This document shows, one piece after another, positions 1 to 64,000 of a stretch of DNA of 64,000 nt. Numbering within the stretch: the first letter of the stretch is position 1; every line of letters begins with the position of its first letter. A program made the translations under genes and the position numbers. This DNA is from an uncultured Porphyromonadaceae bacterium (GTDB lineage Bacteria; Bacteroidota; Bacteroidia; Bacteroidales; Muribaculaceae), in assembly GCA_947643665.1 (NCBI GenBank), contig CANRWW010000009.1:1-64000 (forward strand). Direction: 5' to 3'. The notes under the pieces were generated by a model, which did no database searches, was not told the DNA's origin, and saw nothing but the letters and a program-made list of their open reading frames with translations.

Positions 1-54
1 AACCCCAATCGTTGGAACCGGAATCCAATATTCTATCCATTGAACTACGGAGAC
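1..54 (-). tRNA. tRNA-Arg (anticodon CCG), 3' part cut off by the window edge
   Basis: Read on the minus strand, the gene starts at 54 with the acceptor strand GTCTCCG, then T8-A9, a D arm, and an anticodon stem TTGGA/TCCAA around the loop TTCCGGT. That places CCG at the anticodon, so it reads the arginine codon CGG. The start of the T arm (GGGGTT) is visible at the edge. The rest of the T arm and the 3' acceptor strand lie outside the window. Pairing in the anticodon stem is complete. Confidence 0.9.
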
Positions 55-144
55 CTCTTTCACCCTTCGGGCGCGTTTACAGCCGAAAAGGTTGTACAAA
101 GGTAATAAAAATTTTTTTGATGTAGTGCAAACCGGTGAGGAAAT

Positions 145-1149
145 TTATTTACCGAAAATTGCGGTACGGTATTTCCGGGCGTTGGCAAGATGGCGCGAGT
201 AATCGGAAGTGAAATCATGATAGCCTGATCCGTCAGGTCTTGCGCACATATAGATGTAATTGTGTGTGGGGGCATTGATCACCTGGTCAAGGGTGCGTGC
301 TTCTGGCAAACGTATTATGCCGGGTGGCAACCCGTTTACCACATATGTGTTGTAGGGAGACTGGAAAGATAGCATGTCGTTTGTAATGCGGCGTATGGTG
401 AAGTCACCTTTTGCAAACCGCACAGTCGGGTCTGCCTGTAATTTCATGCCACGTGACAGGCGGTTTAAGTAAAGTCTCGCGATGGAAGGGCGTTCGTCTC
501 TTTTGTTTGATTCTTCTTCTACGATTGATGCGAGAATGCTTGTCTGGAGTGGTGTAAGTCCTATGGATGCTGCTTTGGCACGCCGTTCTTCGTTCCAGAA
601 ACGGTGGTAATTGTCGCGTATTTTTTCAATAAGTTGTTGCGGTGAGGCAGTCCAGTAGGTTTCGTATGTATCAGGCAGAAATTCAGATTCTAATTGTTCC
701 ATAGATATTGAGTCTGCGGTAGCGATCTGGTTTGCAGTTGAGAGAAATTGCTCTGGTGTGAAATCCATCCGTGTGGCCAGGCGTGTTGCAAGATCGGAGA
801 ATGTGCGTACATTGTTAAATGTCACTCTTACGGGTGTCTGGCGCCCTTGTCCGATTTTACGCGCTACCTTCCAGGCCTTTTCGCCGGGTTCGATACGGTA
901 TGCTCCGCGGGAACTTTCAGGTGTGCCATCCCATAACATCGCCACTCGGCCACCGAAATTATGGCCTAACGATGAGCGCAAGGAATCTTTTACCTGATCG
1001 TTGGTGGCACCTTGCGGTATGTAAACCCATGTGGCTTTATCCCCGTCATATCCTTGAACCATACGGGTGAAGTACCACGCTCCCAATGCAACGAAAGCGA
1101 GGCATGCCAAAGTTATTATCTTTTTGCTGAGTCCGGAGTTATTTTTCAT
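145..1149 (-). CDS. mltG: Endolytic murein transglycosylase MltG (YceG-like)
   Basis: 334 residues. A short cytoplasmic N-terminus is followed by one membrane segment (about residues 11-27), which anchors the enzyme in the inner membrane with the catalytic domain outside. The YceG/MltG core is clear: ASIVEEES carries the expected catalytic Glu (E211), followed by ARLYLNRL and ADPTVRFA, and then PYNTYVVNGLPPGII near the C-terminus. The family cleaves nascent glycan strands and so sets peptidoglycan strand length. It reads away from the degQ gene and towards the tRNA. The length is normal for the family, and the ATG at 1149 gives a sensible signal anchor. Confidence 0.95.
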   Translation of the reverse strand: MKNNSGLSKKIITLACLAFVALGAWYFTRMVQGYDGDKATWVYIPQGATNDQVKDSLRSSLGHNFGGRVAMLWDGTPESSRGAYRIEPGEKAWKVARKIGQGRQTPVRVTFNNVRTFSDLATRLATRMDFTPEQFLSTANQIATADSISMEQLESEFLPDTYETYWTASPQQLIEKIRDNYHRFWNEERRAKAASIGLTPLQTSILASIVEEESNKRDERPSIARLYLNRLSRGMKLQADPTVRFAKGDFTIRRITNDMLSFQSPYNTYVVNGLPPGIIRLPEARTLDQVINAPTHNYIYMCARPDGSGYHDFTSDYSRHLANARKYRTAIFGK

Positions 1150-1542
1150 ATGGCAAAGTTAATTATTTTTGGACGAGGGCGGGGTATTGTATGCCGTATT
1201 AAGTTAAATTAAAACCCGGATCAGTGTTGTTTTAACATTTGCGTTGTCTTGGGACAAGGCGTTAAATGACGATATATTTACGCGTTTTTTAATGATTTTC
1301 ACATTCTTATGGTCAAATTCACTTAATTGGGCAATGTCAATATTAAACATAGTTAATAGCGAATGTTAATGGTTCGGAGATTGCTGATTTTGTTATATAT
1401 TCGCATCAACGGCTTCCGACACGTGATGTTGATGCCGCTCGAATTTTAACATTTGAGGATGCTTTCCGGTTCAATCCGGAGAGATAGACAAAAGTAGTTC
1501 ACCACAATTAAAAGTTCGACCAATCGAGACATTGAAACTATT
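1150..1542. other. 393-bp intergenic region, probably a structured degQ leader
   Basis: AT-rich region between the divergent mltG and degQ genes. Two inverted repeats lie on the degQ side: GCATCAAC (1403-1410) with GTTGATGC (1428-1435), and TCCGG (1465-1469) with CCGGA (1476-1480). A weak match to the Bacteroides -7 box is TATATTCG at 1396-1403, with TTCG 19 bp upstream. A TAACTTTG on the minus strand (1154-1161) lies almost on top of the mltG start codon, so I do not rely on it. No open reading frame here looks real. Confidence 0.4.
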
Positions 1543-3081
1543 ATGAAAGTTTACACGAAAACAGCATTACTCGCATTTGGAGTTGCCGTTTGCAGCTCCG
1601 CCATGACATTGGCGTTTGATCGCTTCAACAGCGCCTCTGAATCTTCCATATCTTCTGACAAATCCGTTGTGCAGCCTGATGGAGCAAAACGCTCTGGATT
1701 CCTTAGGGTAAGCAATTCGGTGACACCTCCTACAGATTTCACCCATGCTGCCGAAAGCACTATAAACGGAGTTGTAAGTATCAAAAGCTATGCAACCCCT
1801 CGCGGATATAACGGAGGTGGAGGCAGCTATGGCAACCCTCTGTATGAATTCTTTTTCGGCGCTCCCCAGCCGCGCCAGCCGCAGCCACGTCAGCGGGGCG
1901 ATTCGGGTGCCGAGCAACAGCGCGGTCTCGGATCGGGGGTGATTCTAAGTTCTGACGGATATATTGTAACCAACAATCATGTGATACAGGGTGCGGACCG
2001 CCTGGAGGTAACGCTCAACGACAACAGCATTTACAATGCGAAAGTGATAGGCACCGATCCTACTACCGATGTGGCACTTCTCAAGATAGAGGCTGAAAAC
2101 CTCCCGGTAATACCTGTTGGCGACAGTGATGCCCTTAAAGTTGGGGAGTGGGTGCTGGCAGTAGGCAATCCTTTTGGTTTCACATCTACAGTAACAACTG
2201 GTATCGTCAGCGCCAAGGCACGTAGCGTAGGAGCCGGCGGCATGGGACGTTCAATGGGCATAGAGAGCTATATCCAGACCGATGCGGCGGTCAATCCCGG
2301 CAACTCCGGTGGCGCTCTTGTCAACATAAAAGGGGAACTGATAGGCATAAATACAGCCATATATTCCGAAACCGGAAGTTACGTAGGGTATTCATTTGCC
2401 ATACCATCTTCTATTGTCACCAAAATAGTGACAGATATAAAGCAGTATGGAACGGTACAGCGCGCTGTGCTCGGTGTGATGTTCCAGGAGCTTACTCCGA
2501 AGATGGCAAAAGAGAAAGGAATCACTGCTGTTAACGACGGCATATATGTGGCAGAACTTGTAGACCGTGGAGCTGCCATGGAAGCCGGTCTGAAGGAAGG
2601 CGACGTGATTATAGCCATAAATGACGCCCCCACACACAATACCGCCCAGTTGCAGGGTGAAATAAGCAAGTATCGTCCTGGCGACAAGATTGAGGTGAAA
2701 TATATCCGCGACAACAAAAGCGCCAAAGCGTCTGTGACCTTGCGTAACAACCAGGGTGGTACGAAAATGACGAAGCAGAACGACTTTACAGGTCTTGGAT
2801 GTGCATTGAAATCCCTTTCCGAAAACCAAATGCGTGAATACCGTCTTTCCGGTGGCGTGCAGGTTTCCGGGTTGAAAGATGGCAAATTCAAGTCTGCCGG
2901 TATCAAGGAGGGTTTCATAATTGTTGATATAAACAATGCCCGTGTGCGCACTCCCGAAGATGTGGAAGAGGTATATAATGCCATAATGAACTCGGGTGAC
3001 GATGACAAAGTCATGTTTATCACCGGCATGTATCCGACAGGCCGCAAAGTTTACTATGCGGTTGACCTTGCCGAAGAATAA
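1543..3081 (+). CDS. degQ: Periplasmic Do/DegQ-family serine protease (HtrA)
   Basis: 512 residues. An N-terminal hydrophobic signal segment (residues 6-24) is followed by a Gly/Pro/Gln-rich linker (about 88-128), a trypsin-like domain and two PDZ domains. The catalytic triad is visible as His146 (TNNHVI), Asp176 (TTDVALL) and Ser255 (NPGNSGGAL). PDZ1 runs from about 310 to 400 and PDZ2 from about 415 to 505. The family degrades and chaperones misfolded envelope proteins. It is transcribed alone, has a long upstream leader, and is closed by a strong terminator hairpin at 3170. DegP/DegQ/DegS naming cannot be separated by eye. Two PDZ domains argue for a DegP/Q type. Confidence 0.95.
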   Translation: MKVYTKTALLAFGVAVCSSAMTLAFDRFNSASESSISSDKSVVQPDGAKRSGFLRVSNSVTPPTDFTHAAESTINGVVSIKSYATPRGYNGGGGSYGNPLYEFFFGAPQPRQPQPRQRGDSGAEQQRGLGSGVILSSDGYIVTNNHVIQGADRLEVTLNDNSIYNAKVIGTDPTTDVALLKIEAENLPVIPVGDSDALKVGEWVLAVGNPFGFTSTVTTGIVSAKARSVGAGGMGRSMGIESYIQTDAAVNPGNSGGALVNIKGELIGINTAIYSETGSYVGYSFAIPSSIVTKIVTDIKQYGTVQRAVLGVMFQELTPKMAKEKGITAVNDGIYVAELVDRGAAMEAGLKEGDVIIAINDAPTHNTAQLQGEISKYRPGDKIEVKYIRDNKSAKASVTLRNNQGGTKMTKQNDFTGLGCALKSLSENQMREYRLSGGVQVSGLKDGKFKSAGIKEGFIIVDINNARVRTPEDVEEVYNAIMNSGDDDKVMFITGMYPTGRKVYYAVDLAEE

Positions 3082-3169
3082 GTTTTTTAATTGGTTATAA
3101 GTTTAGATGTTTTGACAGCTAAAGCTGTACACACAAGGTTTCCATAATTAAATATAGAATGGTTCGATA

Positions 3170-3201
3170 CCTCCGGATGACACTGCCGTCCGGAGGTTTT
3201 T
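3170..3201 (+). terminator. Intrinsic terminator after degQ
   Basis: Inverted repeat CCTCCGGA (3170-3177) with TCCGGAGG (3189-3196), a loop of 11 nt, followed by a run of T. It ends the degQ transcript about 90 bp after the stop codon. Confidence 0.85.
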
Positions 3202-3203
3202 CA

Positions 3204-3235
3204 TTTGTGGTATTGGCTATTTTTTGCTACCTTTG
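3204..3235 (+). promoter_or_regulatory. Bacteroides-type promoter for the C1 peptidase gene
   Basis: The -33 element TTTG (3204-3207) and the -7 element TACCTTTG (3228-3235) are separated by exactly 20 bp, the classical primary-sigma arrangement in Bacteroidetes. It starts immediately after the T tract of the degQ terminator and would give a leader of about 40 nt before the ATG at 3280. Confidence 0.75.
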
Positions 3236-3279
3236 TTGACATGCATATTTGAATTGTCATTATCAATTAGTTGGAAGCC

Positions 3280-4509
3280 ATGAATTATCGAACATATTTG
3301 GTCGCGCTTGCTGCGGCAGTATCTTTTAATGCAGCAGCTTTTGGAAATCTCGCCGTTATTGCCGAGGAGAAGGTTGAAGAGCCGTCAGACAGTACTGCTT
3401 TTGTTTTCACCGATGTCACTCTGGTGCCTACCACGTCTGTAAAAGACCAGAATAAGAGCGGGACATGCTGGTGTTTCGCCGGAACATCAATGTTTGAAGA
3501 CGAGATTGTGCGCCGTGGCGGCAAGCCGCTTGATCTCAGTGAAATGTTTACAGTAAGGCATTGCTATCTTGATAAAGCTGACAGATATGTGCGGATGTAT
3601 GGCGGTACTAATTTTGCCGCAGGAGGGAGCATAATGGATGTCCCATATGTATGGAAGAAGTATGGTGCTGTTCCGGAAAGTGTGTATTCCGGACTTGGCT
3701 ATGGTGAAGAAAAGCATGTGCATGGCGAGTTGGATGCTGTGCTCAAGGCATACCTTGATGCCGTGATCCGCAAGCCGGACAAGCGTATTTCCACGGCATG
3801 GCGCAAAGGTGTGGAGGCTATTCTTGACGCATATCTCGGTGAAATTCCTGAAACGTTCGAGGTTGACGGCAAGACTTATACGCCACGTAGCTATGCAGAT
3901 GCCCTTGGGCTTGTTCCTGATGATTATGTCGCCATTACTTCATTTACACACCATCCGGTGGATGAGCCTTTTGTGCTTGAGGTATCCGACAACTGGCTTT
4001 GGGCTCCATATAATAACGTGAAACTTTCCGAACTTAAGGAAACGGTAGACAATGCCATTGCCAAAGGATATCCGGTGGTATGGGCTGCGGATGTCAGTGA
4101 GGGCGGTTTCAAATGGAAAGAAGGATTTGCCGTGATGCCTAAGGAGCGCACCGAGGCAGACATGGATGGGACCGAACTTGCGCGTTGGGTGAAACTCAGC
4201 GATCAGGAACGGAAAGACAAGCAGTTTGCTATAAAGGGGCCGGTTGAGGAAATTGAGGTGACACCCGAGGTGCGTCAGGAGATGTTTGACCGGCAGGAAA
4301 CTACTGACGACCATGGTATGGAGATTGTCGGCATTGCCACAGACCAGAAGGGAAACCGTTACTACAAGGTAAAAAACTCCTGGGATACAAATCAGGTTTA
4401 TGGCGGGTTCTTTTATGTTTCAGAGCCATATTTCCTAGCCAAGACATTGAGCATACTGGTGCATAAGGATGGCGTTCCTTCCGCAATAGCGAAGAAGTTA
4501 CGTAATTGA
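3280..4509 (+). CDS. C1-family cysteine peptidase (aminopeptidase C / bleomycin hydrolase-like)
   Basis: 409 residues from the ATG at 3280. A TTG nine bases upstream is in frame but less likely. The papain-like catalytic residues are visible: Cys63 in SGTCWCFAG, preceded by DQNKSG which supplies the oxyanion glutamine, then His345 in DDHGMEIVG and Asn366 in VKNSWD. The spacing and the sequence around the histidine match the C1B bleomycin hydrolase/PepC branch. Unlike cytosolic PepC it has an N-terminal signal-like segment (residues 5-26), so it probably acts in the periplasm on peptides. It has its own promoter, and the next gene overlaps or abuts its stop codon, which suggests cotranscription. 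Confidence 0.88.
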   Translation: MNYRTYLVALAAAVSFNAAAFGNLAVIAEEKVEEPSDSTAFVFTDVTLVPTTSVKDQNKSGTCWCFAGTSMFEDEIVRRGGKPLDLSEMFTVRHCYLDKADRYVRMYGGTNFAAGGSIMDVPYVWKKYGAVPESVYSGLGYGEEKHVHGELDAVLKAYLDAVIRKPDKRISTAWRKGVEAILDAYLGEIPETFEVDGKTYTPRSYADALGLVPDDYVAITSFTHHPVDEPFVLEVSDNWLWAPYNNVKLSELKETVDNAIAKGYPVVWAADVSEGGFKWKEGFAVMPKERTEADMDGTELARWVKLSDQERKDKQFAIKGPVEEIEVTPEVRQEMFDRQETTDDHGMEIVGIATDQKGNRYYKVKNSWDTNQVYGGFFYVSEPYFLAKTLSILVHKDGVPSAIAKKLRN

Positions 4510-4523
4510 ATGCTAGGCTCTTT

Positions 4524-6746
4524 ATGTGGCGAATGCCCCGTATATCGCTTTGTTTATGGGTATTTATGCCGGTAGTCATATGGTTGCTGGCAGCCTGCTC
4601 GCATGATAGTGGGCCTGTGAGCGAGCCGGTATATCATTGCGACGCTTATGACATAGCTCCTGACAGTGTAGACATGCATACAGGGGTGATACTGCGTGCA
4701 AACGGCGACAGTGCCATACAGGTGCGTGTAGAGGGCAACGTACTCCGCACCGTATATGCCGGTGCATATCCGCGCTCACGCGGAGTTTTCAGGTACAAAT
4801 CAGATTATCCTGTTTTCGATGCCTTGCTAAGGATTGAAACTTCGCGTGCCTCTGATGATAATTACACTCTGGCTACCCCATATGAACTATATCTCAATCC
4901 ATTTATAGGGGCTGACGGAGAAAGGATGCTTGACAGCCGCATTCGTAACGGATATCTTATCCCGTCTGACACCAGGCGCTACGGATGGCCTGTGATAAAT
5001 GACAACCCACAGTGGATCCTGGCCGCATGCGAACTTTTTAAGATTACAGCCAACCGTGTCGCCCTTGAAACCACAGGCCGGTTGGCTGCAAATATCGCTA
5101 CCGAGGAACGCAAGGTGTGTATGAACGGGGTGACAGGGCTTATAGGTGGGATACCACGGTATATGGCCGCGCCTAAAGAACTTTTTCCAGAATGGGTTGG
5201 TCCGGGTGAACTTTTTGAGATAGCTACTTTCAGTGTGAATATGGCCTGGTGGGCGGCATTGAAGTCTATGGCGGATATTACTGCCGGCATGGCCTTACGC
5301 AATGAAATGGCACGTTTGCCTGAGATGCCTCTTGATCCAGACAGTCTCAGGAATGCTATGTTCAGATATTTCTGGAATCCGGCAGAAGGGCGTTTCAGTG
5401 CCATGATATATGGCGATTCTTTCAGGCAATTGCCTTTGGGGGCGTCAGACAATCTTGCCCAGGGGTTGGCCATCATTACCGGGCTGCCCATTACTGGAAT
5501 GGCAGAGATGATGGTAAGCAAGACTCCTGCATCTGTTACCGGAATATCATTGTTTTCTCCTTGCATGTCTACCAATATGGGGAACACCCCTTATGAGGAA
5601 CTTGCCCGTGCTGTATGGGCTATCGCTGCATCACGTGCAGGCAACGACAAGGTATACAATGCCGCAGTGGGAGCATTGATATACAACTTGTGTAACGACA
5701 TATTAGGGAGCCGCCATGTCTTTTCGGCTATGAAACGCCCTCTTGCATCACTGGTGCTTCGCGGATTCTGTGGTATTTCCACTGCTTTTGAAGGACTGTA
5801 TTTTTCTCCGTGCGTTCCTTCCTGCATGCCTGGCACAAAACATGTGGATGGTTTAAAATACCGCAGGTCGGAACTTTCAATCACTATAAATGGCACAGGC
5901 AGTAAAATAGTATCGTTTACTGTTGACGGAAAAGAGACAAAACCTTTTTACCCGGCATCGGAGGAGGGGAGTCATGAGATTGTCATTACATTGTCAGGGG
6001 AAGTTGGGATAGCGGAGGCTGATTTTTCGGATCCTGGAGTTATCACGGATGCACCAACCGTGGAATGCGCGACTTTACAAGACAGATCTTTTTTCCTGCC
6101 TGATGCTGGTGGAGATGGTGAAAAGAGGATGGTTTATATCAATGGGATTCCTGCCGAGGAGATTGCCGGCAGGTATTATAGTCTGGATACCGCCTCGGTT
6201 GCAACTACTGTACAGTTCTGTATGGTTAAAGATGATCATTGGCCTGGGTTTGCTACGGCTCCATACTTATATTTGCCTACTGGATGCGTGCAAACTGTTC
6301 CTATGGCAGATGTGGCGCTTAAAGGGAACCGCATTATTGAAGATAAGGATCTTGCAACCAGATTTATAGAATCCACAAGGTATAAAAACAATAAGATTGC
6401 CTTTGATGTGACCGTGGAAGAGAAAGGGGTATATGGTGTGGATGTGCATTATGTCAACGGGCTGGGTATTGTAAATCCGCGCAGGCGCACTGCTTTAAGG
6501 CGGCTTTCCGTGGATGGCGACCATAAGGGTATATTTGTATTTACGCAATTGTCGCCTGTGGATTGGGATAATGATCCGATGCGTGAGTGGCAGATGATGA
6601 CAGGGTTCACGAATCCTCTGAAAGTCGGACTTGACCCTGGGACACATCGGTTTGAATTGCGGTATTACCAGCCCAATCCTGTATATATAGACCCGTTTTC
6701 AAATACGGTCGTAGCTGATTACGTGCGGATTGTACGTTATGAATGA
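4524..6746 (+). CDS. Large uncharacterised lipoprotein, possibly with a six-hairpin glycosidase-like region
   Basis: About 740 residues. A lipobox (WLLAAC) follows a hydrophobic stretch, so the mature protein is probably a lipoprotein. Start options are ATG 4524, ATG 4533, or a TTG at 4506 that overlaps the previous stop. I chose 4524. Residues about 100-420 are helix-rich, with repeated Trp/Ala patterns (NMAWWAALKSMAD, YFWNPAEGRFSAMIYGDS) reminiscent of alpha/alpha-toroid glycoside hydrolases. The C-terminal 300 residues look like beta-sandwich modules (YGVDVHYVNG, FELRYYQP). I cannot name a family or catalytic acids. It sits 36 bp before a GH13 gene, so a role in periplasmic glycan breakdown is a reasonable guess. 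Confidence 0.7.
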   Translation: MWRMPRISLCLWVFMPVVIWLLAACSHDSGPVSEPVYHCDAYDIAPDSVDMHTGVILRANGDSAIQVRVEGNVLRTVYAGAYPRSRGVFRYKSDYPVFDALLRIETSRASDDNYTLATPYELYLNPFIGADGERMLDSRIRNGYLIPSDTRRYGWPVINDNPQWILAACELFKITANRVALETTGRLAANIATEERKVCMNGVTGLIGGIPRYMAAPKELFPEWVGPGELFEIATFSVNMAWWAALKSMADITAGMALRNEMARLPEMPLDPDSLRNAMFRYFWNPAEGRFSAMIYGDSFRQLPLGASDNLAQGLAIITGLPITGMAEMMVSKTPASVTGISLFSPCMSTNMGNTPYEELARAVWAIAASRAGNDKVYNAAVGALIYNLCNDILGSRHVFSAMKRPLASLVLRGFCGISTAFEGLYFSPCVPSCMPGTKHVDGLKYRRSELSITINGTGSKIVSFTVDGKETKPFYPASEEGSHEIVITLSGEVGIAEADFSDPGVITDAPTVECATLQDRSFFLPDAGGDGEKRMVYINGIPAEEIAGRYYSLDTASVATTVQFCMVKDDHWPGFATAPYLYLPTGCVQTVPMADVALKGNRIIEDKDLATRFIESTRYKNNKIAFDVTVEEKGVYGVDVHYVNGLGIVNPRRRTALRRLSVDGDHKGIFVFTQLSPVDWDNDPMREWQMMTGFTNPLKVGLDPGTHRFELRYYQPNPVYIDPFSNTVVADYVRIVRYE

Positions 6747-6782
6747 GATTTAGAGACTTACTTATATTCATACTGTTAAAAC

Positions 6783-8648
6783 ATGAAACGTTTATCTTTG
6801 ATAGGAGTTGCGCTGATGACTTGCGCATCGCTTTTCGGAGCAAAAAAAGCACCGATGTTTACCAATGTCGAACCTCCATACTGGTGGGTCGGAATGGAAA
6901 ATGACACGCTTCAGATCATGGTTACCGGTGATGGTATCGGGAAAGCGGATGTAAGCATAGATTATCCGGGGATCAGGATCCTGGACCAGGTGTCGCTTGA
7001 CAGCCCTAATTATAAATTCCTGTATCTGTCAATCGCCGACGATACCAGGCCTGGAAAGATGCCCATACGTTTTTCGCTCAATGGCCGGAAAGCGACATAT
7101 GATTACGAACTTAAGGCTCGTGACCGCAGACCTGAAGATTATATAGGTTTTTCGGCTTCAGATGTATTGTATCTGTTGATGCCAGACCGTTTTGCCAGGG
7201 GCGACAGCAAAGCTGCCGGTGAGTTTGACGGTCTTGACTATCCGGTAGGCTACGACCGCACGCATCCGTCTGCGCGGCATGGTGGGAATATCGCAGGCAT
7301 CCGTGATAATCTTGATTATCTTGATTCTCTCGGAGTAACAGCGATATGGGCGACGCCGGTGCTTGAGAACGATATGCCGGGAGGGTCATACCATGGTTAT
7401 GCGACCACAGACTATTATCGGATTGATCCCCGTTTCGGTACCAACGATGATTGGACGGGGCTTGTGTCAGACGCTCATTCGCGTGGCATGAAAGTAGTGA
7501 TGGATATGATTTTCAACCATTCGGGTTCGGCTCATCCATGGATGAAAGATATGCCTTCCGCAGACTGGTACAATCATCCTGAAGGCAAAGAGCTTACCAA
7601 TTTCCGTCTCAGCACTGTGCATGACCCTTATGTGTCGGATTATGACCTTGACCATACGGTGAACGGGTGGTTCGTGCCGGATATGCCTGATCTAAACCAA
7701 CGCAATCCTCATCTTATGAAATATCTTACCCAGAACTCTATCTGGTGGATTGAGTCATCAAAAATCAACGGTATTCGCATGGACACATATCCATATGCCG
7801 ATATGAAGGCTATGGCAGGATGGGCGCGCGATGTAATGCGGGAGTATCCGAATTTTAATATAGTAGGAGAATGCTGGTATGGTAATGAAGCTGGTTCGGC
7901 GTTCTGGCAGGCAGGTAATAAACTTAATCCTGTGCCGACGAATCTGCCTACGGTAATGGATTTCAAACTTAGTATTGACGGACATAAATTTTTTGACGAA
8001 CAGACCGATCCATGGAATGGTCTGAATCATCTGTATGACCATCTGGCTTTGGATTATCTTTATTCGGATCCCCAGAAGGTACTTACATTCCTTGACAACC
8101 ACGATACCGACCGTTTCCTGACCGAGTTTCCAGATAATCTCGGCAGCTGGAAACAGGCTATCGCTTTCTTGCTTACTTCGCGCGGTATACCGCAGCTTTA
8201 CTATGGCACTGAGTTGCTCATGAACGGAACCAAGAAGATAACCGACGGGCATATACGTCTTGACATGCCTGGAGGATTCGATGGTGACAGCCATAACGAG
8301 TTTACCAGTGAAGGACGTACACCCTTGCAGAATGAGGCATGGGATTTCATGCAGAAACTTTTGCAATGGCGGCGTTCCCCTTCTGTAAATGAGGTCATAG
8401 CCAAGGGAGCGCTGAAGCATTTCATGCCACAGAATGGCATGTATGTTTATGAACGCAAGTTGGGCGACAAGCGCATAGTGGTGATTCTTAACGGAAAGGA
8501 TGAACCGAATACAGTGACAATGGAACGTACGATGGAGATTTTGCCTTATGGCACGCAACGCAGAAACATGATGACTGGGCAAAATGTTACAATTGAGGAA
8601 ACAATGACTTTCGCACCACGCGAAATAATGATATTGCAGAATTTCTGA
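6783..8648 (+). CDS. Secreted GH13 alpha-amylase-family enzyme (cyclomaltodextrinase/neopullulanase-like)
   Basis: 621 residues with a signal peptide (about 1-20). Residues 25-115 form an Ig-like N-terminal domain of the type found in cyclomaltodextrinases and SusA-like enzymes. The catalytic barrel follows (SDVLYLLMPDRFARG marks its first strand). The family triad is readable: nucleophile Asp334 (GIRMDTYPYAD), acid/base Glu363 (NIVGECWYG) and transition-state Asp441 (FLDNHDTDRF). A C-terminal beta domain completes it. It should hydrolyse alpha-1,4 (perhaps alpha-1,6) glucans in the periplasm. No susC/susD pair is adjacent. It shares an operon with the upstream lipoprotein, and the next gene starts within its stop codon. 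Confidence 0.92.
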   Translation: MKRLSLIGVALMTCASLFGAKKAPMFTNVEPPYWWVGMENDTLQIMVTGDGIGKADVSIDYPGIRILDQVSLDSPNYKFLYLSIADDTRPGKMPIRFSLNGRKATYDYELKARDRRPEDYIGFSASDVLYLLMPDRFARGDSKAAGEFDGLDYPVGYDRTHPSARHGGNIAGIRDNLDYLDSLGVTAIWATPVLENDMPGGSYHGYATTDYYRIDPRFGTNDDWTGLVSDAHSRGMKVVMDMIFNHSGSAHPWMKDMPSADWYNHPEGKELTNFRLSTVHDPYVSDYDLDHTVNGWFVPDMPDLNQRNPHLMKYLTQNSIWWIESSKINGIRMDTYPYADMKAMAGWARDVMREYPNFNIVGECWYGNEAGSAFWQAGNKLNPVPTNLPTVMDFKLSIDGHKFFDEQTDPWNGLNHLYDHLALDYLYSDPQKVLTFLDNHDTDRFLTEFPDNLGSWKQAIAFLLTSRGIPQLYYGTELLMNGTKKITDGHIRLDMPGGFDGDSHNEFTSEGRTPLQNEAWDFMQKLLQWRRSPSVNEVIAKGALKHFMPQNGMYVYERKLGDKRIVVILNGKDEPNTVTMERTMEILPYGTQRRNMMTGQNVTIEETMTFAPREIMILQNF

Positions 8649-9151
8649 TGAAACGTATAGGGATACTTTCAGATACACATTCATGTTGGGACGACCGGTT
8701 TGCTATTCATTTCGCCGATTGCGACGAGATATGGCATGCCGGAGATATCGGATATATGGAGGTGCTGGAACGTTTGAAGGGTGTATGCCCTGTGGTGCGT
8801 GCTGTCAAGGGCAATATTGACAGCGGAGTAGTGTCGCGTCAGTGCCCGGAACTTATTGTGTTTCGGGTGGAGGATGTGAATGTGCTTCTGACCCATATAG
8901 GAGGATATCCTGGGAGGTATAGCCGCGGTATGCCGGCTCTTCTGTGCGACAACAGTATAAAGTTGTTTGTGTGCGGACACAGCCATATCCTTAAAGTGAT
9001 GTATGACAGGGATCTTGACCTGTTGCATGTCAATCCGGGAGCTGCCGGGCATCATGGCTGGCAGAAGCAACGCACTTTGATAAAACTCACCATAGATGGA
9101 GCCGACATGCGCGATCTTGAAGTGATTGAGCTTGCGGGAAATGTAAACTGA
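8648..9151 (+). CDS. YfcE/MJ0936-type metallophosphoesterase
   Basis: 167 residues. The ATG overlaps the upstream TGA by one base, indicating translational coupling. Metal-binding motifs of the calcineurin-like family are in order: GILSDTH (residues 5-11), HAGDIG, VKGNID, LTHIGG and CGHSH. This small YfcE-like branch hydrolyses phosphodiesters in vitro. The in vivo substrate is not known. No signal peptide is seen, so the protein is cytoplasmic, in contrast to its upstream neighbours. Confidence 0.9.
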   Translation: MKRIGILSDTHSCWDDRFAIHFADCDEIWHAGDIGYMEVLERLKGVCPVVRAVKGNIDSGVVSRQCPELIVFRVEDVNVLLTHIGGYPGRYSRGMPALLCDNSIKLFVCGHSHILKVMYDRDLDLLHVNPGAAGHHGWQKQRTLIKLTIDGADMRDLEVIELAGNVN

Positions 9152-9157
9152 CAGAAT

Positions 9158-9652
9158 ATGAAAAAGATATTTTTTATTCCGACCGCTATTTTGCTTGCAA
9201 CCATGCTTTTTGTAGGATGCAAGACAACTGAAGAAAATTATTCGGCGGCTTATGAAATAGCGAAACAGAAGAAAGAGGCTGGTATGACCTCGGAGGAACT
9301 TGCAGGCATGAGGCGTGAGGAGGCTGTTCCGCGTACTGTCTACAAAGGAGACAGCATACCTTTGAAGGGAATGTATGTCAAGAAGATTGAGGGCGCGGAT
9401 CCGGGTATGTACACGGTTGTTGTCGCGTCTTTCAAGCAGTTGTTTAATTCGCAGTCAGTATTCAAGCGGTTGGAAAGCGCCGGAGGAGTTACTTCCGATC
9501 CGGTATTGCTTCAGGATCCCCGTGACAAGAAGTATTATGTAGGGGCTGTGACAACGTCATCATTGGACAGCGCCGTGACCGCCCTGCGTATGCTTGAGCA
9601 ATCCTCTCCAGTGGTTCTTAAGCCACCTTATCCGTTCATTCTTCGTAAGTAA
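9158..9652 (+). CDS. SPOR-domain lipoprotein
   Basis: 164 residues. The signal peptide ends in a lipobox with Cys21 (LFVGC). A charged linker leads to a C-terminal SPOR-like domain (about residues 76-164; YTVVVASFKQLFNSQSV, then KKYYVGAVTTSS). SPOR domains bind denuded peptidoglycan at division sites, so the protein probably links an outer-membrane anchor to septal wall. It lies six bases after the phosphoesterase and is the last gene before a strong bidirectional terminator. Confidence 0.85.
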   Translation: MKKIFFIPTAILLATMLFVGCKTTEENYSAAYEIAKQKKEAGMTSEELAGMRREEAVPRTVYKGDSIPLKGMYVKKIEGADPGMYTVVVASFKQLFNSQSVFKRLESAGGVTSDPVLLQDPRDKKYYVGAVTTSSLDSAVTALRMLEQSSPVVLKPPYPFILRK

Positions 9653-9655
9653 ACA

Positions 9656-9707
9656 AAAAAACGATGGTGTGTCAAAATTCGCGAATTTTGACACACCATC
9701 GTTTTTT
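9656..9707. terminator. Bidirectional terminator, 52-nt perfect palindrome
   Basis: The two 26-nt halves are exact reverse complements: A6, then CGATGGTGTGTC and so on, mirrored and closed by T6. The A and T runs provide a T tract on both strands. It lies between the convergent SPOR lipoprotein gene (ends 9652) and the M16 peptidase gene (ends 9723), and fits termination in both directions. Confidence 0.9.
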
Positions 9708-9722
9708 AGCGGTTTTGCCGGT

Positions 9723-12545
9723 TTATTTGGCAGGAGCCGGTTCCAGAAGGATCACACGATAGTTGTTCTGGCTGTTGAGTTGTTTCATGTAGTTTTGTAT
9801 GTCGGCTGGTGTCATAGCCTTGTACATCTCTTCCGCACCGTGGAATGTATCAATACCGTTGAGGGCTTCACCTGCCATGGCATTGATCCATACGCTGTTC
9901 AGTTTCTGTCCCTCAATTACGTTCTTGATTGAGAATTCCACTACTTTGGCAAGCTCTTCTGGGGTAACGTTGGTTTCCATATTCTTGAATTCGCCGGCGA
10001 TAACGTCAAGTACCTCCTTGCGGAGTTCCGGTTTCATGGGGAATGTGCTCTGGATGGTGGTGTTGTTCTTGTCTGCCACACGCTCCATGCCGCCTCCTGC
10101 CCAGATGGAGTATACGGCTCCCATCTCTTCGCGTACCTTGTCAAGCAGACGCTTGGAGAGTATCTGTCCTGCTACGCTTGCTGCGGCCCGGTTCTCCTTG
10201 GTATAAGGAAGTTTACCATAGTTGAGTATGGTCACATATGTCTGCGGCTGCTGCATTTCTGTTGTGAATATGATTTCCTTCTCACCAGGGGCGATGTTTA
10301 GAGATTCAACGAACTGGGGAGCCTTGGTAACCTTCGACGCATCGGCGGGAAGAGTTGCTATATACTGTTCCACAAGTGGACGGAAGGTGGCCATATCAAT
10401 ATTGCCGGCAAAATAGAATGTGTAGTCTGCTGCGTTTGCGGTCATCTTGCGGGCAATCTCAAGGGTCTGGTCAAGTGTGGCGGCTTCAACAGCTTCGGCG
10501 CTGAGTGCATGCTTGCGCGGATTGGTGAATAGGGCTTTGGCAAGGTCGCGCTGGAAGATATATTCGGGATTTGCTTCCTGGTTTTTCAGGATGCCTTCAT
10601 ACTGCTTCTGTGATGCCAGGAATTCGTCAGGCGTGATATTGAAGTTTGTGAATGTCATGTAGATCATTTCCATGGCGGTGGGCAGATCTTTTGGAGTGGT
10701 GCTCCCTGCCACGTCACGCACATATGCATTAAAGGTGGGCGTAACTCTTACCTGTTTGCCTTGCAGGTATTTCTGCATATCTTTGTAGGTGTAGTTGCCG
10801 AGGCCGCTTTGTTCTACCATTATCGGGAAAGCGATAAGGGTATTTGCATAAGTGTCGGGGAAGACCGATGTTCCGCCGATAGCTTGTGCGTCAAAAATAA
10901 TCTCATCGGCTTTGAAATCAGTAGTCTTTACAATTACCTCAACGCCGTTGCTGAGGGTGAGTTTTGTTGCTCCCCATTTTTCAACAGGCTCTTCTTTCAC
11001 GATTTTACCAGGTGCGGGAAGTGTGGGAATAAGCGGTTCTGCTTTTACTTCATCAACAAAAGCCTCAATATTTTCACCATTTACTTCATCCATGGCGGCA
11101 GCGAGTTGTGCTTCTGTAGGAATGACTACTCCTGGTTTGTCGGGAAGCATCATGAGCACGATACGGTTGTCATCGGTTACCAATTGCTTCAGAACCTGGT
11201 TTATGGCTTCCACAGGTATCTGGTTGGCCATTGCGTTCATCATCTGGTACTCGAATTCGATGCCAGGCATAGGCTCGTTGTCAATGAAATGGCGGGCGAT
11301 TTCGCGGGAGTATTTCTCGCTTTCAGTATTCTCACGCTCATTGTATGCGGTTTCCAGGCGCGAGATGTATTCGCTGCGTGCGCGGTCATATTCAGAGACG
11401 GTAAATCCTCCGCGTACGGCGCGTAACAGTTCGCGGTATACACTCTTGAATGCAGGCATGACATCGTCACCTTTGCCTACTCCGCCTATGCTGAGCGCAT
11501 CTTCCGTGTTTGCTACCAAAAAATTGTCGTATCCAGCGAAAGCGGCGGCAAATTCCACATCAGGATTTGATGACATTTCATTGTAGCGTGCGGAAAGCAT
11601 GTTGGCTATCATGGTGGTCACATAATCCTGGGTCAGATATATTATGGTGTTGCGTTGCTCGCGTGGCACTACTTCGTTTTTGAAATAGATGTTAAACACG
11701 GAGTATTGCATTTCACCGTCTTTGCCGATTGCGTAGATGGTGCCTTCGGTATCGGGAACCTCCTCATATTCGCGTGGTTTGGCATTGGCAGGCATCTTGA
11801 TCGGTGAGAATATTTCCTTGATTTTGTTTTCTATGCGGTCTACATCTATGTCGCCGACAACAATAATGCCCTGCAGATCGGGGCGGTACCATGTCTCGTA
11901 ATAATCACGCAATACCTGGGGAGGGAAGTTGTCAACTACCTCCATCGTGCCGATGGGAAGGCGGTATCCATATTTTGAGTCGGGATACATTTTTGGCAAC
12001 AACTGTTCAAGGATGCGCTGCTGTCCGACGTTGCGCGAGCGCCATTCTTCGTGGATTACACCGCGTTCCTTATCAATTTCCTTTGGATCAAGCAGCAGGC
12101 CGTCTGCCCAGTCATGGAGTATTATAAGGCATGAATCCTGCACGCTTTCACGTGCGGTGGGGACATTGCTGATGTTGTACACGGTCTCGTCAATCGAGGT
12201 GTATGCGTTGAGGTTTTGCCCGAATTTCACACCAACGGTTTCCAGCCACGCAATGAGGTCATTTCCCGGGAAACTTTTGGTTCCGTTGAAGCACATGTGT
12301 TCAAGGAAGTGTGCAAGCCCGCGTTGATTATCTTCCTCAAGGATTGAGCCTACTTTCTGGGCGATATAAAAATCTGCCTGTCCTTTAGGTGTTTCATTGT
12401 GACGGATGTAATAGGTCATGCCATTGGGTAGTGTACCAGTGCGCACTGCCTTGTCAATCGGTAGCGGCTGGTCCATTTGGGCGTAGGCTGTGAGACCTGC
12501 AAGTGCGGTAATGGCCAGAAGCGCTTTTCTAAAGATTTTTTTCAT
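9723..12545 (-). CDS. M16-family zinc metallopeptidase (pitrilysin/insulinase-like), two-domain form
   Basis: 940 residues. Signal peptide (residues 1-22, ending AYA). The inverted zinc motif HFLEH is at residues 79-83, with the distal glutamate in IHEEW (166-167). The N-terminal active half is followed by an inactive second half lacking the motif, as in full-length single-chain M16 enzymes. Location is periplasmic or outer-membrane associated, and the likely substrates are short peptides. It ends at the palindromic terminator. About 125 bp separate its start from the radA stop, so it may have its own promoter, but I saw no good consensus there. Confidence 0.93.
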   Translation of the reverse strand: MKKIFRKALLAITALAGLTAYAQMDQPLPIDKAVRTGTLPNGMTYYIRHNETPKGQADFYIAQKVGSILEEDNQRGLAHFLEHMCFNGTKSFPGNDLIAWLETVGVKFGQNLNAYTSIDETVYNISNVPTARESVQDSCLIILHDWADGLLLDPKEIDKERGVIHEEWRSRNVGQQRILEQLLPKMYPDSKYGYRLPIGTMEVVDNFPPQVLRDYYETWYRPDLQGIIVVGDIDVDRIENKIKEIFSPIKMPANAKPREYEEVPDTEGTIYAIGKDGEMQYSVFNIYFKNEVVPREQRNTIIYLTQDYVTTMIANMLSARYNEMSSNPDVEFAAAFAGYDNFLVANTEDALSIGGVGKGDDVMPAFKSVYRELLRAVRGGFTVSEYDRARSEYISRLETAYNERENTESEKYSREIARHFIDNEPMPGIEFEYQMMNAMANQIPVEAINQVLKQLVTDDNRIVLMMLPDKPGVVIPTEAQLAAAMDEVNGENIEAFVDEVKAEPLIPTLPAPGKIVKEEPVEKWGATKLTLSNGVEVIVKTTDFKADEIIFDAQAIGGTSVFPDTYANTLIAFPIMVEQSGLGNYTYKDMQKYLQGKQVRVTPTFNAYVRDVAGSTTPKDLPTAMEMIYMTFTNFNITPDEFLASQKQYEGILKNQEANPEYIFQRDLAKALFTNPRKHALSAEAVEAATLDQTLEIARKMTANAADYTFYFAGNIDMATFRPLVEQYIATLPADASKVTKAPQFVESLNIAPGEKEIIFTTEMQQPQTYVTILNYGKLPYTKENRAAASVAGQILSKRLLDKVREEMGAVYSIWAGGGMERVADKNNTTIQSTFPMKPELRKEVLDVIAGEFKNMETNVTPEELAKVVEFSIKNVIEGQKLNSVWINAMAGEALNGIDTFHGAEEMYKAMTPADIQNYMKQLNSQNNYRVILLEPAPAK

Positions 12546-12669
12546 TGTATGATAATAATGTGAATATTGTCGGTATAAAGCATCCTGATCTGTCTTTCAA
12601 TAATATTTGACGGGGATCAGTAAAATTAGTTATTTTTAATCTAGTTAATAATAGTTAAATTAAGCGCGG

Positions 12670-14049
12670 TTAGCCGAAAAGATGCCTGAAAGCCTCTTCG
12701 ACTTTGCTCACTTCAACTACTTTTATCAGTAGTTTGGATATATCCACTCCTTTGAGCGAACCTTGCGGGATTATGATTGTCTCCATTCCGAGCTTCTCTG
12801 CTTCGCGCACCCTTTGCTCCATGCGGGCAGCGGGTCGAAGTTCACCGCTCAGACCGATTTCGCCGCTCAGGCATATACCGTGGGGAATGGCCATGTCTAC
12901 GTTGGATGACAGTATGGCCGCTATCACAGCCAGGTCAAGCGCCGGATCTGACACCTTTAGGCCGCCGGCGATATTTAGGAAGACATCTTTTTGTGCGAGC
13001 TTGAATCCGACACGTTTTTCCAGCACGGCAAGGAGCATGTTCATGCGTTTGGAGTCAAAGCCGGTGACGGAGCGTTGCGGTGTGCCGTATGCGGCGGTGC
13101 TCACCAGTGCCTGTGTCTCTATGAGAAAAGGGCGCTGTCCCTCTATGGTCACACCGATGGCGCAACCAGACAGCTGCTCGCCTGTCTGTCGGCTTATCAG
13201 CATTTCCGACGGATTGGAGACTTCGCGCAGGCCACGCTGGCACATTTCATATACACCGATTTCCGATGTGTTGCCGAAACGGTTTTTTGTGGCACGCAGG
13301 ATACGGTACATATATTGGCGGTCCCCCTCGAACTGTAAGACGGCATCAACAATATGTTCCAGTACTTTTGGACCGGCGAGCGACCCCTCTTTGTTGATGT
13401 GTCCTATAAGCAATACTGGTATGTTATCTTCTTTTGCGTATTTCAAAAGGCTTGCCGCGCACTCACGTACCTGGCTAACGCTTCCGGCAGCAGATTCTAT
13501 GGCGTCTGAGGCTATAGTCTGGATGGAATCGACGATGAGCAACTGGGGTTCGATTTCAGATATGTGTTCAAAGATTGTCTCAAGGGAAGTTTCGGTTACA
13601 ATATAACAGTTGTCGCTCATGCGCCCTATGCGGTCTGCACGTAGTTTTATCTGCATGGCGCTTTCTTCTCCTGACACATAAAGTATGCGCCGGCTTTTGA
13701 TGGACAGTATGTTTTGTAGTACAAGTGTACTTTTTCCAATTCCTGGTTCTCCTCCTATCAGCACCAGCGATCCGCTTACCAGTCCTCCTCCAAGCACCCG
13801 GTTCAGCTCTTCGGAAGGCATATGTATACGGGATTCTTCCGAAGCCTTTATTTCCGAAACTTTCTGTGGTATGCTTTTGTTGGGATTTCTTTTGGATTGT
13901 GTTGCTGTTGATTTTCGCGTAGAGGTGTTCACGCGTTCTTCGACCATCGAATTCCATGCGCCGCACGATGGGCAACGTCCTTCCCATTTGGGACTGTCTG
14001 CTCCGCATTCAGTGCAGAACCAGCGGGATTTTTCTTTTGTCTTGGCCAT
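12670..14049 (-). CDS. radA: DNA repair protein RadA (branch migration ATPase)
   Basis: 459 residues, the family length. The N-terminal four-Cys zinc finger (Cys12, 15, 26, 29) is intact. The RecA-like core has Walker A EPGIGKST (residues 101-108), Walker B LLIVDSIQT and the RadA signature TKNRFG. The C-terminal part is Lon-like (DLAVIAAILSS, GEIGLSGELRP). RadA drives branch migration of recombination intermediates. It is 30 bp downstream of the methyltransferase gene and probably cotranscribed with it. Confidence 0.97.
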   Translation of the reverse strand: MAKTKEKSRWFCTECGADSPKWEGRCPSCGAWNSMVEERVNTSTRKSTATQSKRNPNKSIPQKVSEIKASEESRIHMPSEELNRVLGGGLVSGSLVLIGGEPGIGKSTLVLQNILSIKSRRILYVSGEESAMQIKLRADRIGRMSDNCYIVTETSLETIFEHISEIEPQLLIVDSIQTIASDAIESAAGSVSQVRECAASLLKYAKEDNIPVLLIGHINKEGSLAGPKVLEHIVDAVLQFEGDRQYMYRILRATKNRFGNTSEIGVYEMCQRGLREVSNPSEMLISRQTGEQLSGCAIGVTIEGQRPFLIETQALVSTAAYGTPQRSVTGFDSKRMNMLLAVLEKRVGFKLAQKDVFLNIAGGLKVSDPALDLAVIAAILSSNVDMAIPHGICLSGEIGLSGELRPAARMEQRVREAEKLGMETIIIPQGSLKGVDISKLLIKVVEVSKVEEAFRHLFG

Positions 14050-14079
14050 GGGATTATTTGGAAATATGAAATTAAGAAT

Positions 14080-14862
14080 TCAGGAAGCCTGTATACGGCG
14101 GCGGAATTCGGCAACAGTTATTGCCGTGGCCACACCTACATTGAGCGATTCAACAGTAGGGTGGTTAGCAGGGAAAGGCGGTATGGTTATGCGCCGGGTT
14201 ATGGTTGAGGCGGTTCTGTCGCTTATCCCGTTGCCTTCGTTGCCCATTACAATAACCCCGCCATGTGTCAATTCTGAGGTGTGTAGCGGTTCTCCTCCAA
14301 GAAATGTGCCATATATTTCCATGCCGGCCTCTGCAAGGTGCCTAAGTGTCTCAGGGAGCGGTTTGTACATTACCCGGACCCGGGCAATTGCGCCCATTGT
14401 TGCCTGTATGACTTTAGGATTATATATGTCTACAGTATCCGGTGATGCGATGATATTTGTTATGCCGAACCAGTCGGCCACACGCATTATAGTGCCCATA
14501 TTACCGGGATCCTGCACACGGTCAAGAGCCAATATGAGCTCGTCTTTGGCAGGCTCAAAATGCTCTTGGATTTCGGGGATATGGCATATTGCAAGGACTC
14601 CTTGCGGCGTTACCATTGACGACATCTGTTTCATGTCGTCTGGTCTCGCGGTAAGTATGTTGCTTATATTTACAGGAAGTATATGGCTGTATTCATCAAG
14701 CCATGCTGCGGTAGCCACAAGCATCTCTATATTGAAGTAATTGGCGCAATCAATTACGGAACGTGTTCCTTCAAGCACGAACAGCCCTGTCGCACGCCTG
14801 TTGCGGGCCTGTTGCAGGGAAGCTATCTGTTTGCGTTGATTGGCGGTTACTGGTTGCCTCAT
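14080..14862 (-). CDS. TrmH/SpoU-family RNA 2'-O-methyltransferase
   Basis: About 260 residues from the ATG at 14862. An in-frame ATG at 14892 would add ten residues that look unlike the family start. An N-terminal substrate-binding domain (EGTRSVIDCA) precedes the SPOUT knot, with its three motifs LDRVQDPGNMGTIMRVADW, VIVMGNEGNGIS and ESLNVGVATAI. The family methylates ribose in rRNA or tRNA using SAM. The exact target cannot be told from sequence. It is the first gene of the pair with radA and is driven from the shared upstream region at 15006. Confidence 0.92.
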   Translation of the reverse strand: MRQPVTANQRKQIASLQQARNRRATGLFVLEGTRSVIDCANYFNIEMLVATAAWLDEYSHILPVNISNILTARPDDMKQMSSMVTPQGVLAICHIPEIQEHFEPAKDELILALDRVQDPGNMGTIMRVADWFGITNIIASPDTVDIYNPKVIQATMGAIARVRVMYKPLPETLRHLAEAGMEIYGTFLGGEPLHTSELTHGGVIVMGNEGNGISDRTASTITRRITIPPFPANHPTVESLNVGVATAITVAEFRRRIQAS

Positions 14863-15005
14863 ATGGTAAGTAATTATTGGTAAATAAGTCACGAAAATTA
14901 TTACGCATCAACTGTATAATACGGCTTTATATCCTCTGGGAGCATACTTCCAGATAATATAAAATAATTTCCACTGCTTACTTATTACCTAGGTATTCAA
15001 TTTGC

Positions 15006-15013
15006 CAAAGGTA
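15006..15013 (-). promoter_or_regulatory. -7 promoter element for the methyltransferase-radA pair
   Basis: On the minus strand this reads TACCTTTG, a perfect TAnnTTTG box. No clear TTTG is seen about 20 bp upstream. It would give a leader of about 140 nt. It lies back to back with the rnpB promoter about 55 bp away. Confidence 0.5.
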
Positions 15014-15066
15014 CGAAAAAATGATGAAAGAACTATCCTGTATGGTCTGGTTCTGGAAAATTTCCG

Positions 15067-15074
15067 TACCTTTG
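15067..15074 (+). promoter_or_regulatory. -7 promoter element for rnpB
   Basis: A perfect TACCTTTG lies 17-24 bases before the predicted 5' end of the RNase P RNA, close to where transcription should begin. The -33 element is not a good match. Confidence 0.6.
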
Positions 15075-15090
15075 CGAAACCAAACTTTAA

Positions 15091-15500
15091 ATTGTCAGCC
15101 GGGCGGTCCGTCGCGGGCGGATTTCACTTTGTGGATCCGCATGAGGAAAGTCCGGGCAACAAAGAGCACCATACTTCCTAACGGGAAGCCGCGGGCGACC
15201 GCAGAGACAACGTGACAGAAAAAAACCGCCCGATAATAGACGGGGGAGCCGTTACGGCGGCGCCAACACCCCTCTGGGCAAGGGTGAAAAGGTGGGGTAA
15301 GAGCCCACCGGACATCATCGTGAGATGGTGTGCCGCACGTCTTATGGGTTGCAAGGTCAAGTATACCGGCATTCAAGGGTTGCTCGTCCATTGCCGGGGG
15401 GTAGACTGCTTTAGTCATATGGCGACATGTGGCATAGATAAATGACGGACAGGCGTTTTTTTCGGCCTACAGAACCCGGCTTATAGCCTGGCTGACGATT
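15091..15500 (+). ncRNA. rnpB: RNase P RNA (bacterial type A)
   Basis: The RNA is about 410 nt. The conserved core GAGGAAAGTCCGGGC is at 15143-15157, and the conserved 3' segment AGAACCCGGCTTATAG at 15471-15486. The ends pair to form P1: ATTGTCAGCC at 15091-15100 with GGCTGACGAT at 15490-15499, followed by a T run that acts as terminator. RNase P matures the 5' ends of tRNAs. No protein frame in this stretch is credible. The ends are set by the P1 pairing and could be off by a few bases. Confidence 0.95.
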
Positions 15501-15554
15501 TTTTTAGTTTTTCTCCCAGCAAGTGCAACTTTTCGTAGACACTCTGCGTCTAAC

Positions 15555-15598
15555 CATATGAGACCCTTAAAAAAGATTTTTATAAAATATCTCATATG
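15555..15598 (+). promoter_or_regulatory. Inverted repeat overlapping the start codon of the head-GIN gene
   Basis: CATATGAGA (15555-15563) and TCTCATATG (15590-15598) are exact complements separated by 26 nt of A/T-rich sequence. The second arm includes the ATG start codon (15596-15598), so in RNA the hairpin would bury the start. It could equally be a chance CATATG palindrome or a protein-binding site. Confidence 0.4.
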
Positions 15599-16495
15599 AA
15601 TAAAATTGCAATTACTTTAGTGGTATTATTGACACTCGCTATTGCAGGGGTGGGAGTGTCTTTTGCTCTTCAGGCGTCATCTTATCCGAATGTTTCAGGA
15701 TCAAGAGATCTTACGGAATATACACATGAAGTCAAAACCGGAAGTTTCAATTCCATTGATGCGTCAATTTCCATTGACGTGTATTATACCCCAGGCTCAA
15801 AAACGTCGGTAAAGATAGTCACTACCGAAAGGCTTTTGAAATATGTGGAGGCCGGTGTAAGTTCCGGTACCCTCAATCTTACGATGAGCAAAGAATATGC
15901 TAACGGCAACAATGGACTGCGTCGTAAGGGTGACAAGGTAAAAGTATATGTGACTGCCCCTCAGGTTAACAGTTTTATTGCAAGCACTTCTGCCGACATC
16001 AAATGTTCGTCGCCCATCACAGGCATAAAGAAATTGAAAGTGGATGCTTCTACTTCCGGTGAAATTTCGCTTTCAAGAGTGCAGGCAACCGATGCCGTGG
16101 TATATGCAAGCACAAGCGGGGAGGTGGATATAGAATCTTTGGAATCAAACATGTTTAAGGCAAATGCATCTACTTCCGGTGAAATTGACATAGATAACCT
16201 TGTTGCTGATAAAGTTTCGGCAGATGCTTCTACTTCAGGAGATGTAAAAGTTGATTGTGTGAATACAGCGGCTCTGAATGCTTCGGCAAGTACTTCTGGT
16301 GAAGTAAAGATGGAAGGCAAAGCCAAGGAGATAAAAGTGGATGTAGCCACGGCAGGAGAGTTCAATGGTAGCAAATTGATTTCACAAGAGGCAGAAGTAA
16401 ACGCCTCCTTAGGGGGAACGGCATATGTAAATGCCGTGCGTTGTAATGCTTCCAACAGTTTGGGTGGTTCTGTAAAGAATTACTTCAATGATTAA
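15596..16495 (+). CDS. Head-GIN (DUF2807) putative adhesin with ASTSGE repeats
   Basis: 299 residues. An N-terminal hydrophobic segment (about 5-26) is a signal peptide or anchor. The rest fits the DUF2807/head-GIN fold, a right-handed beta-helix-like domain found on exported Bacteroidetes proteins. Five near-identical motifs (ASTSGEI, ASTSGEV, ASTSGEI, ASTSGDV, ASTSGEV) at steps of about 20-22 residues, plus a degenerate ATAGEF, mark successive turns. The function of the family is not established, and adhesion is only suggested by its Pfam label. It is monocistronic between rnpB and a convergent terminator. Confidence 0.8.
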   Translation: MNKIAITLVVLLTLAIAGVGVSFALQASSYPNVSGSRDLTEYTHEVKTGSFNSIDASISIDVYYTPGSKTSVKIVTTERLLKYVEAGVSSGTLNLTMSKEYANGNNGLRRKGDKVKVYVTAPQVNSFIASTSADIKCSSPITGIKKLKVDASTSGEISLSRVQATDAVVYASTSGEVDIESLESNMFKANASTSGEIDIDNLVADKVSADASTSGDVKVDCVNTAALNASASTSGEVKMEGKAKEIKVDVATAGEFNGSKLISQEAEVNASLGGTAYVNAVRCNASNSLGGSVKNYFND

Positions 16496-16660
16496 TCTTT
16501 GTAGGACCAATTAAGTATTCGTGATTATTATGTACATGTGAAGGTAGGAAACCATATTGTCAGTCAATTATATTATAAGAAAGAACATAAAGAGTGAGAG
16601 GTCTTATGACTTCTGCTGATTAATGTAGAGTTTCCAAGGTATTTTAGGTTTTTATGACAG

Positions 16661-16701
16661 CTGCGGTGCAAATAATGGCTAGGCCAGAATTTGCACCGCA
16701 G
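16661..16701. terminator. Terminator-like hairpin between convergent genes
   Basis: CTGCGGTGCAAAT (16661-16673) and ATTTGCACCGCAG (16689-16701) pair perfectly over 13 bp. The loop holds a further small complementary pair. It lies between the head-GIN gene (ends 16495) and the helicase gene (ends 16722). Confidence 0.7.
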
Positions 16702-16721
16702 TTGCATGATGCCATATGGAA

Positions 16722-18938
16722 TCATGACTGTTGTTTACGGAGTACAGAACGAATGGTGACAATATCTGACAGGGAGATTGATGATGGAAGCAGGTCTTTT
16801 ATTTCAATAGAACCTGTATCAGGGGGGAGTTTGCTAATTGCTGAGGTTACGGCATTAACAACTGCAGGAGTAAAGAGGTCTTCAAGTGTGATTGTCCCGT
16901 TGTCAACATAATGCATCAGATGGTTAGTGATGGTGCTTACGACGAGCGAACGCTCCAGGGCGATCTCTTCACGATCCAGGCCACGCTGAAACAGTTCATA
17001 GCTGACTTCATGGCTGAGTTTTTTTTGCGGTTTTGGTGCAGCGGTTGTTTGTTTGGATGATTTTTTTCCGGATGGATCTGTTTTGCCATAACGTCCTCCA
17101 CGTGCCACTCGTTTTAGTGAATTTTCCCGTGTGGCATCCAGCGCAGCTGTCTGTTTGAATTTCAGGTATCCGGGTATGGTAAATCCATGGCTGGCGATTG
17201 ATTTCAGTAAGCCAATGTTGGTATCAAGCGTCTGGCGTATGTCATTTACCAACTCCCTTACGCGTTGTGATGCCTTTTTGTTGTCTGTCTGGACTTTAAA
17301 AGCTGCCGTAAGTGATTGCCCGAATATTGCGGAGAGTGCGTTTGCGAAGTATTCCGCTCCTTTTTTTACACGTTCCGTAAAAATTTCGTCATGTAGCTGC
17401 CGGTCTGTGCTTGCACTTATCAATTGAATCCAACGGTCTGCTATCTCTACCACCTTTTCTCGCAGTTCGAGATTTATTTTTTGTTGTGTTTCTGCCTCTT
17501 CCGGATATGAGTAACGGAAAGTGGAATTGAATAGCCTTGACAGTGTTTCCTGCATTGTGACAAGATCGCGGAAACTGAAGAGCCTGACAAGTGTGTGACG
17601 GTAATATGCCTGTTTTATTTCGTCAAGTTTTTCAGCACTTTGCCGTGCTTCTTCTTCCTGCCTTTCAATGTAAGCCTCTACGTTGGGATCACATCCCAGG
17701 CAGGCGTTTGTAATGTCTGTTGCCAGAACGATTCCTTCAAGCGTCTTGCACCTGCTCAGAGCCACATATACTTGTCCGGGGGCGAAAGAGGCTCCTGCAT
17801 CGATAATTACATGTTCAAATGTAAGCCCTTGGCTTTTATGTATTGTAATGGCCCATGCAAGGCGCAAGGGCAGCTGTGTGAATGTGCCTTGCACCTCGGT
17901 CTCAATTGTATTGGTAGTTTCATTGACAGTATATCTGGCATTTTCCCAAACCTCAGGTTCCACCGTTATGGGTTCTGTTTCGCCAGGGCATAAAACTTTT
18001 ACAGTGGTGCGGTCTGCATATATCACATGTCCTATTTTTCCGTTGAAGTAGCGCATGGCGCCGGTGGAATCGTTTTTTATGAACATTACTTGTGCTCCGA
18101 CCTTGATTTCAAGCGACATGGGGGTTGGGTAAGAATATTCCGGAAATGTGCCCTTTACTTTTGCGGTATAGCTCATCATCGGACTCTTTATGCGGTTCAG
18201 TTCACCGAAATTGTAGCTGTCTGCCATGTGGTTGTGTGTGGTCAGACGTATGAAATCACTTTCTGTCTCCGGGCGGAATGTGGGATCTAACCTTTGTCGC
18301 AGCATTGCGAAGTCTTCATTTGTAAGTCTGTTTTCCCTTACATGGTTGAGGAGGTTTATGAAATGCTGGTTATGTTGCCGGTATACTTTTGTCAGTTCTA
18401 TGGTAACATATGGGATCTGTGCCAGTGCGCGGCTGCCAAAAAAGTAAGGGGTGTCATAATGTGCCCTCAACATAGCCTCGTCCTGTGGAGTGACCACAGG
18501 CGCAAGTTGCTGGAGATCGCCTATCATAAGCAGTTGTACTCCTCCGAATGGCAGATGTGACCGGCGGTATTTCCGCAGGGCATTGTCAACAGCGTCAAGC
18601 AGGTCTGAACGCACCATTGAAATCTCGTCAATGACAAGCAGGTCAAGCGCCCTGATTATGCGTAGCTTGTCTTTGCTGAACGAGAACTTGTCACGGTATT
18701 CCGAACCTGGAACGTAAGGTGACAGTGGCAGTTGGAAGAATGAATGTATGGTGACTCCTCCCGCATTTATGGCAGCAACCCCGGTAGGTGCCACTATTAC
18801 AATGGATTTGGCGCTCTTGTTCCGCAGGGTGTGTAAGAATGTGGTTTTCCCGGTTCCAGCTTTTCCGGTGAGGAATATGCTCATTCCGGTGTGTTCCACA
18901 AATTCCCAAGCCAGTTCAAGTTCGCTATTGTGTTCCAT
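16722..18938 (-). CDS. Pif1-like superfamily 1 helicase with C-terminal helix-turn-helix domain
   Basis: 738 residues. Walker A GKAGTGKT (residues 25-32), then a Pif1-type APTGVAAINAGG motif, DEISMV Walker B and the GDLQQLAPVV motif. Later comes TIHKSQGLTFEHV (motif V/VI region) with a UvrD_C_2-like VALSRC segment. A middle helical region leads to a basic Lys/Ser/Thr linker and a C-terminal HTH_40-like segment (RGLDREEIALERSLVVSTI). Such proteins unwind DNA 5' to 3' and act on forks, R-loops or G-quadruplexes. The exact role here is unknown. No phage or plasmid genes surround it, so it is a chromosomal housekeeping-type helicase. Confidence 0.88.
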   Translation of the reverse strand: MEHNSELELAWEFVEHTGMSIFLTGKAGTGKTTFLHTLRNKSAKSIVIVAPTGVAAINAGGVTIHSFFQLPLSPYVPGSEYRDKFSFSKDKLRIIRALDLLVIDEISMVRSDLLDAVDNALRKYRRSHLPFGGVQLLMIGDLQQLAPVVTPQDEAMLRAHYDTPYFFGSRALAQIPYVTIELTKVYRQHNQHFINLLNHVRENRLTNEDFAMLRQRLDPTFRPETESDFIRLTTHNHMADSYNFGELNRIKSPMMSYTAKVKGTFPEYSYPTPMSLEIKVGAQVMFIKNDSTGAMRYFNGKIGHVIYADRTTVKVLCPGETEPITVEPEVWENARYTVNETTNTIETEVQGTFTQLPLRLAWAITIHKSQGLTFEHVIIDAGASFAPGQVYVALSRCKTLEGIVLATDITNACLGCDPNVEAYIERQEEEARQSAEKLDEIKQAYYRHTLVRLFSFRDLVTMQETLSRLFNSTFRYSYPEEAETQQKINLELREKVVEIADRWIQLISASTDRQLHDEIFTERVKKGAEYFANALSAIFGQSLTAAFKVQTDNKKASQRVRELVNDIRQTLDTNIGLLKSIASHGFTIPGYLKFKQTAALDATRENSLKRVARGGRYGKTDPSGKKSSKQTTAAPKPQKKLSHEVSYELFQRGLDREEIALERSLVVSTITNHLMHYVDNGTITLEDLFTPAVVNAVTSAISKLPPDTGSIEIKDLLPSSISLSDIVTIRSVLRKQQS

Positions 18939-18965
18939 TGATAATGAGGTGGTTCTTTAAATAGA

Positions 18966-19005
18966 GGCTGTGCCAAAACGGATGATCTGCCGTTCTGGCA
19001 CAGCC
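18966..19005 (-). terminator. Terminator-like hairpin after the pRiA4b-like gene
   Basis: GGCTGTGCCA (18966-18975) pairs with TGGCACAGCC (18996-19005). An inner AACGG/CCGTT pair extends the stem, interrupted by one mismatch. It lies just downstream of the minus-strand gene ending at 19047. The T tract is weak. Confidence 0.65.
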
Positions 19006-19046
19006 TTGATTATTGTTTCCAGAAAAGATGGTGTATTGTTGAATTT

Positions 19047-19595
19047 TTATTGGTCGAAAGTCATTTCGTCAAATCCTGCGGCATCAAATTCATCCTCGTT
19101 GTATGAATCGGATCCGTAAAAATCCTCGTCAAAGTCTTCTGCGGCAGCTGCAGCTTTTGCATCTACTTTTGCCACAAATTCGTCTAAATCCACTGTTTGC
19201 ATCGGGGCTTTTCCAAGCGATAACGAACATATGGGATCCTTTAGGTTTATGCCGGGTATAAGTTCTTTCATTTCCATGTAGAAAGAGCGGTCGGTCATAT
19301 AATCGAATGTAAACATAAGCCTCTGCCCTTCGTCGTCAATGAGGTCTGACAGTGGTGTTTCTTCCATCAGATAAACATCCTGATCTGATGTGGTGTCCAT
19401 ATCTTCCAGTGTCACTTCCTGCCTCTTTTCCCAGTTTTGGTCGCAAATGAAAAAAGATGACAGTTGTGTCTTGTCGAAATCCACACTGTCGCATATCGCA
19501 TTTTTAAGATCAAGGAAAGTCGCGTCGGCATCAATTTTTATTTCTCTTTTGAAGTTCTCAACTTCATCTGATACTATTCGTAAATTATATACCAT
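19047..19595 (-). CDS. pRiA4b ORF-3-like protein with acidic tail
   Basis: 182 residues. The N-terminal 130 residues resemble the plasmid pRiA4b ORF-3 fold (YNLRIVSDEVENFKREI, FFICDQNWEKRQEV, RLMFTFDYMTDRSFYME). Databases sometimes label this family as an IS1096 passenger or TnpR-like protein. The last 35 residues are almost entirely Asp/Glu/Phe/Ala. No catalytic residues of a recombinase are present, and no transposon ends flank it. The molecular role is unknown. It has a clear promoter of its own at 19669-19701. Confidence 0.75.
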   Translation of the reverse strand: MVYNLRIVSDEVENFKREIKIDADATFLDLKNAICDSVDFDKTQLSSFFICDQNWEKRQEVTLEDMDTTSDQDVYLMEETPLSDLIDDEGQRLMFTFDYMTDRSFYMEMKELIPGINLKDPICSLSLGKAPMQTVDLDEFVAKVDAKAAAAAEDFDEDFYGSDSYNEDEFDAAGFDEMTFDQ

Positions 19596-19668
19596 AGGAT
19601 TGTAGTGTAATCAATTGTTATGTCGGTAGGTGGCTTGTAGTTTGTGTCATGCTTTGCCTACCTTATCG

Positions 19669-19701
19669 CAAAGGTAAAAATTTCCATCTATAACCTCAAA
19701 A
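19669..19701 (-). promoter_or_regulatory. Bacteroides-type promoter for the pRiA4b-like gene
   Basis: On the minus strand TTTTG (19697-19701) precedes TACCTTTG (19669-19676) by 20 bp, matching both consensus boxes. The leader to the ATG at 19595 is about 65-70 nt. Confidence 0.75.
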
Positions 19702-19789
19702 TTATTTTCAAAGTTTTTTGAGTGGAGGCGTATTGATTTATTCTGTTGTTGATCCTGTGCTTCTTTTTGTTCATGTGGTTGTTTGTAAA

Positions 19790-19821
19790 TTTGTTTTTAA
19801 TGGAATAAACCAGTAAATTTG
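19790..19821 (+). promoter_or_regulatory. Bacteroides-type promoter for the glycosyltransferase pair
   Basis: TTTG (19790-19793), a 20-bp spacer, then TAAATTTG (19814-19821). Both boxes match the consensus. The leader to the start codon at 19931 is about 100 nt. Confidence 0.7.
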
Positions 19822-19930
19822 TACAAATTTTAACAAGCTAAATTTTAATCCGGCGTTTGGGAAATGCAGGATTTTTAACAGGAAGCGTTATTGTCCCGAT
19901 TAATGGGTTATAGTGTAAATCTGATCAGCC

Positions 19931-20977
19931 ATGCAGGATAAAGAACCAATGTCAGCTGGAAAGCCTGAAATCAGCATAATAGTGCCGTTTTATAATGTGG
20001 AGCCATATGCCAGACGGTGCATTGAGTCTATCCAGGGGCAAACACTGGAAAATATAGAAATCATTCTTGTGGATGATGGTTCGCCAGACAGCTGCGGTGA
20101 CATAATTGACGAGTATGCTGCCGGTGATCCGCGTATCAAGGCTCTTCATATACAAAACGGTGGTATTGCGCATGCCCGCAACGAGGGATTGAAAGTGGCT
20201 TCCGCGGAAGTCATAGGCTTTGTTGACAGTGATGACTGGATAGAGCCGCAAATGTATGAGGAAATGTTGCATTTGATGCAAAGCACCGGTGCGGATATAT
20301 GTATGTGTGATTATGTGTTTGATTTTCCTCATTATACCAAATCGTCCATAGAGGAGCCGGTAAAGGAAAATTTGGTGTTTTCAAACAAGAAAGCTGTAGA
20401 AATGCTGATAGAAGACCGGTTCATACGTAATTATGTATGGAATAAGATCTTCAAAAGAACCGTGATCACAGAGTGTTTCCCTAAAAACATTGTGTTTGAG
20501 GATATGTGGGTTATGATCAAATGGTTGCACAATGCCGAAAAGATCTGTTACACACCTTATGTAGGGTACCATTATATTCAGCGTAACGGTACGGTGCAGA
20601 GTTCTGCCAAGTCCATAGAGAACCAACGTCCATATATCGCGGCATTAGAAGTGCAACTTAAATTTTTAAAAGAGAACGGATATCCGCGTAAAGTATATGA
20701 ACGCCAGTTGCTTTCAATGGCAAAAATATGCATAATTATCGCACGTGATTTTGCCCGAAAACTGCCTTATTCCAACGATCTGGGACTCGGTTTTCAGAAA
20801 GTAGTGGAATTTTTACGACAATATGAAAACGACTTTTTGCCTCTATTGAACAACAAATACCGCCATCGGTATAATCTTCTGAAAAAATCTCCACGATTAT
20901 TTTATAATCTCATAAAGCTGCAAGGTTGGCTTCAACCTAAACGCCTGTTCAAGAAAAAGGTTGTAATATATGAGTGA
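19931..20977 (+). CDS. GT2-family glycosyltransferase
   Basis: 348 residues. The GT-A fold is evident: ISIIVPFYNVEPYARRCIES at the N-terminus, ILVDDGSPDSCG (UDP-sugar binding), NGGIAHARNEGL, and the DxD-type motif VDSDDW (near residue 99) for the metal-bound nucleotide sugar. The C-terminal 150 residues are helical and basic, with no strong membrane segment. Such enzymes add sugars to exopolysaccharide, O-antigen or capsule precursors at the cytoplasmic face. The sugar is not predictable. It is followed 96 bp later by a paralogue, so a duplication is likely. Confidence 0.92.
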   Translation: MQDKEPMSAGKPEISIIVPFYNVEPYARRCIESIQGQTLENIEIILVDDGSPDSCGDIIDEYAAGDPRIKALHIQNGGIAHARNEGLKVASAEVIGFVDSDDWIEPQMYEEMLHLMQSTGADICMCDYVFDFPHYTKSSIEEPVKENLVFSNKKAVEMLIEDRFIRNYVWNKIFKRTVITECFPKNIVFEDMWVMIKWLHNAEKICYTPYVGYHYIQRNGTVQSSAKSIENQRPYIAALEVQLKFLKENGYPRKVYERQLLSMAKICIIIARDFARKLPYSNDLGLGFQKVVEFLRQYENDFLPLLNNKYRHRYNLLKKSPRLFYNLIKLQGWLQPKRLFKKKVVIYE

Positions 20978-21073
20978 GGCAATGGATGGGGTGGCGTGTC
21001 TGGGCTTAAACGCGTTTTGTGTAAAAACAGGGGAGTGTGCGCCATGTGTGCGTGATAATCTTATACCGTAAAA

Positions 21074-22120
21074 ATGGATGATAGATACAAGGACGATGGT
21101 GGTTCATCTCCTGCCTTAAGCATAATTGTCCCATTTTATAAAGTGGAAAAATATGCATGCGGATGCATAGAGTCAATTCTTTCGCAGAGTTTTACAGATT
21201 TTGAACTGATACTTGTAGATGACGGCTCCCCGGACAGGTGTGGCGAGATCTGTGACCGTTATGCGGCTAAAGATGTCCGTATAATCGTTGTCCATAAATG
21301 TAACGGCGGGTTGTCATCCGCGAGGAATGCAGGTCTGGAGATTGCAAAAGCCGATATTATAGGATTTGTTGATGGTGATGACACTGTTGAGCCTGATATG
21401 TTTTTGGAAATGGTCCGCGCAATGAAGGAAACCGGGGCGGATATTGTTGTCTGCGGGGTGAATATGGTGTATTCAGGCAACAATGTCAAGCGGCAGCCAT
21501 GGCAGTCGGAGTATAGGAAGATGTATTCTTCAGAGGAAGCCCTTGCAAAGATTTTTGACGGGGAGTGGGACAATTATGTATGGAATAAGATATATCGCAG
21601 AAGTATAATTGATCCGAAGTTTCCGGATGGGCTGAAATATGAAGATATAAGGGTTATGCCACATTGGTTTGGCAATGCGTCGCATATATGCCAGACCTCT
21701 TTTACAGGATATAATTATTTGCAGAGGCAAGACAGCATAGTGCGTGAAATTGACAAAAGCGCCCAATTGCAGTATCTTACGGCACTCTTCAGCCAGGTTG
21801 ATTTCATAAAATCAAGCAGGTACAAGGAGCGTTTTTATAATGACAGGCTTCTTTTTGCAGTGTCCCGTGGCATCGGTATCGCTCGTGATTATGCCCGTGT
21901 ACATAATTTTGACGAACAAACAAGAGATATGTTCGATTCCGTATTGGAGATATTGCATCCTTATGAATCTGAATTCATAAGTGTTCTAGGTGGGAAACAG
22001 CTTAAAAGGTATAATCTGATCAAAAGTGACAAGAAAAAATTTTACAGGCGTGTGAAATTGCAAGGGATGTTTAAGCTGAAGAATTATCTCGGACGATTCG
22101 GACAGAAATTGAACAAGTAA
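21074..22120 (+). CDS. GT2-family glycosyltransferase, paralogue of the preceding gene
   Basis: 348 residues, the same length as its upstream neighbour and colinear with it throughout. Matching landmarks are LSIIVPFYKVEKYACGCIES, ILVDDGSPDRCG, NGGLSSARNAGL, the acidic metal motif VDGDDT (DSDDW in the neighbour) and YVWNKIYRRSII. Both end in a similar basic segment (KLQGMFKLKNYL against KLQGWLQPKRLF). This looks like a tandem duplication with divergence in the acceptor-recognition half. No polymerase or flippase genes are nearby. A long hairpin closes the unit. Confidence 0.92.
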   Translation: MDDRYKDDGGSSPALSIIVPFYKVEKYACGCIESILSQSFTDFELILVDDGSPDRCGEICDRYAAKDVRIIVVHKCNGGLSSARNAGLEIAKADIIGFVDGDDTVEPDMFLEMVRAMKETGADIVVCGVNMVYSGNNVKRQPWQSEYRKMYSSEEALAKIFDGEWDNYVWNKIYRRSIIDPKFPDGLKYEDIRVMPHWFGNASHICQTSFTGYNYLQRQDSIVREIDKSAQLQYLTALFSQVDFIKSSRYKERFYNDRLLFAVSRGIGIARDYARVHNFDEQTRDMFDSVLEILHPYESEFISVLGGKQLKRYNLIKSDKKKFYRRVKLQGMFKLKNYLGRFGQKLNK

Positions 22121-22121
22121 G

Positions 22122-22189
22122 ATATCTTCAATATGATTACAGGCCATCTGAATTATCCATCAGATGGCCTGTAATCATATTGAAGATAT
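22122..22189. terminator. Bidirectional terminator with a 30-bp perfect stem
   Basis: Bases 22122-22151 and 22160-22189 are exact reverse complements, leaving an 8-nt loop (ATTATCCA). It lies between the convergent glycosyltransferase gene (ends 22120) and lrp-type gene (ends 22196). T-rich sequence follows on the plus strand. Confidence 0.85.
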
Positions 22190-22195
22190 TTCTTG

Positions 22196-22663
22196 TTATT
22201 TTTTCATTGTGACAGGTAGTGCGCGGCTGAATACTTCACGGAATGAAACGAGGGTTTCTGTGCGGAGCAGGCCGAGTGGTTGCAGTTTCTCATGGATGAG
22301 ATGGAGAAGATGCTCATTGTCACGAGCGTAAAGTTTTACGAGCATGTCGTATTGGCCTGTGGTGAAGTGGCATTCAACAACTTCAGGAACTTCGTAGAGT
22401 TTGTCAACGATTTCGTTGAATTTATCCGGTTCTTTGAGGAAAATGCCTACAAATGCGCATGTGTCATAGCCCAGCGTGGTAGGCTTGATAAGTGCACGTG
22501 AGCCTTCCAGAATATTTGTTGCCTGGAGTTTGGCGATGCGCTGATGGATGGCTGCGCCTGAAACACCACATTCGCGTGCGATTTCGAGGAATGGCTTTCG
22601 GCCATTGTCTACCAGCATCTGAAGAATCTTGGTGTCAAGATTGTCAATGTGTAAGCGTGGCAT
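22196..22663 (-). CDS. Lrp/AsnC-family transcriptional regulator
   Basis: 155 residues. An N-terminal winged helix-turn-helix (DNLDTKILQMLVDNGRKPF, then IARECGVSGAAIHQRIAKL) is followed by the RAM ligand-binding domain (about 70-145; CAFVGIFLK, EVVECHFTTGQYDMLVKLYA). These proteins sense amino acids or other small metabolites and bind DNA as octamers or dimers. The target is unknown. A minus-strand promoter candidate is at 22829-22860. The gene is convergent with the glycosyltransferases and divergent from the zinc transporter. Confidence 0.93.
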   Translation of the reverse strand: MPRLHIDNLDTKILQMLVDNGRKPFLEIARECGVSGAAIHQRIAKLQATNILEGSRALIKPTTLGYDTCAFVGIFLKEPDKFNEIVDKLYEVPEVVECHFTTGQYDMLVKLYARDNEHLLHLIHEKLQPLGLLRTETLVSFREVFSRALPVTMKK

Positions 22664-23166
22664 AACTTTTTACTTTTCCTTTAATTTAGTTGTTGTTTAA
22701 TATTCCCTTTTGTTTGTACAACAGTTACTCAATGTATAAAACTTCCGTGTAGTTGTTACTAATTTTAAATTACACATACTACAGATGGCCGGTTTCAGTT
22801 TTGTGCCTGTTGCGGTATTAGTTCACTACAAAATTAGAAAAAAGTTTTTTAATTACGAAAATTGAAACATGATTTTTGTAGCCTTTAATAAATCACAAAG
22901 AGGTTTGGATTAATATATTTTTGTTAATTTTGTAGATAAATGCGAGATGAAGCAGATGTTTAAAAGTTTGGAACGTTTAATGTGTGTTGCGTGAAACTGC
23001 TTGCTTATCAAATGTGTAAGCAGATTTTGTGCCTGGGTGGAGCAATTCTTATTTGTAGAATGTTTTCCGCAGCCAGACATACTTGGCAGCAAGTAAATAC
23101 GTTAATATGTTATTAAACATGTTTTGAATTTTTTGTTCGAAATAGCTATTTTCAATAATACAAATT
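22664..23166. other. 503-bp intergenic region upstream of lrp-type and zinc-uptake genes
   Basis: Very A/T-rich. For the minus strand there is TAATTTTG (22829-22836) with TTTTCG 19 bp upstream. For the plus strand there is TTTG (22904-22907), 17 bp, then TAATTTTG (22925-22932), which would give a leader of over 200 nt ahead of the binding-protein gene. The leader contains a possible stem near 23000 (CTGCTT with AAGCAG). A zinc-responsive (Zur) site would be expected near here, but I could not identify a convincing one. No credible small ORF. Confidence 0.4.
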
Positions 23167-24093
23167 ATGATAGTACTAAATAAATCATGGATATTTTTAT
23201 GTCGTCAGGCATTTGTGCCATTGTTGTTGTGCATGTTTTCGTGGCTTGTTTGCGGGTGTTCGGGGAGGGGATCCAGCACTTCTGCCGATGGACGTGTGGT
23301 TACTGTGAGTGTGCCTCCTCTGGAATATTTTGTAAATGCAATCGGCGGTGACAGTCTGACTGTACGTACGCTGATGGATACAAATTCCGATCCGGAGACT
23401 TTTCAGCCAGGTATGGGGCTGATGAAAGATATAAGCAGGTCAGATCTTGTTGTAGTGACTGGAGTTGTCCCTTTTGAAAAGGAGTTTGTGTCAAATATTA
23501 CATCTAATGTCCAGGATTTGAAAATCGGCGATGCCGGCAGGGGAGTGGATTATATGTATGGCACCCATGTGCATTCTCATCAGGGGGAGGTAAGCTCCGT
23601 CCATTCACATAAGGGTGAACCTGATCCGCATATATGGAGTTCCGTGAAAAACGCACGTATAATATCTGATAACGTATATGCAATGCTTTCAGAAACATAT
23701 CCTGGGCTTGCTGGATATTTCCATGCAAGGCATGAGTTGCTGAGACATCGTCTTGACAGCCTTGATGCAGAATATGAAAGGCGTCTGGCAGAGCATCCTG
23801 CATTTGTCATATGGCATCCGTCATTGAGCTATTTTGCCAGGGACTATGGTTTGGAACAAATTGCATTCAATCTTGAAAATAAAGAAACGTCGCCAATACG
23901 GTTACGTGAGGCTACGGATAACGCGCTTGAACATGAGCCGAGTGCTTTTTTCGTGCCGGAGGGACTGCCATTGGATCGTGTGGCGACTATTTCAGATATT
24001 TTGGGGGTGAGGCCTACCGGAATAAATTTCATGGACTCGGACTGGGAAGGGCACATGGAGAGGATCGTCAATACTATTTCACCTGTTAAGTAG
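23167..24093 (+). CDS. Zinc/metal ABC transporter substrate-binding lipoprotein (ZnuA-like)
   Basis: 308 residues. A long signal peptide ends in a lipobox with Cys31 (LVCGC). The cluster A-1/SBP_bac_9 fold is evident from SVPPLEYFVNAIGGD, VVVTGVVPFEK and DPHIWSSVKNARI. A His-rich loop lies just before DPHIW (HVHSHQGEVSSVHSHKGE, residues about 137-154), typical of zinc rather than manganese binders. It captures metal outside the inner membrane and hands it to an ABC permease. It is followed after 8 bp by the matching ATPase gene, but no permease gene is present. Confidence 0.88.
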   Translation: MIVLNKSWIFLCRQAFVPLLLCMFSWLVCGCSGRGSSTSADGRVVTVSVPPLEYFVNAIGGDSLTVRTLMDTNSDPETFQPGMGLMKDISRSDLVVVTGVVPFEKEFVSNITSNVQDLKIGDAGRGVDYMYGTHVHSHQGEVSSVHSHKGEPDPHIWSSVKNARIISDNVYAMLSETYPGLAGYFHARHELLRHRLDSLDAEYERRLAEHPAFVIWHPSLSYFARDYGLEQIAFNLENKETSPIRLREATDNALEHEPSAFFVPEGLPLDRVATISDILGVRPTGINFMDSDWEGHMERIVNTISPVK

Positions 24094-24101
24094 CCGCAGC
24101 A

Positions 24102-24785
24102 ATGAATAATACAATAATAAGGTTACATGAAATATCAATGAACTGGGATAACAGGGAGGTGCTGCACGATGTGGACCTGTCTGTATGCCGGGGAGACTTC
24201 CTTGCAATCACCGGACCTAACGGCGGTGGCAAATCCACTCTTCTTAAAGTGATATTGAAATTGTTGAAACCGACTTCCGGAACGGTGGATTATTTTGACC
24301 ATGACAGGAATCCGGTGCAAAGGTTGCATATAGGGTATCTTCCCCAGAAAAATATGATAGATGCACGTTTCCCGATCAGTGTGCGTGAGGCTATCTCATC
24401 TGGTTTGCTGGGGATATCAGGTATTGACAAACATGATGCATCTGAGAGGGTGAACCAGATATTGCGGCTTGTGGAGTTGCATGGACATGCATCTTCCCCC
24501 ATCGGTGAACTCTCGGGTGGACAACTGCAACGCACGCTTCTTGGGCGAGCACTCATTTCGCGGCCTTCTGTGCTGGTTTTGGATGAACCGTTGAGTTATC
24601 TGGATAAGAATTTTGAAGGACGGATATACGATATTCTTTCTGAGGTTTCCCGTGACACGACTGTGTTGCTGGTCAGCCATGAGATGAGTGTGATTTCTAC
24701 AATGGCTACACGTCATCTGATAGTTGACCGCACGTTGCATGAATGTACTGCCAGACATCATTATGTGCCGTCGGAATGTCAGTGA
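24102..24785 (+). CDS. Metal ABC transporter ATP-binding protein (ZnuC-like)
   Basis: 227 residues. Walker A GPNGGGKST (38-46), Q-loop LPQKNMID (80-87), signature LSGGQLQR (137-144), Walker B VLVLDEP (157-163) and the switch His in VSHEM are all present. It is therefore a complete ATPase. Its position right after the ZnuA-like gene assigns it to zinc uptake. The expected ZnuB permease does not follow: the next gene is a TPR protein 154 bp away, so the membrane subunit must be encoded elsewhere or is missing. Confidence 0.9.
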   Translation: MNNTIIRLHEISMNWDNREVLHDVDLSVCRGDFLAITGPNGGGKSTLLKVILKLLKPTSGTVDYFDHDRNPVQRLHIGYLPQKNMIDARFPISVREAISSGLLGISGIDKHDASERVNQILRLVELHGHASSPIGELSGGQLQRTLLGRALISRPSVLVLDEPLSYLDKNFEGRIYDILSEVSRDTTVLLVSHEMSVISTMATRHLIVDRTLHECTARHHYVPSECQ

Positions 24786-24938
24786 TTATTTGTTGTTCTG
24801 CCATTAAGCTATGCTTTGGCAAGATTTTTGCAATATAATCCATGTGACACCGATCATTGTTATAATTTGACAATAAGTTTACATAAAGGCCGGGATACCT
24901 GATCTACGGTAATTTCAGATTTCCCTTTCTCATAGATT

Positions 24939-27182
24939 ATGGATAAAAGAATCTTCGCTGATACAAAACGAAAGATATACGGATATGTGACCGGACATCG
25001 CCTGCGTGATGCTTTCGGCTATGCCCGTTCGCTTGCCGAGGGTATAATGAACTGGGAGTTGTCCCGTGAGCTTGCCGGGGCAGAGGATAATTATCGTATG
25101 ATGTTGTCTTATGCAACAAAAGGCGCTGAGGATCCTGGCCGTAACGATATGGTTGCCTCTTTGGGCAATACGATACTTGATATTGTTGACAGGCTTGAGC
25201 GTGAAAATCTGCTGCCTTCGGAACCTACGCTATATTATAATACGTTGCGTTATGAACGTTCCCAAGTGTCGGACAGCATAGGATCGTTGCTTGACAATTA
25301 TGTAAAAGCGGCAGCCGACGGGTCGATTTTTACAGTCATAAGCACTGGCAGGTATACAGCCGACGGTCATAAGTCTTCTGTTGAATGTGAAGCATTGGAG
25401 AGACGTATATTTAACCGGATATGGGTATCTCATCCGTTGACAGCCGCTGATGAAGAGGCTTTACATCTTGCGTTGTCAGACGGACGCGTGCCGTTGCATG
25501 CCAAGGAACTTTTCGGATGGGCTTTGGTGCTCGGGGGACTGCAATATCATGATAGCCGCAGAATCAGCCTGTTGCTGGATCTGTACCGTAACGAGGAGCG
25601 GCGTTTGTGGGGTGTAGGCCTTATCGGCGTATGTCTGTTGTTGAATGCTTTCCCTGAAAGGAGACTAAGTCGTGCGGCATCCCTTAAACTGCAGGCTGTG
25701 CGTGATACCCCCGGCTGGGTGCATGATTTGCGGCTGGTCAACATGGAGCTGGTGAAAACCGTGGATACAGACCGCATAACGGCAAAAATACGTGATGAGG
25801 TGGTGCCAGGGATGATGAAATTAAAACCGGAGATAGACAAGAAACTGAAACTCAATATAGAGGATTTTGATCCGGCGGACATGGAAGAGAATCCCGCATG
25901 GCAGGAGGTTCTTGTCAATTCTGGACTTGCCGACAAACTCAAGGAGATGAGCGAAATCCAGGAGGAAGGCGGGGATGTGATGATGGGTACTTTTTCACAT
26001 CTCAAGACATTTCCGTTTTTCAACGATGTGGCAAACTGGTTCCTGCCTTTCCATACCGACTATTCGGCTTTTACGGGCGATGGGGTCGATAGCGGTCTCT
26101 CAACGGTGGCAGATGTGATGTCTGCAGCCGGTTTCCTGTGTGATAGCGACAAATATTCTTTCATGTTCTCACTGGAACATGTGCCGTCTGTCCAGCGTCA
26201 AATGATGCTCCAGCAGTTCAAGTCGCATGATGCCCAGCTTGCAGAATTGCGTGCCGCTTCATTGTCTTTGCCGGAAGCAGACAAACGTGGTGTGCTGAAC
26301 AAGCAGATACAGAATTTGTTCCGGTTCTTCCGTTTGTTCAGGCGGAAAGGTGAGATGCCAAATCCGTTCGCTGCAGGGGTTAATCTCAGTGCTTCCGGGG
26401 CATTGGTTGACGACCTTCGTGATCCGGAAGCGTTGTCCCTTATTGCAGAATTTTATTTTTCGCATGGATATTATCAACAGGCACTAAGTTCTTTTGCTCT
26501 TGTGACTGAACTGGTTTCTCCCGGGGCGGACATATATCAGAAAATGGGACATGCGCGTCAGAAACTTGGCGACTATGAGGGGGCTGTGGCAGATTATGAG
26601 AGGGCAGAGATGCTGGACGCTACAAGCGACTGGACTTTACGCCGTCTGGCACGTTGCTACATGGCACTTCATCGTCCGGAAGAGGCTCTTGAACGATTGC
26701 GTATTCTGGATTCACGCAGGCCGGACAGTGCGGCGACAGCCTTGAATATCGGGCGGTGCCTTGTGGAGCTTGAAAGATACGACGAGGCTGTGGCTGCGTA
26801 TTACAAAAGTGAGTATCTGGACAATAAATCTGCAAAGGCATTACGTCCGCTAGCATGGTGCCTGTTAATGGCAGGTGACTTGCACCAGGCGGGCAAGTAC
26901 TACGAGAGAGTAATCGCCGAGACGGTGCCCACACCTGAGGATTATCTGAATATGGGGCATCTCAAGCTGGCGGATGGGAAGTTTTCCGAGGCAATGAATT
27001 TTTACTCGCTTAATATTTCCGCGCGTAACGGAGGAGAAAATGCAACAGGTACAGCCCATAAGGCTGCGGTAGACGGATTTATTGCAGACATGCGGGAGGA
27101 TGCTAAATATCTCAGACGCATAGGGGTGGATGCCGACCTGGTGCCTCTGCTTACCGATGCTATCCTATATGGAGACAAATAA
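24939..27182 (+). CDS. Large TPR-repeat protein of unknown function
   Basis: 747 residues, no signal peptide. The first 500 residues are helical and unlike any family I recognise. Residues about 528-690 contain a run of tetratricopeptide repeats (YQKMGHARQKLGDYEGAVAD, ALNIGRCLVELERYDEAVAA, LAWCLLMAGDLHQAGKYYER, YLNMGHLKLADGKFSEAMNF). TPRs are protein-binding scaffolds. The partner is unknown. It is followed 31 bp later by a small membrane protein gene. Confidence 0.75.
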   Translation: MDKRIFADTKRKIYGYVTGHRLRDAFGYARSLAEGIMNWELSRELAGAEDNYRMMLSYATKGAEDPGRNDMVASLGNTILDIVDRLERENLLPSEPTLYYNTLRYERSQVSDSIGSLLDNYVKAAADGSIFTVISTGRYTADGHKSSVECEALERRIFNRIWVSHPLTAADEEALHLALSDGRVPLHAKELFGWALVLGGLQYHDSRRISLLLDLYRNEERRLWGVGLIGVCLLLNAFPERRLSRAASLKLQAVRDTPGWVHDLRLVNMELVKTVDTDRITAKIRDEVVPGMMKLKPEIDKKLKLNIEDFDPADMEENPAWQEVLVNSGLADKLKEMSEIQEEGGDVMMGTFSHLKTFPFFNDVANWFLPFHTDYSAFTGDGVDSGLSTVADVMSAAGFLCDSDKYSFMFSLEHVPSVQRQMMLQQFKSHDAQLAELRAASLSLPEADKRGVLNKQIQNLFRFFRLFRRKGEMPNPFAAGVNLSASGALVDDLRDPEALSLIAEFYFSHGYYQQALSSFALVTELVSPGADIYQKMGHARQKLGDYEGAVADYERAEMLDATSDWTLRRLARCYMALHRPEEALERLRILDSRRPDSAATALNIGRCLVELERYDEAVAAYYKSEYLDNKSAKALRPLAWCLLMAGDLHQAGKYYERVIAETVPTPEDYLNMGHLKLADGKFSEAMNFYSLNISARNGGENATGTAHKAAVDGFIADMREDAKYLRRIGVDADLVPLLTDAILYGDK

Positions 27183-27213
27183 CCGAAATCAATAATTGAA
27201 ATTATATAAAGAT

Positions 27214-27645
27214 ATGGTAATTCAAAGATGGCAGACAGTGTGGCTTCTTGTAGCCACTGTCTTGGTAGCAGTATTTTGTTGCATCCCTATGGCTATTGTG
27301 CCGGGTGAAGTGAACGATCCTAATTCGGTGACATTCATGAGGCCTGTTGACGTGCCGGTGTTTATGGTTGTCAACATTGTAGTGGCGTTTCTTTTGTTTC
27401 TTTCTATTTTCCTGTATAAGAATACAAGGCGGCAAAAGACTCTTACATTGGTGTCAATGCTGTTGATTGTAGTGGTCATGGTTACTGAAGTGCTACTGCT
27501 CTACAGCTGGAATGATGCCTATGGAGGCATTGAATGGCTTGGAAGTATCTTTCTTTTGCTGGCAGCTCTTGTGTTCGCCTTGCTGGCATATCGTGGCATA
27601 AATCACGACGAGCGGTTGCTCAAGGCGGCTGACCGGCTCCGTTGA
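27214..27645 (+). CDS. DUF4293-like four-helix membrane protein
   Basis: 143 residues from the ATG at 27214. A TTG 18 bases upstream is in frame but would add an unusual leader. Four hydrophobic segments are seen at about residues 6-25, 44-66, 75-95 and 105-125, with a small charged tail. The opening IQRWQTVWLLVATVLV is characteristic of DUF4293, found across Bacteroidetes. No function is known. It ends 13 bp before a convergent transporter gene, with no obvious terminator between them. Confidence 0.75.
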   Translation: MVIQRWQTVWLLVATVLVAVFCCIPMAIVPGEVNDPNSVTFMRPVDVPVFMVVNIVVAFLLFLSIFLYKNTRRQKTLTLVSMLLIVVVMVTEVLLLYSWNDAYGGIEWLGSIFLLLAALVFALLAYRGINHDERLLKAADRLR

Positions 27646-27658
27646 ACCGGTTTATTGT

Positions 27659-28546
27659 TCAGTGTGAGCCTGCTACTAGCAAAAGCAGCGAGATTATGAG
27701 CAAGCCGAGGTCTATTGCCTTTGCGCGCACGTTTCGTTCATGCAGGATGAAAACACCGTACAGGAACGGTACGATAACGCTTCCGCGACGTACCATGGAG
27801 ACTATTGCGATCATGGCACCGTCTACTGACAATGAGAAGAAATAAGCCAGGTCTGCAACGGTAAGGAAAACAGAAATGAATGGTATCGCCCATGTCCAGT
27901 GGAATTTCCCTCTATCGGAAGATGCGGCAGGAGACAGGCGGCGCAGCACCAGCAGCGTCGCCGTCATTATAATACACTGGTAGAGCGAGTACCATGCCTG
28001 TACTTCGAGAGGCCGGTAAAATTGAAGCAGATATTTGTCGTAAAGTGCGCTTATGGCGCCAAATATAGTGGCTCCTATTGCCATCCACAGCCAACGCGAG
28101 TGTTTGAAGGAAAATCCTTCACGGCTGCCTATGCGAGATATGAAGTAGAGCGATGTAAAGCCGATGATAATGCCTGCCCATTGAATTGAATTAAGGCGCT
28201 CGCCGAAGATTATAAGCGCGCCTAAGAGCACCATTACAGGCCGGCTTGCATTTATTGGCCCCTGTATGGTAAGAGGCAGATGTTTTATTGCGAAGTAACC
28301 GAGGAGCCAGGATGATAGTACGATCAGTGCCTTTATGAGGATCAGGATGTGCCCTTCTATAGTGTTGTTTAATCCATAGTTGCCTGAAACGATGCCATTG
28401 ATGATGACCGGCGACATGAACAGAGACTGAAACAGCGTGTTCAGCATCAGCACTACAGTCACATTGTTGCCTTTTACTGAGATTTTTTTGAATATGTCAT
28501 AGAAGCCCAAGCATAATGCCGATAACAGGGCGTAAAGAATCCACAC
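27659..28546 (-). CDS. EamA/DMT-superfamily transporter
   Basis: 295 residues with about ten hydrophobic helices in two EamA repeats. The first repeat contains INASRPVMVLLGALIIFGER, the signature region at the end of the fourth and start of the fifth helix. The second contains VSMVRRGSVIVPFLYGVFIL with HERN, the equivalent position. These proteins move amino acids, sugars or nucleotide-like metabolites through the inner membrane. The substrate cannot be inferred. It lies downstream of a hairpin and reads toward the DUF4293 gene. Confidence 0.85.
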   Translation of the reverse strand: MWILYALLSALCLGFYDIFKKISVKGNNVTVVLMLNTLFQSLFMSPVIINGIVSGNYGLNNTIEGHILILIKALIVLSSWLLGYFAIKHLPLTIQGPINASRPVMVLLGALIIFGERLNSIQWAGIIIGFTSLYFISRIGSREGFSFKHSRWLWMAIGATIFGAISALYDKYLLQFYRPLEVQAWYSLYQCIIMTATLLVLRRLSPAASSDRGKFHWTWAIPFISVFLTVADLAYFFSLSVDGAMIAIVSMVRRGSVIVPFLYGVFILHERNVRAKAIDLGLLIISLLLLVAGSH

Positions 28547-28568
28547 GGTGTACTGCTAGTTTATTGAA

Positions 28569-28604
28569 GCAGCGCCGGATCATTTTTTTTGATTCCGGCG
28601 CTGC
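28569..28604 (-). terminator. Terminator-like hairpin after the lipoprotein gene
   Basis: GCAGCGCCGGA (28569-28579) pairs with TCCGGCGCTGC (28594-28604) over 11 bp, with a T8 loop. It sits between the end of the minus-strand lipoprotein gene (28633) and the start of the transporter gene (28546). A T tract after the stem on the minus strand is poor. Confidence 0.6.
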
Positions 28605-28632
28605 ATATGGTAGATGTTGTTATAAGTTCTGT

Positions 28633-29589
28633 TTATCTGGCTGTTAGCGAGTAGTTGGCATCAACAGATACATTGAAGGAGTAAGTTTCAGTGCCGGTCA
28701 TCGGGATTGGTACATGGGGGCATGTGAAACTGAGTGCCAATGTCTGTGCGGTTGTCACAGTGCCTACGAGGTCAATGACTTCATATGCCTGGAATGGACG
28801 GTTGTTTGCCCTCGGAATGAGTTGTCTGCAGTTGAGAGTGAATCCGTTGTCGCTCATAGAGAAATCAATGTCCGGAAATTCCATTGTGATGCCTTCAGGC
28901 ATGCTGGTTATGAACTTCGCGTTCTCAATGGTCATAAGGGCTTTGTTTGACTTGTAGTCAAGCGATACGCAATATTTCGCTTTTTTTGTTGAGAACGGGT
29001 CGAAATCGCCGGAATTGCTTGTAGAGAATGTGGTCCCGTAGAAATAGTTCTTGTTCTGGATCACACGCACGTGATATTTGTTGTCTATAGTGAAGGATAT
29101 GGCATTTTGTGCCCCGACTTTGATAGGCGTGACTTTGCCGTTGTCGTCTTCGGTAGTGCCGAATGTGCGTGCTTCGTCCAGTAGGCACGTTACCTTGAGG
29201 TCGCTGATAGTGTATGTGGCGGTTGATCCTGAGCTGAGCTGGAATGGATCTGTTATGTTCACTCCTTTTACCATCGGATCGCGGAAGGTCGCACGGGGGA
29301 CATAGCCGAATGTCATTGTGGCCTTTTCTTTCTCGTCGAATTGCAGGTTTACAAGTTGTATTGTACAAGTATTGTCATTCTCGTCAAATACAAGTGTGTA
29401 ATCAATGCCTGGGTAGTATTTCCATGCCTCGGATCCCTCGGTCTGCACGGCCACGAAGTTGCTTGATGCTGAGGCCGGAATGTAGTATATTGGTTTGAGA
29501 TTTTCGTTTTTGACTTCTGTCTGGCTGCATGACGACATGGTTGCCAATGCGATAATGCCACATGTGGCTGATAGGAATTTTATTTTCAT
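28633..29589 (-). CDS. Uncharacterised lipoprotein paired with a TonB-dependent receptor
   Basis: 318 residues. A 20-residue signal ends in a lipobox (TMSSC), so the protein is lipid-anchored, probably in the outer membrane. The mature part is rich in beta-strand-like Thr/Ser/Val stretches (FTIDNKYHVRVIQNKNYFYG, TETYSFNVSVDANYSL) and could be one or two Ig-like sandwiches. I recognise no family with confidence. The gene starts 35 bp after the stop of the receptor, so the two form an operon. By position it is a candidate surface partner, analogous in logic to SusD or HmuY but unlike both in sequence. Confidence 0.7.
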   Translation of the reverse strand: MKIKFLSATCGIIALATMSSCSQTEVKNENLKPIYYIPASASSNFVAVQTEGSEAWKYYPGIDYTLVFDENDNTCTIQLVNLQFDEKEKATMTFGYVPRATFRDPMVKGVNITDPFQLSSGSTATYTISDLKVTCLLDEARTFGTTEDDNGKVTPIKVGAQNAISFTIDNKYHVRVIQNKNYFYGTTFSTSNSGDFDPFSTKKAKYCVSLDYKSNKALMTIENAKFITSMPEGITMEFPDIDFSMSDNGFTLNCRQLIPRANNRPFQAYEVIDLVGTVTTAQTLALSFTCPHVPIPMTGTETYSFNVSVDANYSLTAR

Positions 29590-29624
29590 AATATATTGTG
29601 TATAATTATCATTAGTAAAATAGC

Positions 29625-31922
29625 TTACAATAACGGAAGGTCATAGCGGAGGGTCAGCCCTAACTGCATGCCGTTGCCTTTCTGTAGAAAAGCGTTCCCT
29701 ATAGAAACGAAATAGAATGTGGCATATTGCGTGGCTGTGAAATTGTTAATCCATATTTCCGCGGATATATCATCGTGCCACGCGCGTATTGATGCATCTG
29801 CTATGGCATAAAACGGTTGTGAGATGCTGTTTGTCTCATCCCAATATATTTTACCGATTCCACGGCAATTGATGTCGGCGCTTATGCGTTGTACAAACCC
29901 TGATTTGAAATTGCGTGTGTAGTTTATACCTGCGAAAAGCGTGTTTATCGGAGCATACGGCACATGTTTGCCGTTGAAACTGGTGCGTCCGTTATTGAAC
30001 TCTGTAAAGCGTGCGTCTGTGAAGCCGTATGCCAGGTTTCCGGTAATTTCTGGTGTAAGGTGATATGTTGCAGAAATTTCCGCACCGCGTGACCGTGATT
30101 TGCCTGCATTTGCCATGATACGTCCTGTGATTGCTCCTTCCGGGAACATGGTGAGTTGTTGGTCCCGGCATTCTATCCAGAATAACGCCGCGTCAATGGC
30201 CAGCTTTCTGTCTGCCAAAGTGAGGTGTGTACCTATTTCGTAATTCCATGTTTTTTCAGGATCATAGCTTATTATGTCTTTGACATCATATCGCTGGTCA
30301 AGGCCTATTTTCGCCATTATTCGTTGTTGCAGCACGTCGCTGAACATTTGCGTATTGTAACCTCCGGCTTTATACCCCTTTGTAAATGACAGAAATATAT
30401 TACCGTTTCCTGAGGGCAATATGTAGCTCAGGGTGAGTTTTGGTAAAAGTTGTGCGAATGTCTTTGAGAGAGTTCCTGATTCGTGTACATTCACGGGAAT
30501 TGCCGGTGAAAATATTTCTTCTCCTTTGTCTGTTGTCCGGTAGATGGAATATGTTGATTCAGAGTCGCTGTTGTATCGTATCTCCGCACGTTCCCAGTCC
30601 CACCGTAATCCTACTGTCGCTGTAAATCGGCCGAATATGGCAGTGCTTTCGTGATATAATGATCCTCCTGATGACGGCATTGTGAAACGGCTTCCGAGAT
30701 AAAGCTCGCGATTATCCCAGCGTATGGGATATTGTGGGTTTATTTTGTTCGCGTTTTCTTCAATCAGATGTGTAAGTCCGTAATCGAAGAATGTTACTGG
30801 AGCGTCCATGTGGGTCTGCCGGATGTAGCCGAATGTACCGGCAAGCCAGTTATAGTGTTTGCCGGCTTTCCCTTTTGCAACCAGATCGGCAGTGAAAGCC
30901 CACTCGTGCCGTTTTTGTGTAAGGGTGAAGTAGTCTTGCGGCAAGAAGTCCTGGTCAAGGGTCATGTTATCGTTGATATACTGGAAACTTCCGATTCCAG
31001 AAATGTCAATATTATTTATCCGCCCGTTGAAAGTCAGGCCGTCGGTAACAGTCAGGCGTTTGTAAAAACAGGTGTCGTTATAGGCAATCTGTGAAGTCTT
31101 TACGGATTTATAGGGGTATCCGTTCTGTACGGAATGTGATACTGATGCCGTGTTTTCTACGATAAAACTGTCACCGGCACGGCATATCGTTTTCCATCTG
31201 CCGCTCCATTGCCGCTCCCTTCCTACGTGTGAGTTGTTGTAGCTGTTTCGGAAATAGCCGTCTGTGCCGGTCGCATATGCGTTGAGTGCCATTCCTATCC
31301 GCGGAGTCATGCGTTTGTATAATCCTACCGAACCTTTGTAACTGTTGTGTGACGCATATTCGGCCAGTATTCTGATTCCTTCGAATGTAAACGGTGAAAG
31401 GGTATGGATGTTTATTAATCCTCCCATGGTATTGCGGCCATATAATATGTTTTGCGGTCCCCGTAATATTTCTATCCGTTCGATATCTGACAGGTCGAAA
31501 TCAAAGTTGTCTTTATTTATAATCGGTACATTGTCAATGTTCAATCCTACTACAGGCTGGTCAATACGTGTTCCGAGGCCGCGCACATATACAGAGGATG
31601 TCATGCGGGATCCGTACTGGGGCATATAGAAATTAGGCACTATTTCGCTTACCTGTTTTATGTTGACGATATTCAATCGTTCAATCTCCCTACGGTTGAG
31701 GCAAGTTACAGCCTCTGCTTTTTCGGCCTCTTTTCCCCCCTTTATTGCTGTCACAGAAACTTGTGGGAGCACCATTGTCGTGTCGGCAAATTCAGATGCT
31801 GCTGCCTCTCCACACACATACGGGGTGTGGAGAGGTGCCGTCGCCAAAAACGACAGCAGGATTATATGAAGTGGTCTGAGTGACAATACAAGGCTGTTTA
31901 TTATCGGAAACCACCTGCCCAT
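29625..31922 (-). CDS. TonB-dependent outer-membrane receptor
   Basis: About 765 residues from the ATG at 31922. A longer frame to 31976 would start upstream of the promoter box at 31941, so the shorter start is preferred. After a signal peptide, MVLPQVSVTA resembles a TonB box. The plug has VYVRGLGTRIDQPVVGL and IERIEILRGPQNILYGRNT, typical of the family. The 22-strand barrel follows, ending in Leu-Arg-Tyr-rich strands. There is no N-terminal carboxypeptidase-like extension and no SusD partner, so it is more like a siderophore, cofactor or metal receptor than a glycan SusC. The substrate is unknown. Confidence 0.92.
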   Translation of the reverse strand: MGRWFPIINSLVLSLRPLHIILLSFLATAPLHTPYVCGEAAASEFADTTMVLPQVSVTAIKGGKEAEKAEAVTCLNRREIERLNIVNIKQVSEIVPNFYMPQYGSRMTSSVYVRGLGTRIDQPVVGLNIDNVPIINKDNFDFDLSDIERIEILRGPQNILYGRNTMGGLINIHTLSPFTFEGIRILAEYASHNSYKGSVGLYKRMTPRIGMALNAYATGTDGYFRNSYNNSHVGRERQWSGRWKTICRAGDSFIVENTASVSHSVQNGYPYKSVKTSQIAYNDTCFYKRLTVTDGLTFNGRINNIDISGIGSFQYINDNMTLDQDFLPQDYFTLTQKRHEWAFTADLVAKGKAGKHYNWLAGTFGYIRQTHMDAPVTFFDYGLTHLIEENANKINPQYPIRWDNRELYLGSRFTMPSSGGSLYHESTAIFGRFTATVGLRWDWERAEIRYNSDSESTYSIYRTTDKGEEIFSPAIPVNVHESGTLSKTFAQLLPKLTLSYILPSGNGNIFLSFTKGYKAGGYNTQMFSDVLQQRIMAKIGLDQRYDVKDIISYDPEKTWNYEIGTHLTLADRKLAIDAALFWIECRDQQLTMFPEGAITGRIMANAGKSRSRGAEISATYHLTPEITGNLAYGFTDARFTEFNNGRTSFNGKHVPYAPINTLFAGINYTRNFKSGFVQRISADINCRGIGKIYWDETNSISQPFYAIADASIRAWHDDISAEIWINNFTATQYATFYFVSIGNAFLQKGNGMQLGLTLRYDLPLL

Positions 31923-31940
31923 GCAGGTATTTTTGTGTTG

Positions 31941-31948
31941 CAAAATTA
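31941..31948 (-). promoter_or_regulatory. -7 promoter element for the receptor-lipoprotein operon
   Basis: TAATTTTG on the minus strand, a perfect TAnnTTTG box about 20 bp upstream of the preferred ATG. The -33 position is not a good TTTG. A short leader of about 12 nt would result. Confidence 0.45.
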
Positions 31949-32151
31949 CGAAAAAAATCGGTATCGTATCCATCAATGTGCAATGCAGCCATTGTAACTT
32001 TTATGAATTTACCGGAAATAAAGTGTTAAAATTGTAATAAAAGTTAAAAACACGGACCGTGATGGTATGATGTCAAAAAAAAGCGGTAAATTTAAAAAAA
32101 AATAAATTTTGACATTTGCTTGTGAGCCGAGAGATTCCACAGGATAATCCA

Positions 32152-32676
32152 ATGCTGATTGATCGTTTGCGACAGCCTGAAAGTTGTCGTGAGGCGTTCA
32201 ACGAGGTTATGCGTGAGTATTCCGAGCCGTTATATTGGCAGATACGACGAATGGTTGAGAACCATGATGATGCTTCGGATGTACTTCAGAATACCTTTTT
32301 TAAGGCATGGCAGAATATAGAAAATTTCAGGGGGGAAGCAAAACTTTCCACATGGCTTTATAAAATAGCTCTTAATGAGAGTATCACGTTCCTTACACGT
32401 GAGCGCAAGCCTCTGAATCTAAGTCTTGATGACGAAGAAACCCATCTGGTCAACATGATTGAGGCAGATGAATGGATAGATGGCGACGAGCTGGCTCTTA
32501 AACTTCGTAAGGCAGTGGCTACTCTACCTGAAAAACAGCGTATTGTGTTCAATATGAAGTATTATGATGATATGAAATATGAACAGATGTCTGAAATACT
32601 CGGCACTTCAGTGGGTGCTTTGAAAGCGTCTTATCATCTTGCAGTCAAAAAAATAGAGAAAATATTTGATGAATAG
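32152..32676 (+). CDS. ECF-family RNA polymerase sigma factor
   Basis: About 174 residues from ATG 32152. In-frame TTG 32116 or GTG 32122 could extend it by 10-12 residues. Region 2 is clear (DDASDVLQNTFFKAWQNIEN and FRGEAKLSTWLYKIALNESI), and region 4 carries the helix-turn-helix (LPEKQRIVFNMKYYDDMKYE, then EILGTSVGALKASYHLAVKK). It directs polymerase to a specific set of promoters. The next gene encodes a likely membrane anti-sigma factor, and then a CpxP/Spy-like protein, so it probably controls an envelope-stress response. Confidence 0.92.
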   Translation: MLIDRLRQPESCREAFNEVMREYSEPLYWQIRRMVENHDDASDVLQNTFFKAWQNIENFRGEAKLSTWLYKIALNESITFLTRERKPLNLSLDDEETHLVNMIEADEWIDGDELALKLRKAVATLPEKQRIVFNMKYYDDMKYEQMSEILGTSVGALKASYHLAVKKIEKIFDE

Positions 32677-32829
32677 ATGTGTCTGCCGGCTGTTGAGAAG
32701 AAATTTTGATATAAATATGAATTTCGGTTAAACCTTGCCGCTTCTGTAAAGTCAGATTTAATGCATGACCGCTTTAAAAGTCTGTATGGCGTCACGCTTC
32801 AAAAACATTCCCGGACTTTTGAATGAATT

Positions 32830-33264
32830 ATGAAAGATAAGGATAGCAACATTTTAGGCAAAATAGGACGCCGTGACGGTATGATTGTGCCTGACGGGTT
32901 CTTTGATAATTTTGCTCGCCGCATGCAGGCAGAGCTTCCCGACAATCCTGATGCGGAGCATACCCGTGTGATAGCCCCTAAAACCGTATGGGAGCGTATA
33001 AGGCCGTTTGTATATATGGCTGCCATGTTCGCAGGTATATGGTGTATGCTTAAAATGTTCACTCTCATGAGCACTTCTTCCGTGGATCTTTCAATAGATA
33101 ATAATAAAATTCTTACAGAAGCTCTCAGTGATGATAATTTTATATATGACCATTTTATTGATGAGATAAACCAGAACGAGATTTTCGACGAGATGTATGA
33201 TGACAGTATCGGTGTCGATGATTTTATGGAAATGGACAGCTTGATGCAAAGTCCTATGAACTAA
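32830..33264 (+). CDS. Single-pass membrane protein, probable anti-sigma factor
   Basis: 144 residues. A cytoplasmic N-terminus of about 55 residues (DGFFDNFARRMQAELPD) is followed by one membrane helix (about 57-77; RPFVYMAAMFAGIWCMLKMF). The acidic periplasmic tail has many Asp/Glu/Asn residues. Topology, size and place directly after an ECF sigma gene match a transmembrane anti-sigma factor. There is no ZAS zinc motif (HxxxCxxC) visible, so the assignment rests on context. Confidence 0.6.
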   Translation: MKDKDSNILGKIGRRDGMIVPDGFFDNFARRMQAELPDNPDAEHTRVIAPKTVWERIRPFVYMAAMFAGIWCMLKMFTLMSTSSVDLSIDNNKILTEALSDDNFIYDHFIDEINQNEIFDEMYDDSIGVDDFMEMDSLMQSPMN

Positions 33265-33283
33265 CAGAAACTGTGAGTGGTTT

Positions 33284-33763
33284 ATGAAAAAGATATTTTT
33301 TTTCCTGACTTTTATTATTTGTGTGATGCAATTGGCGGTTCCGGCAATCGCCCAGGAACGTTCTGGCCGTGATCAATGGATGAATGAGATAAGGCAATAT
33401 CGCCGTACTTATTTCACAAAGGAATTACGTCTTTCCAAAGAGCAGCAAAACAAATTTTTTCCTATCTATGATGAGATGGAAGAGCAGATGAACCGGATTG
33501 AAGAGGATGTCCGTGTTATGGAACGCCGCATAGCAGAAGCTGATGACGCCTCAGACGTGGAATACGAAAAAGCTACTGAAGCGATTTATGAAGCTAGGGT
33601 CAGCCAGGCTGAGCTGGAGAAAAATTATTTGGAAAAATTCAAGAATGTCCTTGACAAAAAACAACTATTCGAGCTTAAAAATGTGGAGAGGCAATTTCAA
33701 CGTGAGATGTTGAAACAGCATCAGCGTCTTCGTAGCCGTCGTACGGCAGACAATGCCCAGTGA
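33284..33763 (+). CDS. Periplasmic CpxP/Spy-like helical protein
   Basis: 159 residues. Signal peptide (1-23, ending AIAQ). The mature protein is almost all charged amphipathic helix with RQYRRTYFTKELRLSKEQQN, and the LSKEQ pattern echoes the LTxxQ motif of CpxP/Spy/ZraP proteins. Those are periplasmic chaperones or metal sensors acting on stress-response systems. It lies 20 bp after the putative anti-sigma gene and ends at a terminator. Alternative: a general coiled-coil periplasmic protein. Confidence 0.65.
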   Translation: MKKIFFFLTFIICVMQLAVPAIAQERSGRDQWMNEIRQYRRTYFTKELRLSKEQQNKFFPIYDEMEEQMNRIEEDVRVMERRIAEADDASDVEYEKATEAIYEARVSQAELEKNYLEKFKNVLDKKQLFELKNVERQFQREMLKQHQRLRSRRTADNAQ

Positions 33764-33813
33764 TATTTTGTGTACATTGATTTAGTGAGGAAATACTGTA
33801 ATAGAATATAATT

Positions 33814-33849
33814 AAATGTGTGCCCGGCAACTTTTTCAGGCACACATTT
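33814..33849 (+). terminator. Terminator after the sigma-factor operon
   Basis: AAATGTGTGCC (33814-33824) pairs with GGCACACATTT (33839-33849) over 11 bp, followed by a T-rich stretch. It separates the sigma-factor group from the alpha-2-macroglobulin gene at 33891. Confidence 0.75.
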
Positions 33850-33890
33850 TGTTCTTTCAGTAGGTGATTAAAATTTAATAGAGATAGTTT

Positions 33891-36800
33891 ATGAGACGCC
33901 TGGTAAACTTGATGGGCTTTATAGTAGCCGTATTTATGTGTATGTCAGCCAAAAACTCAGGAAATATTACGGAACCCGACTTCGCTTTTCCCAAAAAGGT
34001 CCAGTCGCAGGCCGTGCGTGATCTGGAAAGTGCTTTGTCTTCCGGTAATGGTGCAGGTGTCGTTAACGCACTTATACGCATTGGTCTGGCAGAATCCGCT
34101 ATTTCTTCGGATTCGCTCCCCAATGTGCTGGCACGTGTAGGGAAAGTCAAAGCACATGAACAAAATCCTGTTACACGTGCAATGCTTAGTTTGCTTGAAG
34201 CGCAGATATATACGGATATATACCGAAATGACCGTTGGAAAATAAACCAGCGACCAGATATTTCTGCCAAGTCCGTTACAGATAATTATAATCTTTGGGG
34301 GCGTGACCGATTTTTCAGCAAAGTGAATTCACTCGTTGACGAGGCTCTCGCTGATAAGGACATTTTGAGAAATGTACCTTTAAGTGATTATAAGAACACT
34401 CTCATGTTTCAGCATGGCGCTCAGACGGTTTATCCTACCATGTTGGATTTTACGATTTACAGGGCGTTGTCATATCTTGGGGCATTTTCCAATGGCGTGA
34501 ACAGTACCCTGACCATTGAATTGCTGCGTGATCCTATGGATCAGGCATTTTATCCGGCAGGGAAAGATACAGTGGAAAGGCGAATGCTGGAACTGTACCG
34601 CATACTTATGGAGGGACGTGAGGAAAGTGCCCCCGGCATGTTTGCGCGTGCCAATGCCATGGAGTACATCAATCAGAGGATTTTTACATTTGAACGTCCT
34701 GTTTTCTCATTCAAATCGCGGGAGAACGATTTCAGCGATATACAGCAGGTGTATATAGATACATATAAACGTTTCATGCATGTGCCATATGCAGTGGAAC
34801 TGTTACTTGAAATGCCTGGCCTGAACCCGGGGTCGTCAAAGGCCCGGGACGTTTATGGGTTGCTCAAAAGTTTTGAGATTGAGAACCCCCAGTATTTTAA
34901 TCTGGATGGTGTGAAAAACTTCATGGAAGGTTTGACAAGGAAGTCTGCAACCCTCCGTGTGCCTCAGCAAATCCAGAACAGTGTCCCGTTTATGGTGAAA
35001 ATTGACGGTGAGAACATTAACAAACTTAAGCTCAATGTATATAAAGTACCGAAAGGTGCTGTAAAGCGTGAAGCGGCTTATTACAACGGGGCTCTTGGAA
35101 AGCCGGTTCATTCTGTTGAGGTAAACATGTCTGGTGAAGTTCCTTTTGCCTCATCCTCAAAGGTAGCTCTTGTGGTGCCTGATTATGGCAGATATGTAGT
35201 TGTGCCAGAATTTGACGGTAAGGAAAACATAACACGTGACCACAATATAATCAATTGCTCGGATCTCGCTACATCTGTTGTCCAGGGAGTAGGTGAGATG
35301 AAAAACGGCGTTATCAGAAGTGTAAATAACGGCGCACCTGTAAAAGGGGCCAATCTTGTTTTTTCCCCATGGGATCGCCGTACTTCACCATCCACCCTTC
35401 CACAAACTACAGATGCAAAAGGCTTCATTGGAATTGATATTAATAATTCGGGAACGATTTATGCGACTCTCGGTAATGACAAATATTCACCATCTGTAAG
35501 CATATACAAGAATGAGAGGATTGTGCCCGGACGGGAAATTTATGGTTCAGTGGTAACATCTCTTGGACTGTATCGCCCTGGAGATACAATGGAATATGCT
35601 GTAGTGCTATATGAGCTTGACCGTGAGAAAAGAAATGTCCTTACGTCGCGGCATTTTACGATCAGGCTGCGTGATGCCAACTATCAGGAGGTTGCCAAAC
35701 AGGAACTGACTACCGATGCCTGGGGGCGTGCGCAAGGTTCGTTTGAGATCCCCTCAGGGGGGCTTACCGGCAATTTTTCCCTTGAATTTGAGGATTCAGA
35801 CATTGATGGCGGAAGCTCTTTTATGGTCAGTGACTATAAACTGCCCACTTTTGAAGTGGCGGTGACCTCCACCAAGCGCCCTGCTGCATTGGGCGAGGAT
35901 GCGGTCATTGAAGGCAATGCGCAGACATTCGCCGGATTTCCTATGGAAAATGCCACGGTCAAAACCCAGATGAGGGTGCGCACCGGTGCATGGTGGTTCG
36001 CATCAGAGTCTCCGGTATTTTATGAAGGAGAAGTTATTACAGATGCCAAAGGCTATTTTAAAATAGTCATTCCATCCCAGGTAATATCTTCTTCTCCCTG
36101 TCCGAACGGATATTTTACCATGGATATTGCAGTAACCTCTCCCGACGGTGAGACGCGCACTGCTGTAGCCGGTTTCAACATGGGTAAGCCTGATTATATA
36201 AAGGCTGATATTGCAGGAGAATACAATGCCTCGGCAGGCAAAGAGGTGAAAGTCGGTTTGTATGATTTCGATAACAAACCACAGATGGCTGAATTAAGGT
36301 ATAAAATAAGCCGTATGGAGGTGGTTGATGGTGATGAGACATTTACAGACCTTGTAAAAGAGGGTACTATGATGCCGGGCAATTTCGGTGATGTGCTTTC
36401 ATCGCTTCCTTCTGGACAGTATGGTGCAATTTTTGAAACCGTGGATGCCGATTTATCGGATCCATCAGGGATCGCGCGCTTCACAGTATGGCGTCCGGAT
36501 GATACGGTATGTGCCGCCGACAAGTTGCTTTGGTTGCCGGAACATGGAACGATGATTCAGGCAGATACCAATGGACGTGCCTATATTACGTTAGGAAGTA
36601 ATGCGCCGGGCAATCATATGCTTATGCTGCTGTCTGATGATAGTGGCCGCATTGTGTCCTCTGAGTGGGTGGAGTTGAAAGGTATGCAGAGACTGGAGGT
36701 CCAGTTGCCTCACGGATCAAAATCCGTGACTGCAAGGATGTCTACAATCCATGATTGTAATATTGCCACAGAAAGTATTACTGTTGTTTCCTCAGATGAG

Positions 36801-39596
36801 AAACGAAAGATAACTTTGCATACTACTACTTTCCGCGACAAGGTTACCCCTGGCGATAAAGAGACCGTGACACTTAAAGTAGAGGGATTTGACGGGGCGC
36901 TTCCTGAAAGTGCAGTCATGCTTGACATGAGCAATAAGGCTATAGACGTCATACAGGAAAACCAGTTTGGTATAGATCCTAATAGTTGGCGTGGTATCTC
37001 ACCAAACATAACCTATCCATATTTCCGTTCTGGAATGATCCACGCAGCAGGTGAGTGGGTTAATTATGATGTCATAGATTTTATGGAGCCGAAGTTTGAA
37101 ATGTATGGCCGGAGTTTTGGCGCCGCTACATTTTATATACAGGGGGCTTCCAGGCGTATGGCTGCCAATGTGGCATTCAGCGACGATGCTGTAGAAGAGG
37201 TGGCAGATCTCGTAGTTGTGAGGGAACATAGCGAGGAAGTGAAGGTGTCAGCAGGTTCTGCCGCCCCCCAGATGAAGTCTATGGCAACCGATGCAGGCAG
37301 TGCTGATGTGGAACTTGCTGAGAGTGTGGTTGTAAGTGCCGGTGGCGCTGAGAAAAAAGATGAAACAGCATACCGTCCTGCCGAAATGCCGATTGCTTTC
37401 TTCCGTCCGATGCTCAACACAGATGCCGAAGGGAATCTGGAGATAATGTATACTGTGCCTGATGCGAATACGACATGGGTGCTCAGGTCTCTGGCATATA
37501 ACAAAGAACTTCTTACTGCCATGGATAAGGTGGAAGTGGTGGCTTCCAAGCTGGTGATGGTATCTGCCAATGCGCCGCGTTTTCTGCGGTGTGGCGATAA
37601 AGTGCGTTTGCTTGCATCCGTTATGAATGCCACTGACAGCACATTGCAAGTGCATACGGTAATGGAATTGCTCGGAGTGTCAGACAATAGTCTTGTTGCC
37701 ATCTCTGAAAGTAACGATACAATCGTCGGCATGGGGCGCACTTTGGCTGCAATTGATTTTGAAGTGCCTGAGAATATGCAGGGAATGATTCTGCGTGTCA
37801 GATCTACTGCCGGCTTGTTCACCGACGGTGAGCAGGCGTTCATTCCTGTGTTGCCTTCTGAACAGAACGTAGTGGAGAGCACACCGTTCTATATCGCTCC
37901 TGGCAACAATCATTTCACGATGCCATTGCCTGAGGTCACACGCGGAAGGGCTTATCTGAAATTTACCGGTAATCCGGCATGGGAGGTGGTATCGGCTCTT
38001 CCCGGTTTGCGCCAGACCGACTTTACCTCATCTGTTTCAGCTGCCGGCGAACTTTATTCCGCTGCAATAGCCGATGGTCTGATGAAGAGGTATCCGGAGA
38101 TAGCGCGCACCATACGCAAATGGGCCGACAGTCCGTCTGATTCCGCTTTGGTTTCAATGCTTGAGAAAAACAACCAGCTCAAGGATATGTTGTTAAATTC
38201 CACGCCTTGGGTGAGCGATGCGCTTAATGAAAGCGAGCGCATGCAGCGGCTTGTGCTTCTGCTGGATAGCCGCAATACATCAAAAGCGATGAACAATGCC
38301 ATGGCGGAACTTCGTAAGACGTTTGTCAAGGGTGAAGGATGGTGCTGGACAACACAATATCCGAAATATTCGGAATGGTGCACAATGCAGGTTCTTGACA
38401 TATTGGGCGGGCTCAACCGTCTGGGATGGTTGCCTGACAATCAGGAACTGAATGATATGATCTGTGAGGCTGTCAGGTATATAGACCGTAATACAGCGGC
38501 GGAGTATGCCAGATATCCAAAGTCTGATTTTACCATGTATTGTTACATGAGGCTTAAATACCCGGCGATAAAGCCTTCATCTGCAGCCTCTGCCGTGACG
38601 GCAGCGCAAGTGCGCCGTATAATTTCATCATGGAAAGAACATTCTGTCGCGACCAAGGCCGTGGACGCTTTGATCCTGAATGCCAATGGTTATGCAGCCA
38701 CAGCCCGTCAGATACTGGAATCGCTTACGGAACTCGCCACATATACTCCTGAACGCGGCATGTGGTGGGCCCAGCTTGATAACAGATATTTTATGTGGTC
38801 AATGAATAAGGTCGGGTTGACTGGCATAATTCTTGACGCTTATGCGGATGTATCTCCAAAGGCTCCTGAGGTAGACCGTATCCGCCAGTGGCTTGTGCTC
38901 AACAAGGCAGATAACAGTTGGGGAAATGCCATCATTACCACTCAGGTAGTTTCATCTCTGCTGTTATCCGGCACAGAATGGACGGTCAATCCTGCCACGA
39001 CTGCGGTCAGGGTCAACGGGACATTGCTCCAGCCCAAGGAGGAATATGCCACAGGTGCGTTTACAGAGGTTATAACGCCGCTTCTTTCAAAGCCCGGTGA
39101 GCTTGTGATTGACCGCCAAGGCGATTATCCTTCGTTCGGCGGCCTTCTTACCATGCGTGTAATGCCGATGGATGAAGTTAAGTCTGCCGGTACGGAAGAG
39201 CTGGAAATTGAGAAGTATATGAGTGTGTTTGACGGTTCTTCATGGGTTCCTTCCCGTGGATTCAAGGTGGGTGACCGTGTGAAAGTAACGTTGACGATAG
39301 TGGCGGATAAGGATATGAGTTATGTCGTTGTCAATGACAAACGCGCTGCCGGTCTTGAACCGAAGGAACAGCTTCCGGAACCTGTTTACAGCGACGGGAT
39401 GTGTTTCTATCGTGAAAACCGCGATTCCCAGACAAATCTGTTCATAGATTTCTTGCCGAAAGGGACATATATGCTTGAATATGAACTGTTCGCTACCCAG
39501 GCCGGTGTGTTCTCTTCCGGTGTGGCACAGGTACAGAGCCAATATAATCCATTGAATGTGGCGCACTCTGCAGGAGCTGAGGTTACCATAGAATGA
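33891..39596 (+). CDS. Alpha-2-macroglobulin-family envelope protein
   Basis: 1901 residues, by far the largest gene. A signal peptide (about 1-20) has no lipobox of normal form. Many MG-type Ig-like beta-sandwich domains follow (MG2-like at about 545-650: YGSVVTSLGLYRPGDTMEY). The central A2M domain is recognisable at about 1160-1210 (MYTVPDANTTWVLRSLAYNK). The C-terminal all-helical toroid (about 1440-1700) normally carries a CxEQ thioester. I see no such motif there, only GWCW and EWCTMQ. Known relatives protect bacteria against host proteases or help colonisation. A non-thioester form would work by a different mechanism. A terminator separates it from the stress operon, so it has its own control. 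Confidence 0.88.
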   Translation: MRRLVNLMGFIVAVFMCMSAKNSGNITEPDFAFPKKVQSQAVRDLESALSSGNGAGVVNALIRIGLAESAISSDSLPNVLARVGKVKAHEQNPVTRAMLSLLEAQIYTDIYRNDRWKINQRPDISAKSVTDNYNLWGRDRFFSKVNSLVDEALADKDILRNVPLSDYKNTLMFQHGAQTVYPTMLDFTIYRALSYLGAFSNGVNSTLTIELLRDPMDQAFYPAGKDTVERRMLELYRILMEGREESAPGMFARANAMEYINQRIFTFERPVFSFKSRENDFSDIQQVYIDTYKRFMHVPYAVELLLEMPGLNPGSSKARDVYGLLKSFEIENPQYFNLDGVKNFMEGLTRKSATLRVPQQIQNSVPFMVKIDGENINKLKLNVYKVPKGAVKREAAYYNGALGKPVHSVEVNMSGEVPFASSSKVALVVPDYGRYVVVPEFDGKENITRDHNIINCSDLATSVVQGVGEMKNGVIRSVNNGAPVKGANLVFSPWDRRTSPSTLPQTTDAKGFIGIDINNSGTIYATLGNDKYSPSVSIYKNERIVPGREIYGSVVTSLGLYRPGDTMEYAVVLYELDREKRNVLTSRHFTIRLRDANYQEVAKQELTTDAWGRAQGSFEIPSGGLTGNFSLEFEDSDIDGGSSFMVSDYKLPTFEVAVTSTKRPAALGEDAVIEGNAQTFAGFPMENATVKTQMRVRTGAWWFASESPVFYEGEVITDAKGYFKIVIPSQVISSSPCPNGYFTMDIAVTSPDGETRTAVAGFNMGKPDYIKADIAGEYNASAGKEVKVGLYDFDNKPQMAELRYKISRMEVVDGDETFTDLVKEGTMMPGNFGDVLSSLPSGQYGAIFETVDADLSDPSGIARFTVWRPDDTVCAADKLLWLPEHGTMIQADTNGRAYITLGSNAPGNHMLMLLSDDSGRIVSSEWVELKGMQRLEVQLPHGSKSVTARMSTIHDCNIATESITVVSSDEKRKITLHTTTFRDKVTPGDKETVTLKVEGFDGALPESAVMLDMSNKAIDVIQENQFGIDPNSWRGISPNITYPYFRSGMIHAAGEWVNYDVIDFMEPKFEMYGRSFGAATFYIQGASRRMAANVAFSDDAVEEVADLVVVREHSEEVKVSAGSAAPQMKSMATDAGSADVELAESVVVSAGGAEKKDETAYRPAEMPIAFFRPMLNTDAEGNLEIMYTVPDANTTWVLRSLAYNKELLTAMDKVEVVASKLVMVSANAPRFLRCGDKVRLLASVMNATDSTLQVHTVMELLGVSDNSLVAISESNDTIVGMGRTLAAIDFEVPENMQGMILRVRSTAGLFTDGEQAFIPVLPSEQNVVESTPFYIAPGNNHFTMPLPEVTRGRAYLKFTGNPAWEVVSALPGLRQTDFTSSVSAAGELYSAAIADGLMKRYPEIARTIRKWADSPSDSALVSMLEKNNQLKDMLLNSTPWVSDALNESERMQRLVLLLDSRNTSKAMNNAMAELRKTFVKGEGWCWTTQYPKYSEWCTMQVLDILGGLNRLGWLPDNQELNDMICEAVRYIDRNTAAEYARYPKSDFTMYCYMRLKYPAIKPSSAASAVTAAQVRRIISSWKEHSVATKAVDALILNANGYAATARQILESLTELATYTPERGMWWAQLDNRYFMWSMNKVGLTGIILDAYADVSPKAPEVDRIRQWLVLNKADNSWGNAIITTQVVSSLLLSGTEWTVNPATTAVRVNGTLLQPKEEYATGAFTEVITPLLSKPGELVIDRQGDYPSFGGLLTMRVMPMDEVKSAGTEELEIEKYMSVFDGSSWVPSRGFKVGDRVKVTLTIVADKDMSYVVVNDKRAAGLEPKEQLPEPVYSDGMCFYRENRDSQTNLFIDFLPKGTYMLEYELFATQAGVFSSGVAQVQSQYNPLNVAHSAGAEVTIE

Positions 39597-39615
39597 GATT
39601 GTTGATGATTGAAAA

Positions 39616-41268
39616 GTGATACGTAAAATATTAGCAGTTTTTATTATGGTGGCGGCATTTATGGATGCCGCCCCTTTATGTGCGAAGAAGAGGGCGGATG
39701 TCCACTGTGCCGGCGATATCCCGTCCCTGGAAGAGACTTTGCATAGTCCCAAACATGAAATGAGGGGGGCTTGGCTTGCCACAGTGTATGGCATAGACTG
39801 GCCTTCAAGGCAAGGTACTACGGCTGCTGTTGCGGATGAACAGAAAAAAGAATTGTGTGAGATATTGGATATCCTGCAAGGGGCGGGTATAAATGCGGTG
39901 ATGTTTCAGGTGCGGTCCATGGGTGATGCCATGTATGCCTCGTCTTTCGAGCCGTGGAGCCAGTATCTTACCGGTGAGCGTGGCGCACGTCCATCTGCTG
40001 GATGGGATCCTCTTGCATTTGCTGTTTCAGAGGCACACCGCCGCGGGATGGAGCTGCATGCGTGGGTGAATCCCTTCAGGCTTGCCAATGGCCCGGTGCC
40101 GGCAGTGGCTCCTGTAGCCAAAGGGAAGGGCAGTTTTGATCCTGCTGCCAAAGGGTGGACTATGACCTACCGCAAACGTGCGAATAAAAGGCAAAAGGGG
40201 AGCACTGTGAGTGTGCTGGATCCGGGTAATCCGGGCGCACGTAAACATATAGTTGATGTATGCCGCGAGATTGTTACACGTTATGATGTGGATGGCCTGG
40301 TATTTGACGACTATTTTTATCCGGATGCATTGCCTCTGGGGGGCGGATATGATTTCAATGAGTATAAACGCTATATTGCCCGGAATAAAAAAAGCAGCAG
40401 TGGAATGTCGCAGGCAGACTGGAGGCGTGATAATGTGGCAAAGACTGTTGCGGAGGTTAGGAATATGCTTGATGTTGATGCTCCATGGGTGCGTTTCGGT
40501 ATAAGCCCGGCTGGAGTAGCCGGGGGGAACGGGACATCGGCATCGCGTTATGGCTTGAAAGTTCCGGAAGTCGGGAATGACTGGATGTATGACCGTATCT
40601 ATTGCGATCCGTTGCGTTGGCTTGATGAAGGTTCTGTTGATTATGTGTCGCCCCAACTTTACTGGTCTTCAGACCATGAGACCAATCCCTATGAACCTCT
40701 TGCGCGATGGTGGGGTAGTGTGGCTTTGCGCTTCGGCCGGCATTGCTTTCCAAGCCAGAGCGTCGGATGTCTTCCTGAGTCGGATGCCGCATGGTGCGAG
40801 CAGGGGTATCAGGTGGGAGTGAACCGTTGTAACTCTACAGGATCCGATGCCGGCAGTATATTTTATTCCACGGCACATATTTCCGGAAAAAAAATGTGTG
40901 GTCTGGGCGAATACCTGTCTGCAAATTGTTACCGTTATCCGGCACTTCTTCCGGCCATGCCATGGAAAAAGGCAGAAAATCCGGGGGCGGTGTCATATTT
41001 CAGGCGTGACGGCGATATATTGGGGTGGAATTTACAGGAAAATATGCGCTATGTGGTATATGCCGTTCCTAACGGGGTCACGCTTTTTGAAGCCCTTGAC
41101 GAAAATGGCAGCAATTTTGAATCGCAATATATTATAGGTGTAACTTACGGGGATCGCATGGAAATCCCTGTTGATTGCAGAGACGGCTACTGGTATGCAG
41201 TCGCTCCATATGACCGGTATGGGAACGAATGGGATGCCGCAGTGCTGGAATCAGGAAAGAAGAGATGA
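39616..41268 (+). CDS. Family-10-like glycosyl hydrolase (DUF187/GHL10)
   Basis: 550 residues from a GTG at 39616. It gives a basic, hydrophobic signal peptide (about 1-22) that the ATG at 39646 would truncate. The motif HEMRGAWLATVYGIDWPSRQ opens the GHL10 domain, followed by NAVMFQVRSMGDAMY and YDVDGLVFDDYFYP, which has the conserved acids of the barrel. A C-terminal Ig-like domain follows. Such proteins are thought to act on peptidoglycan or polysaccharide outside the cell. The exact substrate is not known. The next gene overlaps its stop codon (ATGA), so ribD is translationally coupled to it. Confidence 0.85.
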   Translation: MIRKILAVFIMVAAFMDAAPLCAKKRADVHCAGDIPSLEETLHSPKHEMRGAWLATVYGIDWPSRQGTTAAVADEQKKELCEILDILQGAGINAVMFQVRSMGDAMYASSFEPWSQYLTGERGARPSAGWDPLAFAVSEAHRRGMELHAWVNPFRLANGPVPAVAPVAKGKGSFDPAAKGWTMTYRKRANKRQKGSTVSVLDPGNPGARKHIVDVCREIVTRYDVDGLVFDDYFYPDALPLGGGYDFNEYKRYIARNKKSSSGMSQADWRRDNVAKTVAEVRNMLDVDAPWVRFGISPAGVAGGNGTSASRYGLKVPEVGNDWMYDRIYCDPLRWLDEGSVDYVSPQLYWSSDHETNPYEPLARWWGSVALRFGRHCFPSQSVGCLPESDAAWCEQGYQVGVNRCNSTGSDAGSIFYSTAHISGKKMCGLGEYLSANCYRYPALLPAMPWKKAENPGAVSYFRRDGDILGWNLQENMRYVVYAVPNGVTLFEALDENGSNFESQYIIGVTYGDRMEIPVDCRDGYWYAVAPYDRYGNEWDAAVLESGKKR

Positions 41269-42368
41269 AGACAGACGCAAAATATATGCGCCGTGCGCTT
41301 GAACTTGCAGCAAACGGCATGGGGGGCGCTTCCCCCAACCCTATGGTTGGGGCTGTGATCGTAGCTCCTGACGGACGTGTGATAGGTGAGGGGTGGCATA
41401 GGGTTCGTGGTCTTGGGCATGCCGAAGTCAATGCTGTGGCTTCGGTAAAACCGGAAGATGCCGGACTTCTTAAAAGCAGTACGATGTATGTTACGCTTGA
41501 ACCATGTTCGCATTATGGCAAGACTCCACCTTGCGCGGAGCTGATAATACGCACCGGCATTCCACATGTAGTAATAGCTACTGTAGATCCTAATCCGAAA
41601 GTTTCCGGACGTGGCATAGAAATGCTTCGTCAAGCGGGTGTTGAAGTTGAGACAGGTTTGCTCGGACAGGAAGCAAGAAATCTTAACCGGAGGTTTTTTA
41701 CATCGCAATTGCTAGGCAGGCCATGGATCACACTGAAATGGGCATGCAGTGCCGACGGCTATATGGATTGCATGCGGACCTCGGAGTCGCGTTTGCCATA
41801 TAGGTTTTCCAATGCTCTGAGTGGAATGAAGACTATGCGGTTGCGTTCTTTGCATGATTCTGTTTTGACTACAGTTGCCACAGTAGATGCCGATGACTGC
41901 CGTCTTACTGTCAGGGGGTGGTATGGTCGTCAACCTTTGCGTCTGGTGCTTGACCTGAACGGCAGGGCAGAAAAGGATAAGGCTGTTTTTAAAAAGATAG
42001 CCATTGGGCATGGCACTGTGGCGGCAGATGTAGGGGAAGAAGCAGATTTGCGTGGTTTGGGTGAGGGAATTGTTGTTTCCGATGGCAATTGGAATAATCT
42101 TGAGGAGATTTTCAGGAAATTGTATCGCGAGTCGGGCATAAGCTCTGTTCTGGTAGAAGCCGGTCCGCGCCTGTTGGGTAAACTTATTGATGATGGTCTC
42201 TGGGACGCCGCCCGGGAGGAAGTGGCTACATCCGTAATGCTTGGGGAGGCGGGAACCGGGCGTGCCCCGCAAATTCCGGGTTATCTGATAGCTAAAAGTG
42301 AAGCAGTGGGGGTAAACCGGCTCAATTACTATCTGCGATGCTGCGATATAGCTTTTACAGGGGTGTAA
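41265..42368 (+). CDS. ribD: Bifunctional riboflavin biosynthesis protein RibD
   Basis: 367 residues from the ATG at 41265, which overlaps the previous stop by four bases. A longer frame back to 41229 adds residues foreign to the family. The deaminase domain has the zinc site HAEVNA (His52, Glu54) and EPCSHYGKTPPC (Cys81, Cys90). The C-terminal reductase domain begins near residue 148 (RPWITLKWACSADGYM), with a VLVEAGPRLLG motif near 300. It performs the second and third steps of riboflavin synthesis. Linkage to a cell-wall-like hydrolase is odd, and no other rib gene is here. Confidence 0.95.
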   Translation: MKTDAKYMRRALELAANGMGGASPNPMVGAVIVAPDGRVIGEGWHRVRGLGHAEVNAVASVKPEDAGLLKSSTMYVTLEPCSHYGKTPPCAELIIRTGIPHVVIATVDPNPKVSGRGIEMLRQAGVEVETGLLGQEARNLNRRFFTSQLLGRPWITLKWACSADGYMDCMRTSESRLPYRFSNALSGMKTMRLRSLHDSVLTTVATVDADDCRLTVRGWYGRQPLRLVLDLNGRAEKDKAVFKKIAIGHGTVAADVGEEADLRGLGEGIVVSDGNWNNLEEIFRKLYRESGISSVLVEAGPRLLGKLIDDGLWDAAREEVATSVMLGEAGTGRAPQIPGYLIAKSEAVGVNRLNYYLRCCDIAFTGV

Positions 42369-42413
42369 AGGGTACAAAAAGAATTGAAAATTTATTTAAA
42401 AAACTCTTTGGAA

Positions 42414-42446
42414 ATTGGTGGGTATTAGGGGATATTTATAATTTTG
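42414..42446 (+). promoter_or_regulatory. Candidate promoter for the DUF6242-uppS-bamA block
   Basis: ATTG (42414-42417), a 21-bp spacer, then TAATTTTG (42439-42446), a perfect -7 box. The leader would be about 150 nt. A second -7 match follows at 42515-42522. Confidence 0.4.
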
Positions 42447-42514
42447 TCAGCGGGGAGGGGGGATAAAGTGCCAATTTTCATCCTGTATATGGGCGGAAGT
42501 TGGCAAAAACTTGT

Positions 42515-42522
42515 TAACTTTG
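42515..42522 (+). promoter_or_regulatory. Second -7 candidate before the DUF6242 gene
   Basis: TAACTTTG matches TAnnTTTG. No TTTG is found 19-21 bp upstream. It would give a leader of about 75 nt, a more usual length than the upstream candidate. Confidence 0.4.
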
Positions 42523-42603
42523 CATGTTAAAAACCATGACATCCCATGATTTACCCATCGGTGTCAGGTATGATCACAATTAAGTTAAGGCCTGATAGCC
42601 TCT

Positions 42604-44115
42604 ATGATTAAGAACAAAAGCATATTTCTCACACTTGCCCTCGCAGGTATGTTGTCTGTAGCTTCATGCAATTCAGACACTATCTATGATACCGATCCTA
42701 TTGATTTCGGCGGAGTGGCAGTAACCGGTTTCTCGCTACAGAGCGATAAGGCGGTGCTTAACAATCTAGATTCCGTATTTTTTTCCATAGACCTTATGGA
42801 TGCACGCATATTCAATGCCAATCCGCTTCCATATGGTACAGATGTGAGCAGTCTGGCGGTAACGGTAACCTCTGATGCTTGTTCTGAGCTTAAGTTGATA
42901 CAGGCTGCTTCTGAAGGGGAGGCTGCAAAGGAAATAGATTACCTTACATCCCCTAATGAGAAGATTGATTTTTCCAAAGGCCCGGTGCGGCTCAGAATTG
43001 TGTCAACCAACAGGAAGAATACCCGTGACTATACTATTGATCTAAGTGTCAACAAGGTCGTGGCCGATTCTTTGTATTGGGCGCAGGTTGATGTCACAGA
43101 TCTTCCTACCTCGTTTGCTGCTCCTGAAGATCAGAAAACGGTGAAATTCATGAATAAGGCATATTGCCTGACGACAGATGGAACCTCATACTGCATGGCG
43201 GTAAGCGATAATCCTTTTGATAACGTATGGAGCAAACATGCTGTGACATTCCCGTCGGATGTTGAAGTGCGTACGCTTACCGCTTCCGATACCCGGTTGT
43301 TTATACTTGCTTCGGCTGGGAATCTGCTGTGGAGCAGCGACGGCCTGTCATGGAATGATACAGGGGATCGTTGGGTTTCGATTACCGCGCCTTATGGCGA
43401 TATATTGCTTGGAGTGCGTGAAATGGAGGGGAATTACTATCATGCGTTTTTCCCGGACCGCAACTGCCCGTTGCAGAAGATTTCATCTGATTTCCCGTTG
43501 AGCGGCAATGCCGGGGCTATAGTTTTTGACTCCAAATGGTCTTCCTCCCCGCAGGTAATCACCATGGGAGGACGTGGTGCCGATGGTACGTTACTTGACG
43601 GTACCTGGGCATTTGATGGCGTAAACTGGGCGAAACTCAGCGACCGTCTTCCGGCAGGAGAAGGGTATGCCATTGCAGATTACTTGGTTTCAGAAACAGA
43701 TACGGTCACATGGCGTGTGAAAAAGAGCCAGGTGATACTTGCCATAGGTGGGCGTACAGCTGACGCGGCCTCCACACGTGAGGTATATATATCACGCGAT
43801 TATGGCATGAATTGGAAGAAGGCTTATGATGAATTGCAGCTTCCAAAATATATGCCTGATTTGGCATATGCGGATCTGGTGGTGTTTGACAAGCGTTTCC
43901 CGTTGGCAGAAACATCCGCACTGCGTTCGGCAGGATGGATGGAGATGCCTGTAAGGATGCCTTTGTTCGATGTTCCGGAGTCGCGTGCCACCAAACCTGT
44001 GACATCATGGGATTGCCCGTATCTGTATCTTTGCGGCGGTTTGCAATCCTCTGGTTTGCAAACAAAAATATGGGGTGGCGTGATCAATCAGTTTACCATG
44101 CGCCCGTTGCAATAA
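42604..44115 (+). CDS. DUF6242-like lipoprotein with kelch-type propeller
   Basis: 503 residues. Lipobox at Cys22 (SVASC). An N-terminal Ig-like region (about 30-150) leads to repeated strands of kelch/sialidase-like type (LLWSSDGLSWNDTGD, TWAFDGVNWAKLSDRLP, EVYISRDYGMNWKKAYDEL), which suggest a beta-propeller. It belongs to a set of Bacteroidetes proteins always placed before the DUF6089 barrel, uppS and bamA, so a role in envelope assembly is probable but unproven. It is the first gene of this block. Confidence 0.78.
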   Translation: MIKNKSIFLTLALAGMLSVASCNSDTIYDTDPIDFGGVAVTGFSLQSDKAVLNNLDSVFFSIDLMDARIFNANPLPYGTDVSSLAVTVTSDACSELKLIQAASEGEAAKEIDYLTSPNEKIDFSKGPVRLRIVSTNRKNTRDYTIDLSVNKVVADSLYWAQVDVTDLPTSFAAPEDQKTVKFMNKAYCLTTDGTSYCMAVSDNPFDNVWSKHAVTFPSDVEVRTLTASDTRLFILASAGNLLWSSDGLSWNDTGDRWVSITAPYGDILLGVREMEGNYYHAFFPDRNCPLQKISSDFPLSGNAGAIVFDSKWSSSPQVITMGGRGADGTLLDGTWAFDGVNWAKLSDRLPAGEGYAIADYLVSETDTVTWRVKKSQVILAIGGRTADAASTREVYISRDYGMNWKKAYDELQLPKYMPDLAYADLVVFDKRFPLAETSALRSAGWMEMPVRMPLFDVPESRATKPVTSWDCPYLYLCGGLQSSGLQTKIWGGVINQFTMRPLQ

Positions 44116-44151
44116 CTAAAGGATGTTTTCAGGCGTGGAGTTTATCACCGG

Positions 44152-44829
44152 ATGAAGAGGCTGATCCTACAGATATTGCTGCTTCTCGTTTTTGTAGCCC
44201 CCAGGGCTGCGGCGCAGGAGGAGACCTACCGTTTTGATATCGGCGGGCAGATCGGTATGGCTGGTTATCTGGGTGATGCATCATCAAATATTTTCGGCCA
44301 TCCGGGCTTTTCAGGGGGAGCCTCTTTCCGTTATCTTCCCGATGCAAGATGGGCGGTGAGAACGGTGTTCAATGTGCATGCGTTGAGTGGTAATACTGCT
44401 GATATGGACGATGTGCTCCCTGATTTCAAGGAGTACAGTTTCAAGTCAACAGCGTTTGATCTCGGCGGCCGTGTTGAGTTTAATTTCTTCAGCTATGGTA
44501 TTGGCGAGACATATAAGAAATTGCGCCGTTGGAGTCCGTATTTGACGGTTGGTGTCGGTGTGACTTTGGCCACATGCTCTGGCGAGAGCAATTTTGGCTT
44601 TAATATACCTATGGGTGCGGGAATAAAGTATAAAATAAAGGAGAGACTGAATCTCGGCCTGGAATTTACCATGACCAAGGTGTTTTCGGATCATGTGGAC
44701 GGGGTTCTGTCTGATCTTTACCAGATACAAAGTTCATTTGTTAAAAATACCGACTGGTATTCAAATATATCCCTCTCTCTTACTTATGAATTCGGCAAGC
44801 GGTGTGCCACTTGTCATTATGTGGATTGA
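44152..44829 (+). CDS. DUF6089-like outer-membrane beta-barrel protein
   Basis: 225 residues. Signal peptide (1-21, ending AAAQ). The mature chain shows alternating hydrophobic strands typical of an eight-stranded barrel (FDIGGQIGMAGYLGD, FDLGGRVEFNFF, NISLSLTYEF), ending in a short cytosolic-like tail. Its position between DUF6242 and uppS is conserved in the order. Function unknown; an outer-membrane structural or assembly role is inferred. It ends 3 bp before uppS. Confidence 0.8.
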   Translation: MKRLILQILLLLVFVAPRAAAQEETYRFDIGGQIGMAGYLGDASSNIFGHPGFSGGASFRYLPDARWAVRTVFNVHALSGNTADMDDVLPDFKEYSFKSTAFDLGGRVEFNFFSYGIGETYKKLRRWSPYLTVGVGVTLATCSGESNFGFNIPMGAGIKYKIKERLNLGLEFTMTKVFSDHVDGVLSDLYQIQSSFVKNTDWYSNISLSLTYEFGKRCATCHYVD

Positions 44830-44832
44830 ACG

Positions 44833-45579
44833 ATGATGAACGAAACCGGCAAAGCTACCAGACAAGTGCCGTCGCATGTGGCGATAATCATGGACGGCAA
44901 TGGCCGTTGGGCTCAGGCTCGTGGGCTTGACCGTTCCCAAGGGCACGTGGAGGGAGTGAACACCGTGCGCCGCATAACAGAGGTGGCGTCTGAAATGGGG
45001 GTGAAATATCTTACCCTCTATGCTTTCTCTATGGAAAACTGGAACCGTCCGAAAGATGAAGTTGACGCCCTGATGCACCTTATAGGCATCGCCATAGAGC
45101 GTGAAACCCCAGACTTGATTAAAAATAATGTGCGCCTTACTATGATCGGAGATGTGGAGCGTATGCCTTCTGAAGCGTTGGACCGGCTACGGGGGTGCAT
45201 AGCCCGCACATCGCATTGCACAGGCCTGAATCTGAATCTGGCATTGAGCTATTCGGCCAGATGGGAGATTGCAGATGCTGCCCGGCGCATAGCTTACGAT
45301 GCATTGGCGGGGAAAATAGATGCTGCAGAAATCAACGAGGCGACGGTAAGCAGTTATCTTACGACAGCCTCAATGCCGGATCCCGATTTGCTAATCCGTA
45401 CAGGCGGGGATTTGCGGATCAGCAACTTCCTGTTGTGGCAGATTGCCTATGCGGAGATATATGTTACTCCCACATATTGGCCGGATTTTACAAAAGATGC
45501 TTTCCGGGAGGCACTTGCGCAGTTCGGCAAGCGTGAACGTCGCTTCGGACTTACCGGTGAGCAGATACGCGCCATATGA
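44833..45579 (+). CDS. uppS: Undecaprenyl diphosphate synthase (isoprenyl transferase)
   Basis: 248 residues. The cis-prenyltransferase fold is complete: HVAIIMDGNGRWAQARG with the catalytic Asp21, TLYAFSMENWNRP, LNLALSYSARWEI and RTGGDLRISNFLLWQIAYAE. The product is the C55 carrier lipid for peptidoglycan, O-antigen and capsule. Start could be the ATG at 44833 or 44836. The stop overlaps an ATG of the bamA frame, but that ATG is probably not the real bamA start. Confidence 0.96.
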   Translation: MMNETGKATRQVPSHVAIIMDGNGRWAQARGLDRSQGHVEGVNTVRRITEVASEMGVKYLTLYAFSMENWNRPKDEVDALMHLIGIAIERETPDLIKNNVRLTMIGDVERMPSEALDRLRGCIARTSHCTGLNLNLALSYSARWEIADAARRIAYDALAGKIDAAEINEATVSSYLTTASMPDPDLLIRTGGDLRISNFLLWQIAYAEIYVTPTYWPDFTKDAFREALAQFGKRERRFGLTGEQIRAI

Positions 45580-45650
45580 CAAATATTCTTTCTCTGTTAT
45601 CTGAATCTCTCTCGTTCATTATGCTGAAATTTACGACACGTTTTTACGTT

Positions 45651-48275
45651 ATGCGATATAGACTGCTTTTAGCTCTTTTCTCTCTCTGCTTTACCATTGG
45701 TGCGCTCCATGCACAGGAGCGTCCTGACACGATATATAATCCACCCATAGTCTACACCGGAATGCCGTCGGAATATGAAATAGCCGACATAAGGGTAAGC
45801 GGTGCCGACGGATATGAGGATTATATAGTGATAGGTTACTCAGGTCTTAAAAAGGGGGACCGTATAGAGATACCGGGCGATGAAGTGACAACTGCGGTAA
45901 AACGCCTGATGCGTCAGGGACTTTTTGCCCAGGCACAGATCCTGGTTGATAAAATTGCAGGCGATAAGGCTTGGCTGAATATAAACCTCCGTCCGCAACC
46001 GCGCATATCGGAAGTCCGTTACAGCGGTATGAAAAAAGGGGAGCGTGAAGATATCCAGAAGCGCCTCCAACTTATGAAAGGGAATCAGATAACCCAGAAT
46101 ATAGTAAATCGCGCCACTGCAATTATAAAGCAGTATTATTCTGAGAAAGGATATGGCAAGGCGGCCGTGAACATTGTGCTTCAGGATGATCTCTCCAATG
46201 AGAATGAGATGATTGTGAACATCAATGTTGACAAACATGGTAAAGTCAAGGTGCATAAAATTTACATAGATGGCAATGAAGTGTTGAGCGACGGCAAGCT
46301 CAAACGTGTCATTAAGAAAACCAATGAAGGCAGCAATCTTTGGAAACTGTTCAGCCAGAAGAAGTTTGTAGAACAGGATTACAAGGATGACCTCAACAGG
46401 ATTGTCAATAAATACAATGAGCTGGGATATCGTGATGCTAAGATATTGAGCGACAGTGTTGTGCCTTATGGCGACAATAAGGTTGACGTATATATTACCC
46501 TTGATGAAGGAAAAAAATATTATATAAGCGATATAAATTGGGTAGGTAATACGATTTATAATACAGACCAGCTCAATTATATCCTGGGCATGAAGCCGGG
46601 CGACGTATACAACCAGAAAGAGTTGGAAAAACGTCTCAATACCGATGACGATGCGGTATCAAGCGCCTATATGGATAAGGGTTATCTGTTCTACCAGCTT
46701 GTGCCTATTGAGAAAAATGTGCATGGCGACTCCATTGATTTGGAATTACGTATGTTCGAGGGTCCTCAGGCGCGTGTCAACAAGGTTGTGATAAATGGCA
46801 ACGACCGATTGTATGAAAAAGTGGTGCGTCGTGAGTTATATGTGAAACCGGGGGAACTTTTCAGCAAAAGCGATCTGATCCGTTCTGCACGCGAAATCGC
46901 CCAGACCGGCCACTTCAACCCGGAGACGATAGATCCGCGCGTGGAGCCGAACGAAGATAACGGCACCGTGGATGTGTTGTTCAATCTTGAATCAAAGGCA
47001 AATGACCAGATTGAGTTCTCTCTCGGATGGGGACAGACCGGTCTCATAGGAAAGGTCGCATTGAAATTTACGAACTTTTCCATGCGCAACCTGTTTAATC
47101 CAACCTCATTCAAGGGGCTTATCCCTCAGGGTGAAGGACAGACTTTTACTATCAGTGCGCAAACGAATGCGCGGTATTTCCAGATGTATTCGGTTTCGTT
47201 CCTTGATCCGTGGTTCGGTGGCAAGCGCCCCAATTCATTGCAGGTTTCGGCATATTATAGCCGTCAGACAGGTGTGAATTCGTCGTATTATAACAGCAAC
47301 TGGTCAAATCCTTATTTGTATGGCGGTTACGGTTACGGCTATGGTTACGGGTCAAATTACTATAACGACTATTACACCAATTCCATCCAGAACGCATATG
47401 ACCCGAACAAGGTGCTGCAAATGGCAGGTGTGACGATCGGTTTCGGCAAACGTCTGAATTGGCCGGATGATTACTTTACTTTCACTACCGAACTCACCTA
47501 CAACTGGTATTATCTCAAGAACTGGGAGTATCTTTATTATATGAACAACGGTACTTCCAATGCTCTTGTGCTTGGTCTGACTTTGCAGAGAAACTCAATA
47601 GATAATCCTCTTTATACACGTCGTGGTTCCACATTCTCACTTAATTTGCAACTTACTCCTCCTGCATCGCTTTTCGGTAAGAAAAATTGGGAGAAACTTT
47701 ACAATGAGAATACCACTGCGTCCAAGAAAGAACTTTATCGCTGGATAGAGTATTGGAAACTGCGTTTCAAATCGCGTACATACACTCCTCTTACCGATCC
47801 TGACGGAAAATGGACACTTGTGTTGATGACCAGGGCTGATGTCGGCCTGTTAGGAAGCTATAACAAATGGTTGAGATCCCCGTTCGAGACATTCTATGTA
47901 GGTGGTGACGGTATGAGCGGATCATATACATATGCTACCGAAACAATCGCTTTACGCGGTTATGAGAACGGTGCTCTTACACCATGGGGCAAGGAGGGAT
48001 ACGCCTATACCAGATTTGGAGTGGAATTGCATTTCCCCTTCCTGCTGCAGCCGACAACGACCATTTATGGTCTTGTGTTTGCCGAGGGGGGTAACGCATG
48101 GTCATCAGTCAAAGAGTTCTCGCCGTTCAATTTGAAACGCAGCGCCGGTGCCGGTGTGCGCATCTTCCTTCCCATGGTCGGCCTTATGGGTATAGACTGG
48201 GCATATGGTTTCGACACAGTGTTCGGCCAGAAAGGCGGTTCTCACTTCCACTTCATTCTCGGCCAGGAATTCTGA
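45651..48275 (+). CDS. bamA: Outer-membrane protein assembly factor BamA
   Basis: About 874 residues from ATG 45651, which begins a proper signal peptide (MRYRLLLALFSLCFTIGALH). An upstream in-frame ATG at 45576 overlaps uppS but gives a poor signal. The POTRA repeats cover about 30-425 (YADIRVSG-like, YSGMKKGERE, KIYIDGNEVLSD, DINWVGNTIYN, KVVINGNDRLYE). The barrel domain follows, closing with HFHFILGQEF whose terminal Phe is the standard recognition signal. It folds barrel proteins into the outer membrane. A Gly/Tyr-rich insert (about residues 557-577) is unusual. Confidence 0.93.
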   Translation: MRYRLLLALFSLCFTIGALHAQERPDTIYNPPIVYTGMPSEYEIADIRVSGADGYEDYIVIGYSGLKKGDRIEIPGDEVTTAVKRLMRQGLFAQAQILVDKIAGDKAWLNINLRPQPRISEVRYSGMKKGEREDIQKRLQLMKGNQITQNIVNRATAIIKQYYSEKGYGKAAVNIVLQDDLSNENEMIVNINVDKHGKVKVHKIYIDGNEVLSDGKLKRVIKKTNEGSNLWKLFSQKKFVEQDYKDDLNRIVNKYNELGYRDAKILSDSVVPYGDNKVDVYITLDEGKKYYISDINWVGNTIYNTDQLNYILGMKPGDVYNQKELEKRLNTDDDAVSSAYMDKGYLFYQLVPIEKNVHGDSIDLELRMFEGPQARVNKVVINGNDRLYEKVVRRELYVKPGELFSKSDLIRSAREIAQTGHFNPETIDPRVEPNEDNGTVDVLFNLESKANDQIEFSLGWGQTGLIGKVALKFTNFSMRNLFNPTSFKGLIPQGEGQTFTISAQTNARYFQMYSVSFLDPWFGGKRPNSLQVSAYYSRQTGVNSSYYNSNWSNPYLYGGYGYGYGYGSNYYNDYYTNSIQNAYDPNKVLQMAGVTIGFGKRLNWPDDYFTFTTELTYNWYYLKNWEYLYYMNNGTSNALVLGLTLQRNSIDNPLYTRRGSTFSLNLQLTPPASLFGKKNWEKLYNENTTASKKELYRWIEYWKLRFKSRTYTPLTDPDGKWTLVLMTRADVGLLGSYNKWLRSPFETFYVGGDGMSGSYTYATETIALRGYENGALTPWGKEGYAYTRFGVELHFPFLLQPTTTIYGLVFAEGGNAWSSVKEFSPFNLKRSAGAGVRIFLPMVGLMGIDWAYGFDTVFGQKGGSHFHFILGQEF

Positions 48276-48373
48276 TCCGGCATTGCAGGTGGCTTCAGGG
48301 AGGCCATTTAAACCTTTTGGTTTCTGAAACGTCTATAATGATATAGACATTAATAATTTAAGATTTGCTTAAA

Positions 48374-48889
48374 ATGAAAAAAATCATATTTTCGTTTCTC
48401 CTGTTTATAGGAATTGCGTTTGCAGGTTCGGCTCAGAAGTTCGCCCTTGTGGATATGGAGTACATACTCAAGAATGTACCGTCATATGAAATGGCCAATG
48501 AGCAGTTGAATCAGCTCTCACAGCGTTGGCAAAAAGAGGTTGAGGCGGTGAGCAAAGAGGCAGACAACATGTATAAACAGTATCTGGCCGATAAAGTGTT
48601 CCTGACCGAAGAGCAGGTGAAAAAACGGGAGAGTGAGATTGTGGCAAAAGAACAGGAGGCGACAGAACTGCGTTACAAATATTTCGGTCCGGAAGGGGAG
48701 CTTTATAAAAAGCGTCAGACACTTATGAAGCCCATCCAGGACGATGTGTACAATGCTGTAAAAAAACTTTCCGAGGAGCGCGGCTACCAGGCGATATTTG
48801 ACCGTGCGTCCTCTGCCAATATCATATACGCGTCGCCGCGTATTGATATAAGTAATGAAGTCCTTTCCAAATTAGGATACAGCAACTGA
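48374..48889 (+). CDS. OmpH/Skp-like periplasmic chaperone, first copy
   Basis: 171 residues from ATG 48374. A TTG nine bases earlier is in frame. Signal peptide (1-20, ending GSAQ). The Skp-like body FALVDMEYILKNVPSYEMAN is followed by a long charged coiled coil (about 45-130). The family holds unfolded outer-membrane proteins in the periplasm and passes them to BamA, whose gene is just upstream. A second copy follows 84 bp later. Confidence 0.9.
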   Translation: MKKIIFSFLLFIGIAFAGSAQKFALVDMEYILKNVPSYEMANEQLNQLSQRWQKEVEAVSKEADNMYKQYLADKVFLTEEQVKKRESEIVAKEQEATELRYKYFGPEGELYKKRQTLMKPIQDDVYNAVKKLSEERGYQAIFDRASSANIIYASPRIDISNEVLSKLGYSN

Positions 48890-48972
48890 CCCCTCATGTG
48901 GCGCGATACAGTCGGAGGCGGTTTCTGACATTAGGAATGAAATAATTTAATATCAAAAACATAACCACAGTA

Positions 48973-49500
48973 ATGATTAAAAAAATTCTTTTGGCCCTCG
49001 TAATGGTACTTCCTATGTGTGTATGGGCCCAGGCTCCTAAGTTCGGTATTGTAGATGTGGATAATATCATTCCTCAGATGCCGGAATTTGTAGAGGCTCA
49101 GAACAAGCTCAGCGAGGCATCAAAGACTTATGAGAGTGAATACGGCAAAATCAACGATGAGCTACAGAAGAAGTATGCCGAGTTTCAGGAGTTGGAAAAA
49201 GATGCTACCACTCTCCAGTCTATAAAGGAACGCCGTATGCAGGATATCCAGGAACTTGACAAGAAAGCGCAACAGTTTGCCCAGACTGCCCAGCAGGATC
49301 TCCAGCGTCAGCAGGCACAGCTTATGCAGCCTATTCAAGAAAAAGTGATGACTGCCATCAAGAGTGTAGGTACTGAAAACGGTTTCACCATGATTTTCCC
49401 ATTGGGTGCGGCTGCTTATACGGCCACTGACGTGCAGGATGTCACTCCTCTGGTAAAAGCAAAACTTGGTGTGAAGGATCAGGCTCCACAGAATCCGTAA
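48973..49500 (+). CDS. OmpH/Skp-like periplasmic chaperone, second copy
   Basis: 175 residues. Signal peptide (1-19, ending VWAQ). KFGIVDVDNIIPQMPEFVEA parallels the opening of its neighbour, then a long Gln/Glu/Lys coiled coil with QQDLQRQQAQLMQPIQEKVM. It is shorter in the coiled-coil region than the first copy and richer in Gln. Two adjacent copies are common in Bacteroidales and could form mixed trimers. A terminator follows at 49522. Confidence 0.9.
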   Translation: MIKKILLALVMVLPMCVWAQAPKFGIVDVDNIIPQMPEFVEAQNKLSEASKTYESEYGKINDELQKKYAEFQELEKDATTLQSIKERRMQDIQELDKKAQQFAQTAQQDLQRQQAQLMQPIQEKVMTAIKSVGTENGFTMIFPLGAAAYTATDVQDVTPLVKAKLGVKDQAPQNP

Positions 49501-49521
49501 ATTATAAATTGACAATACCAT

Positions 49522-49556
49522 CGGGAGGCTCCTATTTCAGGGTAGCCTCCCGTTTT
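49522..49556 (+). terminator. Terminator after the ompH pair
   Basis: CGGGAGGCT (49522-49530) pairs with AGCCTCCCG (49544-49552), followed by TTTT. It closes the uppS-bamA-ompH transcript. Confidence 0.85.
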
Positions 49557-49603
49557 CTGTGTCACCTGTTGTTACAGGTTTCCAATTAAACATAATAAAG
49601 ACT

Positions 49604-50056
49604 ATGGCTGATAATTTTCTTGAGAGACGGATGGAAGATCTGAAAGAGGGCAAACCCTATAGAAAAGGGCATTCTGTTTCCCTCTTTAAAAGAGCGTTCG
49701 TGCTGTGCGGAACAAGGGAAGTTACAGAGAGGGAAGTGCTGCGTTTGCGTAGTGAAGGATGGCGTGTAGCATTTGCAAGTACCGACCTGGATTTCGGAAA
49801 GATGCTGGCCCAGACGTCCGGCTCGCAGTTTCACCCGGTAAGTATATGTGATTTTGACGGTCTGGAAAGAAGTTTAAGGCTCATCTGGCGCGCATGGAGG
49901 GGGCTTGATATTGTAAGGGCAGATATACCGGAGGGGTGGGCTGAGGAAGATTACCGCGATAATATAAACAGATTGGTGGTGGAAGTTAGAGGAAGCCAGC
50001 CTGTTGTTTGCGATGACGGTACATGTATCGAAGTGGTCGCATCATATGGTGAATGA
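49604..50056 (+). CDS. Small uncharacterised protein with a Rossmann-like pattern
   Basis: 150 residues from ATG 49604. A GTG at 49559 is in frame but lies in the terminator flank. The segment VLRLRSEGWRVAFASTDLDF, with SICDFDG and GLDIVRADIPEGW, resembles the strand-turn-helix order of a short-chain dehydrogenase N-terminus, but GxxxGxG and the YxxxK site are missing. It may be a degenerate SDR or a different alpha/beta protein. No signal peptide. It stands alone between two terminator-like hairpins, just upstream of the nuo operon. Confidence 0.6.
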   Translation: MADNFLERRMEDLKEGKPYRKGHSVSLFKRAFVLCGTREVTEREVLRLRSEGWRVAFASTDLDFGKMLAQTSGSQFHPVSICDFDGLERSLRLIWRAWRGLDIVRADIPEGWAEEDYRDNINRLVVEVRGSQPVVCDDGTCIEVVASYGE

Positions 50057-50140
50057 TTTTCAGTATGCGGTTTCTTTATCGGATATGAGACTTTGCTGCC
50101 TATGTAGGGTTGTTTTAACAAGACTGGTGACAACAATAAG

Positions 50141-50164
50141 GCCATTTTGAGTGGTTAAAATGGC
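50141..50164 (+). terminator. Hairpin after the small unknown gene
   Basis: GCCATTTT (50141-50148) pairs exactly with AAAATGGC (50157-50164), with an 8-nt loop. It is a possible terminator before the nuo promoter. The T tract after it is short. Confidence 0.45.
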
Positions 50165-50185
50165 TTATAATTCAAAAAAAAACCT

Positions 50186-50193
50186 TATCTTTG
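50186..50193 (+). promoter_or_regulatory. -7 promoter element of the nuo-atp operon
   Basis: TATCTTTG is a perfect TAnnTTTG box, about 135 bp upstream of nuoA. A TTTG at the expected -33 distance is missing. This is the best promoter candidate for the whole nuo-atp-nuo unit. Confidence 0.55.
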
Positions 50194-50212
50194 CCCTCAA
50201 ATTTGAGAGGGC
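50193..50212 (+). promoter_or_regulatory. Leader hairpin next to the nuo transcription start
   Basis: GCCCTC (50193-50198... via loop AAATTTGA) pairs with GAGGGC (50207-50212). The stem lies right at or after the predicted start of transcription, so it would cap the 5' end of the mRNA and may protect it from decay. Confidence 0.4.
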
Positions 50213-50327
50213 GTCGTCTGTGTGGTATTGTCCATGCAGTTGGTCAAATGTCGTGTTTTCTGCCAATGCATTGACTTATAGGATGATTTGTGGCGTTCTC
50301 ATCTAACAAACGATTATTCGTAACATT

Positions 50328-50705
50328 ATGATATCATTAGGAATTTTTGGTATTGACAATGCAGTGATGGCCATAACGGCGCTACTCACTGGCGCCGGGC
50401 TTGTGGCGTTGGCCATGTGGCTTGCGGGGCTTATTTCACCCCGTTCGTTCAACCCTCAAAAAGGGGAGGCTTATGAGTGTGGTATTCCTACCCGCGGTGT
50501 CTCTATGACCCGTTTCCATGTAGGATATTATCTCTTTGCCATTCTCTTTCTGATGTTTGATGTAGAAACAGTTTTTCTATTTCCATGGGCAGTATGCCTC
50601 CGTTCTCTCGGTGGCGCGGGTGTCGCATGTGTTGCTGTGTTTTTTGCCATCTTAGTGCTCGGGCTCGTCTACGCCTGGCGGAAAGGAGCTCTTGAATGGA
50701 AATGA
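50328..50705 (+). CDS. nuoA: NADH-quinone oxidoreductase subunit A
   Basis: 125 residues with three membrane helices (about 10-35, 65-88, 95-117). The conserved loop FNPQKGEAYECGIPTRG (about 42-58) contains the family Cys/Glu/Gly set, and LFLMFDVETVFLFPWA is the second signature. NuoA sits at the junction of the membrane arm and the quinone site of complex I. It is the first gene of the operon and overlaps nuoB. Confidence 0.95.
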   Translation: MISLGIFGIDNAVMAITALLTGAGLVALAMWLAGLISPRSFNPQKGEAYECGIPTRGVSMTRFHVGYYLFAILFLMFDVETVFLFPWAVCLRSLGGAGVACVAVFFAILVLGLVYAWRKGALEWK

Positions 50706-51307
50706 AAGAGATTACAACAAAATCCATGCCCTATGATGCATGGAAAGACAATGAGTATATTGAAAAGCTCGTGAATGAGCTTCGTGAGAGTGGTACAAAC
50801 GTGATTGTGGGCTCTCTTGACAAACTTATCAACTGGGGGCGCTCCAACTCAATCTGGCCTTTGACTTTTGCCACCAGTTGCTGTGGCATAGAGTTCGTGT
50901 CGCTTGGAGCTGCACGTTTTGATATGGCACGTTTTGGATGGGAAGTGGCCCGTTCATCCCCCCGCCAGGCCGACTTCATGATGGTGGCTGGAACTATTGT
51001 GAACCGTATGGTGCCCGTGTTCCGCCGTCTGTATGACCAGCTTGCCGAGCCGAAATATGTCATCGCATGCGGCAGTTGTGCAATATCCGGCGGTCCTTTC
51101 CGCAAATCATATCATGTGGCAAAAGGTATAGAAGACATTGTGCCGGTTGATGTGTTTGTGCCAGGCTGTCCTCCCCGTCCTGAAGCCATGATATATGGAA
51201 TAATGCAGCTTTCGCGTAAGATGAAAGTAGAGCGTTTCTTCGGTGGTGTAAACCGCAAGATGAACCGCAAACAATATCTTGCAGAACATCCTGAAGAAAA
51301 CTGTTAA
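50696..51307 (+). CDS. nuoB: NADH-quinone oxidoreductase subunit B
   Basis: 203 residues. The N2 iron-sulphur cluster ligands are visible: the tandem Cys62-Cys63 (TSCCGIEF), a Cys in ACGSCAISGG and the Cys in VPGCPPRPEA. Arg-rich motif FDMARFGWEVARSSPRQADF is present. It passes electrons to the quinone. The start overlaps the nuoA stop by ten bases; the ATG at 50702 (ATGA overlap) is equally plausible. It has a 30-residue C-terminal extension rich in basic residues. Confidence 0.95.
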   Translation: MEMKEITTKSMPYDAWKDNEYIEKLVNELRESGTNVIVGSLDKLINWGRSNSIWPLTFATSCCGIEFVSLGAARFDMARFGWEVARSSPRQADFMMVAGTIVNRMVPVFRRLYDQLAEPKYVIACGSCAISGGPFRKSYHVAKGIEDIVPVDVFVPGCPPRPEAMIYGIMQLSRKMKVERFFGGVNRKMNRKQYLAEHPEENC

Positions 51308-51326
51308 CGGTCCGCTCCGGCCGTGA

Positions 51327-51355
51327 CAGCGCCCGGATGGCAATCCGGAGCGCTG
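51327..51355 (+). other. Strong hairpin between nuoB and nuoCD
   Basis: CAGCGCCCGGAT (51327-51338) pairs with ATCCGGAGCGCTG (51343-51355), a GC-rich stem with a single bulged base and a 4-nt loop, in a 143-bp gap. There is no T tract, so it is more likely an RNA-processing or stability element than a terminator. Confidence 0.55.
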
Positions 51356-51450
51356 CGACATGGAGCCAATTCAACATCTAAAGGCAGGTAGGGACGCCAA
51401 TCACCCCACGATGCCGCTTGTAAAAGGAATAAAGTAGTAAAGCAAAACAT

Positions 51451-53073
51451 ATGGCTGAATTGCAGAACAAGATCTCCAGACAGTTCCCCGGAGCTACTTT
51501 CGAGGATGGTGAGATTCTGCTCATCAACATCGCCGATGCGCAACTTCATGATTTAATAAAGACATTGCGCGACGAGCATGGGTTCGATTACCTCGTTACG
51601 ATCGTAGGTATGGACTGGAAGACATCAATGGGATGTGTGTATTATCTGGCTGACACAGGCATGAGCCGTTTTGTGTCGGTAAAGACACAGACCGAGGATC
51701 GTGACAACCCGATGCTCCACAGTATTGCCGACCTTTATCGTATTGCCGGCATACTTGAACGTGAGGTATATGATTTTTATGGGATTGTATTTATAAACAA
51801 TCCGGATATGCGTCGCCTGTTCCTGAACATAGACTGGAAAGGTTACCCCCTGCGTAAGGATTATGATGTGAACGATGCCGCTAATGCACCCAGCATTGAA
51901 AATGAGCGCCAGAGCGACCTTACACAGACTTGGGTGGAACTTCCCGACGGGAAAGTGGAGCGTCGTGAGGAAATTGTATTCAAACCGGAGGATTTTGTTG
52001 TCAATATCGGTCCACAGCACCCTGCCACGCATGGTGTGCTCCGTTTCCGTACGGCTGTAGACGGCGAGACTATAAAGAAAATCGATGTCTACATGGGTTA
52101 CATACACAGGGGAGTAGAGAAACTGTGCGAGGATTTATCTTATATGCAGACACTCCATTTTATGGATCGTCTGGATTATTTCTCGGCACATAATTATCAT
52201 CATGGCCTTTGTCTTTGCATAGAAAAAGCAGCAGGGATAGAGGTGCCCCAGCGTGCAGTGGTGGTACGTACGCTCATGGATGAGCTTTCCCGTATAGCAT
52301 CGCATTGTCTCTTTATAGGTACATTCTGCATGGACCTTGGTGCAACGACTATGCTGTTCTATACATTGCGTGTGCGTGAACAGGTCCTTGATATAATGGA
52401 AAAGACCTGCGGCGCCCGCATGACGTTCAATTATGACTGCATCGGCGGTGTCATGGCCGATATACATCCTGATTTTGTAAAGGATGTAAAAGAATTACTC
52501 GCTACTCTTGAAAAGAATGTTGCTGAGTATAACAAACTGTTTACCGGTAATGTGATAGCCAAGAACCGACTTGAGGGTGTAGGTATCCTTAATCACGATG
52601 ATGCGGTATCGTACGCGATAACAGGGCCTTCCGGACGTGCTTCCGGCTGGGCATGCGATGTGCGTAAACTTGTTCCGTATGCGGCATATGACAAAGTTGA
52701 ATTCGAGCAGGTGGTGCGTACCGAAGGCGATTCAATGGCGCGTTTCAAAAACCGTGTTGACGAGATCCTTCAGAGCAAGCATATCATAGAGCAACTTATT
52801 GACAATATACCGGAAGGAGATTTTCTTGCCAAAGTGCCCAAAGTGCTTAAATTGCCTGTCGGACATTGGTTCCAGGTTGTAGAAGGGTGCCGCGGTGTAT
52901 TTGGTGTTTATATCGAAAGCGACGGTTCAAACAAACCGTACCGTTTGAAGTTGGCAACTCCGAGCCTTAACTCTGCCGCTGTAGTGGATCATATAACTCG
53001 CGGACAGAAGATCGCCGACCTTATAACTATTGGCGGATCAATGGATTACATCGTGCCTGACATGGATCGTTGA
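51451..53073 (+). CDS. nuoCD: NADH-quinone oxidoreductase subunit CD (fused)
   Basis: 540 residues. The NuoC part (about 1-165) has RIAGILEREVYDFYGI and GYPLRKDYD. The NuoD part starts with NIGPQHPATHGVLRF (about residue 184) and has GYIHRGVEKL and YFSAHNYHHGLC. The conserved quinone-site His in QHPATH and the Tyr/Asp network are in place. The fusion is usual in Bacteroidetes. It is preceded by a strong hairpin in a 143-bp gap. Confidence 0.95.
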   Translation: MAELQNKISRQFPGATFEDGEILLINIADAQLHDLIKTLRDEHGFDYLVTIVGMDWKTSMGCVYYLADTGMSRFVSVKTQTEDRDNPMLHSIADLYRIAGILEREVYDFYGIVFINNPDMRRLFLNIDWKGYPLRKDYDVNDAANAPSIENERQSDLTQTWVELPDGKVERREEIVFKPEDFVVNIGPQHPATHGVLRFRTAVDGETIKKIDVYMGYIHRGVEKLCEDLSYMQTLHFMDRLDYFSAHNYHHGLCLCIEKAAGIEVPQRAVVVRTLMDELSRIASHCLFIGTFCMDLGATTMLFYTLRVREQVLDIMEKTCGARMTFNYDCIGGVMADIHPDFVKDVKELLATLEKNVAEYNKLFTGNVIAKNRLEGVGILNHDDAVSYAITGPSGRASGWACDVRKLVPYAAYDKVEFEQVVRTEGDSMARFKNRVDEILQSKHIIEQLIDNIPEGDFLAKVPKVLKLPVGHWFQVVEGCRGVFGVYIESDGSNKPYRLKLATPSLNSAAVVDHITRGQKIADLITIGGSMDYIVPDMDR

Positions 53074-53153
53074 CGATTGCGGATCAAGTCAAAGCTGTTA
53101 TTACAATTTAGATTATACTGAAAAAGAATTATTCGACGACAGAACATCACGTT

Positions 53154-54254
53154 ATGGATAATTATACAATAGACAATTTCCACTCTTTTACCGAGTGGTT
53201 CGACCATCTGCTCAACGGGTGCATGCCCGGTTGGCTCGCCACGACGATTGAGTGTTTGCTTGTAGGAGTGGGACTGTTATTGGTCTATGCCCTCCTGGCG
53301 CTCTTCTATATCCTTTATGAGCGCAAGATATGTGCATATTTCCAGTGCCGCCTCGGACCGAACCGTGTGGGTCCATGGGGATTGCTTCAGAGTATGGCTG
53401 ATGCCGTGAAGATGCTGATAAAAGAGCTTATAGAATTGAAGCATATAGATAAATTCCTGTTTGCACTGGCTCCTTATCTGGTAATTATCGCTTCGATGAT
53501 AGGTTTTGCGGTTCTGCCATGGGGTAATGGTCTTCAGATAATAGACTTCAACATAGGTATTTTCTTCCTGATAGCCTGTTCATCAATCGGTGTGCTTGGA
53601 ATCCTGCTTGCCGGGTGGTCATCAAACAACAAGTTTACTCTTATCGGCGCTCTTCGTTCCGGTGCCCAAATGGTAAGTTATGAACTGTCTGTAGGACTTT
53701 CTATTCTTACAATGGTGGCTTTCGCCGGTACGATGGATGTCGTGAAAATTGTAGAAGCCCAGGCTGACCACTGGTTCATTTTTTCTGCACATATACCCGC
53801 AATCATAGCTTTTGTGATCTATATGATTGCCGGTACCGCAGAAACAAACCGTGGCCCGTTTGACCTTCCTGAAGCTGAAAGCGAGCTTACCGCCGGTTAT
53901 CATACGGAATATTCCGGTATCCATTTTGGTTTCTTCTATCTGGCCGAATATCTTAACTTGTTTATAGTGTCAGGTGTGGCGACTTTGATGTTCTTTGGCG
54001 GTTGGATGCCTTTCCGTGTTGCCGGATGGGACGGTTTCAATGAGATAATGGGATATATACCATCGGTTGTGTGGTTCCTGATGAAGTCTTTTGCACTTTC
54101 GTTTGTCATAATCTGGTTCAAATGGACATATCCCCGTCTCCGAATAGACCAGTTGCTGTCACTTGAATGGAAGTATCTTCTTCCTATAAATCTTGTGAAT
54201 CTGGTGCTGATGGTAATAATTATCTGGCAGGGTTGGTATTTCGGCAATTTTTAA
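53154..54254 (+). CDS. nuoH: NADH-quinone oxidoreductase subunit H
   Basis: 366 residues with eight membrane helices. The quinone-channel loop shows [20 protein letters not shown] (about 63-82), and the acidic loop [20 protein letters not shown] lies near residue 245. It connects the N2 cluster to the proton-pumping arm. It is the last nuo gene before the atp cluster; 88 bp separate it from atpD. Confidence 0.96.
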
Positions 54255-54327
54255 AACCAGACATCTCCTTGCAGGGTATCAATTGCCTGTATATTGGAAA
54301 TATAGATAAAATAAAGAACACTCATAA

Positions 54328-55848
<1,521 letters not shown>

Positions 55849-55884
55849 TGCACTTACTAATATCATTTGCATCCAATCACACTT

Positions 55885-56118
55885 ATGACACTTAAAATCA
55901 TATCTGCCGAAAAGATACTGTTTGAAGGTGAGGCTTCCTCTGTCACGCTTCCCGGCGAGATGGGACAGTTTACTGTCCTGCCACATCATGCATCCCTTGT
56001 TTCCACGCTTGTCAGTGGAAAGATTTTATATAAATCCGGAACCGGGGAGCACTCTGTGGATGTGGCTGGCGGCATAGCCGATGTTGACAACGACGTTGTG
56101 TCGGTTTGTGTGTATTAA
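55885..56118 (+). CDS. atpC: F1Fo ATP synthase subunit epsilon, short form
   Basis: 77 residues from ATG 55885. A TTG 18 bases upstream is in frame. LKIISAEKILFEGEASSVTL, then GEMGQFTVLPHHASLVSTL identify the epsilon N-terminal beta-sandwich. The usual C-terminal helical hairpin (residues about 90-135 in E. coli) is absent, so inhibition of ATP hydrolysis by that hairpin cannot occur. Short epsilons are frequent in Bacteroidetes. It lies 36 bp after atpD. Confidence 0.9.
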   Translation: MTLKIISAEKILFEGEASSVTLPGEMGQFTVLPHHASLVSTLVSGKILYKSGTGEHSVDVAGGIADVDNDVVSVCVY

Positions 56119-56159
56119 TATTTTAAATCTGGTAACACTTACCATCCGTAACCTAAGAA

Positions 56160-57341
56160 ATGAAGCGTATTCTATTGATATTGGCTCTTATGGTCTCATT
56201 TTCGGCGTCGCTCTGTGCCTCGTCGGGAAATCTGGAAGAGAGTCTTGATAACAAACTCACCGATCAGCTTGAAAATGCCGAGGATGAGGCTCATCAGGAG
56301 AAGCCCGATCTTAAGGAGATCATTTTTGAGCATCTCGGTGACGGATATGGCTGGGAAGTGCCTTTCAACCATCATAAGCGTATTCCTCTTCCTGTGATCG
56401 TATGGGGCAAGGATGGCCTGCATGTGTTTTCTTCTTCACGTGTGACCCACGGGGATTCTTTCGTGGATGGCAATGCTGTCTTTAAGATCGCGACCGAGGG
56501 GGATTACAAAGGGAAAATAGTAGAGATAGTAGACGGCAAAGAATATAAGCCATGGGATTTTTCCATTACGAAAAATGTATGTGCCATATTCATCGCCTGC
56601 ATTATTGTGCTGTGGCTACTTATAGACCTTGCCAGATGGCATAAGAAGAATCCTTTTAAGGCTCCGCGGAAGACACGCGGTGCAGTGGAAAGCCTGGTCA
56701 CTTTCATATATGACGGGGTGATAAAGTCAACTCTGGGAGAAAAAGCGCCAAGATTCGCGCCCTATCTGCTTACGGTATTTTTCTTCATATTCTTTATGAA
56801 TCTTCTGGGGCTGATAGTTGTGTTCCCCGGAGGTGCCAATGTGACAGGTAATATCGCAGTCACTATGGTACTTGCCATAATGACATTCATTATGACCAAT
56901 TTCTTCGGCAACAAGCATTATTGGAAAGAGATCTTCTGGCCGGATGTGCCTATGTGGTTGAAGTTCCCCCTGCCTATCATGCCGGTGATTGAAATTTTCG
57001 GTATGTTTACAAAGCCGGCGGCTTTGACAGTGCGTCTGTTTGCCAATATGATGGGTGGCCATATGATAGTGCTGGTGCTGACTTTGCTGATCTTTATTTT
57101 TGGAGCCATGGGGGTTGCTGTGGCTGCGGGAACTTCCGTAGTGTCGGTAGCATTTTCGGTATTTATGCTTCTGATAGATGTGCTTGTCAGCTTTATACAG
57201 GCGTATGTATTCACGATGCTGTCCACCATATTCATTTCTCTTGCGCAAGAAGAACATCATGAGAAAGGTGAACATAACCACCCGGCGAATGATGTGAAAG
57301 GCGGGAAAGCTGTACCGGCGTCGGTGTCATCGGCAAAATGA
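56160..57341 (+). CDS. atpB: F1Fo ATP synthase subunit a
   Basis: 393 residues, longer than the typical 270. A signal peptide (1-20) and a periplasmic domain of about 120 residues precede the first membrane helix at about 140-160. The proton channel helix has the essential Arg in LTVRLFANMMGGH. The C-terminal tail is His-rich (HHEKGEHNHP). A long periplasmic N-terminus is common in Bacteroidetes. No AtpI/AtpZ gene precedes it. Confidence 0.95.
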   Translation: MKRILLILALMVSFSASLCASSGNLEESLDNKLTDQLENAEDEAHQEKPDLKEIIFEHLGDGYGWEVPFNHHKRIPLPVIVWGKDGLHVFSSSRVTHGDSFVDGNAVFKIATEGDYKGKIVEIVDGKEYKPWDFSITKNVCAIFIACIIVLWLLIDLARWHKKNPFKAPRKTRGAVESLVTFIYDGVIKSTLGEKAPRFAPYLLTVFFFIFFMNLLGLIVVFPGGANVTGNIAVTMVLAIMTFIMTNFFGNKHYWKEIFWPDVPMWLKFPLPIMPVIEIFGMFTKPAALTVRLFANMMGGHMIVLVLTLLIFIFGAMGVAVAAGTSVVSVAFSVFMLLIDVLVSFIQAYVFTMLSTIFISLAQEEHHEKGEHNHPANDVKGGKAVPASVSSAK

Positions 57342-57405
57342 TACGATATATAGTTTAGAAACAAATAACAATACAATAAATAACTCTCAAAAAACAAAAA
57401 CGACT

Positions 57406-57648
57406 ATGTTAGGATTGATTTTAGCAGCAGAAGCTCTCGTAGGTTTTGGCGCAGCTATCGGCGCGGCTATCTCGGCTATTGCAGCCGGTATCGGTATCGG
57501 TAAGATTGGTTCATCTGCCATGGAAGCTATCGCACGTCAGCCTGAAGCAGCCGGCGACATCCGTTCAAATATGATTGTGATCGCCGCTCTTGTGGAGGGT
57601 GTGGCTCTGTTCGCGGTTATTGTGGCTGTGCTTGCTTTATTTGTATGA
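57406..57648 (+). CDS. atpE: F1Fo ATP synthase subunit c
   Basis: 80 residues, two helices linked by the RQPEAAGDIRS loop. The ion-binding Glu is in ALVEGVALFA. The sodium-type residues of Ilyobacter c subunits (Gln in helix 1, Ser or Thr after the Glu) are replaced by Ile and Gly, which points to proton coupling. Forms the rotating ring. Followed by an unusual run of inverted repeats before atpF. Confidence 0.96.
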   Translation: MLGLILAAEALVGFGAAIGAAISAIAAGIGIGKIGSSAMEAIARQPEAAGDIRSNMIVIAALVEGVALFAVIVAVLALFV

Positions 57649-57654
57649 TATTTA

Positions 57655-57755
57655 AAACCGGAATGTATATGGCATCCGGTTTATAATAAAAAATACATTC
57701 CCCGGTGAAATTGGTGGCGGATGCTTTTGCATATCCGCCACCGGATATCCGGTGG
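57655..57755 (+). other. Cluster of overlapping inverted repeats between atpE and atpF
   Basis: Hairpin 1: AAACCGGA (57655-57662) with TCCGGTTT (57675-57682). A competing pair: GAATGTAT (57661-57668) with ATACATTC (57693-57700). Hairpin 2: GGTGGCGGAT (57713-57722) with ATCCGCCACC (57733-57742). Hairpin 3: CCACCGGATATCCGGTGG (57738-57755), a perfect palindrome sharing five bases with the 3' arm of hairpin 2. Hairpins 2 and 3 are mutually exclusive, as are hairpin 1 and the competing pair. The gap to atpF is 211 bp, much longer than most other gaps in the cluster. Confidence 0.65.
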
Positions 57756-57859
57756 TAGTTCATGAGAGGATACATATTTTCTCTCCATCATCAAATCGAC
57801 ATCCGCAAGGCATGGGCCTGCGGAGTGCTTAAAACAACGAATCTTTTGTTAAGACGTTT

Positions 57860-58357
57860 ATGGAACTGTTTAAAGTAGATTTCGGATTGACCATTTGGAT
57901 GTTCGTGGCTTTTGCGATCCTCCTGTTTATTTTGTGGAAATTCGCATGGCCTGCCATTCTCAAAGGTGTTGACAGTCGCGCCGATTTGATTGACAAGGGT
58001 GTGGAATATGCCCAGAATGCGAAGATCCGCCTTGACAATGCCAACGAAGAGGCCCGGCAATATGTGGCTGATGCCCGTCATCAGCAGGCTGATATAATTG
58101 CCGATGCCAATAAAATGAAAACACAGATCATTGAGGAGGCACGTGAAGAGGCGAAAAAAGAAGCGCAGAAAGTGTTGGACAGTGCAAAACTCAGCATTGA
58201 GCAAAGCCGTAAGGAAGCCGAAAAATCGCTTCGTGACGAGGTTAGCCGTTATGCCCTTGCAATTGCCGGCCAGGTTACCCGCGAACAATTGAAAGATGCA
58301 GAAGCGCAAAAACGCCTTGTCAACTCTCTTCTTGACGATATAGAAAAGAAAAACTAA
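57860..58357 (+). CDS. atpF: F1Fo ATP synthase subunit b
   Basis: 165 residues. One N-terminal membrane helix (about 10-30; LTIWMFVAFAILLFILWKFA) followed by a long charged coiled coil that forms the peripheral stalk. Single gene, no b' copy. Starts after the 211-bp structured gap and is followed 36 bp later by atpH. Confidence 0.94.
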   Translation: MELFKVDFGLTIWMFVAFAILLFILWKFAWPAILKGVDSRADLIDKGVEYAQNAKIRLDNANEEARQYVADARHQQADIIADANKMKTQIIEEAREEAKKEAQKVLDSAKLSIEQSRKEAEKSLRDEVSRYALAIAGQVTREQLKDAEAQKRLVNSLLDDIEKKN

Positions 58358-58393
58358 CTCTTTCAGCAACATTGATACTGTAGACTCACCGAT

Positions 58394-58936
58394 ATGAATG
58401 AAGGTCTGATTCCGAGACGTTATGCCAAGGCACTGCTGAAAGTCGCCGTGGAGAGACATGATGACAAGAAGCTCTATGAGATTATGCGGAGTTTGTGCGA
58501 CAGTTTTGTTGCTGCTCCTGAGCTTGAAGCTACATTGGCAAATCCTTTCATTGATTCTGAAAAGAAGATGGAGCTTCTGGCTACAGCTGCCGGTGCAGAT
58601 AAGTCTGTCTCCACGTTTTTTGACTTTTTGAAACTGTTGAAAAACAATAACCGTCTTGACATGGCTCGTGGAATAGCCCTCGCCTATGAGGATGATTATC
58701 GCGAAGCCAACGGTATATACCGGGTTGAAGTGGTGGCTGCGGCTCCGATGGACAAGACGGAGGAGGATCGTTTGAAAAAACTTATAGCAAGCCATCTCGG
58801 AGGTGGCACGATGGAATATACGTTCAAAGTGAATCCCGACCTTATCGGCGGTTTCACCGTAACCATCGGTTCTGAGAAACTTGATACCTCTGTCAAGAAC
58901 CAGCTTAAGCAGCTTCATCTGAAGTTGCTCGGTTGA
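58394..58936 (+). CDS. atpH: F1Fo ATP synthase subunit delta
   Basis: 180 residues, standard length. RRYAKALLKVAVER at the start, then NPFIDSEKKMELL, and the C-terminal TFKVNPDLIGGFTVTIGSEKLD motif are family features. It tops the F1 head and binds subunit b. A 7-bp hairpin lies in the 143-bp gap before atpA. Confidence 0.94.
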   Translation: MNEGLIPRRYAKALLKVAVERHDDKKLYEIMRSLCDSFVAAPELEATLANPFIDSEKKMELLATAAGADKSVSTFFDFLKLLKNNNRLDMARGIALAYEDDYREANGIYRVEVVAAAPMDKTEEDRLKKLIASHLGGGTMEYTFKVNPDLIGGFTVTIGSEKLDTSVKNQLKQLHLKLLG

Positions 58937-58944
58937 TATAACTC

Positions 58945-58962
58945 CTGTCAGTATCCTGACAG
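58945..58962 (+). other. Hairpin between atpH and atpA
   Basis: CTGTCAG (58945-58951) and CTGACAG (58956-58962) pair perfectly around a 4-nt loop. No T tract. It is probably an intercistronic RNA stem. Confidence 0.45.
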
Positions 58963-59079
58963 ATAATTACAATTCCGACATAGAAAAGCAAGTCTCCTCT
59001 GTAGTGAGTTATTTTTCTGCCAGAAGGGACATAATTATTAGACAAGAAACACTCTCTTACCTTATATAATCACAACAGA

Positions 59080-60654
59080 ATGATTAATCCAAGCGAGATA
59101 TCTGAAGTTTTAAAGCAACAGCTCGAGAACGTCAATAAGACAGTGGCTTTCGAGGAGGTAGGCACCGTGCTTGAGGTCGGCGACGGCGTGGCACATGTCT
59201 ATGGCCTTGACAACGTATGCGCAAACGAGCTTGTGGAGTTTGAAAACGGCGTAAAAGGTGTGGCACTCAACCTTGAAGAAAGCAACGTGGGCGTGATCCT
59301 GCTCAACGAAGTAGACAAGGTAACGGAGAACATGTCTGTGCGCCGCACCGGCGAAATCGCTTCCATTCCCGTTGGTGAGGGAGTGTTCGGCCGCGTGATC
59401 AATATCCTTGGCGAACCGATTGATGGTCGCGGTCCTATAGAAGGGAAACGCATACTTATGCCATTGGAGCGTAAAGCTCCCGGCGTTATTTTCCGTCAGC
59501 CTGTGAATCAGCCGCTGCAGACAGGCATCAAGGCAGTGGACTCCATGGTGCCTATCGGCCGTGGGCAACGTGAGCTTATAATTGGCGACCGCCAGATTGG
59601 CAAAACCGCCATCGCCATTGACACCATCATCAATCAAAAAAAGAATTTCGAAGAGGGTAAGCCTGTATATTGCATCTATGTGGCAATAGGGCAGAAGGCT
59701 TCTTCAGTGGCAGCTATAGTGGAAACTTTGCGTCAGCACGGTGCTTTGGATTACACATGCGTGGTTGCGGCAACCGCTTCCGACTCGGCTGCGATGCGTT
59801 ATTATTCACCATTTGCTGGTGTCGCTATAGGTGAGTTCATACGCGATACAGGGCGCGATGCTCTTATCGTATATGATGACTTGTCCAAACAGGCGGTCGC
59901 ATATCGCGAGATCTCACTGATCCTCAAGCGTCCTTCCGGCCGTGAGGCATATCCCGGCGATATTTTCTATCTGCATTCGCGTTTGCTTGAGCGTGCAGCC
60001 AAGATCATAAACAACCAGAAAGTGGCAGAGGCCATGAACGACCTTCCTGCAGTACTCAAACCTATGGTCAAAGGTGGCGGTTCACTTACGGCGCTTCCGA
60101 TTATCGAGACCCAGGCGGGCGACGTTTCAGCTTATATTCCTACCAATGTGATTTCAATTACGGATGGCCAGATATATCTTGAGACTGCCTTGTTCAACCG
60201 TGGTATCCGTCCTGCTATCAATGTAGGTATTTCTGTAAGCCGTGTGGGTGGTAACGCGCAGATTAAGTCTATGAAGAAAGTTGCCGGTACACTCAAGATT
60301 GATCAGGCACAGTTCCGTGAGCTTGAGTCATTCACAAAGTTCGGTGGCGATATAGATCCTGTTACGGCACGTGTGATTGACCGTGGCCGTAAGAATGAAC
60401 GTTTGCTCATTCAGCCCCAGTATAAACCTTGGGCGGTGGAAGATGAGGTTGCTGTCATATATTGCGGTGTAAACGGTTTGCTTGGAAATGTGCCTGTTGA
60501 CAAGGTTGCGGAGTTCCAGGACGCACTGTTGCAGCTTCTCCATGCCAAATATCAGGCTGATGTGCTTGATGTGATCCGTGCAGGAAAACTCACAGACGAT
60601 TGCACTGCCAAACTTACGGCTGCTGCTAATGAAGTGGCTGCGCGTTACGCTTGA
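59080..60654 (+). CDS. atpA: F1Fo ATP synthase subunit alpha
   Basis: 524 residues. [19 protein letters not shown] is the nucleotide-binding P-loop (about 170-188), and [17 protein letters not shown] the alpha signature. The non-catalytic partner of beta in F1. The C-terminus is about 15 residues longer than in E. coli. Coding sequence is contiguous and in frame. Confidence 0.97.
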
Positions 60655-60758
60655 AAACCGTTCCGGCAGGAATAGGGGAACGCAGTTGATGCTATAGCAT
60701 ACTGTATCTTGTGATATGTAAACAAAGGAACATCACCATAGATTTTAATTGACCGTAA

Positions 60759-61640
60759 ATGGCAACACTAAGAGAATTAAAAGGACGAATAGGCTCCGTG
60801 GCGTCATCGGAGAAGATCACCGGCGCCATGAAGATGATTTCGTCGGCCAAAATGCACAAGGCTGAACAGGCTTTGAAGCAGTTGAGGCCATTCCGTGACC
60901 AGATAGAAACAATAATAGCAAATCTACTGAGTTCAGACGCCGTATTTTCGTCACCGCTTATGACTGTACGTCCGGTGCAGAATATCGCTATTGTTGTATG
61001 GGGGTCTGATGACGGTCTGTGTGGTGCCTATAACGTAAACATATTCAAGCAGTTGTTGCAGGTACTCAATGGTTACCGCCAATCACTTCCGTCCGATGTG
61101 GCCATTACTGTGTTGCCAGTGGGCAGCAAGATCGCAAAAGCGGCATCCAAGATTGGGCTGCAAGGCGTAAAAGTAGAGGCTCTCTCAGGTGTTGATTCCA
61201 AAAGTACAGATTCGAAAGTGCGTGATTTCGCATGGGATCTGAGAGATGCTTTCCTAAGTGGCAGATATGACCGTGTGGAGATGCTTTATATGTCATTTAA
61301 GAGCATAAGCCGCCAGAGGGTGGAGCATCAGCAGCTTTTACCGGTGACATATGATGCATTTGCCGGCACTTTGGGTAAGGCTACTGCAAAGCCATATATT
61401 TTCGAGCCTTCTCCAGAAGTGATATTCACCCGCATCCTTCCGATGTATCTTCTTGCGATGGTGCAGGATGTGTTTACCGAGAACCGTGCAAGTGAACAGG
61501 CCGCGCGTGTCATGGCAATGCAAAGTGCCAATGACAATGCAAAGAAACTGCGTGAACAACTCAATTTGGAATATAATAAACTGCGTCAGCAGGCTATTAC
61601 AACTGAACTTCTAGACATACTGGGAGGTCAGGTAAGATAA
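60759..61640 (+). CDS. atpG: F1Fo ATP synthase subunit gamma
   Basis: 293 residues. N-terminal helix ATLRELKGRIGSVASSEKIT and C-terminal NAKKLREQLNLEYNKLRQQA form the rotor coiled coil; SDDGLCGAYNVN is the conserved middle motif. Last gene of the atp cluster, followed by a 10-bp-stem hairpin at 61642-61671 and a promoter-like box before nuoI. Confidence 0.95.
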   Translation: MATLRELKGRIGSVASSEKITGAMKMISSAKMHKAEQALKQLRPFRDQIETIIANLLSSDAVFSSPLMTVRPVQNIAIVVWGSDDGLCGAYNVNIFKQLLQVLNGYRQSLPSDVAITVLPVGSKIAKAASKIGLQGVKVEALSGVDSKSTDSKVRDFAWDLRDAFLSGRYDRVEMLYMSFKSISRQRVEHQQLLPVTYDAFAGTLGKATAKPYIFEPSPEVIFTRILPMYLLAMVQDVFTENRASEQAARVMAMQSANDNAKKLREQLNLEYNKLRQQAITTELLDILGGQVR

Positions 61641-61641
61641 A

Positions 61642-61671
61642 ACATGGCATATGGATCATCCTATGCCATGT
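61642..61671 (+). terminator. Hairpin at the atpG-nuoI boundary
   Basis: ACATGGCATA (61642-61651) pairs perfectly with TATGCCATGT (61662-61671), starting one base after the atpG stop. It has no strong T tract, so termination may be partial. Confidence 0.5.
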
Positions 61672-61686
61672 ACACAGTGAAAAAAG

Positions 61687-61694
61687 TAATTTTG
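61687..61694 (+). promoter_or_regulatory. -7 promoter element before nuoI
   Basis: TAATTTTG matches TAnnTTTG and lies about 20 bp before the nuoI ATG. The -33 position is not a clear TTTG. It could let the nuoI-L part be transcribed separately. Confidence 0.4.
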
Positions 61695-61713
61695 TACATT
61701 TTATAATATTAAA

Positions 61714-62412
61714 ATGGGTAGTGTAAAAGAATATTTTTCATCCTTAGGGAAAGGTGTCGCAAGTCTTGTAAAAGGGCTTGAAGTCACAGGCAAGGAGTTT
61801 GTCACCCCTAAGATTACAGAAAGATACCCTGAGAACCGCGACAACATGCACGTGGCCCAGCGGTTTCGTGCCACTCTAGAGTTCATATATGACGAAGAGG
61901 GGAACCACCGTTGTATAGCTTGCGGCACATGTGAGAGGAACTGTCCCAACGGTACCATATCTGTAGGTACGAAAATGATAGAGACCTGGGACGGTAAAAA
62001 GAAGAAAAAACTTGATCGTTACATCTATGACCTTGGAAGTTGCACTTTCTGCCAACTTTGCGTGACTACATGTCCTACCAATGCCATAAGGTTCAACAAC
62101 GATTTCGAACAAGCCGTCTTTACCCGTGACAAACTTGTAAAGCTGCTTAATTATCTTCCTGAAAAGCCTGAGCCGGAACCAACCCCAGAGCAGCGGGCGA
62201 AATTTGAGGAAGAGAAAAAACTAAAGGCTGAGGCTGCGAAGGCTGCCGCTACAGCGCCTGCTGTTCAGCTTGACGAGAAGGCGCTGAAAGCTATTGAAGC
62301 TGCTGCCGGTGATCCTGAGAAACAAGCCAAGTTGCGTGCTGCGTTTGAAAAGGCCGCACGTCTGAAAGCAGAGAAAGCTGCTGCCAAAAATTCAGAAGAA
62401 ACAAAAAAGTAA
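61714..62412 (+). CDS. nuoI: NADH-quinone oxidoreductase subunit I with an extended tail
   Basis: 232 residues. Two 4Fe-4S motifs are complete: CIACGTCERNCP (Cys67, 70, 73, 77) and CTFCQLCVTTCP (Cys110, 113, 116, 120). The core ends near residue 150. The remaining 80 residues are a Lys/Glu/Ala-rich low-complexity tail (PEPEPTPEQRAKFEEEKKLK, then EKALKAIEAAAG), longer than in most NuoI. It might help dock another protein where the NADH module is missing. Start of the second nuo segment. Confidence 0.94.
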   Translation: MGSVKEYFSSLGKGVASLVKGLEVTGKEFVTPKITERYPENRDNMHVAQRFRATLEFIYDEEGNHRCIACGTCERNCPNGTISVGTKMIETWDGKKKKKLDRYIYDLGSCTFCQLCVTTCPTNAIRFNNDFEQAVFTRDKLVKLLNYLPEKPEPEPTPEQRAKFEEEKKLKAEAAKAAATAPAVQLDEKALKAIEAAAGDPEKQAKLRAAFEKAARLKAEKAAAKNSEETKK

Positions 62413-62421
62413 CATAGATTT

Positions 62422-62934
62422 ATGGAATCAGTAGGAAGTATCATCGTCTACACGATAATCACTTTGGCGATTGTCGTTTGCTCGGTGCTTGCTGTCACCA
62501 CACGCAAGATTTTGCGTGCGGCCACTTACTTGCTGTTTGCCCTTTTTGCTACCGCCGCCCTCTATTTCAAACTTGATTATGAGTTTCTGGGTGCCGTGCA
62601 GATAGCGGTATACGCAGGCGGTATAGTGGTGTTGTTCGTGTTTTCGATTCTGCTCACGAGCCAACCGGGTGACAACAGTGCCAAATTAGCCTCCAAAAAG
62701 CGTGCCTTGGGTTTCATTGGAGCCCTTTCCATGCTTCTTGTCGCAGGCTATTCGCTTGTAAGCCGTGCCTCGTTCCTGACGGCAACAGCTTCAGGCGATA
62801 ATCCTGTAATGAAAGAGATCGGCACAGCACTCATGGGCACCGGCCACGGAGAGTACCTGCTCCCGTTCGAGGCTATCAGCGTGTTGCTGCTTGCATGTAT
62901 AATCGGTGGCGTAGTTATCGCCCGCAAACGATAA
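62422..62934 (+). CDS. nuoJ: NADH-quinone oxidoreductase subunit J
   Basis: 170 residues with five membrane helices (about 5-25, 30-48, 54-77, 92-112, 142-165). ATYLLFALFATAALYFKLDY and YAGGIVVLFVFSILLTSQPG are family features. Part of the proton-conducting membrane arm. Nine bp after nuoI. Confidence 0.94.
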   Translation: MESVGSIIVYTIITLAIVVCSVLAVTTRKILRAATYLLFALFATAALYFKLDYEFLGAVQIAVYAGGIVVLFVFSILLTSQPGDNSAKLASKKRALGFIGALSMLLVAGYSLVSRASFLTATASGDNPVMKEIGTALMGTGHGEYLLPFEAISVLLLACIIGGVVIARKR

Positions 62935-62952
62935 AGGAGGGATAGAAAGATC

Positions 62953-63264
62953 ATGGAACTTACAATGATTTACTACCTTATACCGAGCCTCATCATGTTT
63001 TGTTGCGGTGTATATGGGTTCATCACCCGCCGAAACATGATTGCTATCCTCATTTCGCTTGAGCTTATGCTTAATGCGGTTGACATCAATTTTGTGGTAT
63101 TCAACCGTTTCCTGTTTCCCGGTGAGATGGAGGGTATGTTTTTCACGCTGTTCGCCATAGGTCTGGCTGCGGCAGAGACGGCTCTTGCCATTGCGATTAT
63201 CATAAATGTGTTCCGCGTGTCAAATAGTATAGATGTGCGTGACGTAAATAAAATGAAACATTAA
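62953..63264 (+). CDS. nuoK: NADH-quinone oxidoreductase subunit K
   Basis: 103 residues with three helices. GFITRRNMIAILISLELMLN and GLAAAETALAIAIIINVFR contain the two conserved membrane glutamates of the proton path. An alternative start six codons in is possible. It is 15 bp before nuoL. Confidence 0.95.
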   Translation: MELTMIYYLIPSLIMFCCGVYGFITRRNMIAILISLELMLNAVDINFVVFNRFLFPGEMEGMFFTLFAIGLAAAETALAIAIIINVFRVSNSIDVRDVNKMKH

Positions 63265-63279
63265 AGCCATTGCGCCGAT

Positions 63280-64000
63280 ATGCAACCTGTCATACCAATT
63301 ATAATCCTGGCCCTGCCGCTCACCATGTTTCTGGTGCTCGGCCTTTTGGGTCACAAGATGAGCCACAGACTGGCTGGAATTCTTGGCACAGCAGGCATGG
63401 GCACCACCATGGTGCTGGCCTATATTGTGTCATTCACATATTTCTTTTCAGGCAATCCGTCGTTCATAGATGCCGATACGCACACCCGTTTGCAGGCGGT
63501 GATTTTCAACCATGACTGGTTGGCTTTCACTCCTTCGTTGGTTATCCGTCTCGGTTTTCTGCTTGATCCGATTTCCGCACTGATGCTTGTGGTGATTACG
63601 ACAATTTCGTTCATGGTCCACCTTTACAGCAACGGTTATATGCGTGACCATCATGGAGTGTGGGAAACCGGATTCCAGCGTTTCTACGCTTTCCTGTCGC
63701 TTTTCAGCTTCTCCATGCTCGGGCTTGTGGTCGCTACCAATATATTCCAGATGTATATATTCTGGGAGCTTGTGGGTGCGTCCTCATACCTGTTGATCGG
63801 TTTTTATTATACGAAACCTTCAGCAGTGTCCGCTTCCAAGAAAGCGTTTATCGTGACCCGTTTCGCCGATCTTGGTTTCCTGATCGGTATATTGATACTT
63901 TCGTTCTACACAGGAACGTTCAATTTCACAGATCTCACTTCCGTAGAGGTTTCCAACGGGGTTTACCAGATCAGCGAGAGCACGGCAAGTTCTGTAAAAA
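63280..64000 (+). CDS. nuoL: NADH-quinone oxidoreductase subunit L, 3' end outside the window
   Basis: 240 residues seen from ATG 63280. LDPISALMLVVITTISFMVH, then YIFWELVGASSYLLIGFYY and KKAFIVTRFADLGFLIGI are diagnostic of the antiporter-like NuoL; the conserved Glu of the WELVG motif and the Lys of KKAF are present. nuoM and nuoN are expected beyond the edge. Confidence 0.95.
   Translation, partial: MQPVIPIIILALPLTMFLVLGLLGHKMSHRLAGILGTAGMGTTMVLAYIVSFTYFFSGNPSFIDADTHTRLQAVIFNHDWLAFTPSLVIRLGFLLDPISALMLVVITTISFMVHLYSNGYMRDHHGVWETGFQRFYAFLSLFSFSMLGLVVATNIFQMYIFWELVGASSYLLIGFYYTKPSAVSASKKAFIVTRFADLGFLIGILILSFYTGTFNFTDLTSVEVSNGVYQISESTASSVK

Follow-up and report, generated by a model that had tools for sequence, protein, structure and literature searches.

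In a 64,000-nucleotide stretch of an uncultured Muribaculaceae genome (contig CANRWW010000009.1, positions 1 to 64,000; hereafter the window), the genes of an F-type ATP synthase are located within the complex I locus. This nuo-atp row is real, old and conserved, and is probably one transcription unit, as judged from sequence comparison. Our explanation, to which we give as a whole a probability of about two in three, is that the row is an 18-gene operon, formed when an entire F1Fo ATP synthase operon was placed, on a single occasion, between nuoH and nuoI. This event would have taken place in an ancestor that Muribaculaceae shares with six other families of the sample, after which the row was apparently retained and the atp part would have lost its usual promoter motif. 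Both enzymes are most likely transcribed from one promoter, which lies about 134 nt before nuoA. The supply of a headless, presumably proton-pumping complex I would thereby be tied to the supply of ATP synthase.

The row starts at 50328 and reads nuoA-B-CD-H, atpD-C-B-E-F-H-A-G and nuoI-J-K-L on the + strand; every gene, the order and the strand given in the preliminary description are borne out by the open reading frames (ORFs) and their Pfam and NCBIfam matches. The end at 64000 given there does not stand, as this position is the window edge inside nuoL and the row continues to the end of nuoN at 68362. The full row thus has 18 genes in 18 kb, with nuoM and nuoN beyond the window edge on the same contig (79952 bp), and the next long ORF after nuoN is on the opposite strand. 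TAnnTTTG is the −7 motif of Bacteroidales promoters, and the motif entries below refer to it.

50141..50164, no strand (listed as −): inverted repeat between the upstream gene and the promoter motif, a possible terminator; consensus match only
50186..50193, +: candidate −7 promoter motif TATCTTTG, TAnnTTTG type, 134 nt before nuoA
50328..50705, +: nuoA (PF00507)
50696..51307, +: nuoB (PF01058; NF011391 above cut-off)
51451..53073, +: nuoCD fusion (PF00329 and PF00346)
53154..54254, +: nuoH (PF00146)
54255..54342, +: junction 1, nuoH-atpD, 88 bp; 2 of the 90 gaps compared here have the −7 motif
54343..55848, +: atpD, beta subunit (TIGR01039, 769.9 bits)
55867..56118, +: atpC, epsilon subunit, N-domain only (PF02823; first ATG at 55885 by translation)
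56160..57341, +: atpB, a subunit (PF00119)
57406..57648, +: atpE, c subunit (PF00137)
57860..58357, +: atpF, b subunit (PF00430)
58394..58936, +: atpH, delta subunit (TIGR01145; PF00213)
59080..60654, +: atpA, alpha subunit (TIGR00962, 737.9 bits)
60759..61640, +: atpG, gamma subunit (TIGR01146; PF00231)
61641..61713, +: junction 2, atpG-nuoI, 73 bp; 4 of the 70 gaps compared here have the −7 motif
61714..62412, +: nuoI, whose long C-terminal tail is Ala/Lys/Glu-rich (TIGR01971 below cut-off; Fer4 domains)
62422..62934, +: nuoJ (NCBIfam nuoJ models, below cut-off)
62953..63264, +: nuoK (NF004320 above cut-off)
63280..65307 on the contig, +: nuoL, of which the window holds 63280..64000 (profile matches)
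65361..66866 on the contig, outside the window, +: nuoM (profile matches)
66896..68362 on the contig, outside the window, +: nuoN (profile matches)

All eight F1Fo ATP synthase subunits are encoded in the row according to Pfam and NCBIfam. NuoI scores 94.3 bits against an NCBIfam cut-off of 113, with 4Fe-4S domain matches present. The window's genome (G000) gives a single match for nuoH and, at E 1e-150, a single one for atpD. Just 5′ of the row lies a 165-aa ORF (49559-50056) without a Pfam match, similar ORFs being found in the related loci L002 and L037.

NuoA, B, CD, H, I, J, K, L, M and N are encoded and nuoE, nuoF and nuoG are absent within the row, so that the complex I is of the headless 11-subunit type with C and D fused. 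The preliminary description spoke of a proton pump; the complex I genes are there, but the NADH module is missing from the row, and the headless enzyme is presumably proton-pumping. Ferredoxin or flavodoxin would be a guess at its electron donor.

In Muribaculaceae, NuoI carries a long C-terminal tail rich in Ala, Lys, Glu and Pro. Across 58 loci it extends 38–194 residues past the conserved core; two of these loci contain N runs, and loci lacking a stop or a core match were left out. L008 and L152, which are one genome (identical nuoH), are both in the set. The tail is only 7–21 residues long in nine loci from other families in which atp lies inside nuo (hereafter fused), and 5–28 residues in 20 unfused loci. 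The tails of L006 and L152 contain two copies of a repeat of about 45 residues. The tail might be a docking site for an electron donor.

The family sample consists of 118 Muribaculaceae genomes, with nuoH in 117 and atpD in 117, and atpD lies directly after nuoH on the same strand in 115 of the 117 having both, with 19–179 bp (median 52) between the matched stretches in these 115. The two non-adjacent genomes are contig-edge cuts: G251 has a truncated atpD beside nuoH at a contig end (L128), and in G200 atpD begins at the edge of a different contig. G180 is without nuoH and without atpD. Named related loci, taken as the best 80 of 193 with a NuoH relative and titled Muribaculaceae, Bacteroidales, Porphyromonadaceae and others, have the nuoH-atpD order in 78 cases, L061 and L065 stopping at or just past nuoH; the nearest of these 80 is L002 (98% in NuoH), whose title names Muribaculaceae, with varied titles among the other close ones. 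The named loci and the sampled genomes may overlap, so the two counts are not independent; together they rule out a local rearrangement in a single strain. In L003 and L014 no nuoJ is seen after nuoI, and these are not counted as real breaks because the nuoI tail contains an N run in each. The median gap is 48 bp at each junction, nuoH-atpD and atpG-nuoI; the 1148-bp nuoH-atpD gap of L147 arises artificially from a premature in-frame stop, with 61 bp between the matched stretches. Of the named loci, 55 extend 5 kb or further before nuoA, and only two of these contain any of the window's six upstream neighbours, L002 (all six) and L037 (one), indicating that the 18-gene unit is kept while its surroundings change.

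Beyond the family, an order sample of 148 genomes gave some nuoH match in 81 and a strong match (E ≤ 1e-120) in 59, the 22 genomes with a weaker match, including G062 with NuoH split in two frames, being left out. The best listed atpD adjoins nuoH, within 103 bp, in 12 of the 59, and the arrangement is not general for the order. In four others the two genes are on one contig but at least 23 kb apart, in 39 nuoH and the best listed atpD are on different contigs, and in four no F-type atpD is among the matches listed. A contig split alone could hide junctions, but the 30 best loci with 1.5 kb flanks show nuoH-atpD in 12 and nuoH-nuoI in 18. The earlier statement that nuo and atp are usually separate agrees with this sample, in which they are apart in 47 of 59 strong-nuoH Bacteroidales, and with the nuo operon of Bacteroides fragilis, which is without atp in the available portion of its description (PMC7002350). 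The 12 fused genomes of the order sample belong to seven families, f1, f99, f18, f54, f80, f61 and f24, with one genome each from f99, f80 and f61. All 12 clusters fetched from these seven families (G218 being used instead of G000) show the full 18-gene order, with nuoN truncated in some where the fetched stretch ends, and the junction recurs in further genomes of f54 (5 of 5) and f24 (8 of 8). Across 90 phylum genomes searched for nuoH-atpD adjacency outside the order, only G000 has it among the matches listed. Four f123 genomes from another class (G340, G379, G383 and G360) have nuoH and atpD about 10–12 kb apart on opposite strands.

The preliminary description left a choice between lineage trait and local rearrangement, and the fused arrangement is an old lineage trait with a single origin on the rpoB tree, on which six of the families are represented. 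This tree holds 80 genomes taken from 144 with a match, including all 11 fused ones having rpoB; the 11 form one clade (SH-aLRT 99) that adjoins f3 (G002 and G110), and the trait needs one change of state. G080 (f80), in which rpoB gave no match, takes its position from the nuo and AtpD trees alone; in both it branches off first within the fused clade. The AtpD tree was used because a separate atp tree is unsafe for G083, G057, G067, G065, G012 and G025, in which atpA was not found near atpD and an incorrect ORF entered the alignment in its place.

Family f96 combines unfused nuo with fused-like atp. Its 39 sampled genomes, taken with no completeness filter, fall into 19 whose AtpD is 78–81% identical to that of the window, 15 with 69–70% identity and five with no AtpD at E 1e-150. 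Exactly the 19 genomes with the 78–81% type have nuoH (E 1e-60), and the other 20 have neither nuoH nor fused-like AtpD at the thresholds used. In none of the 19 does nuo adjoin atp, and nuoH is followed by nuoI in all of them. The two sets are on different contigs in 12 and on one contig in seven, at distances of 18 kb (G295), 23 kb (G096), 28 kb (G286), 45 kb (G291), 68 kb (G284) and more than 1 Mb (G293 and G300). On the AtpD tree, eight of the 19 fused-like f96 AtpD are sister to the fused clade (100/100) and five of the 15 of the 69–70% type are placed far from it. The nuo tree sets G096 with G019, then with G145 and G008, beside the fused clade and neither inside it nor as its sole sister. 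The AtpD placements suggest that atp, perhaps with nuo, was transferred between the f96 and fused lineages.

A separate observation concerns the atpC-atpB gap, which is 396–423 bp, with room for a small gene, in eight of the nine unfused clusters with both genes mapped, f96 type excluded (L243-L247, L249, L251 and L252). It is 9 bp in L257 (G008), 8 bp in the f96 cluster L248 and a median of 7 bp in the fused clade.

The proposal that one promoter serves the whole row is supported by counts of the −7 motif, made in the 300 nt 5′ of estimated gene starts with one locus per genome and 200 base shuffles. The motif is found 5′ of fused nuoA in 77 of 81 cases (shuffle mean 13.2, maximum 22), 5′ of unfused atpD in 24 of 30 (mean 5.7, maximum 12; G096 left out) and 5′ of fused atpD in 4 of 98, below every one of the 200 shuffles (mean 14.1, minimum 5). 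Since the usual motif before atpD is missing in the fused clade, a promoter before nuoA fits, and this promoter probably drives all 18 genes. The motif count 5′ of fused nuoI (10 of 68) is above the shuffle mean (3.4, maximum 10), and a second, weak promoter before nuoI is possible in some species. The intergenic gaps were also compared with dinucleotide shuffles: the motif is found in 2 of 90 nuoH-atpD gaps taken with the last 60 bases of nuoH (shuffle mean 5.5), and in 4 of 70 atpG-nuoI gaps taken with the last 60 bases of atpG (mean 1.5, maximum 4).

The motif also misses promoters, being found 5′ of unfused nuoA in 6 of 11 (shuffle mean 2.4, maximum 6) and 5′ of f96 fused-like atpD in 6 of 18 (mean 3.6, maximum 9); the latter gene stands alone and must have its own promoter. 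Other f96 atpD have the motif in 11 of 11 (mean 2.1). In the window, a leader of about 130 nt (50194-50327) separates the motif from nuoA, and the motif is 90–180 nt before nuoA in 57 of 83 loci, with differing intervening sequence. Rfam gave no matches in 45000-64000, the nuoA leader included. A sigma-70 scan found 39 against 22.8 in shuffles, and the sigma-70 model is of little use for this phylum.

A single insertion need not have brought any gain. The row could be a neutral frozen accident, kept since breakage would harm both enzymes, with joint control of no advantage, a reading that we regard as possible but less likely than not. It agrees with there being only one origin on the rpoB tree and with junctions that are short gaps and nothing tighter (median 48 bp each), and conservation of the row is no proof of benefit. 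However, 115 of 117 genomes retain the row while 53 of 55 loci are without any of the window's six upstream neighbours, and the −7 motif before atpD is gone.

The genes could also be clustered and yet be transcribed as two or three transcripts, with internal starts or cleavage setting separate amounts, which seems rather unlikely. Internal promoters are frequent in long operons, the motif before nuoI exceeds its shuffle mean (10 of 68 against 3.4) and the motif misses many promoters, as f96 fused-like atpD illustrates (6 of 18). Against separate transcripts stands the motif before atpD, which at 4 of 98 falls below all 200 shuffles (minimum 5), compared with 24 of 30 for unfused atpD. In our main reading we infer a single transcript that would fix the relative amounts of the two enzymes, with whatever benefit that may bring.

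To a similarly low degree of likelihood, nuo and this type of atp could be an energy module passed among gut Bacteroidales, of which the fused state is one form. The coincidence of nuoH (19 of 39 f96 genomes) with the 78–81% AtpD points this way, as does the position of eight f96 AtpD as sister to the fused clade (100/100), with five of the 69–70% type elsewhere. However, nuo and atp are non-adjacent in all 19 f96 genomes, and the nuo tree sets G096 with G019, G145 and G008 beside the fused clade. Although the window's genome is in 68 contigs, chance and misassembly are ruled out for practical purposes, as both junctions recur in many independent assemblies, including the single-contig genomes G218 (3.3 Mb, Muribaculaceae; L153) and G301 (3.44 Mb, f54; L353).

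One insertion followed by transcription from the nuoA promoter, the preferred reading, concerns an arrangement that has already been described and is not new, as Ormerod et al. (2016; PMC4936053) report, in the available portion of their paper, that complex I of ‘Ca. Homeothermaceae’ (S24-7, now Muribaculaceae) has 11 subunits and lacks NuoEFG, and that its locus contains an integrated F-type ATP synthase; they do not present this as general for the order. One genome there, H5, is without both complex I and this ATP synthase, as G180 is here. That account, in the same portion, concerns one family and does not treat other families, a single origin or promoters, and a literature search found no record of the wider clade, single origin or promoter comparison. 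These are added here, together with an unfused family that has nuo and fused-like atp.

Related systems are described in the available portions of three further sources. The B. fragilis nuo genes (BF638R_0850-0841) form a ten-gene operon without nuoEFG that is poorly expressed in rich medium and whose deletion made no difference to colonisation (PMC7002350); like the complex I of the window it is headless, and unlike it there is no atp inside. Prevotella has a headless complex I as well (PMC6560451). The atp unit of Bacteroides and Prevotella, the Bacteroidetes minor type, has the order beta-epsilon-a-c-b-delta-alpha-gamma (PMC5709465), which is the internal atp order of the window, and is described there as a unit of its own, with NADH unmentioned in the text available.

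The B. fragilis nuo operon is weakly expressed in rich medium (PMC7002350), whereas in the window nuo would be made together with ATP synthase. The headless complex I of the fused clade could accordingly be a housekeeping pump, obligatorily co-made with ATP synthase from one promoter, in contrast to Bacteroides, in which its expression is weak and the published tests, as available, show it to be dispensable (PMC7002350). We offer this only tentatively, jointly with the idea that nuo and atp are gained and lost together as an energy-conserving module in both the fused clade and f96. The joint presence of nuo and atp in f96 leads in the same direction as the fused clade. A clade of gut bacteria combines, in a single row of genes, a proton pump, presumed to be such, with the main consumer of protons, and a clade that seems not to express headless complex I apart from ATP synthase would be a natural test of the role of this enzyme in Bacteroidales.
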